A stretch of 35,338 nucleotides of DNA, from NCBI GenBank assembly GCA_945957555.1, contig CAMFLX010000036.1, positions 1 through 35,338 of the forward strand. Direction: 5' to 3'. The notes under the pieces are model-generated. The model was not told where the DNA came from. It was given only the letters and a program-made list of their open reading frames with translations, and ran no database searches. Source of the stretch: an uncultured Cytophagales bacterium. Its GTDB lineage: Bacteria; Bacteroidota; Bacteroidia; Cytophagales; UBA9547. Positions 1 to 35,338 of this stretch are shown here, one piece after another. The number at the start of each line of letters is the position of its first letter. Positions within the stretch are counted from its first letter, which is position 1. The position numbers and the translations under genes are program-made.

Positions 1-383
1 CATAAACAAAAAGATATAAGCAATACATGTTTTTCCTTATCCCGAATTGAGGTTAGATTAGATAAATACGTGTAGTCACAATCCAATTTTTTGCTCAAAT
101 ATTCAGAATATTTCACTTCTGGCCGTTCGTCAGAATAATGAATCATTTCAATAATTGCATTTTTTACTTTTTCGATATGAATGGATTTTTTATCCTCCAT
201 CAATTCATGTCCATTTTTTAATAGAGCCGCTCTAATTTCATCAAACTGGCTCATGGTTATTTCTTGTTGTACCTCTAACTCCCCTAACTCAATGCTTGAT
301 ATTTTAATCCCCAATTTATTAAACTCCTCCTTCACCATTAGCTTGCAACAATTGCTCACCATGTACTTTATATACAGCTTCAT
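1..383 (-). CDS. AraC-family transcriptional regulator, N-terminal part (cut by window edge)
   Basis: The minus frame is open from an ATG at 381-383 to base 1, about 127 codons, with no stop. It begins MKLYIKYMVSNCCKLMVKEE and later contains IEKVKNAIIEMIHYSDE and DCDYTYLSNL. These match the region just before and inside the first helix-turn-helix of a common Bacteroidota AraC-type regulator that carries a short N-terminal domain instead of a sugar-binding cupin. In that family the text after YLSNL normally reads FSE followed by a stretch ending in IE. Here it reads TSIRDKEKHVLLIS, as if a few codons were lost or changed. The second HTH lies outside the window, so intact and decayed forms cannot be told apart. 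It follows the six-gene surface module on the same strand after a gap of about 430 bp, which proves no link. Family call fairly sure; target unknown. Confidence 0.7.
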   Translation of the reverse strand, partial: MKLYIKYMVSNCCKLMVKEEFNKLGIKISSIELGELEVQQEITMSQFDEIRAALLKNGHELMEDKKSIHIEKVKNAIIEMIHYSDERPEVKYSEYLSKKLDCDYTYLSNLTSIRDKEKHVLLISFCL

Positions 384-570
384 TTTCAACCTTATATCTT
401 ACGACAAATATGCTCAGGAACATATTAAAGAGAGTTATATATTTATTCTTATTAGTTACATAGTTCACAGTTAATAAATGAGGCAAAACAATAGAGATTG
501 TTCGAGTATCGGAAAGCGACATAGTTATGGTGATGAGAAAACGATGTGCCCCAGATTTCTATATATAAAG

Positions 571-643
571 CTATATCGTTGCTACGCAACCCGGTGTTTG
601 GTGTTGAGATAATTCTCTACCGACATATCGTTCCTACGGGACT
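571..643. repeat. Two degenerate copies of a dispersed intergenic repeat
   Basis: Similar stretches lie 50 bp apart: CTATATCGTTGCTACGCAAC at 571 and CGACATATCGTTCCTACGGG at 621. They share the core ATATCGTT-CTACG. I recall repeats of this kind from intergenic DNA of many Bacteroidota, where they yield spurious ORFs. The rest of the 384-810 gap shows no gene. It does hold an inverted repeat ACAGCAGT/ACTGCTGT (769-776 and 799-806) just past the end of the lipoprotein gene; with its 22-nt loop it is a poor terminator. Confidence 0.4.
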
Positions 644-810
644 TGTTCCCTGTTTCTTGACCTCTAACAGCACGCTAGAGTCTCTTTCTGTAACAAAGTT
701 TAAGACTATTTGCGAAACAGTAAGTTTATTGGGTAGAAACATTAATTATAAAAATTGGAAAACTCCCAACAGCAGTAATTCTTTTATTTTAACGAAAAAC
801 TGCTGTACCA

Positions 811-1605
811 TCACTTCAAAGGTTCATCCTCGGTTTTCCTACCAAACATTTTTGGTTTATAAGGATCTGTCCAGCGTTCCCACCAATCTCTTTTGGGATG
901 CCAAGGCTCCGGAGGCCGTATACTGTTATTCATCGTTAACTTAAAATCATCAACTTCTTCTGATTTTATTTTTTTCGAATGCAAGCTCTTTACCTTGTCC
1001 AACCAAACGCTATCACAACAAGCTTTTCGATTTTTATGCCCTTTACATAGGTAATCAAAAGGCTTGTAAAAGGTTTCTTCAAAAAAGGCTTCGCTAAAAC
1101 TGTATTTGCCCGTCACACTGTCCTTTACATAATTTGGCAAAACTCTCAAATGAGCAATAATGCTGAGTTCTTCAAAAGTAAGTGGCGCGTATATACTGTC
1201 CTGAAAAGCAACCCGATCAATTAAATTAGATGCCCCGACAAGAAAATACCAATGATCATCTATATACGCACCTCCCAATTCTGTAATAAAATCAACCTTA
1301 CCGTCCTTGTGAGCAGTATGTCTTTCACAAATAGCCGTATACATTCGAGTAGAATCTTTGTTAAAACAGATCACGCTGTCTACCCTCCAAGAAGTATTAT
1401 AAAAAACAGGCCTTACATTCACTAAACTATCACTAATCCAAGATCTTATACTATCACCAACTTGTTCATACAAATCCCTATAGGTATTAAAATTATTCTT
1501 TCCATAAAGTGACAGTTCGTCTCGATGAAGTTCATCATTGATTATTTTTTTACAACCAAATGTAACCAATAAGCCTAATAATAAAATCTTACCGTTGACC
1601 AACAT
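811..1605 (-). CDS. Lipoprotein of unknown function, candidate immunity partner of the preceding effector
   Basis: This 264-residue protein begins with a short positive and hydrophobic segment and a lipobox ending LVTFGC, so Cys18 should be lipidated and the protein held in the inner or outer membrane. The mature part is rich in aromatic and charged residues, with a proline/tryptophan-rich tail (EPWHPKRDWWERW). I recognise no domain. Its ATG lies inside the end of the 1441-residue gene (17-nt overlap, different frame), which implies translational coupling. A small gene overlapping the 3' end of a modular surface protein with a swappable C-terminal tip is the usual place for an immunity gene. 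Immunity proteins against lipase-type effectors are often lipoproteins. The immunity role is inference from position and localisation only. Confidence 0.6.
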   Translation of the reverse strand: MLVNGKILLLGLLVTFGCKKIINDELHRDELSLYGKNNFNTYRDLYEQVGDSIRSWISDSLVNVRPVFYNTSWRVDSVICFNKDSTRMYTAICERHTAHKDGKVDFITELGGAYIDDHWYFLVGASNLIDRVAFQDSIYAPLTFEELSIIAHLRVLPNYVKDSVTGKYSFSEAFFEETFYKPFDYLCKGHKNRKACCDSVWLDKVKSLHSKKIKSEEVDDFKLTMNNSIRPPEPWHPKRDWWERWTDPYKPKMFGRKTEDEPLK

Positions 1606-4600
1606 ATCCTTGAGCTCCCTTTTTTAAGTTATCAAATATCCACCCATAACTACTCGAATAGTGTGCATCAAGAAAATTCTTAAGCTCCTGTGCTCCTTGA
1701 AATGGAACTCTTCCATGATCCCAGTCCAAGCCCTTCGCTGCACATTGTGGTGCAATACCATCCTGTTCGTATTTTTTGTCTTTACCTGTCCTAGTATCTG
1801 AGCCATATTGCCAGACTTCTTCAAAACCCAGTTTTGTTACATCAACCCCAGAACAGGCATTTTCTGGAGCCAGAATATAAAACCGCCCAAAAGAAACATT
1901 AATATCCTTTTGTCCTTTTAGAAAATCAATCATTCCCATAGAATACGCAAAACCCATACTATGTGCGACAACGTCTATCGTAACACTTTTGTTATTACCT
2001 ATCGGGATCTCATAATTTCTCATTTTGGTGATGAGGTTCTGACCAGCCTTCCTCCCTTCTGCGAATCGTTTGTTATAGCCCGCTACATTTGGCTCTTCAT
2101 CTAAAACCACTTTACTTTCGTCTCCTACAGGACCTTCACAAGTGGCTAACGCAGTTTTAAGAGGAGCTGGCAAAGCATTATAAGTCGCCACTATTGCCCC
2201 ACATTTCAACTTACTTTTTAAAATTACATTTGCAGATAAACAAGATTTGTATTCTGAATAAAAACTTCTTGCTCCTTCCCCTACAGAATTATCTGGTTGC
2301 GCGCACGATGATGTGATCAATCCTGCAAAAAACTTGATTTTACTAGATGAGACTAAGCCGTCTTTAGCAACATGATTTGAAGTAGTCAAATCCATGTGAC
2401 CATCAGCATATACAGCATTGTAAGTATAAAATTTCTTAGTGAGTCTTTCTGAAAACTTATCATCAATTTCTCCCCAATAGTTCGTAAAGTCAATATTGTG
2501 ATAAACATCATTTGTAGTATTTTTATGCTCAGAAAGTAAACTGTTATATTCCTTTAGAGCTCTCCATATATCAGTAAAATCCATATTATTCCTATACCCA
2601 TTTACAAACAAAGTCAATCTTCCATATTCAACACTTAAAGTACTATTAATACTATTTAAATAATCATACAAGAATTCTTGTCCCTTTTTAGTCTTATCAT
2701 TTTCAGTTTGAAAGTTGGTATAAAGCGCATCATAGCCCGTAATTAGCAAAGTCGGATTTGAATCATAAGATCTACTTGTTCTGTTATAGTTATAAATACC
2801 CAATACATTACTAATGTTGTTTTCTGAAAGTTTTACAATTGTTTTTCTAATCGAGTTTTCAAAAATAGTAATAGATGCATTAAGGCCATTTACTCCCCCA
2901 ATAGTAATCTTATCAAAATTCACCCTATTAAATTCCATATTCTTGGCAATTACCGTACTATTTTCGATTTCATATTTTCTACATAAGGCAACCAAATCAA
3001 TAGTTATGTATTTATTGTTCAAATTGTTAAGATAATCAATATTATAATTTTTACTTCCTTTTATTTTATCCAGTATTTCCGCTACAAAGGCCGAGTTATC
3101 TGCAGATCTTCTACTCTCTGCTTCCTTTTGATTGATTCCAAACCTAATCTTCAATGGAGGGTTATGCGCGAGGAGCCACTGTTTGAAACTTAAGCTTGTG
3201 GAGGTATTGTAAGAGAGCAGGTTGTTGTAGTCGGTGCTGTGGCCTATATCGCTAAAGGGGTGCTCGAGCGCCAAGGGGTAGCCATGGGCGATCTCGTGGG
3301 CGATGGTGCGGTCATCGGCATTGCCAAAGAGAAAACCATAACTGCGGTTGACAGGGGTATGGCCTTTTACATTGCTCGAGCTGGTCTCTTTGCACATAAA
3401 CAGGTAGAGCGTATTGTCTTCCGCTTCACCATTTTTGGTAATGTATGCATTGATGAGATCTACCTGCGCCGAACTATAATCCATCAGTTTACCGTGATCC
3501 ACACTCAAGGAAGTCGTAGTGGTATCAAAGGACGCTTCGACGCTCAGCTCAAAATTAATATTGGCTTGTTGGTATACTTTGTTGAGGTAGCTCTGCAAAT
3601 TGTCTTTGTCAAAACCAGAGGGTTGGTGGCCCTTGAGAGGTATGAACTTGATTTTGACGCTAAACTGGTCAAATGAAAAAACATTGAGCTTGCCACACAG
3701 CACATCCGTACCGGTAGCATCGGTATAGTAAGGAAACAAAGCGTACTCATGCCCATGTAAGGCACCTACAAGATCTACCGTCCATTCCGTATTTGTACTA
3801 TTGGCAGAGGCATTGTACACCTTACCTTCATGGTCCTTGAACTTGATCTTGCTCAGATCTACCGAAGTGGGATTGACCTGCAACTTCGCTACCACCTTGT
3901 CTGCACCAGCCGCCGCTATGGACTTACAAGGCACATAGTAATAGGACTTACTGGGGCCTACGATATACTCATATTGGCTTTCGGAATTGGTCTTGAGTTC
4001 CTTGGTGTCGAAGGCATAAACTTGATCACTGGCTGGGACAAAAATAATGATGGGCTGGTTATCACCAAAAGACATATCAGTGTTCTCGCCCCCTTGGATC
4101 TTGGGCGCCGTACCTTTACTGGTAGCAGTAGCGCCTTTAGGTGGAACTTTGGTGATTTTATTGTCTTCCGAGACCAAGTATTGGTTGCCGTCTTTGTCTT
4201 TGATGCTGTAGTTTTTGCCAGCCGTAAGTTTTTTAATGACAGTACCAGAGGCATCTTTCACTTCAATCTGCTTGGTGGTTTCATTATAAGTCACCGAACC
4301 TATGACAGCGTCAACGGTGATATTATCCGCATTGGCATCGTCGTTTCCAGTAGCTCTTTTTTTAGTTTCCTGAGCGTCGTCCAAAAAGTCCTTCACACTT
4401 TCATCGCTGAGTACATAGGGTTCTTGTTGTAAGTCTACACGCCCCTCCAACATTTGGTAATCGGTATTGATCTTGACATCTTTGAAATTCACCACAATGT
4501 TGAGGTTGCCCAACATCTTCACCTGTGTGGTTCCCTCGCCTGCATATTTAGTGTTATCGTTATTATCAATCCGAGTGACTTTGATTTCAAAGTCATAGGC

Positions 4601-5914
4601 TTTGAACACATCTCCAAGCTTGAGTTCGGGGATGAGTTTGGTATTTTTCAGATCTACCTTAGGCAAAGGATCTCCACACTTGGCCTGATTGTTATTGCCT
4701 GTAGGTTGTGATCGTGTAGAAATGGCTGTGGAATAGTCGCTGGCACGTCCCCCATCGCAGAGGGTGGCTACCTGAAACAAGTACTCCGCATTGGGCACTA
4801 CAGGTTTGAGGATATACTTGTTCATATATACCGTCTTTTCTTCAAAGGCACCATTAGCCATTTGGTATTTCACCTGAAAGCCACCCGTACCAGCGGTACC
4901 TGTCCAAGTGAATAGAATCTGGTCTTGACTGGCAACGGCTTTTACATCCGTAGGCGTCATGCAGACCTCTCCATAGGTAAAGCTGCTTACTTGACTATAG
5001 CCGCCGTTCTGGTAAATATCACGACCATCGGCATCCAAGGCTTGCACACGCAGGGCATATCTTTTGCCTGGCACCAAGGCATAGTCTGAAGGACCATACA
5101 GATAGGTCGTAAGCGCGGTATAGTGCGACAATATGGGCGGGTAGGCACTGTTGACAATGATATTGGGATCTTGGGAGGGATCGAGCATCTCCCACATTTC
5201 CAACTTATAGCCTGTACTGTTGCTGGCGGAAAAACTGGCAGAATTTCTATTGGTCCACTGAATGCTGAAGTTTTGTAAGTCGTTGACACGCACCACGCCT
5301 TTGTTAAAAGGCAGATTGATAAATGGGGCTTGACCTTTAAAAATCCCCATGAGGGCCTGTGCGGTATTGCTGACAGCGAAGCCCGTGTTGCGACTGAATG
5401 CCTGTATCTTAAACTTATACAAGCCTTCAGGAAACAAGGAGCTGTTCGCGGCAAAATCGCTTTTGCTCATGCCCTCAAGTTCTAGATTTTTCAAGTCGAA
5501 ATACTCCAGAAGATCACTATTGCTCAAGGTGGTCATTACGCCTGGACTCAAGTCCGCATAAGTACTGGGCCTAAAGGCTGGACTGGTCTTCAGTTTGATG
5601 GCACTGCCCTCTAACTCTATGGCAAAGTACACCTCTAGCATTGGGGTGTTCATATCCCTCAGCAAAAGATTCAGCATGAGGTTACTTCCCGTACCGTAGT
5701 CGTTCAAACTATTGGCATAGGGGGGCGTTACCACAACTTGTGCATTGACGGGCAGGGTTTGGGCATTTGAGTATACAGTCGACAGTAAACAGTATACTGT
5801 TACAAGTATAGAGTTTAGAGTCCAGAGTTTAGAGAAGACAGTTCTCTGTAAATAGTTAACCGCAACCTGTAATTGTCTCAATCTTATAATTGCAAGGTAT
5901 TGTATGTATTTCAT
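1589..5914 (-). CDS. Large modular surface protein: TANFOR-like/FN3 N-terminus, zincin motif, lipase-like C-terminal tip
   Basis: This 1441-residue exported protein has several parts in order. Residues 1 to about 52 form a long signal region ending STVYSNAQ. Residues about 55-310 are beta-rich (PPYANSLNDY, LYGPSDYALVPGKRYALRVQ) and resemble, from memory, the TANFOR domain of big Bacteroidota surface proteins. An FN3 domain lies at about 319-403, followed by a long beta-rich linker. A zincin motif HEIAHGYPLALEH sits near residues 872-884, with two zinc-ligand histidines and the catalytic Glu. The C-terminal 500 or so residues carry VAHSMGFAYSMG, a lipase nucleophile elbow, with Ser near residue 1317, and a later WDHGR that may supply the His. 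No T9SS sorting domain is seen. The 5' two thirds are GC-rich (63% at 3241-3300) and the tip is AT-rich (32% at 2881-2940), as if the tip was exchanged. A pre-toxin peptidase plus toxin tip is a plausible reading, not proven. Confidence 0.75.
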   Translation of the reverse strand: MKYIQYLAIIRLRQLQVAVNYLQRTVFSKLWTLNSILVTVYCLLSTVYSNAQTLPVNAQVVVTPPYANSLNDYGTGSNLMLNLLLRDMNTPMLEVYFAIELEGSAIKLKTSPAFRPSTYADLSPGVMTTLSNSDLLEYFDLKNLELEGMSKSDFAANSSLFPEGLYKFKIQAFSRNTGFAVSNTAQALMGIFKGQAPFINLPFNKGVVRVNDLQNFSIQWTNRNSASFSASNSTGYKLEMWEMLDPSQDPNIIVNSAYPPILSHYTALTTYLYGPSDYALVPGKRYALRVQALDADGRDIYQNGGYSQVSSFTYGEVCMTPTDVKAVASQDQILFTWTGTAGTGGFQVKYQMANGAFEEKTVYMNKYILKPVVPNAEYLFQVATLCDGGRASDYSTAISTRSQPTGNNNQAKCGDPLPKVDLKNTKLIPELKLGDVFKAYDFEIKVTRIDNNDNTKYAGEGTTQVKMLGNLNIVVNFKDVKINTDYQMLEGRVDLQQEPYVLSDESVKDFLDDAQETKKRATGNDDANADNITVDAVIGSVTYNETTKQIEVKDASGTVIKKLTAGKNYSIKDKDGNQYLVSEDNKITKVPPKGATATSKGTAPKIQGGENTDMSFGDNQPIIIFVPASDQVYAFDTKELKTNSESQYEYIVGPSKSYYYVPCKSIAAAGADKVVAKLQVNPTSVDLSKIKFKDHEGKVYNASANSTNTEWTVDLVGALHGHEYALFPYYTDATGTDVLCGKLNVFSFDQFSVKIKFIPLKGHQPSGFDKDNLQSYLNKVYQQANINFELSVEASFDTTTTSLSVDHGKLMDYSSAQVDLINAYITKNGEAEDNTLYLFMCKETSSSNVKGHTPVNRSYGFLFGNADDRTIAHEIAHGYPLALEHPFSDIGHSTDYNNLLSYNTSTSLSFKQWLLAHNPPLKIRFGINQKEAESRRSADNSAFVAEILDKIKGSKNYNIDYLNNLNNKYITIDLVALCRKYEIENSTVIAKNMEFNRVNFDKITIGGVNGLNASITIFENSIRKTIVKLSENNISNVLGIYNYNRTSRSYDSNPTLLITGYDALYTNFQTENDKTKKGQEFLYDYLNSINSTLSVEYGRLTLFVNGYRNNMDFTDIWRALKEYNSLLSEHKNTTNDVYHNIDFTNYWGEIDDKFSERLTKKFYTYNAVYADGHMDLTTSNHVAKDGLVSSSKIKFFAGLITSSCAQPDNSVGEGARSFYSEYKSCLSANVILKSKLKCGAIVATYNALPAPLKTALATCEGPVGDESKVVLDEEPNVAGYNKRFAEGRKAGQNLITKMRNYEIPIGNNKSVTIDVVAHSMGFAYSMGMIDFLKGQKDINVSFGRFYILAPENACSGVDVTKLGFEEVWQYGSDTRTGKDKKYEQDGIAPQCAAKGLDWDHGRVPFQGAQELKNFLDAHYSSSYGWIFDNLKKGAQGYVGQR
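5774..5857. repeat. Heptamer satellite array inside the signal-peptide coding region
   Basis: About twelve degenerate 7-bp units run in register on the plus strand (TACAGTC, GACAGTA, AACAGTA, TACTGTT, TAGAGTT, TAGAGTC, CAGAGTT, GACAGTT and others). The array lies inside the 1441-residue gene and encodes roughly residues 20-47, including SILVTVYCLLSTVYS, the hydrophobic core of its signal peptide. The same motif recurs at 7962-7989 and 13450-13498 in the signal-peptide regions of two neighbours. Confidence 0.7.
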
Positions 5915-5961
5915 TATTATTTTTAATATCTAATCTCTAAAATCTTATCTTTCCACTCCAT

Positions 5962-5980
5962 GGTCTGTGACATACAGACC
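5962..5980. repeat. GGTCTGT/ACAGACC palindromic repeat, copy 1
   Basis: The arms GGTCTGT and ACAGACC flank a 5-nt centre, in the gap between the 1441- and 626-residue genes. Relatives occur at 8221-8239 and 13766-13784. A decayed one is at 6121-6135 (TCTGTG/CACAGA) and a half copy at about 18556-18564. Confidence 0.6.
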
Positions 5981-6064
5981 ATTACATTGTCTCCTTGTCC
6001 ATCCCTTTATGCGTTTTTGGAGACAGAAATGTGGGCGCTGAAAACCTTTCTGCTTTCGTAGACT

Positions 6065-6097
6065 AGACCTATGAGGTTTTAAAAACCTCATAGGTCT
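6065..6097. repeat. 33-bp perfect palindrome, copy 1
   Basis: The arm AGACCTATGAGGTTTT, one central A, and the exact reverse complement of the arm form a 16-bp hairpin with almost no loop. Copies lie at 8168-8200 and 13660-13692, always between genes of this module. The rest of the 5915-6208 gap also holds a GTTTTTGGAGACAGAAATGT element (from 6012) related to GTTTGTGGAGACACATACGT in the 13.7-kb gap. There is no gene in it. Confidence 0.75.
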
Positions 6098-6208
6098 TAT
6101 TGCTGGCCACAGCGTTTCTCTCTGTGTGTCACAGACCACTGTGTAGTCAAATTCCTTCATCTTCAAATTGACACATTTCCAAATTGCCGTCATCTTCAAA
6201 TTACAAAA

Positions 6209-8089
6209 TTACTTAGGTCTTGCTTCTTGACTCTTGTGTCTTGCCTCTAAAGTAGTTTTATCAAACACCTTAAAAGTATAAGAATATCCTGCTGTAAAGG
6301 TATATTCCTGAAAGGCTACTCTTTTAGCATTTTTCACATCGGAGTTGAGATAGACGCAGTTCAATGAGAAATTGTGACTTTTGAGCAAGGTATAGGCCAG
6401 ACCTGCCCTTGTGGTTAGGATTTTAGAATTGCCCGTACTTTGTGAAACTACATAGGTTACGGAAGCATTACTTCTGAGTTTTTTCTTAAAAAAAGCTTTG
6501 TTGAGCCCTAGAGAAGGCCCTAACAAAGTAGTGGAATTTTTGTCAAAATCGTTACGAGAGCCATTCGCAGAAATATTGATGCCTAGACTCTGAGGCACGA
6601 ATTGCACCCCATATCCCATCGTTAAATTATAAAAATGACTGGCTGGGGCACCTTGCCCCTCCCCTTGAATATCGGCAGAATTCTGGTAAGTCAGATTCCC
6701 ATTCAGATTCTGTTTCACTTTTTCCTTTTTTGATAGGATGTAATTATATCCCACATTGGCATTTTGCGAAATCTGTCTGTATTGGAGCGTATCTATATAG
6801 GTGTTGGGAGACGCCGTTAAAGTCTGAGAAAGTGCCCTGGTATTGGAGTAGGTTCTAAAATTGGAATAGCTCCCATTGAAGTTCAGTCTTTGACTGGCCA
6901 TAAAGCCCAAATTGAGACTCCCCACCAGCCTACGCATATTGGTCGCTTTTTTATGATCCAGGTCGTCGCGCTGGATCCCGAAGTTGGTACTTACGTTTAA
7001 TTTCTGTTTGAAAAGCTGACTCGAAAAATCTATGGTCGTGTTTTCCAAATCGTTGTTAAAAAAATAGCTGCCCAGTGTTTTATAGTTGGGATCAATGCGC
7101 TCATAGTTTACCCCCAATGTAAAGAGCGAACCTGTATAAGCCATACCTACTTTATAGGCTTTGTACAAACCACTCCCTTGTTTGGCACTCATCCCCATAT
7201 ATTTGAAAGTTTGTGCATTTCCATTGTTGGCATCTTGTTCTCCAAGACTGTTACTATTGAGGGCTGAAAGTGCAATCTCACCATTCAAGGCAAGGCTCTT
7301 ATAAATTGGCTTGCTGAGATTGATACTCACAACTGTGTTTTCTTGAGGTTTGAGACTGGAACTGGAGGGTATATTCTTAAGGCTGTTGGCATCGTCCCAA
7401 GCCCTGAAACCGATGATGCCGAACTTAAAGCTTTTGGGAGTAAAGGCCAATTTAAAGCCCCCGCCCCAACGCAAATAGGAAGGGCCAAGGCCTGGAGTGA
7501 TCACCTTACTGCTCGCAGTGGCAGTCGTATCTGCGAGAAAAGCGCTATCGGGCGCTATAGCCCTTTGAAATCTCCCAAAAGAAGCAGCAATGGTTACTGG
7601 GATCTTCTTAGGTGCATAGTCAAAACCACCCCCTTCATACAAGTGACCATTCAATGTATATGGAGAATAGCTGCTACTGATCCGCCCAATATGCAGGGTC
7701 AATCCTTTGTATTTAGGATGATAGGCGAATGTATTGAAAGGATTGCTGATGTTTTTCGAAAACTGGGGATTGGTGTACATGAAACTCAGCGTACTGGTAA
7801 TCCCCAAAAAATCGAGATTCAAATTCCCTTGATATACATAGGTATAGGGCGCACGACGGGCTGCAATTCCTTCATTAAAATACAGTACCTGACTGGTGCC
7901 TACATTACCCCCGATCCGCAACAGATCCTTTTGCTCGATACGATCCAAATCTTGGGCGTAAACAGTTATCAGTAGACAGTTTACGGTGAATAAGAATATT
8001 TTTATGTTGAAAGCGGAAGGCTTAAGGCCTAAGGAGAAACGCTGAAAGCATAAGGCTCTCGGCTCAGTACGAAAGATAAAATATTGCAT
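6209..8089 (-). CDS. Outer-membrane beta-barrel protein of unknown function
   Basis: This 626-residue protein has a signal peptide core (IKIFLFTVNCLLITVYAQ) preceded by an unusually long n-region of about 28 residues. The mature protein is built of alternating amphipathic strands with Gly, Asn, Ser and aromatic residues throughout (for example GGGFDYAPKKIPVTIAASFG and QEYTFTAGYSYTFKVF), typical of a large outer-membrane barrel of more than 20 strands. No TonB box, plug or carboxypeptidase-like domain is visible, so it is not a classical TonB receptor. The last clear strand ends KVF. The final dozen residues (EARHKSQEARPK) are an appendix encoded by heptamer satellite DNA, as is most of the n-region. 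The only ATG for this frame before the signal core is at 8089. It lies between the SprB/T9SS protein and the effector-like protein, so a pore or anchor role is possible but inferred. Confidence 0.7.
   Translation of the reverse strand: MQYFIFRTEPRALCFQRFSLGLKPSAFNIKIFLFTVNCLLITVYAQDLDRIEQKDLLRIGGNVGTSQVLYFNEGIAARRAPYTYVYQGNLNLDFLGITSTLSFMYTNPQFSKNISNPFNTFAYHPKYKGLTLHIGRISSSYSPYTLNGHLYEGGGFDYAPKKIPVTIAASFGRFQRAIAPDSAFLADTTATASSKVITPGLGPSYLRWGGGFKLAFTPKSFKFGIIGFRAWDDANSLKNIPSSSSLKPQENTVVSINLSKPIYKSLALNGEIALSALNSNSLGEQDANNGNAQTFKYMGMSAKQGSGLYKAYKVGMAYTGSLFTLGVNYERIDPNYKTLGSYFFNNDLENTTIDFSSQLFKQKLNVSTNFGIQRDDLDHKKATNMRRLVGSLNLGFMASQRLNFNGSYSNFRTYSNTRALSQTLTASPNTYIDTLQYRQISQNANVGYNYILSKKEKVKQNLNGNLTYQNSADIQGEGQGAPASHFYNLTMGYGVQFVPQSLGINISANGSRNDFDKNSTTLLGPSLGLNKAFFKKKLRSNASVTYVVSQSTGNSKILTTRAGLAYTLLKSHNFSLNCVYLNSDVKNAKRVAFQEYTFTAGYSYTFKVFDKTTLEARHKSQEARPK
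6213..6247. repeat. Heptamer satellite at the 3' end of the beta-barrel gene
   Basis: Five 7-bp units run in register: TTAGGTC, TTGCTTC, TTGACTC, TTGTGTC, TTGCCTC. They match the TTRTGTC array at 13802-13906. They encode the last dozen residues of the 626-residue protein and end next to its TAA stop at 6209-6211. Confidence 0.65.
7962..8071. repeat. Two heptamer satellites in the 5' end of the beta-barrel gene
   Basis: Units at 7962-7989 are ACAGTTA, TCAGTAG, ACAGTTT, ACGGTGA. They encode part of the hydrophobic signal core. Nine units at 8009-8071 (GAAAGCG, GAAGGCT, TAAGGCC, TAAGGAG, AAACGCT, GAAAGCA, TAAGGCT, CTCGGCT, CAGTACG) encode the long n-region. The second type recurs outside the gene at 8120-8154. 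Confidence 0.65.
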
Positions 8090-8119
8090 ACTTATTACTA
8101 AATATTTATGTTATGTTAA

Positions 8120-8154
8120 AGGCTTGAAGCGAAATGCTGAAAGCCGAAAGCTCT
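8120..8154. repeat. Heptamer satellite in the gap upstream of the beta-barrel gene
   Basis: Five units of the AAGCNNN type run in register: AGGCTTG, AAGCGAA, ATGCTGA, AAGCCGA, AAGCTCT. They are the same kind as at 8009-8071. Confidence 0.5.
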
Positions 8155-8167
8155 TTTTCATTTCTAT

Positions 8168-8200
8168 AGACCTATAAGGTTTTAAAAACCTTATAGGTCT
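8168..8200. repeat. 33-bp perfect palindrome, copy 2, with a compensated base change
   Basis: The arm here is AGACCTATAAGGTTTT. Relative to copies 1 and 3, a G in the left arm is A and the paired C in the right arm is T, so the hairpin stays perfect. It is followed by TATTTCTGGCCA, matching TATTGCTGGCCA after copy 1. Confidence 0.75.
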
Positions 8201-8220
8201 TATTTCTGGCCATGGATTTC

Positions 8221-8239
8221 GGTCTGTGAGCCACAGACC
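8221..8239. repeat. GGTCTGTG/CACAGACC palindromic repeat, copy 2
   Basis: Perfect 8-bp arms GGTCTGTG and CACAGACC flank a 3-nt loop. The copy sits between the 33-bp palindrome and the heptamer array in the 8090-8291 gap. Confidence 0.65.
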
Positions 8240-8250
8240 GAGGCAAACTC

Positions 8251-8292
8251 TTTACTCTTTACTCTTTACTCTTTACTCTTTACTCTTTACTC
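8251..8292. repeat. Perfect TTTACTC heptamer array ending in a stop codon
   Basis: Six exact tandem copies of TTTACTC. The last C of the array is the first base of the CTA that, on the minus strand, is the TAG stop of the 1028-residue gene, so the array begins exactly where the coding sequence ends. Confidence 0.9.
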
Positions 8293-11200
8293 TAAAAATC
8301 TCCTGCCACAAACAGCCTCAGCGACACCGTCTCCTCGCCTACCTTGAGGTAGAGCACGTACAGTCCCTCTGCCAGCGACTGGTCGAACTCGTGCTCCTGT
8401 TCCTCTGCTGCGGGCAGCTGTACGGTCTGGATCAATGCACCAGACGATAGACTATGGAGGCTGACCTCCATACTTCTCGCCTCGTCCAGCTCCACCCTCA
8501 GCGTAAACTGACCACTGGTCGGGTTGGGGAACAGCTCCACCTTCCTGAACAGCTCGGCGTCTATGCCCAAGGCACTGTTGAGCGAGTCCCTTTGCGATTT
8601 TGGATAAATATGGATGGTCTTCTTGAGCTCGGCACGACACTCCTGATCCTGTGCCATCAACCAGATCTCATAGTCCCCCTTCTGCCCAAAGATGTATTCC
8701 TGAACAGCAGCGCCAGAAGTACTCAGCACCCTTACGGAACCAGAAGGAGCCTTCCAGTCCAGCGTTAAGGTGCTCAAGTCTTTATTGTTTGCTATGATCG
8801 TTACTATATCATCGACCACTGCATGGGTAGCCATCAAGAAATCTGGCTCAAAACTCCTTGTGGACTGGCTGATCTTTATGGTGTCCCTGCCAGTGCAACC
8901 GAAGGTGTTGCTCACCTTCACGTAGTAGGTGCCTGCCTCTGTTACGGTCACCTTTTGTGTGTGGGCCTGCAGCCCGTTGTCGGAGCCCCAGTCGTAGCTG
9001 TTGCCAGGATTACCTGCATCCAGCTCCAAACGCTGACCCTTGCAGAGCACGGGGTAGCCTTCCAACTGTACGGGCAGGGCTGCGGGTGCGTTCAGTGTCA
9101 CAGTGTCTCTCTTCCCACAGTTGAGCGCATCTAGCACCTGCACGATATAGATGCCGCCCCCCAAGCTTTTGGGACTACTGACATTGGCGAGTGCTGGTCT
9201 ATCTGTCCAATTATAGCGGTAGGGTCCGATACCTCCTGAGGTGGAGAGCTTAATCTCGCCATCGGTACTCTCGCTACAGGAGGGCTGGCTCTTAGAGATG
9301 CTGTTGTATATGTTCGACTGCTGACCTATACTAAAGTCCAGTGTGTTTTGGCACAGTGAATCGTCCATAGCATATACCTTGTAGTTACCTGATCCGAGCC
9401 CCGTGAAGTCTTTGCTGTAGGCTTGGGCATTGGCCACTGGTTTGTAGGGAGCCTTGGGGTCTAGCCAGACCGTCTTTCCCCCTGCCCCGCCTGATACCTG
9501 TACCTGTATGCTGCCATCTTTATCGCCAAAGCAGGTGGTGGGTTTATTGTTGCTTACTGATAGGCTGATCACCGATGGCGCGCCTATATTCACAGTGAGC
9601 TGTTTCATACAACCCATATTGTTCTTGGCGTATAGGGTCTGGCTCCCCGAGGATAAGCCCTTGAGACTTGGATTGCTTAAATAGTTGACATTGTCAGCCG
9701 AATACGTATAAGTGTAACTCAGATCCGTGCTACTCGCCAGCGTGAGGGCTTCGCCCTTGCTCTCGCCCGCACATCGGTTGTCCTTCTGGGACTGGAGCAC
9801 GAAGCTGAAGTCCTTGGGGCTGTCCACCGTTATGCTCGGCACCGTGGCGGTACAGCCCCTGCTGTCGCTGAGGCCAAGCGAAACCGTGGTGCCCGCCTTT
9901 GCGGTGTAGGTGTTGCCTGCCTGTGGCTGGCCGTTGAAGCTGTATGTGTAGCTGCCCGTGCCTCCCGTGGCGGCAAGGCTCAGCTGTCCGTCGTTGCCGA
10001 AGCATTTGGGTTGTACCACACTGCTCGTACCCTGTAGCTGTGGAGGCTCGGTGACCGTGAAGCTGATCGGGCTCTCGTGCACACAGCCCTTGGCGTCCTT
10101 GAGTACCAGCGTATGGGAACCCTTGGAGATATTATTGAGCGTTGTAAGGACTCCCACATCTGAGACAAACTTGCTGCTGTTGTCGAGCACAAGGGTGTCT
10201 TTGGGCAGGGTGCCGCCCTGCACCATGATCCCGTAGCTGGCCTTCTCCCCGAAGCAGTTGATGTCTTTGAGAGTGTTTTGGCTGTAGGAAAGCTTGGTCG
10301 GCGGGGAGATGGAGACAGTGAGGGTTTGAGGGCAGGAACGCGACAGGTCAGGAAAAATCTCACTAAATTTCAAGCTATGAGTTCCTGGCTCTAAAGCTTG
10401 AATTTCATCACTTTGAAGATCAGGCCTCGAGGTACCGTCCAATTCCCATGCAAATCCTCTTGCACCTGTTTGCAATATAAATGAACCTTGGGCTAGATCA
10501 GATTTTCCACCTATTTGAGTAATATCGCATAATGGTTGGCTTAAAATCAGCTCTGTACCTAAGCGAAGATTGGGGGTAAAAAAAACATATAAACCCACTG
10601 AAAGCCAATTAAATTTATCTATTCTTGCCTCATATTTATGCAAATTACAAAATCCAGATATAGTAAGGTCTTGCATAACAGTCAAATTAGCCCCAGTACC
10701 AACCTTTACACCATCACGGTACCAACTAATATCTGAGTCAATAAAATTATTCTTCATAAAATCAGGAGCAGCCAAAGTAATCTGTTTGGATGTTATTTTC
10801 ATAGGATCCATCCCAGATGGTGAAATTAACTTTACACGAGTGTTAGGTTCACTGACAACAGCAAAAGTACCTCTTATTAAAACACTTAAAACTCTAGTTC
10901 CGGGATCACCCGGTTGATCATAAGTTTTATTAAAATTTATAGAAATTGGATTTTCATCAATAAAGGTTGCTAAGGGACTATTAAAACCTTGTTGCATTGT
11001 AGAAGAACCAGTATAATTTGTCTTTACTATTACATCAACTTCTCTAGTAGCCGATTTATTAGGGTTAGTATTAGTAGCTCTTATTCCTAAATTTTGTTTC
11101 GCTTTTGAATAAAAATATCCTCCTTGTATTTTAGGCCAATAGGTATTTGAACCATTTATATCCATACTTAAACTATCTGGATCTTGTATATTTTCCCTAC

Positions 11201-11378
11201 TTTGTGTTGAAGAATTCACAATAACCACACTCACAAGGTCTTTAGTAATTGTGGATATATTTGAAGTTGAACTTATGGACATTTCATCCATAGCATAATA
11301 AACAGTATAAGGTGCTTGACCAAACGTCATTATAGCAAACATACAACTACAAAACAGAAAAAGCCTGAACATTTTCAT
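8292..11378 (-). CDS. SprB-repeat surface protein with T9SS C-terminal sorting domain
   Basis: This 1028-residue protein has an N-terminal signal peptide (MKMFRLFLFCSCMFAIMTFG). The N-terminal 350 or so residues are a beta-rich region without a family I recognise. Five SprB-type repeats follow, each opening with a Cys-containing segment and a GG turn, near residues 373, 456, 533, 614 and 696 (for example CFGDKDGSIQVQVSGG and CSESTDGEIKLSTSGG). A further beta-domain at about 770-860 contains YDWGSDNG. A type A T9SS sorting domain starts near residue 948 (ELFPNPTSGQFTLRVEL) and ends in EGLYVLYLKVG plus a last strand. It should be secreted through the Por machinery and anchored at the surface or released, probably as an adhesin. 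The gene is a composition mosaic: 65% GC at 9721-9780 but 28% at 10981-11040, with the break near 10375. The gap to the FN3 gene is 35 bp. Confidence 0.85.
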   Translation of the reverse strand: MKMFRLFLFCSCMFAIMTFGQAPYTVYYAMDEMSISSTSNISTITKDLVSVVIVNSSTQSRENIQDPDSLSMDINGSNTYWPKIQGGYFYSKAKQNLGIRATNTNPNKSATREVDVIVKTNYTGSSTMQQGFNSPLATFIDENPISINFNKTYDQPGDPGTRVLSVLIRGTFAVVSEPNTRVKLISPSGMDPMKITSKQITLAAPDFMKNNFIDSDISWYRDGVKVGTGANLTVMQDLTISGFCNLHKYEARIDKFNWLSVGLYVFFTPNLRLGTELILSQPLCDITQIGGKSDLAQGSFILQTGARGFAWELDGTSRPDLQSDEIQALEPGTHSLKFSEIFPDLSRSCPQTLTVSISPPTKLSYSQNTLKDINCFGEKASYGIMVQGGTLPKDTLVLDNSSKFVSDVGVLTTLNNISKGSHTLVLKDAKGCVHESPISFTVTEPPQLQGTSSVVQPKCFGNDGQLSLAATGGTGSYTYSFNGQPQAGNTYTAKAGTTVSLGLSDSRGCTATVPSITVDSPKDFSFVLQSQKDNRCAGESKGEALTLASSTDLSYTYTYSADNVNYLSNPSLKGLSSGSQTLYAKNNMGCMKQLTVNIGAPSVISLSVSNNKPTTCFGDKDGSIQVQVSGGAGGKTVWLDPKAPYKPVANAQAYSKDFTGLGSGNYKVYAMDDSLCQNTLDFSIGQQSNIYNSISKSQPSCSESTDGEIKLSTSGGIGPYRYNWTDRPALANVSSPKSLGGGIYIVQVLDALNCGKRDTVTLNAPAALPVQLEGYPVLCKGQRLELDAGNPGNSYDWGSDNGLQAHTQKVTVTEAGTYYVKVSNTFGCTGRDTIKISQSTRSFEPDFLMATHAVVDDIVTIIANNKDLSTLTLDWKAPSGSVRVLSTSGAAVQEYIFGQKGDYEIWLMAQDQECRAELKKTIHIYPKSQRDSLNSALGIDAELFRKVELFPNPTSGQFTLRVELDEARSMEVSLHSLSSGALIQTVQLPAAEEQEHEFDQSLAEGLYVLYLKVGEETVSLRLFVAGDF

Positions 11379-11413
11379 TACTTAAATATTTTAGTTACCC
11401 TTATTATTGCATA

Positions 11414-13510
11414 TCAATTTACCTCCACTTTCTCACTCAATTCCCCCATCTGACCATTCTGTAAAACAGGTCTAATATGGTAATAATACATTTTGGAGAC
11501 TTCGATTTCCTTATCTTCAAAATGCATCAAATCACCAGACACAGATTCGTACTGAGAGAGTCTTTCGCCTAGAGAACCTCTGTATATGATCCAATAATCG
11601 ATGTCTGGAGCACTGCTCTTCCAATCCAAGATGATTTTCTTTCTATCCTCGGTTCTTTGTATGGTTACTTTAGCTGCAGCAATAGCGGGTTCCTTACTAT
11701 GTTTCCGCAACTGTACACTTTGTGTCTTTTCAGAAATTAAGGAGTCATCGTCTATGGCAACCACTTCATAACTATAGGTTTTATTGGCTTGCATATTTTT
11801 GTCTACATACAAGGTCGTATCTCCTTTGTGTTTTATATTCGCCAATAACATTTGTATGTTTTCAGGATACTCTATCCTGCTCAGTTTGTACTTGACTACA
11901 TCTTTACTAGGGCTATTCGCCCAAACCAAAAGCACTCCTGCAGTATCAGCTCGCATGGTTTTAAAGGCAATAGGTGCTGGCGGCAATACATCGGGCCTCT
12001 TTACTGCTACTACACTTGGTTTGGATTCATTGAAGCGAATATCCAGTGCAATCACCTTATAGTATAATGAGTCTGTCAGTGCATTCATGGCCACCTTTTC
12101 TTCAAAGCTGGTCTTTTCGATATGACTATCGGTGATTCTTGCATACTCTTGTTTTCTACTGTTGGACTTGTATACATAATAACCCAAAAGGTCCTTTTCT
12201 GAATTGGCTTTCCAAGTCAGGGACAAGACACCTTCTTTTGTTAATACGGCCTTAAATCCTGTTGGTGCCTTAGGAGGCTCATTGTCTTCCCTCTGGGCAA
12301 ATACAGGAAAGGATGCTTTCTCTGCACCCTGTTGATCCACAGCTACCACTTTATAATAGGCTTCCTGCAAGGGATTGAGGTCTTCAAATTGGAAAACGGT
12401 TTTGGCTAACGGCAATTTGGAAACTACTGTATAGCCAGTTTCATAATTCACACTTCTATATACCTTAAATGCCGTTACCTGTGATAAACTAAATTTTTCA
12501 AACTCCCAAGTGATGAGTACTTTTTTGCCACCCAATACATTCGCCTTCACTTGTTTCGGTGCAGTATGAATCAAAGGTTTGCTCATGCCTTGAGTGGTTT
12601 CACCGTATTTACCATATTCTCCAAAGGCAGATAAGCCTCTGATCCTATAATAGATCGTTATATTGGGCAAGGTCGAATCCATGTAAAATGCGTATTTGTT
12701 CTTTACGTTTTCATTAATAGGCACAAAAGGTTCCTCGTTCCTCTTTTGATAGGTTTTTCCACCATCCACAGAACGCTCAATATCATAGGCTATAAAATAT
12801 TTCTGTAGTTGCTTATAGTTCCAGCTCAGGGCTGCCGTACTATCGAAAAAGGCAACCGAAAACTCCAAAGGAGCCGGGAGTGGTTCGTATTCATCTACAG
12901 AAGTATATACAAAACCGGTATCAATGGCCTCCGATGTGGCCAAATTAGCGACATAGACACGGTACAGATATTGGGTGCCCTTTTTGGCGGATTTGTCTAC
13001 CCAGCGTAAACCAGAGGCTTGAGCCACCCGAGCATCTAGATCTGCGGACGTCAAGGCAAAAGAATACCGCATCTCTGTTTCCAGATCTTTTTCGTAGGCT
13101 TTGCGAATCATTGACTTGCCTTTTTGTTTCTTGTCATTCACCTCAAAGGTCTCACCATATAGCGCCTGAGCAGTAATGGCGCCATAAGTACTGCTTTTTG
13201 CTAAAGGCTCCCAAGCAGCCAAAGGCTGGGGCTTCAATCCTTCTAAAGTTAACAATTCCACTTTAAGCACTTTCAAAAGTTTCTTGTTTTCGGCTATAGT
13301 GACACGTTCTATTTTATAACCTAATTGATTGGCTTGTTTCCAAACCTCCTTCTTGTTGGGTGCCCAACGGAGTACTATTGAATCAGGCATGGGCCTGGCT
13401 GCTAGTTTGATAGATTTCTGTGCCCATCCTGAATATGACAAACACAATAGTAGTAGACAGTTTAGAGTAGACAGTTTACCGTTTACAGTTAACAGTTTGA
13501 TTTTATACAT
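11414..13510 (-). CDS. Exported protein with tandem fibronectin type III domains
   Basis: From the ATG at 13510 this is a 698-residue protein with a normal signal peptide: MYKIKL, then a hydrophobic core ending LLLLCLSYSGWAQ. The frame stays open to ATGs at 13570 and 13621, but those add 20-37 residues of non-signal text encoded partly by satellite DNA, so 13510 is preferred. Five FN3-like units are readable, each about 95 residues and often opening PPxAP. They start with PLEFSVAFFDSTAALSW, KQVKANVLGGKKVLITW, GFKAVLTKEGVLSLTW, IAFKTMRADTAGVLLVW and VTIQRTEDRKKIILDW. A looser one sits at the N-terminus. There is no T9SS sorting domain and no lipobox. It is probably a periplasmic or surface scaffold. 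It lies between the 1502-residue protein and the SprB/T9SS protein, likely in one transcript with the latter. Confidence 0.75.
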   Translation of the reverse strand: MYKIKLLTVNGKLSTLNCLLLLCLSYSGWAQKSIKLAARPMPDSIVLRWAPNKKEVWKQANQLGYKIERVTIAENKKLLKVLKVELLTLEGLKPQPLAAWEPLAKSSTYGAITAQALYGETFEVNDKKQKGKSMIRKAYEKDLETEMRYSFALTSADLDARVAQASGLRWVDKSAKKGTQYLYRVYVANLATSEAIDTGFVYTSVDEYEPLPAPLEFSVAFFDSTAALSWNYKQLQKYFIAYDIERSVDGGKTYQKRNEEPFVPINENVKNKYAFYMDSTLPNITIYYRIRGLSAFGEYGKYGETTQGMSKPLIHTAPKQVKANVLGGKKVLITWEFEKFSLSQVTAFKVYRSVNYETGYTVVSKLPLAKTVFQFEDLNPLQEAYYKVVAVDQQGAEKASFPVFAQREDNEPPKAPTGFKAVLTKEGVLSLTWKANSEKDLLGYYVYKSNSRKQEYARITDSHIEKTSFEEKVAMNALTDSLYYKVIALDIRFNESKPSVVAVKRPDVLPPAPIAFKTMRADTAGVLLVWANSPSKDVVKYKLSRIEYPENIQMLLANIKHKGDTTLYVDKNMQANKTYSYEVVAIDDDSLISEKTQSVQLRKHSKEPAIAAAKVTIQRTEDRKKIILDWKSSAPDIDYWIIYRGSLGERLSQYESVSGDLMHFEDKEIEVSKMYYYHIRPVLQNGQMGELSEKVEVN
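13450..13498. repeat. Heptamer satellite inside the FN3 protein's signal peptide
   Basis: Seven units run in register: GTAGTAG, ACAGTTT, AGAGTAG, ACAGTTT, ACCGTTT, ACAGTTA, ACAGTTT. On the minus strand they encode LLTVNGKLSTLNCLLL, the signal-peptide core. A decayed extension (CAGTACA, ATTTAGC, GTAGACA, GTTGACC) continues at about 13534-13561. Confidence 0.7.
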
Positions 13511-13659
13511 TTGTGGTGACACAAATGAGGCCACAGTACAATTTAGCGTAGACAGTTGACCGAATTTCATAAATACTAGTTGGTATGATCTTGTTTGTAT
13601 CGTGTGTCTAATATTTTGCATTATTGTGTTTTACTTATTTTATTAAATACTTCCTTCCA

Positions 13660-13692
13660 AGACCTATGAGGTTTTAAAAACCTCATAGGTTT
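13660..13692. repeat. 33-bp palindrome, copy 3
   Basis: The arm AGACCTATGAGGTTTT is as in copy 1. The right arm has a single terminal mismatch (TTT for TCT). It lies in the gap between the 1502-residue and FN3 genes. That gap holds only repeats: this palindrome, an element GTTTGTGGAGACACATACGT from 13743, the GGTCTGTG palindrome and a long heptamer array. Confidence 0.7.
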
Positions 13693-13765
13693 TTACTAAC
13701 TCGCCAATGTCTTGTCCTCACTGACACCCCATTATTTACACGTTTGTGGAGACACATACGTGGGC

Positions 13766-13784
13766 GGTCTGTGAGCCACAGACC
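13766..13784. repeat. GGTCTGTG/CACAGACC palindromic repeat, copy 3
   Basis: Identical to the copy at 8221-8239, including the following GAGGC. As there, it is followed within about 20 bp by a heptamer array. Confidence 0.65.
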
Positions 13785-13801
13785 GAGGCGGAACTCTTTT
13801 C

Positions 13802-13906
13802 TTGTGTCTTATGTCTTATGTCTTGTGTCTTGTGTCTTATGTCTTATGTCTTGTGTCTTGTGTCTTGGCTCTTATGTCTTGTGTCTTGACTCTTATGTCT
13901 TGTATC
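13802..13906. repeat. TTRTGTC heptamer array, 15 units
   Basis: Fifteen contiguous 7-bp units, mostly TTGTGTC or TTATGTC. The third base of the first nine units reads G A A G G A A G G, so a 28-bp higher-order unit seems to have been duplicated. Units 10, 13 and 15 are variants (TTGGCTC, TTGACTC, TTGTATC). The array lies just past the 3' end of the 1502-residue gene. Confidence 0.9.
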
Positions 13907-13934
13907 AAATCACCTCATTTCCAAACCAAAATCG

Positions 13935-16900
13935 TCACTTAAAGACAATGTTATAAGTATAACATTTCGTCAATTGCTTGCTACCGGGCATCCTGTAGTA
14001 CATATCTACAGGATAGGTGGCATTACGCACTGTAGAAAACATAGGAAAACCTTTGGTCAAAATATTTTCATAGTCTTGGGTAGCAGCGCTCGATTTAGCT
14101 CCCATTTGTGCAAAGTGTTTTGCGGCCTTGTCCCTAAGTTGCTGAAAATCGTCCAACATGGTGAGGTGAAAATTCCCGATGATCTTCATCCCAACCATAA
14201 CCGATGACACGGTTCCTGAAGAAAACTCCGAAGTACTGAGCTGATCGACAGGTAGGGTCTGTGTAAAGCTGACATTCCGACCTGGGATATAGCCATATTC
14301 TGCTGTATCACGGTCTACCGTAAAGAGGCCCGCTCTTGGGTAGTTTTTATAGACCAAAGGTTTCATATAATTTGCAAACCAGTCCATGCTTGTCACATTA
14401 AAGTTATTAACCCAAAGAGGCGTTTCTTCGTCATAACCTTCTAATTCTGCTTTATCAAAAGCCTCCTGTGGTTGGTTAAACTCTGTAGTCCAGTTTGCCG
14501 AAGCCAAGCCTACATTCATATAATAACTTTTCTTGATCTGAACGGCAGCCATTTTAGCCGCTAGGTTATCATAGGCACTGGTTCTGAATCCAAAATTCAA
14601 AAGCACTTTGTCTTCTATATTCAAGAGCTCGCCTTCGGCTGATTTCGTTTGGAGTGATGCTGTATTTTGAGAATCTGTTCCTGAATTCAAAACAGCTTTC
14701 TCATTGGTTTTTATGTTTTTATCAATCCTTAAATTGTCGTCTATTGGTGTATTCACAAAAGCAAACTCATAGACTTGATTCTTTACCAGACCTTGTGGCA
14801 TGGCAAAATCTATCCTCTTGGCTCCTACCTGATAGGCCGTTGCTGTGTATAGGGTGTCACCATCATGTTTGATCAAACGTACTTGTTGCTTGTATTTTGC
14901 GGCGTCGAAGAGGTAGGGTTGTCCAAACTTAAGCTGCACGTAGCCTTTATTAGACTGCGCCACAAATAGATTTTTTTGTTTGATGACAGGATAGGAATAT
15001 TTCACGTTTTCCAAAGGGATATAATCAGGCGCCTCACCCGTCGTAAACTCTATTTCTTTAGCTTCCTCTTCTATTTTGCCTTTGTCGTTTTTATAGGGAG
15101 CCCATGCGCCGTTTTGCTTAGCTTCAAAAATGACTTTCAAACTGGCTTTCAGTTTTTTGTTAGGAGGTAAGATATCGTGGGCTGCAAATGCAACCGTGGT
15201 ATGGTCTTTATTCCACTCGTTTTCTCCAAGTAGCACTGTGCTTCCGTCCATAATGCTGAACTCCTTCAATACAGCCCTAAAAACTTTGGTTCTGCTCGCA
15301 TCGGCTTCATCTTCTATGGTAAACTCCTTATCCAGTGGTATATTAAATACCCCTTGCGGTTTAGTGAACACACTTACATCTACCTTTCCTGTGGCAGGGC
15401 TCATATCCGCAATCACGTCTATACCTGCCAATTCATCTCCATTCTCCCTGATCTGGCATTTTTCGCCCAGCTCTACTTCTAGTCTACAGCTCCCTGTGAC
15501 CAGGCCATTTAATATACTGTAATTCCCTCCTACGATCCCCTTCATCCAAAAAGGATTGGGCAACTGTGCCTGCAAAATAGCGGCGGCGCTCACTTTCAAA
15601 ATTTCATAGCGGCCTCTTACAAAAGCCAGTTTCACATTGATCCCTACACTTCCTTGAAAATAGGCATAAGCTTGGCCGTTGGCATACCAGCCATTCACGC
15701 CCAACGAGCCCGTACGACCTTCACAGTATGCATCGGTACCGTAGTTTTTGACCATGACGTCAAAGCCCAAACCTGCAGTAATGCGGTAATAAAAAATCAA
15801 GAATTGCTTATCTCCCGTTTCTATGGCTAGTGCGGCTCCAAAGGCGATGCCTTTGCCGTCGCCCAGCGCATTGAGGTCTCTCATGTAATCCAAACTTTCT
15901 GGGCTGATCCCTAAGATCTGAGCTACCTGGTCTGGTGGTGCGGGACTCCCTTCTATAGAAGTCCCCATCATAAAATACGAAGTCAATTCTGCAAGTCCTA
16001 AGGCTGTGATCTTAATGGGGTTGCTCGGCGTTCCTACATTGATAAACCACTTATCTGGACCGATGTATAAATTACCCTCACCTGCCAAGTTATCGTCATA
16101 AGCACCTTTGATCATACCATTCCCAACCGAGATGTAGGGTTTAAAATTAGCAGTCAGCTCCTTTTGTTCGAAATTAAACTCTACCGTAAGCGACAATTTG
16201 ATTTCATCACGTGGTTTGTCGCCATCACCCCCAAAAGTCTTGGCCATGCCACTTTTATCCATACCATTGAAATGCTTCATGATCGGAATGTCATTTTCTA
16301 TCCCACTTGCCGACAGGTTGGCTGATTTTTCAAAATCATTGATCTTACCCATCAGCTTCGCAGGACCATCCATTACTTTCATATTGCCCATACAAGTGCC
16401 CTCACCCAAGAAGAAAATCTTCCTCAAGCCTCCTTGAGCATTGAATGCGATCTCAAACATGAGCTTCCCGGAAAATGCCTTTTCATCTGGTATCGCCAAA
16501 AACACCCCTGCCTTAAAGCCCAAACCTGCCGTAGAGTCTGGTTCATAGAACTGTCCTGAAATACTTTTGGCCAGATCGCTGCTGGAGCTTGTCACCTTCT
16601 TCATTCTCTGGTAAGCGCCTCCTGCAAATCCAGTAAGATTTACGCCAGTGAATATGGGCAGTTTAATGCCCTCAAGAGAAGCGTCTACATTCCAATAGCG
16701 GGTCTGTCTAATTTTACCAAAAATAGCCCCTACCTTCATCTCTATTTTGTTCTTGAGCTCCAATGTCATAGAGATTTCACCCTTAAAGCCAGTACCAAAG
16801 GTGGTGTCTTCTCTGAAAAAATCTATGGAACCTTCCAAGGTAAACTTGGTAATTTCCACCTTTTCGAGCCCAAACTTGGTCAAAGTAAGATTGGCAAACT

Positions 16901-18443
16901 CATATTTATCTTTACCGTCTTTGTCTTGATTAATATTGGCTGTCATTTCCAAGCCACCCGTCGCCCCAAATTTTTCATTGAGATTTACACGCAGTTCCAC
17001 GCCAAAAGTCACTTTCTTTGCTGTGGCGGAAAGTGCCAATCGAGTAATGACGATTTGAAACTTGGCCAATTCGGGATTCCTGGTGGTATCATTAGTCGTG
17101 TATTCTATACCTTTAAGCTTGAGTTTTGGAGCATAATTGGCTATTTCCAACTCTTCAAACTTAATGTTCCTGATTCGGAATTTAGTGGCAGACTTCTCAT
17201 CAGATGTCAAAGGCGCATTGATACACAGCGTTCCTGAGAGGTTCGCCCTGATTTTAACCGTATCACCCATCACCTCTATTTTGAGTTTCGAATTAGAGCT
17301 CAACTTTACCGTATCGGCTTTGAGCATAGGAAAGCTCATTTTTGACAAGTATTTCACCTCGAAACTATAGGTATTGTTCATCCCTATGGTACAAGCATAG
17401 CCTACTGTATCTTTATCCTTCGCTATGGGAAATCGGATCTTGCCCTTGAAGGAACCTTTGATGATGTTGTTTTTATACAACTCTACGCCCAGCCCGTCCA
17501 ATGAAAATGACCAATTGCCTAAGTTCCCCTTATCTAAACTCAAAAGATTGTTGGCTTCCACGGCGCCTGTAATTCCCTTATCATCAATCACAAAGTTATT
17601 GGCAGCCAATTCAAGGCGTTGACCTTTTTTGTCATCGTTTTTGATAAACTTGGGCAATTTTACCTTAAAGCTAGAGATGTAAATACCTTGCCACAGTTTT
17701 GAGAGCGAATCTACCGCAAAAATAGGGTCGTACTTACTGTCCAATTTCATCGCAGGAGGATTGGCATAGTCGCTGTAATCCAAGAAAGCCTTAGAAACCG
17801 TAAAGGAAAAATCTTTCAAGCCATTAATCTGAAAAGTTGGCAGGTTGATCTCCAATAGAAAATCACTGAAATCGCTAAGCTCTATTGCAAAACTGGTTTT
17901 CACTCTATTCTGGTCATCGATGCTGCCATCAGCCTTTTCTTTGAGTACCAACTTTTTGGAAAGTTCTAGGTCCATACTCAAACCCATTTTTTCAAACCCT
18001 TTACAGTTGATTTGCGCAAAGGTTGCGTCTTTTTTGAAAGTCAGTAAGGCTTGATCGCCTTTTTTAATAGTTACATCATCTGCCAGTTTCAACTTTACAG
18101 TGCCCACTATGCCAGCTTCATTAGAGAAACTGATATCCTCCGCATAAAACATCAGCCTTTCGTTACTGCTCGGTATCTTTACCGAAAGCATGGCTTTGAA
18201 ATAAGCCTTATCCTTTTCTACTCTTGAGTCCCAAATGACAATCGCATATTTGGTATTGTTGACCAATTTGATGATATCAGAGGATACGGTATCGCTGAGT
18301 GACGCTGCGACATCTGCCTTTTCATACAGCTCATCATACAAACTCCTAAGTTCTTGAGAAGAATGAGCTGAAAGTTCTTTAGCAATAACAGGTTGGAATA
18401 GCCCTAAAAGGACGCAAAGAAAGACGTAAAAGATTCTAGGCAT
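13935..18443 (-). CDS. Very large exported beta-rich protein of unknown function
   Basis: This 1502-residue protein has a clean signal peptide (MPRIFYVFLCVLLGLFQPVIA, residues 1-21, cut before KE). The mature part is almost all short alternating beta-strand text with few Cys and no long helices. The first 900 or so residues contain many lines of the kind NLTGFAGGAYQRMKK, suggesting a repetitive beta-solenoid or lamellar fold. Around residues 1050-1140 is an Ig-like stretch (HDILPPNKKLKASLKV, then FTTGEAPDYIPLENVKYSYP). No enzyme motif, lipobox, TM helix or T9SS sorting domain was seen; the C-terminus ends YNIVFK. It is the first gene of the six-gene module and has the only good promoter found there, so it may lead a long transcript. 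A role as structural or envelope partner of the module is inference. Confidence 0.7.
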   Translation of the reverse strand: MPRIFYVFLCVLLGLFQPVIAKELSAHSSQELRSLYDELYEKADVAASLSDTVSSDIIKLVNNTKYAIVIWDSRVEKDKAYFKAMLSVKIPSSNERLMFYAEDISFSNEAGIVGTVKLKLADDVTIKKGDQALLTFKKDATFAQINCKGFEKMGLSMDLELSKKLVLKEKADGSIDDQNRVKTSFAIELSDFSDFLLEINLPTFQINGLKDFSFTVSKAFLDYSDYANPPAMKLDSKYDPIFAVDSLSKLWQGIYISSFKVKLPKFIKNDDKKGQRLELAANNFVIDDKGITGAVEANNLLSLDKGNLGNWSFSLDGLGVELYKNNIIKGSFKGKIRFPIAKDKDTVGYACTIGMNNTYSFEVKYLSKMSFPMLKADTVKLSSNSKLKIEVMGDTVKIRANLSGTLCINAPLTSDEKSATKFRIRNIKFEELEIANYAPKLKLKGIEYTTNDTTRNPELAKFQIVITRLALSATAKKVTFGVELRVNLNEKFGATGGLEMTANINQDKDGKDKYEFANLTLTKFGLEKVEITKFTLEGSIDFFREDTTFGTGFKGEISMTLELKNKIEMKVGAIFGKIRQTRYWNVDASLEGIKLPIFTGVNLTGFAGGAYQRMKKVTSSSSDLAKSISGQFYEPDSTAGLGFKAGVFLAIPDEKAFSGKLMFEIAFNAQGGLRKIFFLGEGTCMGNMKVMDGPAKLMGKINDFEKSANLSASGIENDIPIMKHFNGMDKSGMAKTFGGDGDKPRDEIKLSLTVEFNFEQKELTANFKPYISVGNGMIKGAYDDNLAGEGNLYIGPDKWFINVGTPSNPIKITALGLAELTSYFMMGTSIEGSPAPPDQVAQILGISPESLDYMRDLNALGDGKGIAFGAALAIETGDKQFLIFYYRITAGLGFDVMVKNYGTDAYCEGRTGSLGVNGWYANGQAYAYFQGSVGINVKLAFVRGRYEILKVSAAAILQAQLPNPFWMKGIVGGNYSILNGLVTGSCRLEVELGEKCQIRENGDELAGIDVIADMSPATGKVDVSVFTKPQGVFNIPLDKEFTIEDEADASRTKVFRAVLKEFSIMDGSTVLLGENEWNKDHTTVAFAAHDILPPNKKLKASLKVIFEAKQNGAWAPYKNDKGKIEEEAKEIEFTTGEAPDYIPLENVKYSYPVIKQKNLFVAQSNKGYVQLKFGQPYLFDAAKYKQQVRLIKHDGDTLYTATAYQVGAKRIDFAMPQGLVKNQVYEFAFVNTPIDDNLRIDKNIKTNEKAVLNSGTDSQNTASLQTKSAEGELLNIEDKVLLNFGFRTSAYDNLAAKMAAVQIKKSYYMNVGLASANWTTEFNQPQEAFDKAELEGYDEETPLWVNNFNVTSMDWFANYMKPLVYKNYPRAGLFTVDRDTAEYGYIPGRNVSFTQTLPVDQLSTSEFSSGTVSSVMVGMKIIGNFHLTMLDDFQQLRDKAAKHFAQMGAKSSAATQDYENILTKGFPMFSTVRNATYPVDMYYRMPGSKQLTKCYTYNIVFK

Positions 18444-18470
18444 TGTAAAAATTAAGTATAATAATTAAAA

Positions 18471-18502
18471 CAAAAATAATAGCTTTTATTTATAAACTCA
18501 AA
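18471..18502 (-). promoter_or_regulatory. Bacteroidota-type promoter for the 1502-residue protein gene
   Basis: On the minus strand, TTTG at 18499-18502, a 20-nt spacer and TATTTTTG at 18471-18478 match the phylum consensus TTTG-N(about 20)-TAnnTTTG. The expected start of transcription is near 18464, leaving a leader of about 20 nt. Confidence 0.6.
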
Positions 18503-18579
18503 CAATTCACAGACATAGAATCAATTTTTGCACAAAAAATGCTTCTTCTCACCTCGGTCTGTGAATTATAGGCACCTAA

Positions 18580-18990
18580 CCAACGGCAAAGAACAGTTTG
18601 GCAAGCCAACCAGTATGTGGATGATAGGATATTCATTGCCGTTTGGCTTTAGCCAACGGTTCAAAATACAGAATCAATTGGACTTTAGTCGAAAAGAAAA
18701 CAGCTTTATGAAGAGTTTGTGGCTAAAGCCGATAAGGATTTTTCTGTTTATTTATCCGTCGGTTGAAACCAACGGCAAAGAACAGCTTCGCAAACCAACC
18801 AGCATGCAAGGATAATGGATATTCATTGCCGTTTGGCTTTAGCCAACGGTCTAAGAAAAAAAACCAATTGGGCTTCAGCCGAAAATAAAACAGCGAAAGA
18901 AAGAGTTTATGCCTAAAGCCGATAAGGAATATTGCTGTTTGTCCGTCCCGATGAATCGGGACGGCAAGAAATAGCTTCGCAAGTTCACAT
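18580..18990. repeat. Tandem REP-like element of about 189 bp (two copies and a partial third)
   Basis: Copies begin at about 18580, 18769 and 18958 (partial), with shared text such as CCAACGGCAAAGAACAG and ATTCATTGCC. Each contains several hairpins: CCGTTTGGCTTTAGCCAACG (18639 and 18829), GACTTTAGTC or GGCTTCAGCC, and a junction stem CCGTCGGTT/AACCAACGG (18756-18775) or CCGTCCCGAT/ATCGGGACGG (18943-18964). It resembles dispersed palindromic repeats of Bacteroidota. No transposase is nearby. A predicted ORF across it is an artefact of the repeat. Confidence 0.75.
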
Positions 18991-19022
18991 ATAAAACGGG
19001 GTAACAAAAATAAAGGATCTCT

Positions 19023-19411
19023 GTTCGATTCATCCTTGGCCAGATGGATTGAAAATTCCATGGATCGATTTATCCTTGGATGGATAGATTCAAAATTCCA
19101 CCGTTCAATTTATTCCTGGATGGATGAATTCAAAATTCCACGGTTCAATTTATTCTTGGCTGGATAGATTTAAAAATCTACGGTTCGACTTATCCCTGGG
19201 TGAATAGATTTAAAATTCCATGGTTCGATTCATCATTGGGTGGATCGATTGAAAATTCCACCGTTCAATTTATTCTTGGGTAGATGGATTCAAAATTCTA
19301 CCGTTCGATTTATTTTTGGATGGATGGACTTGAAATTCCGCGGTTCGATTTATCCTTGGACGGATGGATTTAAAATTCCATGGTTCGATTTATTCTTGGA
19401 TGGATGATTTC
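19023..19411. repeat. Ten-unit tandem array with an exact 40-bp period
   Basis: The word GTTCGATT or its variants starts at 19023, 19063, 19103, 19143, 19183, 19223, 19263, 19303, 19343 and 19383, always 40 bp apart. The unit reads roughly GTTCGATTTATCCTTGGATG, then GATGGATTTAAAATTCCATG. Units differ only by substitutions; no indel was seen. The last unit breaks off near 19411. The 19412-19609 stretch before the next gene shows no clear element. The period is not a multiple of three, and there are no spacers, so it is neither a coding repeat nor a CRISPR. Confidence 0.9.
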
Positions 19412-19609
19412 CCTTGGTCAAAAAAATATTTTAAAAAATTATACGCGATACACAATAAAATAATTTTTAAAACGTTTTACAATAAATGACCTCGACAAGA
19501 ACATGACACAACTCTACAAAGCTGGTGTATTTCCTAACAAATAACTCTCTGAAGTAAACACGCAGCAGTTGCTGCGGCATCGGCCCACTTCAAGAGACGA
19601 TTTAATCTT

Positions 19610-20218
19610 ATGAAAAGCAATGTGCGAATAGCCGCCAATTGGTTGAGCTATACATTTCTGGAACTCATTGATTTTACGGATCATATCTATGATTCGATGA
19701 ACGGGAACCTGAACTTCCCTAAGCCCAGCCCTGAGCTGGTGGTATTGCAGGCCGCAAATGCGGAATTAAAAAAGGCTGCGAAAGCACAGAGAATTGGAGA
19801 CAAGTTGAGTACCACAAAGGTATCTGATGCGCGCTATGAGGTAGAGACGATCCTCAAGTTCTTGGCTGGCTACGTAGAGTATACTTCTAAAACCGACGAA
19901 GCCGTGGCACTCAGCAGTGGTTTTGAACTCAAAAAAAACACTTCGAGAAGTAGCAGCAAAGAGTTTACTGCAAAGCAAGGTGAAACCGGAACTGTAGAAC
20001 TCAGCATACCTCATGTCAAAAACAGTTGCTACATTTGGGAATTTGGTACCGATCCGCGTCCTGATGCGGAGAATTGGAAACAAGGCGCAATTTCTACCTT
20101 TTCTAAAGCTACCATCAAAGGATTGACTCCAGGAACCCACTATTGGTTTAGGGTGGCTACTGTGATCGGTACACGGCAAGGACCTTTTTCTGAGCCCATA
20201 CATGTACATGTGATTTAG
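19610..20218 (+). CDS. Small fibronectin type III protein of unknown function
   Basis: This 202-residue protein has two parts. Residues 1 to about 110 are mostly helical and charged (LELIDFTDHIYDSMNGN, NAELKKAAKAQRIGDKL). Residues about 115-202 form one FN3 domain with the usual ending (TIKGLTPGTHYWFRVATVIG then GPFSEPI). No signal peptide or membrane segment is visible, which is unusual for an FN3 protein and suggests a cytoplasmic location or non-standard export. I recall similar small proteins as recurrent hypothetical genes in Bacteroidota, without a known role. It stands alone, with the 40-bp array about 200 bp upstream and a strong terminator 20 bp downstream. It converges with the SusC/D operon. 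Confidence 0.7.
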   Translation: MKSNVRIAANWLSYTFLELIDFTDHIYDSMNGNLNFPKPSPELVVLQAANAELKKAAKAQRIGDKLSTTKVSDARYEVETILKFLAGYVEYTSKTDEAVALSSGFELKKNTSRSSSKEFTAKQGETGTVELSIPHVKNSCYIWEFGTDPRPDAENWKQGAISTFSKATIKGLTPGTHYWFRVATVIGTRQGPFSEPIHVHVI

Positions 20219-20238
20219 GTACATGTCACACCATAATG

Positions 20239-20273
20239 AAAAAAGAGCCTGTCGTGAGACGGGCTCTTTTTTG
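20239..20273 (+). terminator. Rho-independent terminator between convergent genes
   Basis: The arm AAAAAAGAGCCTGTC, loop GTGA and arm GACGGGCTCTTTTTT form a 15-bp stem with a T tract. One pair is U-G in plus-strand RNA but A-C in minus-strand RNA, so it should work better for the FN3 gene. It may also end the minus-strand SusC/D operon. Confidence 0.85.
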
Positions 20274-20304
20274 TTAATAATTTTAAAAGCTAAAAACCTT
20301 TTAA

Positions 20305-21534
20305 TTATTTAGCATTAAACGTAAACGTCCTAAAGTTACTATATGACGAAGTTTGTGACAATTTTTTATTCGCAGGACTATCATCATAAGCATGATCACT
20401 GTAATAATGTCCCAAAACCATTTGAGTAGCAGAAATGCTTACAATGAAGAATTTATGATTATTTGCAAACCAGCCAATATAACTTCCAGTAGTAAATTCA
20501 ATGGTAGCACCAGTAGTATTCGATTTGGTTTTATCCTTAATATAATCCCAATCGTTAGTCTTAAATACAAATGCAGATTCTACATGGTTTGGATCTTCAA
20601 CTTTTACAGTATTATAAGTTCCATTCACCCCATCAGCAGCTGCCCAATCTGTAATCGTTTTTATACCAAAATACGCATCCGCAAATTGTCCTCCACAGCT
20701 AATCAATTGATTTTTGGGAACATATACCTGATTGTATTTAAAAGTAAACTCATTTGCGTACATTCCATTCACAAAACCTGCATCGTTAAACCCATCAGGC
20801 CAGTTGTAGTACGAACTTTTCATATCCGAACCAGAACCTACGTTTATCTTTTTAGACCCTTTGTCTACCACCCAAGTTTTACCATTAGGGTTAGAAGGCC
20901 CACCAGTCAAATGCGCAAGTACTGTATCAGTCACGTTTGGATTACTAGGATCACTTACAGATATTGTGATCATCTTTGTAACAGTCACAAAAACTCCTTT
21001 CACCAATTCTGCCTTTAATTTTATGGCTTGATCTCCTGCATACGCTACATATGCAGTGTCTTCATTTGCAGTTGAAGATGTACCATCAGGAAAATACCAG
21101 AGTACACTCTCAGATATCACAGTGGTGTTCTTCACTTTGTAATGATAATCATCAAGCTTCGTAACCTCAAAATCCGCAGGAATCTTACTATCTTCCGCAA
21201 TTGTTACCGTCTTTTCTGTAGTGGTAAGTCCTCCTTTTGACGCAGACTGCAACTTAATTTTATATGTTCCTGCCTTTGCAAAATATATAGAATCAGTGTT
21301 TCTTTCCGAAGTTTCTTTATTAGCACCTTCAAATGTCCATTTGGAAACAAAACCTGTTGTATTCTGTACAATTACTAAGTTTTTATCATTCGGAAACTTC
21401 GAAGGACTTATACTTGTAATAGTTATTGAGAAGTCTGCAGGTGTTGGAGCAGGCAACTCTGGTCGTTTTTTACACCCGATTATTGCTAAAGCAATAATCG
21501 AAATCAAAATTTTTATATATTTCATTTTTTTCAA
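20305..21534 (-). CDS. PKD-domain surface lipoprotein of the SusC/D operon (probable glycan-binding protein)
   Basis: This 409-residue protein has a lipobox (LAIIGC, Cys21), so it is lipidated. Two PKD-like Ig folds follow: about 36-115 (SKWTFEGANKETSERNTDSI, AKAGTYKIKL) and about 118-195 (VLWYFPDGTSSTANEDTAYV). A beta-rich C-terminal domain (about 205-409) opens LTGGPSNPNGKTWVVDKGSK, a start I associate with carbohydrate-binding or GH16-like sequences next to SusC/D pairs; no catalytic Glu motif of GH16 was seen. It follows SusD by 17 bp and is last in the operon. A role in holding the polymer at the cell surface is inferred from position and domains. The ATG at 21525 is an equally good start. 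Confidence 0.75.
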   Translation of the reverse strand: MKKMKYIKILISIIALAIIGCKKRPELPAPTPADFSITITSISPSKFPNDKNLVIVQNTTGFVSKWTFEGANKETSERNTDSIYFAKAGTYKIKLQSASKGGLTTTEKTVTIAEDSKIPADFEVTKLDDYHYKVKNTTVISESVLWYFPDGTSSTANEDTAYVAYAGDQAIKLKAELVKGVFVTVTKMITISVSDPSNPNVTDTVLAHLTGGPSNPNGKTWVVDKGSKKINVGSGSDMKSSYYNWPDGFNDAGFVNGMYANEFTFKYNQVYVPKNQLISCGGQFADAYFGIKTITDWAAADGVNGTYNTVKVEDPNHVESAFVFKTNDWDYIKDKTKSNTTGATIEFTTGSYIGWFANNHKFFIVSISATQMVLGHYYSDHAYDDSPANKKLSQTSSYSNFRTFTFNAK

Positions 21535-21551
21535 TGTTTAATTTTGAATAA

Positions 21552-23078
21552 TTAATAACCCGAATTTTGAGTAATCTTACCACCCGACAAGTCAATTTCC
21601 TTTTGAGGAATAGGGAATACTTCATTTTTTCCTGACACAAATCCTTTTCCTTCAGTATCTGGAATTTTAGAAAATATGGTTCCCGCATTACCTTGTCTTA
21701 CAATATCAAAGAAACGTAGACTTTCAAGGGCAAACTCGAGTCTTCTCTCTTTTAATATGTTATCAAGAGTAATAGTGGTATACAATGGCATTCCAGCTCG
21801 TTTCCTAACAGCATTGGTATATTTTAATGCAAGAGCCTCATTATCAGCCCCACCAATACGAATAGCAGCTTCTGCAGCCATCAAGTAAATATCCGCCGTT
21901 CTCAAAAGTCTTATATTAGAAGCACCTTGTGTTTGTTCTGCCAAGGTCAAGTTTTCATAATATTTAGTTTTGTATCCTAAAGCATTATCGTTACCTCCCG
22001 CAGGACGCTCTACTTTTTTGCCATTTAGGCTATCGCCATATAACACAAAAGTTGCTTTACGCCTAGGATCCATTTTACCCCATATCAGGCTATCCGCCTT
22101 AAAGAAGTTAATCAAATCAAGCGAAGGAGAAATTAATCCATAACCTGAAAGATCATCCTTCTGATCTCTTGGGCCAGTTATTTTATTGAAATATGTACCT
22201 TCATTTTCTCTATTGGCAACCGTTGGCCCCGCAGAGGTGGCACCGATCTCAAATAAAGATTCTGAGCCATATTCAGTAGAAATACTATGAACAGCATTAT
22301 AAGGCGTTTTCAAATTATAACCATTCGAAGCCGAATCAGCAATGATTGATTTGGTTTCACTCAGCACTTCCGCCCAAGAATTACCCTTGAACATTAATAC
22401 CCTAGCCAAATATCCTGATGCAGCACCCTTGGTAACTCTTCCAAGATCTTTACCTGAATACTTATAAGGAAGCGCATCTTTTGCATCTTTCAAGTCTTGA
22501 ATCAACTTTGTAAAGAATTCATCTTTTGATGGCTTTGCTTGCTCAAATTCATCCTCTTGTAATTGATGATCGATATATGGAACAGGACCAAACATTCTAT
22601 ACAAGTAGAAATGATAATATGCCCTCAAAAACTTGGCTTCACCAACTACCCTTTTCTTAATGGTTTCTGTTGCCAATGGTGCATTTGGAGCCTTTTCAAT
22701 GATAACATTTGCACGTCTGATACCGACATATTGGTTTCTCCATACAGCACCTAATTGATTTGTGGTTGCTGTAGCTTCAAAATTACCTAATTGACTGTAT
22801 CTTATATCGTTGGTATTATCACCACCACCTAGAGCATCGTCAGAGCAGATATCCCCCCAAATAAATTCAAATACAGGAGTACTTGAAGCTTTTGCATCTG
22901 CTTGATACCAGTTCAAAGGATCGTATGCTGCATTGACGCCTGTAATCAATTGGGCATCATTCTGATAGTAAGTACCGTCTACCGTAGTAGCGATGGGTTG
23001 CCTGTCCAAAAACTTCTTACCACAACTAAGCGTTGCAAGTGATGAAGCTGTTAATAATACTATATATTTAAATTTCAT
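21552..23078 (-). CDS. SusD/RagB-family nutrient-binding outer-membrane lipoprotein
   Basis: This 508-residue protein is of normal length for the family. The N-terminus carries a lipobox (SLATLSC, Cys19) followed by KKFLDRQPIATTVDGTYYQN, the typical SusD opening. The helical TPR-like middle (AKFLRAYYHFYLYRMFGPVP) and the C-terminal RagB/SusD part (RLLRTADIYLMAAEAAIRIG, ILKERRLEFALESLRFFDIV, FPIPQKEID) are all present. It should cap the SusC channel and bind the substrate at the cell surface. It starts 19 bp after the SusC gene and is in the same transcript. The substrate cannot be told from sequence. Confidence 0.95.
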   Translation of the reverse strand: MKFKYIVLLTASSLATLSCGKKFLDRQPIATTVDGTYYQNDAQLITGVNAAYDPLNWYQADAKASSTPVFEFIWGDICSDDALGGGDNTNDIRYSQLGNFEATATTNQLGAVWRNQYVGIRRANVIIEKAPNAPLATETIKKRVVGEAKFLRAYYHFYLYRMFGPVPYIDHQLQEDEFEQAKPSKDEFFTKLIQDLKDAKDALPYKYSGKDLGRVTKGAASGYLARVLMFKGNSWAEVLSETKSIIADSASNGYNLKTPYNAVHSISTEYGSESLFEIGATSAGPTVANRENEGTYFNKITGPRDQKDDLSGYGLISPSLDLINFFKADSLIWGKMDPRRKATFVLYGDSLNGKKVERPAGGNDNALGYKTKYYENLTLAEQTQGASNIRLLRTADIYLMAAEAAIRIGGADNEALALKYTNAVRKRAGMPLYTTITLDNILKERRLEFALESLRFFDIVRQGNAGTIFSKIPDTEGKGFVSGKNEVFPIPQKEIDLSGGKITQNSGY

Positions 23079-23097
23079 TTTCTTTACAGTTTAAAAA

Positions 23098-26000
23098 TTA
23101 AAATGCTGCTGTGAGACCAAATTGCCAAGTCCTAGCTTGTGGATAAGTCCCACCTCTATCTACACCAATTTCAAGAGGGTTCGGTTGATTGCTACCATTT
23201 CCGTAGTTGTAGTTTGATGCGCCAATTTCAGGATCTAAACCAGAATACTTCGTCCAAGTCAACAAGTTCTGACCTGCCACATATACCCTAACTTTCTGCA
23301 TTCTTACTTTTTGCATGAATTTATCCGGAATGGTATAGCCTAACTGGATATTTTTAAGTCTCAAATAAGAACCTGATTCTACAAAATAGCTACTGATTCT
23401 TCCATTCTGGTTAGGATCACCATCTACTACTCTTGGAGTTGTGGTAGAAGTATTTGGTCCAGTCCAACGATCAATCATATCAGCAGTCTTTCCATAGTTA
23501 TTGCTAAAATCTGAACTTCCATATGCCAATTTACCACCATTAAATATTTTGTTACCAGAAACACCTTGGAAGAATATTGACAAATCAAAGTTATTGTATG
23601 CTACTGTACCGTTAAGACCGTAAGTGAATTTCGGTAATGGACTGCCGATGAATGTTCTATCGTTTGCATCTATTTTACCGTCATTGTTGATATCTACAAA
23701 TTTGAAATCACCTGCTTGTACCTGGCCTTGATAACCAGACGACCTTAATTGTGCCGCCTCTTCTGAAGTTTGTACGATATGGTCTACTTTATATCCAAAG
23801 AATTGAGCAATAGGCATTCCTTGTACTGTCTTCTGTACATAACCATCGCTATTGTTTGATACTGACTCTCCAAGAACGTCTGCATCAAGACTTGTTACTT
23901 TGTTTTTGATAAAGGTAATGTTACCTCCTACCGAATATTTTATTTTACTGTCTTGATTTCTGTATTCCGCCATCAACTCAAGCCCTTTGTTCAACATCGT
24001 ACCTGCATTAACAACTGGCGCATCTTCATATCCAGCAATCGATGAAACGTTTTTATTAATCAACATGTCTTTTGTTTGACGTGTAAAGTAATCAGCAGAG
24101 AACAATATTTTATTGTTCAAAAAGGCTAAATCTAACCCAACGTTAGTCGTTGTAACCTTTTCCCAAGTCACATTTGTATTGGCATTACTCTTTGGAGCTG
24201 TACCAAATACGATTTGATCATTGAAAGTGTAATTTTGCCCGGTAGACAAATTGGTCGTATATGGATAATCCGTATAACCGATATTTTGATTACCTAACCT
24301 TCCCGCACTTGCTCTCAATTTTGCAAAACTTATAGTCTTCTTAAGAGGAGCAAAGAATTTTTCCTCTGATATTTTCCAACCTGCTGCTACAGAAGGGAAA
24401 GTACCCCAACGATTTGCCTCTGGAAAACGAGAAGATGCATCTCTTCTGATTGTTGCAGTTATCAAATATTTGTTATCATATTCATAGTTAATTCTAGCCA
24501 TGTATGACAATAAAGCGTTTTCAGATGCGTTTCCTTTGATCTGTGACACTACACTTCCTTGGTCAAAGTATTGATCTGCAGGGTTGTTTGTTGGCATATT
24601 TCTTTTTACTGCTTGGAAATATTCGCTTCTGTTTTTCTGCATACCCATAAGTACTAAGGCCCCGAACTTATGTTTCTCGGCTAATGTCTTCTCGTAATTT
24701 ATGGAGTTCTCCCATGTCAACTGATTGTTCCATGACTGACTCTTAGTCAATGTCCTGTTGGTATCTGTCCTGAATTGACCATCAGAGTTTTTTACAAAAA
24801 ATGAAGGCTCAAACCTAGTGTTTGTGGTGTTGTTGGTGAAATAACTTACCGAAGTCTTTAATTTCAAACCTTTGATGAGCTCATATTGCCCAAACCATCT
24901 TCCAATAAAGTTTAAATTTTTATCTCTATTGTCTCTCGCTGCAATGATTGCCATTGGGTTTCTACCATCATTGGTTTTATTTGGAGCATAAAGAGAATCG
25001 CGACCGCGACCTGAATACACTGGAGATAATGGATCCGCTTTAAGAGCATTGGCCAATACAGATTCAAAAACCCCTTCATCGTTTACGATTTTCCTTTCTG
25101 AAGTAGCGAAGTTCATAAATGAACCAACATTGAATTTCTTGGATACTTGATAGTTTGTATTCGTGTTTAAAGAGAACCTTTCATATCCAGAACCTTTTAC
25201 AATACCTTGCTGATTCAAGTAACCACCACTCACATAATATGTAAGTTTCTCAGTGCCACCTGAAGCCGCCAAATGATAACTGTTCATTTTGGCTTGTCTA
25301 AAGATTTGATCTTGCCAGTTGGTTCCTGAACCCATAGTATCAGGATTGTATAAAGGTGCTTTTCCAGCTGCAAATAAAGCCTCATTTTTTAAAGTCGACC
25401 ATTCTTTAGCATCTAACATGTCTAACTTTTTCCAAGCCTTAGACACCCCAGTAAGATAATTAAACTCAAAGGTTGCCTTTTTGGAATGCCCCTTTTTTGT
25501 TGTTATCAAAACCACACCATTGGCTGCTCTAGCTCCATATACAGCAGCAGCAGAGGCATCTTTCAAGATATCTATAGACTCAATATCGTTCTGGTTCAAA
25601 TAGCTGATATCCCCAACAGGAACATCATCCACAACAAACAGTGGCTTGCTGTTACCAATAGTACCCACACCACGAACTTGTATGTTCAATGGCGAGCCAG
25701 GTGCCCCTGTATTTTGGGTAACGTTTACCCCAGTCACACGACCTTGGATTGCTTGAGCAGGATCGGCAACAACTACCTTTACGATTTCACTTCCCTTTAC
25801 AGAAGAAATTGCTCCTGTTACGTCTTCTTTCTCTTGAGTACCGTATCCAATGATCTGTACAGTTTCAAGTTTCGTAACGTCTTCTTCTCTCTGAACGTTG
25901 AAATTGGTAGTTGTAGCCAATGGCAACTCTGTAGTAGAGTCGTCATCATACTTAATTACCAATGTTCCATTTGCGCTTTCTGCAGGGACAGTAATGGAGT

Positions 26001-26289
26001 AGTTACCATTTTCATCTGTCTCTGTAGCTACGTTTGTGCCTTTGATAAACACAATAGCTCCTACCACCGGGGAATTGTCTGCCTTTGAAAGGACTTGACC
26101 AGTGATAACTTTTCCATTAGTGGCTGGCGCCTCTACTTGATCTTTCGGCTCGTTAATAATAGTAGTGGAGTCCGTAGTTTGTGAATATCCGTTTGAAGCT
26201 CCCACTCCAACCAAGATAAACATTGCCTTGAGCCAATCTTTCCTTGAAAAATGACCTCGTAACTTGGGTACTAGCAGTTTTTTAAACAT
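23098..26289 (-). CDS. SusC/RagA-family TonB-dependent outer-membrane transporter
   Basis: This 1063-residue protein has a signal region at 1 to about 36, then a carboxypeptidase-like regulatory domain at about 60-130 (ITGQVLSKADNSPVVGAIVF, TDENGNYSITVP). The SusC signature and plug follow at about 140-275 (IIGYGTQEKEDVTGAISSVK, IQVRGVGTIGNSKPLFVVDD, IESIDILKDASAAAVYGARA, ANGVVLITTKKG), then a 22-strand type barrel to the end (WQFGLTAAF). It imports a ligand captured by SusD, driven by TonB. It is first in a three-gene operon with a good promoter just upstream. No anti-sigma-interacting STN domain is present, so FecI/FecR-type signalling through it is not expected. Confidence 0.95.
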   Translation of the reverse strand: MFKKLLVPKLRGHFSRKDWLKAMFILVGVGASNGYSQTTDSTTIINEPKDQVEAPATNGKVITGQVLSKADNSPVVGAIVFIKGTNVATETDENGNYSITVPAESANGTLVIKYDDDSTTELPLATTTNFNVQREEDVTKLETVQIIGYGTQEKEDVTGAISSVKGSEIVKVVVADPAQAIQGRVTGVNVTQNTGAPGSPLNIQVRGVGTIGNSKPLFVVDDVPVGDISYLNQNDIESIDILKDASAAAVYGARAANGVVLITTKKGHSKKATFEFNYLTGVSKAWKKLDMLDAKEWSTLKNEALFAAGKAPLYNPDTMGSGTNWQDQIFRQAKMNSYHLAASGGTEKLTYYVSGGYLNQQGIVKGSGYERFSLNTNTNYQVSKKFNVGSFMNFATSERKIVNDEGVFESVLANALKADPLSPVYSGRGRDSLYAPNKTNDGRNPMAIIAARDNRDKNLNFIGRWFGQYELIKGLKLKTSVSYFTNNTTNTRFEPSFFVKNSDGQFRTDTNRTLTKSQSWNNQLTWENSINYEKTLAEKHKFGALVLMGMQKNRSEYFQAVKRNMPTNNPADQYFDQGSVVSQIKGNASENALLSYMARINYEYDNKYLITATIRRDASSRFPEANRWGTFPSVAAGWKISEEKFFAPLKKTISFAKLRASAGRLGNQNIGYTDYPYTTNLSTGQNYTFNDQIVFGTAPKSNANTNVTWEKVTTTNVGLDLAFLNNKILFSADYFTRQTKDMLINKNVSSIAGYEDAPVVNAGTMLNKGLELMAEYRNQDSKIKYSVGGNITFIKNKVTSLDADVLGESVSNNSDGYVQKTVQGMPIAQFFGYKVDHIVQTSEEAAQLRSSGYQGQVQAGDFKFVDINNDGKIDANDRTFIGSPLPKFTYGLNGTVAYNNFDLSIFFQGVSGNKIFNGGKLAYGSSDFSNNYGKTADMIDRWTGPNTSTTTPRVVDGDPNQNGRISSYFVESGSYLRLKNIQLGYTIPDKFMQKVRMQKVRVYVAGQNLLTWTKYSGLDPEIGASNYNYGNGSNQPNPLEIGVDRGGTYPQARTWQFGLTAAF

Positions 26290-26318
26290 TTCTAAAAAAA
26301 ATATTAATTTTTCAACAA

Positions 26319-26351
26319 CAAATATAAATATTCTATCGCTACAAAAACAAA
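26319..26351 (-). promoter_or_regulatory. Promoter of the SusC/D operon
   Basis: On the minus strand, TTTG (26348-26351), a 21-nt spacer and TATATTTG (26319-26326) match the Bacteroidota consensus. The predicted leader is about 23 nt before the ATG at 26289. The rest of the 26290-26605 gap holds only the nadE terminator. Confidence 0.65.
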
Positions 26352-26529
26352 CAATGTGTAATATTTTTTAAACCAACTTGAGACTAAAACGTATAGCGGC
26401 ATTTGCAAAACCTTCGAAAACCACAAAAAGATATAAAGCCCATAAATTTCTATAAAAAAAATATGACAAATTGGTTTTTAATACCGACAAAAAAGAAAGT
26501 ACTGATATAAAATAATATTAGGGTCCATA

Positions 26530-26572
26530 AAAAAGCTAGATCTCCCCTCAAGCAGGGGAGATCTAGCTTTTT
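26530..26572 (-). terminator. Rho-independent terminator of nadE
   Basis: A perfect 19-bp stem (AAAAAGCTAGATCTCCCCT and its complement) with a 5-nt loop CAAGC, flanked by A/T tracts on both strands. It lies 33 bp past the nadE stop and also separates nadE from the SusC promoter. Confidence 0.9.
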
Positions 26573-26605
26573 AGACAAATGTAATTTTTAATAAATATAT
26601 TTAAA

Positions 26606-28468
26606 TTATAAGCTTTTTAATTCTTCCTCAAATCCACCACTTAGAATGGGAAAACGACACCATGTACGAGGATCTACATTAAAATCATCTAAAAGAAATG
26701 AAGGTGCTATACGCTCCCTTTTCCACTGATTTCTACTCCACATTCTATAAAACTTATGGATGTATTGTTTGAGTTGTTCATCATTACACAACTGCTTTTT
26801 CTTGATGTTCATAAACACCTCCCTTGGACTATGCCAAAAGCGAATAGCCTCCCTTTCTATTTCAGCCAAAATAGTATAGGGCATGAGATCTTTCTCGTCA
26901 GTTTGTGCTTTATCAGCAGGCCTTAATTCTGCTGTCGGGGTCAGTGCATTCACAAATGTTAAGCCTTCATACCCAAGATGGACTTGAGCCCAACGTAACC
27001 ATTGTTGCACAAATACCTTCTCTACTCCTGCTATGGGTGCGATGCTCCCACAAGTATCTCCGTCCATAGTTGCATACCCTACATCCCCTTCACTTCTATT
27101 GCTGGTGGTGAGGAGTAGGGCATTTTTAATATTGGCCAACATCCAAACAATGGGAGCGCGACTTCGTGCTTGGATATTCTGCAAGGCTACGTCATCTGTA
27201 TCCCAAGAAAGTTTACGCTGTAAACACACTTCTATTGTATCAGTATATGATGCCACTTCCTTGTCTATCCGCCAACTGTAAAACTTAGCAGACAAATCCT
27301 TGGCTAAGCCCTGTGCAGAGTCAAAAGTATCCCAACCTGAATTGGCCGCCCATTGATATACGGTTGTTAACAATAGAGGCATAATATCCTCATAACAGAG
27401 CGACGACAAATTCTTGTCCGCAAAAAGTGCTTGGACTCCAGCCTTAGTAATGAAGTGCTCTGAGCCTAACTCCGACAAGCCTCTTTTGACCATCTCAGAA
27501 ACCATAACTGCACAACATGATGAATCGGCACCGCCACTGAGAGAAAGGACAAAGCCCTTGCTCCTGCTTTTCCTCATATAATCAAAAAGTGCTAGTGCTA
27601 ATGCTGCAGGAAATTCCTCATTTTTATCACTGAAATCAGCATTTTTGGGGGAGGAGGTACTCACCAAAGTATCGAAGTCTATTTCATCAAAAATCAAGTT
27701 GAAGTTTTCAAACGATAGTCTTTTGTTTTTCTTGAGCAAAACTCCTTTTGAAGCAATCATGATTTCACCATCATAGACTATTCTACCTGCTTCATTCCCT
27801 AACAAATTGGCATATAGGTAAACACAATCAAATCTTCGTGAGGCGTTTACCACCACATCTTTTTCCCTCAATTCCGTTTTCCCAAAACTAAAATGACTAG
27901 CACTTGGATTCAAGATCAAATGTACGCCTTGCTCTGCCAAACGAATCCCTGGGCGATCGCTCTCATGCCAAGCATCTTCACAGATTTCAAAACCAACACT
28001 TACACCCTCTATTGTATATTGAATATCTCCAAATGGATACTCCCCTATAGGTGTAAACAATGTAGTTTTCTGCCCTTTAGGCCAAGGCTTAAACCACCTA
28101 TGCTCATAATGAACACCGTCATTAGCCAAAAACTGTTTAGCCGTGAACCCTAAGATCTGGCGATCTTTTATGACACAAGCTGTATTGTAGTTTACACCAT
28201 TTAGTTTTATGGGAATGCCCACACTAATGGCCATACCATCAGAGTAAGGCAAGAGTCCTACAAGAACTTCAAATGCCTTTTCATAAAGCCAATCACTCAA
28301 AAAGAGATCTTCACACCCATAGCCTGTGATACAAAGTTCTGGCAGCAGTAGAATATCGACCCCATTACTACGCGCAGCTTCAATGGCAGCTTTGATGTTA
28401 TTGGTATTATTCTCCCAATCAATTGGGGTTTGGTTTAAGGCAGCTCCTGCTATTTTTTTGATATTCAT
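26606..28468 (-). CDS. nadE: Glutamine-dependent NAD+ synthetase
   Basis: This 620-residue two-domain enzyme makes NAD+ from deamido-NAD+, ATP and glutamine-derived ammonia, the last step of NAD synthesis. The N-terminal nitrilase-type glutaminase domain has the Glu-Lys-Cys triad: Glu44 (LLLPELCITGYG), Lys111 (FTAKQFLANDG) and Cys163 (GFEICEDAW). The C-terminal synthetase domain has the ATP loop SLSGGADSS (about 309-317), then TSNRSEGDVGYATMDGDTCG and the family's closing part (RFPILSGGF). Length fits glutamine-dependent NadE. The start is the ATG at 28468 (MNIKKIAGAALNQ). The frame extends 8 codons to a TTG at 28492, but that TTG lies inside a TATATTTG promoter element, so it cannot be in the message. 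It stands alone with its own terminator. Confidence 0.95.
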   Translation of the reverse strand: MNIKKIAGAALNQTPIDWENNTNNIKAAIEAARSNGVDILLLPELCITGYGCEDLFLSDWLYEKAFEVLVGLLPYSDGMAISVGIPIKLNGVNYNTACVIKDRQILGFTAKQFLANDGVHYEHRWFKPWPKGQKTTLFTPIGEYPFGDIQYTIEGVSVGFEICEDAWHESDRPGIRLAEQGVHLILNPSASHFSFGKTELREKDVVVNASRRFDCVYLYANLLGNEAGRIVYDGEIMIASKGVLLKKNKRLSFENFNLIFDEIDFDTLVSTSSPKNADFSDKNEEFPAALALALFDYMRKSRSKGFVLSLSGGADSSCCAVMVSEMVKRGLSELGSEHFITKAGVQALFADKNLSSLCYEDIMPLLLTTVYQWAANSGWDTFDSAQGLAKDLSAKFYSWRIDKEVASYTDTIEVCLQRKLSWDTDDVALQNIQARSRAPIVWMLANIKNALLLTTSNRSEGDVGYATMDGDTCGSIAPIAGVEKVFVQQWLRWAQVHLGYEGLTFVNALTPTAELRPADKAQTDEKDLMPYTILAEIEREAIRFWHSPREVFMNIKKKQLCNDEQLKQYIHKFYRMWSRNQWKRERIAPSFLLDDFNVDPRTWCRFPILSGGFEEELKSL

Positions 28469-28489
28469 TTTATAAAATGGATATTTTTG

Positions 28490-28497
28490 CAAATATA
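28490..28497 (-). promoter_or_regulatory. -7 promoter element for nadE
   Basis: TATATTTG on the minus strand fits TAnnTTTG and lies about 22 nt before the ATG. A TTG on the minus strand at 28521-28523, 23 nt upstream, is a weak -33 candidate. The element settles the nadE start codon. Confidence 0.5.
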
Positions 28498-28754
28498 AAT
28501 AAATGTAAACTAGGGCTAGACAATTTTTAGAGCTGAGATCAAAACCGACAAATATTTAATTTTATTGTTAACAATTGTAAGCCCAAATACCTCATTGCTT
28601 AAGTAATTGGTAGCTACCATACTTTTATTCAAATAAGAAACCAACAAGAAGTTAAGAGAAAGTACTGGATAATTCAATAACTTAGCCCTTACTGATCAAA
28701 AAAATAATATAAAAATGAACGTTCACATGAGGATAACGATTCTGAATACCCTCA

Positions 28755-28774
28755 ATTTGTCCCCATTGACAAAT
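28755..28774. promoter_or_regulatory. Inverted repeat upstream of the ECF sigma gene, possible operator
   Basis: ATTTGTC and GACAAAT form perfect 7-bp arms around a 6-nt spacer, about 60 bp before the sigma-factor ATG. Size and spacing suit a dimeric regulator, but no cognate protein is evident. Apart from this, the 28498-28835 gap shows no gene or other clear element. Confidence 0.3.
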
Positions 28775-28835
28775 ATAGTATACCTATATACAAAAATGAT
28801 AATAAGCACAAACATACCTAAAACCCACACTACTG

Positions 28836-29318
28836 ATGCAAGCTAGCACCTATAATCATATCGTAAAAGCAAATACAGAAAGCATTTACCGCTTCGTACT
28901 AAAAATGATCTCTGATAGTGATGGAGCTAAAGACCTTACCCAAGACGCATTCATCAAACTATGGGAAGAACGCAATCATGTAAATGAGCTCAAGGCAAAG
29001 GCTTGGCTGTTTACTACTGCATATAGACTGAGTCTTGCCTACCTAAAAAACAAGAAAAGGTTTCTTTCAGAAGAACTCATACAAGACATTGAGGTAACCA
29101 TGAACGAAACACCGGATATAAACGGAATCATATCTCAAAGCTTACTCTTGCTTTCTGAAATGCAGAAATCGGTACTTTTGCTTAAGGATTACGAAGGCTA
29201 CCAATACAATGAAATAGCTGACATATTAGATATTAGTGATGATAGCGTAAAGGTCCATCTTTTTAGAGCTAGGAAAAAAATAAAAGAGCACTTGAAAGAC
29301 CTAAGATTAGTTATATGA
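28836..29318 (+). CDS. ECF-type RNA polymerase sigma factor
   Basis: This 160-residue protein is of the usual size for extracytoplasmic-function sigma factors. Region 2 spans about residues 8-70: YRFVLKMISDSDGAKDLTQD, then FIKLWEE, and AWLFTTAYRLSLAYLKNKKR, which melts and reads the -10. Region 4 is a helix-turn-helix at about 105-155 (LLLLSEMQKSVLLLKDYEGY, then EIADILDISDDSVKVHLFRA), which reads the -35. Region 3 is absent, as expected. The stop overlaps the start of the next gene (ATGA), which encodes its likely membrane anti-sigma factor. The cue and regulon cannot be read from sequence. Confidence 0.92.
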   Translation: MQASTYNHIVKANTESIYRFVLKMISDSDGAKDLTQDAFIKLWEERNHVNELKAKAWLFTTAYRLSLAYLKNKKRFLSEELIQDIEVTMNETPDINGIISQSLLLLSEMQKSVLLLKDYEGYQYNEIADILDISDDSVKVHLFRARKKIKEHLKDLRLVI

Positions 29319-30058
29319 GTTTGATCACAAAAGAAAATATAGAAATCTGGATGTTCAACTACCATGAAGAACTCCTAACTGCTTTTGAAAAGGAGCAACT
29401 CCTGCGTTTCCTGATTGAAAATCCAGAATATAATGAAGACTTTGTACTTTGGGCTAATACCCATATCACTCCACCTAATGCCCAATCAGTAACTGCAGAC
29501 ATCACTAAAAATCTCCTACAAAAGGAAACACCCGCTTTTATGTTCCCTACTAAGACTATCGCGAGCTTCACTGGAGGTATTTGTTTTGCTTTCGTGTGCA
29601 TGTATATAGCACGATCTATCAGTTCTAATACCGAAAAACCCATTGTCCCAAATCGCATACAAGAAAGTAGAAAGGACGTTAAATCCGACTCAGCATCCTA
29701 TACCGATAAAACTCCAGAAAGAATTTTGTTACAGACAAAGACTATTGCTGCTACAAACAAAGGTATGACAGAATACAAGGAAATTGAAATATCGCAAATA
29801 CAAGATACGGCATCTAATTCCACACCAACAACCTTAAAAACTACCCAAAGTGATCTTATATTTCAAGAACATAATACGCCTATCAAAGCCTCTGACTCGA
29901 TTTCTATCTCTAAAGACAATACAGAACAAGCAGGCTTAAACACATCTGAAGCAAACACAAATGTGCCTAAAACGAATACCAAAAGCTCTTCCAAAAAAAA
30001 GAAGAAATTTTCACTAAAACCCGCCAAAGCGTTCAATGTCGAAAATCCAAATTTTTAA
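29315..30058 (+). CDS. Membrane anti-sigma factor partner of the ECF sigma factor
   Basis: This 247-residue protein overlaps the sigma gene by 4 nt. The cytoplasmic part (about 1-80) has the pattern NYHEELLTAFEKEQLLRFLI followed by ENPEYNEDF, which I recognise from small Bacteroidota anti-sigma proteins (a short acidic helical domain, not the ZAS Cys/His domain). One TM helix sits at about 84-105 (FTGGICFAFVCMYIARSI). The remaining 140 or so residues face outward; they are Ser/Thr/Lys/Glu-rich and low complexity, and end with SSKKKKKFSLKP. It is not FecR, since no FecR domain is present. The poly-Lys codons include a run of eight A at 29993-30000, a possible slippage site. Confidence 0.75.
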   Translation: MSLITKENIEIWMFNYHEELLTAFEKEQLLRFLIENPEYNEDFVLWANTHITPPNAQSVTADITKNLLQKETPAFMFPTKTIASFTGGICFAFVCMYIARSISSNTEKPIVPNRIQESRKDVKSDSASYTDKTPERILLQTKTIAATNKGMTEYKEIEISQIQDTASNSTPTTLKTTQSDLIFQEHNTPIKASDSISISKDNTEQAGLNTSEANTNVPKTNTKSSSKKKKKFSLKPAKAFNVENPNF

Positions 30059-30131
30059 AGCTACTCGATAATACTTTAAAAAACATGTTGATTAATATTA
30101 ACGGAAGTCATTGCCTGGAACCTTATCAATT

Positions 30132-30860
30132 CTAAAACAAAGATCCTTGCGTATAGGATAGTTCCTGATATGAATATGGAACTAATGCCTCGGCTAAATT
30201 TCCATCCTTTTCGTTAACAAGTTTAGAAACAGTATGAGCTTCCATCAACTTGTCATCATAAGGTTTTAAAAAGGCTTTTATATCATTTTCATTTAACTCT
30301 GGATCAAGCCAAGACTGTTCCTCTGTTCGATTCAAAATCACGGGCATCCTTTTCTTAAGATTGTGGATCCGTGTCATGAGTGGATTTGCCTCACAAGTAA
30401 GGATAGAAAATGTCTCAAACAACTCCCCTGTCCCCTTGTCTACCCAAGTATCAGCTATCCCAGCCATGGCAAATGTCTCATGTCCCTTCAGACTTATATA
30501 ATGAGGGAATTTTCTACCATTATAATCCATCCATTCAAAAAAACCATCCGCAACAACCAAACATCTATTTGAAAGCATGGGCTTTTTAAAACTAGGCAAA
30601 TCCAGTGCTGTTTCAGATTTGGCATTCAGCGTTTTTGATCGTAAATCCATTGCTACAGATCTATCCTTAGCCCAATAAGGTACAAGCCCCCAAAATAGGC
30701 CTTTTATTTTGCTAGGACTTTCCATCGTAATCACAGCTGACCGATTATAGTCAAAACCGTTATCATGGAAAACAGGCACATGATCAAAACTATCAAATTC
30801 CGCTTTGAACCTTTTCTCTAATTCTTCTTTAGACTTTGTATTCGACTTATGGAAACACAT
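30132..30860 (-). CDS. SRAP-domain (YedK/HMCES family) abasic-site DNA-protein crosslink protein
   Basis: From the ATG at 30860 this is a 242-residue protein beginning MCFHKS. SRAP proteins shield abasic sites in single-stranded DNA by linking them to Cys2, which must become the N-terminal residue. Only this start gives Cys2. The 13-codon longer frame starts at TTG (30899) and would bury it. The other active-site residues are in place: Asn79 (SKTLNAKSE), Glu109 (DGFFEW) and His166 (MTRIHNLKKRMPVIL). WGLVPYWAKD is also typical. It converges with the anti-sigma gene and appears to be a single-gene unit. No SOS (LexA) operator was recognised. Confidence 0.93.
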   Translation of the reverse strand: MCFHKSNTKSKEELEKRFKAEFDSFDHVPVFHDNGFDYNRSAVITMESPSKIKGLFWGLVPYWAKDRSVAMDLRSKTLNAKSETALDLPSFKKPMLSNRCLVVADGFFEWMDYNGRKFPHYISLKGHETFAMAGIADTWVDKGTGELFETFSILTCEANPLMTRIHNLKKRMPVILNRTEEQSWLDPELNENDIKAFLKPYDDKLMEAHTVSKLVNEKDGNLAEALVPYSYQELSYTQGSLF

Positions 30861-31034
30861 AATTGTTAAAGATACAATCTTCGTAAATTTGAATTGCAAA
30901 ATTGCGATTATTTGTAATATACACCATCACGTCCTCTGCAACAAATTAGTTGAGTCCAAATTAGAATTATAAAAATGATTAGCCACAAAAGTAGATATAC
31001 GAAGCGAACCAGTTCTCTATTAATCACAAAAAAC

Positions 31035-31042
31035 TATCTTTG
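31035..31042 (+). promoter_or_regulatory. -7 promoter element for the mobA-like gene
   Basis: TATCTTTG fits TAnnTTTG and lies 38 bp before the ATG. No convincing TTTG was found at -33. Confidence 0.4.
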
Positions 31043-31080
31043 CTCTCATAATATTTTTACAGAATTAGAACACCCAAAAA

Positions 31081-31704
31081 ATGTCGTGCTATCCCATTTT
31101 ATATTTTGAAAGGCCTCTCACTGCCGTAATACTTTGTGGGGGCCTAAGCACCAGAATGGGCTCTGACAAAGGACTCATTCTCACCCCAGAGGGGCTAACT
31201 TGGGCACAAAAACTGGATAAAATTTGTAAGGGACTGCTTATAGACACTATTTTATCTATCAATAAAGGCCAACAGCAAGCTTATCTGAATTATTTCCCAT
31301 CACACAAACTCATTATTGACATCTACACTCAGATAGGTCCTTTGGGTGGCCTTTTGAGCATTCATAATTCTTTCCCCAACCATGACCTCCTGGTTCTGAG
31401 CTGCGATATGCAAGCTCTTGATGAATCTATTGTACACTATTTTTTAAGTCAGCATACCTTCTTAGGAGAATATGATGCAGCAGTATCCCTAAAAGACGGT
31501 TTTCACCAACCTTTCCCAGGGCTTTATTCTGCAGAACTTCTTCATAAAGTCAGCCTCCTAAAACAAACAAACCAGATAAAGAGCCATAGCCTTCAAAAAA
31601 TATTTCAGGATTTTTATGTTTATAACCTACCACTCCCCGAGCACCATTCTCTCAAAATAAAAAGCTATAATGGCCCAAATGATCTTGAGGATCTACCCAA
31701 ATAA
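31081..31704 (+). CDS. mobA: MobA-like molybdenum cofactor guanylyltransferase
   Basis: This 207-residue nucleotidyltransferase opens with AVILCGGLSTRMGSDKG, the GTP-binding signature of MobA-type enzymes (LxGGxSxRMGxDK). The next expected segments are present: QIGPLGGLLSI for the substrate loop, LVLSCDMQALD for the metal-binding Asp (most relatives have a Pro after the Met; here it is Gln), and FHQPFPGLYS. MobA joins GMP to molybdopterin to make the guanine dinucleotide cofactor in the cytoplasm. No other molybdenum cofactor gene lies in the window, so the exact substrate (MobA versus a related NTP transferase) rests on motifs alone. It has its own promoter. Confidence 0.82.
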   Translation: MSCYPILYFERPLTAVILCGGLSTRMGSDKGLILTPEGLTWAQKLDKICKGLLIDTILSINKGQQQAYLNYFPSHKLIIDIYTQIGPLGGLLSIHNSFPNHDLLVLSCDMQALDESIVHYFLSQHTFLGEYDAAVSLKDGFHQPFPGLYSAELLHKVSLLKQTNQIKSHSLQKIFQDFYVYNLPLPEHHSLKIKSYNGPNDLEDLPK

Positions 31705-31760
31705 TCTTAGACAGGTCCTTATTACCCAGCTATTCTACCTAACATTTAAACTATATTTTT

Positions 31761-31768
31761 TAACTTTG
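31761..31768 (+). promoter_or_regulatory. -7 promoter element for the receptor gene
   Basis: TAACTTTG fits TAnnTTTG and is 35 bp before the ATG at 31803. A clear -33 TTTG is not seen. It suggests the receptor is not simply co-transcribed with mobA. Confidence 0.45.
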
Positions 31769-31802
31769 CAGAAACAAACAAATTATAAATTATTAAGAAC
31801 CA

Positions 31803-34172
31803 ATGTTCAACAATTATTTTTGGACGGGGATGCTTATAGCAATCTCGCCCATTTTTGACATGTCCGGACAGTCCGGATCCCTTATGGGGAAAATACAGAC
31901 TTCTCAAAAAGAAGTATTACCCCACATAGATATATTGCTCCGCTCTCTTCCCGACTCTAATCAGATAGCGTCATCACTCACTGATGTAACAGGAACCTAC
32001 GTATTTGAAAAATTAAAAGCTGGTCATTATTTGGTATCGGCATTCAATGTCAAATTTAATGAAAGCCGATCCCTCCAAGTAATTCTAGATGACAATGAGA
32101 CTAAAGTGGTCAACTTTACATTTGATTTCATGATTACCAAAGTCGAGGACGTGGTTATTAGCAGTCAAAAATCGCTGATAAAGCAAGAATCAGACAAAAT
32201 GGTGGTAAACGTTGAAAATACATTGTCAAATTCAGGACTGACGAGTGTAGATGTTTTACGAAAAATGCCCGGAATCTTCGTGGATAAGGATGGTAAAATT
32301 TCCCTTAAAGGCCGAAGTGGGGTTATGGTCATGCTCGACGACAAAGCGCTCTATATGACAGAAGACCAATTAGGAAGTCTACTCAAATCTTTGCCATCGG
32401 ATCTTATTAAAGAAATTGAGATCATTTCCAGCCCTTCAGCGAAATATGACGCTGTAGGAAATGCTGGCATCATCAACATTAGACTCAAACAAGGTGCCTA
32501 TGAAGGCTTTAATGGCGCATACAATGCTTCATTTGGCTATGGACGATATCACAAAGCAAATACAGGCTTAAACCTTTCTTTCAAAAAAAAGAAATTCTCG
32601 ATAGATGGCGGATACCAATATAATAACAAAGAAGGACTAGCACAGTATTATGGCTATCGTACCTATACCGACCCAAACACTGAGCTTAACACGTTTAAAA
32701 GTGACTCCTATTTTCGCCTACCAGAAACATCCCACTCTGTGTTCTTGAAAAGTCAATACAATATTAACCCCAAAAGTAGTCTTAGTCTTAACCTCAATAC
32801 ATTTATAGGAAACTTCGGTTGGGATGGAGGAAGTATCTCTAACTGGATTACAAAAGACCAAAACATCCAAAGCAGCTTTGAAAGCCATGACAAAGGCATA
32901 AGTAAATACCAAAACTTAAATATAGGATTAGATTACAAATACAATTTTGACACCCTCGGAACGAAATTAGTTATTGGTACCAGCATCAACCAAAACCATA
33001 GCTCCATTGACAAAAATTTTATCATCCAATATTACGATTCGGCTTATCAGGTCCAAAACAACACATTTTTATTAAAACAGAAAAATAACACCGCCTCCAC
33101 TCAATATTCTGGCAAGGTTGATTTCACCAAAATCGTATTCAAAAAAGTAAAACTGGAAACGGGAGTCAAAGCAAACTATCTTAACGACTTCAGACCAATC
33201 GATATTCAAATACGAGAAAACAATGCTGATCGTGATGCGAGCAACCACTTCCTTTATAAAGAAGGCATTTATTCTGCGTACATTTTAGGTAATGCCAAAC
33301 TCCATAAATGGAACTTCCAAGCAGGTCTGCGTACTGAGAACTCCCAGATTTCTGGCACTCAAACCATCAAAGATACTACATTTAAAAGGAGCTACACCAA
33401 TTTTTTCCCTTCTGGCAATGTCAGTTACAGCCCTAATAGCCATACCACCTATAGCCTACAATACTCTAAAAGAATTCGTAGACCTTCTGGCCAAGATCTT
33501 AATCCAATTCTGAACATTGTGGACCCTTATACTTCTTGGGGTGGTTACCCATATTTGCTTCCCGAATATACTGACAATGTAGAATTTGCATACTCAATTT
33601 TAAACGGCTATCTCATCTCTACGATTAACTATTCCCATACCAAACAGCCCATTATCTGGGTAAGCCAAGTGGACGCCAAAACACTTGCAACAGTATCGGG
33701 CAATAGAAATTTGATACAAAGCTCCAATTTGGGCCTAGCATTAACTACAAATTTTCCGATTACAAAATGGTGGAATACTAACAACTATGCATATGTATAC
33801 AAAAACAGTATCGAAGGCGATATGGGGTACGGAATCATGACCAATGGCGGTGCATCATGGATGTTCAATTCTACTCAAAGTTTCAAATTGCCCAAGCAAA
33901 CTAGCATTGAGGTCTCTGGCAACTATGAAGCACCAAAAGCATACGCACTTGGTAAAGGTCTAGCATTTGGCCAGTTTAACATTGCACTGCAAAAAAAGTT
34001 TCTCAAGGACAAAGCGAGCTTAAAAATTGCTTATTCTGATATTTTCTGGACTATGTACTACAGAGGGACATTCCAATATGATAATATTATGAACAAAAAC
34101 GGCTATAGATGGGATAATAGCACTTGGATGGTTACCTTTAACTACAAATTCGGTAAACGACTTGAGCGTTGA
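31803..34172 (+). CDS. TonB-dependent-type outer-membrane receptor (outer membrane beta-barrel family)
   Basis: This 789-residue protein has a signal peptide at about 1-22 (TGMLIAISPIFDMSGQS). A carboxypeptidase-like regulatory domain follows at about 25-110 (GSLMGKIQTSQKEVLPHIDI, TDVTGTYVFEKLKAGHYLVS). A plug follows at about 120-225 (LTSVDVLRKMPGIFVDKDGK, VMLDDKALYMTEDQL, IKEIEIISSPSAKYDAVGNA, then GIINIRLKQ). The rest is a beta-barrel ending FNYKFGKR. This is the family annotated as outer membrane beta-barrel or TonB-dependent receptor in Bacteroidota, distinct from SusC, and it has no SusD next to it. The ligand is unknown. The neighbouring mobA-like gene is upstream on the same strand, but a promoter between them argues against an obligate operon. 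Confidence 0.88.
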   Translation: MFNNYFWTGMLIAISPIFDMSGQSGSLMGKIQTSQKEVLPHIDILLRSLPDSNQIASSLTDVTGTYVFEKLKAGHYLVSAFNVKFNESRSLQVILDDNETKVVNFTFDFMITKVEDVVISSQKSLIKQESDKMVVNVENTLSNSGLTSVDVLRKMPGIFVDKDGKISLKGRSGVMVMLDDKALYMTEDQLGSLLKSLPSDLIKEIEIISSPSAKYDAVGNAGIINIRLKQGAYEGFNGAYNASFGYGRYHKANTGLNLSFKKKKFSIDGGYQYNNKEGLAQYYGYRTYTDPNTELNTFKSDSYFRLPETSHSVFLKSQYNINPKSSLSLNLNTFIGNFGWDGGSISNWITKDQNIQSSFESHDKGISKYQNLNIGLDYKYNFDTLGTKLVIGTSINQNHSSIDKNFIIQYYDSAYQVQNNTFLLKQKNNTASTQYSGKVDFTKIVFKKVKLETGVKANYLNDFRPIDIQIRENNADRDASNHFLYKEGIYSAYILGNAKLHKWNFQAGLRTENSQISGTQTIKDTTFKRSYTNFFPSGNVSYSPNSHTTYSLQYSKRIRRPSGQDLNPILNIVDPYTSWGGYPYLLPEYTDNVEFAYSILNGYLISTINYSHTKQPIIWVSQVDAKTLATVSGNRNLIQSSNLGLALTTNFPITKWWNTNNYAYVYKNSIEGDMGYGIMTNGGASWMFNSTQSFKLPKQTSIEVSGNYEAPKAYALGKGLAFGQFNIALQKKFLKDKASLKIAYSDIFWTMYYRGTFQYDNIMNKNGYRWDNSTWMVTFNYKFGKRLER

Positions 34173-34180
34173 AATTAATG

Positions 34181-34232
34181 AATCATATATATGTAACCCT
34201 ACCAATATTGTGAGGGTTGCATGTATATAATT
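34181..34232 (+). terminator. Hairpin between convergent genes, possible terminator
   Basis: The arms AATCATATATATGTAACCCT and AGGGTTGCATGTATATAATT form a 20-bp stem with a 12-nt loop. It has one C-A mismatch and two U-G wobbles in plus-strand RNA; those wobbles become A-C mismatches on the minus strand, so it fits better as the end of the receptor gene. No long T tract follows, so termination is less certain. Confidence 0.45.
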
Positions 34233-34310
34233 CACTAAAAAATCTATTTGTTGCTACCTAAACTTACAAACCTCCTACACACCATAATTCAACCAGTGCC
34301 TACAAATTCT

Positions 34311-35338
34311 CTACCTTTGAAATTCCAACCTTTGTCCCCAATGACCGTCTATAAGCTCACCAACGTCGTACACTAAATTACCAGAAACAATTGTTTTAAC
34401 TACGCTAGCCCCAAATGTATGCCCCTCAAAAGGTGACCATCCACATTTATACAAAATATTAGACTTATCGACAGTATGGTGTTTATCCAAATTCACTATT
34501 GCCAAATCCGCGAAATAGCCCTCTTTAATGTAGCCTCTGCGATCTATCTGATATAAGTCTGCTACATTGTGTGACATCTTTTGGGCGATCATCTCAAGAC
34601 TTATCTTGCCTTGATGGTAAAAATCGAGCATAGCCAACATCGCGTGCTGTACAAGTGGGCCGCCAGATGGCGCCGCCAAGTAACTCAAAGATTTCTCTTC
34701 AATAGTATGAGGGGCGTGATCTGTAGCAATCACATCAATTCTGCCATCAACCACCGCCTTAAAAATTGCGTCGCGATCAGCAGCAGTCTTTATCGCCGGA
34801 TTCCATTTTATAAAATTCCCCTTCTCTTCATAATCAGCATCGCTAAACCACAAATGATGAATACAAGCTTCTGCTGTAATTTTCTTTTGTTTAAGAGGTA
34901 TGTCGTTTCTAAACAATGACAACTCCTTTGCTGTTGAAATGTGAAGCACATGTAACCTCGCCCCCGTCTTTTTTGCCAAATCTACGGCCTTGGATGAAGA
35001 GTTGAAGCAAGCCTGCTCAGACCTAATTAAAGGGTGGTACGCCGCAGTAAGTTGATCACCAAATTCTGACTTAAATTTATCTAAATTCCCTTTCACTAGT
35101 ACGTCATCTTCACAATGAGTAGTTATCAGAGTAGGACTATTCCTGAAAATATCTTCAAGTGTGGTTTCGTTATCCACAAGCATATCTCCCGTAGATGAAC
35201 CCATGAATATTTTCACACCACATATCAACTTTGGGTCTAGTTTTTTCACCTCTGCACTATTGCTATTGGTTGCCCCTAGATAGAAAGAATAGTTAGCCAA
35301 TGAACTATTTGAAGCTATCTTATATCTGTCTCTTATAC
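34311..35338 (-). CDS. pyrC: Dihydroorotase, C-terminal part (cut by window edge)
   Basis: The minus frame is open from its stop at 34311 to base 35338, so the first part of the gene lies outside. The reading starts RDRYKIASNSSLANYSFYLG and matches dihydroorotase, which closes carbamoyl-aspartate to dihydroorotate in pyrimidine synthesis. Visible active-site parts are the bridging Lys region (CGVKIFMGSSTG), metal-ligand histidines in ITTHCEDD and RLHVLHIST, and the catalytic Asp in VIATDHAPHT. The C-terminal barrel close (KEGYFADLAIVN, CGWSPFEGHTFGASV) is also present. The first metal motif (HxH) would be off the edge. The apparent start at 35300 is a TTG inside the protein, not the real start. 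Confidence 0.93.
   Translation of the reverse strand, partial: IRDRYKIASNSSLANYSFYLGATNSNSAEVKKLDPKLICGVKIFMGSSTGDMLVDNETTLEDIFRNSPTLITTHCEDDVLVKGNLDKFKSEFGDQLTAAYHPLIRSEQACFNSSSKAVDLAKKTGARLHVLHISTAKELSLFRNDIPLKQKKITAEACIHHLWFSDADYEEKGNFIKWNPAIKTAADRDAIFKAVVDGRIDVIATDHAPHTIEEKSLSYLAAPSGGPLVQHAMLAMLDFYHQGKISLEMIAQKMSHNVADLYQIDRRGYIKEGYFADLAIVNLDKHHTVDKSNILYKCGWSPFEGHTFGASVVKTIVSGNLVYDVGELIDGHWGQRLEFQR

What the first reader, a model, noticed from the sequence alone, without database searches (positions are those of the whole stretch)
8292..11378. Composition mosaic inside the SprB/T9SS gene
The C-terminal two thirds (SprB repeats and sorting domain) are about 65% GC in 9721-9780, while the N-terminal third is about 28% in 10981-11040. 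The change is near 10375, at the start of the SprB repeats. The effector-like gene has a similar GC-rich block. GC-rich reusable modules may have been joined to local AT-rich sequence, or the N-terminal head was replaced.
Basis: seen in the sequence. Interest (0 to 1): 0.5.

Follow-up and report, generated by a model that had tools for sequence, protein, structure and literature searches.

The report
Two-composition joined surface-protein gene
A bacterial surface-protein gene beside a suspected toxin gene looks like two pieces of very different DNA style joined in frame at a domain border, which suggests that its outer head and its anchoring tail have had different histories.

Summary
It is a synonymous step: GC3 is 0.207 over codons 1-343 and 0.685 after, with a break at codon 343 (window about 10349; lnLR 109 against at most 6.2 in 200 shuffles). 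It is the strongest of 252 long ORFs sampled from this genome; the best in 200 ORFs of 30 unselected loci is 11.9. Both halves are atypical, so the head is not "local" sequence.

Two own-genome paralogues are homologous over the conserved parts and align across the break without that step. In 24 comparison genes the tail-head GC3 difference is at most 0.19. Other genomes match only from about residue 282 or later, so the break sits near where distant similarity begins.

The gene lies in a cluster like the published TANFOR polymorphic-toxin neighbourhoods. The toxin-like gene there also changes composition where its homology stops, as Rhs core/tip genes do.

Best explanation: in-frame exchange at the head/stalk border between copies of different base composition, with the AT-rich head as the variable end. 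No donor was found, and protein distances alone do not show a swap.

The parts
8292..11378 (-). SprB-repeat surface protein with T9SS sorting domain, 1028 aa
   Evidence: ORF; SprB repeat Pfam 78.8 bits (cut-off 28), TIGR04183 32.5 bits (cut-off 23)
10350..11378 (-). AT-rich head, codons 1-343, GC3 0.207; first about 20 residues look like a Sec signal peptide (seen in sequence, not run through a predictor)
   Evidence: no Pfam, PHROG or PDB relative
8292..10349 (-). GC-rich tail: SprB repeats plus C-terminal sorting domain, GC3 0.685; the GC-rich block ends at the gene's stop
10347..10379 (-). Composition break (support interval within codons 334-344), between the last head residues and the SCPQT...PP stretch shared with the paralogues
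1589..5914 (-). Toxin-like gene of the TANFOR type: core GC3 0.53 (about 3143-5914) and AT-rich variable tip GC3 0.27 (about 1589-3142); break at codon 924, homology to paralogues ends at 928-933
811..1605 (-). 264-aa lipoprotein-like gene overlapping the toxin-like gene's end; candidate immunity gene by position only
   Evidence: no family match
6209..8089 (-). 626-aa protein recurring in the cluster in other genomes; that it may be an outer-membrane barrel is my reading, untested
11414..13621 (-). 735-aa fibronectin type III protein of the cluster, GC3 0.40
13935..18443 (-). 1502-aa conserved cluster protein without Pfam family, GC3 0.46

Best explanation
The gene makes a surface protein: a Sec signal, a variable N-terminal head, a stalk of SprB repeats, and a C-terminal domain that sends it through the type IX secretion system. 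It belongs to a TANFOR-like polymorphic-toxin cluster, present in several copies in this genome. The gene was joined in frame at the head/stalk border by recombination between family copies of different base composition. The most likely direction is that an AT-rich head of the same head family replaced the former head on a GC-rich stalk and sorting tail. The head is the fast-changing, outward end (probably a binding or partner-recognition domain); the tail is the conserved delivery end. Shown: the step, its position, its strength against controls, colinear paralogues without it, and distant similarity beginning near the same place. Inferred: recombination as the cause, the direction of the swap, and the head's role.
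For: Step at codon 343, lnLR 109, strongest of 252 ORFs. The AT-rich block starts within about 35 codons of the gene start (break support 736-770, fn735 ends at 735) and the GC-rich block ends at its stop (support 675-686, tail ends at 685), so the blocks match gene and module borders. In 23 alignment rows from other genomes the best match starts at query residue 282 or later, most at 309-464. A 3-sequence head profile finds only the three own-genome genes among the ORFs of 69 loci, 2 of 390 order genomes (own, plus one weak hit at 2.3e-4) and 1 of 395 class genomes (own), while tail matches are common. The tail's codon use is nearest to the toxin-core segment of another cluster (distance 0.209); the head's is nearest to toxin tips (0.337), though it lies far from everything. 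Four of the next five strongest intragenic breaks in the sample are toxin-like genes of such clusters.
Against: No donor, orphan head or second copy of the head was found. Protein distances do not by themselves show exchange: window-C61 and window-C2 identities are 32.0% and 29.8% in residues 166-343 and 34.8% and 32.3% in the tail; C61-C2 is 34.4% and 44.3%. The nearest-codon-use result mostly tracks GC3. Head-versus-tail steps are not general in the family: mean +0.038, 17 of 24 positive, p 0.064.
Confidence: 0.6

Rival explanations
1. The whole gene arrived ready-made as a mosaic from another lineage, so the join did not happen in this genome.
For: The 1502-aa gene of the cluster occurs in 45 of 291 order genomes; a related SprB gene, a 614-aa gene, an HNH-endonuclease-named gene and a SMI1/KNR4 gene sit in a row on an Emticicia plasmid; both halves are atypical for this genome.
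Against: Tail and 1502-aa protein are far closer to own-genome paralogues than to anything else found (489 against 148 bits; 1616 against 861 bits), so any source must be a near, unsampled relative.
Confidence: 0.17
2. No exchange: codon use drifted apart in place because head and tail are under different selection or conversion regimes.
For: The break falls at a domain border; the tail is slightly GC-richer than the head in 17 of 24 comparison genes, and three genes of one other genus show a milder step (0.09-0.19).
Against: The same head/tail architecture has no comparable step elsewhere (maximum 0.19; own-genome paralogues 0.11 and 0.02). The sorting end (codons 851-1028) is about as GC-rich as the repeats (0.66 and 0.69). 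No direct repeat of 40 nt or more was reported inside the gene.
Confidence: 0.13
3. Assembly chimaera of two strains' genes.
For: The genome is a 413-contig draft.
Against: Frame is kept and the alignment with both paralogues runs through the junction apart from short gaps; no second copy of the head was found in the own genome; contamination is given as 0.43%.
Confidence: 0.05
4. A head unrelated to the family's heads was fused to the stalk.
For: No relative of the head outside the three own-genome genes at useful significance.
Against: Head aligns with both paralogue heads (BLAST E 2e-21 and 1e-10 among heads).
Confidence: 0.03

Closest known systems
TANFOR polymorphic-toxin neighbourhoods with SprB/T9SS neighbours (Jana, Salomon, Bosis 2020, PMC7073777)
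   Same: Toxin-like gene with variable C-terminal part near a SprB-repeat/T9SS-tail gene and fn3 genes; own genome encodes SprA.
   Different: The paper's two sections that I read do not discuss base composition or the head of the SprB neighbour; the window toxin-like gene itself does not hit the TANFOR model.
Rhs genes with C-terminal tip displacement (BMC Genomics 2009, PMC2935791)
   Same: G+C-rich conserved core joined in frame to an A+T-rich variable end (67.7% against 46.4% in the example given in the passage read).
   Different: Here the AT-rich, variable part is N-terminal, and the conserved part is the C-terminal T9SS delivery end; no orphan heads were found.
SprB-type adhesins of gliding Bacteroidota (recalled)
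   Same: SprB repeats and T9SS export signal.
   Different: Shorter (recalled), lies in a toxin-like cluster, sorting signal matches the type A model.

Membership tests
SprB-repeat T9SS cargo | SprB repeats | tested here: met
   PF13573 78.8 bits, cut-off 28, 3 stretches
SprB-repeat T9SS cargo | C-terminal T9SS sorting domain | tested here: met
   TIGR04183 32.5 bits, cut-off 23; Pfam PF18962 26.4, just under its 27
SprB-repeat T9SS cargo | Signal peptide | not tested
   N-terminus looks like one in the sequence; no predictor run
TANFOR polymorphic-toxin neighbourhood | TANFOR domain on the toxin | tested here: inconclusive
   Window protein: no NCBIfam match up to E 10; homologue L121:1498-6435 hits TIGR02542 at 2.2e-10, 40.6 bits, below cut-off 67; that homologue matches the window protein at 6.6e-91
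TANFOR polymorphic-toxin neighbourhood | Variable C-terminal part on a conserved core | tested here: met
   Homology to C2 and C61 copies ends at 928/933; GC3 break at 924
TANFOR polymorphic-toxin neighbourhood | SprB/T9SS and fn3 neighbours | tested here: met
TANFOR polymorphic-toxin neighbourhood | Downstream immunity gene | tested here: inconclusive
   264-aa gene overlaps the toxin-like gene's end; no family match
TANFOR polymorphic-toxin neighbourhood | T9SS in the genome | tested here: met
   SprA 2245 bits, cut-off 200; other components not searched
Rhs-like displacement | Conserved GC-rich part joined in frame to AT-rich variable end | tested here: met
   for one gene; mirrored orientation
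Rhs-like displacement | Orphan copies of the variable end | tested here: not met
   Head profile finds only the three full genes in the own draft genome

The most novel reading that the evidence does not exclude
Mirror-image polymorphism: because T9SS cargo needs its sorting signal at the C-terminus, the SprB partner of TANFOR-type toxins varies by N-terminal displacement. AT-rich heads are exchanged onto a conserved stalk and tail, as the AT-rich C-terminal tips are on Rhs and TANFOR-type cores, so one cluster diversifies its toxin end and its surface-head end separately.
Probability: 0.28. Interest if true: 0.6.

Novelty: new variant of a known kind. Interest (0 to 1): 0.42.

Why it matters
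In what I read, the SprB neighbour of TANFOR-type toxins is described only as a neighbour. A head that changes separately from its stalk would suggest that it sets what the producing cell binds or which partner it carries, and would give a simple mark (a GC3 step at the head border) for finding recent exchanges in other T9SS cargo.

Tried and rejected
Amino-acid composition as cause: rejected (expected GC3 0.40 and 0.39). Head as local sequence: rejected. Step as a fixed feature of the architecture: rejected. Unrelated head: rejected for the own genome. Donor style by codon use: led nowhere definite, since nearest neighbours mostly follow GC3.

Head relatives: profile-profile comparison of the window head group with 15 other head groups (a 16th group was empty, and its printed lines only repeat the previous result) gave no hit above 12.3% probability. 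One hit was colinear (group A, 178-305 on 184-307, E 0.01, 4%); the 12.3% one covers only the signal-peptide stretch. Heads of other genomes are weakly linked with each other (up to 98%), so fast divergence of one head family is possible. PDB, PHROG and Pfam searches of the head were empty. AlphaFold gave mean pLDDT 42.6, so no fold search was made; the model puts the break between strands 332-341 and 348-357, but at pLDDT under 50.

Genome-contig scan with the protein gave one relative (25% identity, residues 249-989). Plasmid search found SprB relatives in 10 records, none covering 80% of the gene. Literature: five searches; 'TANFOR' is in 3 held papers, one of them a chance word; none of the listings announces a base-composition step in such a SprB gene, but only the listings and the passages and sections named here were seen.

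Comparison set: 25 genes (window plus 24) of those with tail matches. Left out: genes cut at the 5' end; duplicates and fragments (L133, L145, L123); SprB-repeat proteins without this tail or outside such clusters (L037, L039, L040, L042, L157:11343, L109:1428, L111:2746); and genes whose first repeat was before residue 150 or after 700, except four added by hand (L150-L153). Several of the 24 come from one genome or genus. In one search the 23 rows include fragments of the same genes.

Full report
What was checked. The gene at 8292-11378 (minus strand, 1028 aa) has SprB repeats and a T9SS sorting tail. On third codon positions the gene has one sharp break at codon 343 (window about 10349): 0.207 before, 0.685 after, lnLR 109.4; 200 shuffles reach at most 6.2. 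Amino-acid make-up predicts about 0.40 for both parts. For example AAC is 2 of 21 asparagine codons in the head and 22 of 34 in the tail.

How unusual. In about 800 kb of this draft genome (window, 10 pieces chosen for SprB relatives, 30 unselected), 252 ORFs of at least 300 codons were scanned; this gene has the largest step (0.513 against 0.353 for the next) and the largest lnLR (109.4 against 60.5). In the 30 unselected loci the best of 200 ORFs is 11.9. Of the next five genes in the ranking, four are toxin-like genes of similar clusters (L035, window 1589-5914, L034, L038) and one is a long SprB-repeat gene (L041). Both halves are extreme: of 450 other sampled ORFs, 2 have GC3 at or below 0.207 and none at or above 0.685. 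Blocks of the same length inside other genes do reach these values now and then: 18 of 1621 blocks of 343 codons are at or below 0.207 and 4 of 705 blocks of 685 codons are at or above 0.685, so each half alone is rare but not unique.

Where the blocks end. Fitted with their neighbours, the AT-rich block begins at or just after the start of the gene (support 736-770; the upstream gene ends at 735), perhaps behind the signal peptide (codons 1-21 have GC3 0.38), and the GC-rich block ends at the stop (support 675-686; the tail has 685 codons). The neighbouring 735-aa, 1502-aa and 626-aa genes have GC3 0.40, 0.46 and 0.45.

Homologues. The own genome has two paralogues (contigs C61 and C2) at 36% and 33% identity. 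They align through the break; identity to the window protein is 21% and 15% in residues 1-165, 32% and 30% in 166-343, and 35% and 32% in the tail. Neither has the step: tail minus head is +0.11 and +0.02, against +0.47 here. In other genomes of the order the 1502-aa neighbour is found in 45 of 291 (own included), often with the fn3, SprB, 626-aa and toxin-like genes beside it. There the SprB gene matches ours only from query residue 282 or later (23 rows). Their heads are mostly about 330-390 aa in the shorter genes and longer in others. They are weakly linked among themselves but not convincingly to ours. The head profile finds only the own genome and one weak hit in 390 order genomes, and only the own genome in 395 class genomes. 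Of 24 comparison genes, 17 have a GC-richer tail, mean +0.038, maximum +0.19 (p 0.064). So the head changes much faster than the tail, and the large step is peculiar to this copy among those examined.

The cluster. The toxin-like gene at 1589-5914 matches paralogues only to residue 928 (C2) and 933 (C61) and its GC3 falls from 0.53 to 0.27 at codon 924. Of 13 toxin-like genes fitted by name, 12 fall towards the C-terminus and one (L130) rises; some are incomplete, and a fourteenth name (L034) was missing there but falls in the background list of the same call. A homologue of it hits the TANFOR model below cut-off. The published TANFOR neighbourhoods are enriched in SprB, Por_Secre_tail and fn3 domains (PMC7073777, sections read). 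An Emticicia plasmid carries a SprB relative, a 614-aa gene, an HNH-endonuclease-named protein of 2719 aa and a SMI1/KNR4 gene in that order, the same order as here if the window's 264-aa gene is the immunity gene. Rhs genes are the known case of a G+C-rich core joined to A+T-rich tips (PMC2935791, passages read).

Reading. A sharp synonymous step, near the place where distant homology begins, in a gene whose relatives lack it, is best explained by recombination between copies of different base composition, in frame at the head/stalk border. Which half moved is not shown. I favour the head, because it is the variable part and because AT-rich variable ends are the rule in the toxin-like gene beside it. 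The inconvenient result is that protein distances do not single out the head: all three heads are about equally apart, and the only asymmetry is that C61 and C2 are closer in the tail (44.3%). A swap would therefore have brought in a head of the same family already as diverged as the old one. Function is inferred from the parts: Sec export, T9SS export, stalk, outward head; the genome has SprA.

Limits. The donor is unknown, the genome is a draft, the comparison genes are not independent, codon-use nearest-neighbour results mostly reflect GC3 itself, and the structure model is too poor to use.

Noticed in passing
6064-6109, 8167-8212, 13659-13704: Near-perfect palindrome (hairpin) in three gaps between the cluster's genes; 8 places in the whole draft genome, three of them here, three on contig C101, one beside another toxin-like gene on C11.
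   Followed up: partly
18983-19445: Array of a 40-nt unit upstream of the 1502-aa gene, beside a 117-nt and a 40-nt two-copy repeat at 18578-18933.
   Followed up: no
13786-13920: Array of a 14-nt unit in the gap between the 735-aa and 1502-aa genes.
   Followed up: no
L037:7775-19162: SprB-repeat protein of 3795 aa with a GC3 fall from 0.40 to 0.20 at codon 3524, as if it too had an AT-rich C-terminal end.
   Followed up: no
L033:12899-14783: Two lipoprotein-like genes with the same beginning and similar ends in tandem between the fn3 and SprB genes of cluster C61.
   Followed up: no
L174:3529-12048: A further toxin-like gene with its 626-aa-type neighbour on contig C11, beside one copy of the palindrome.
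   Followed up: no
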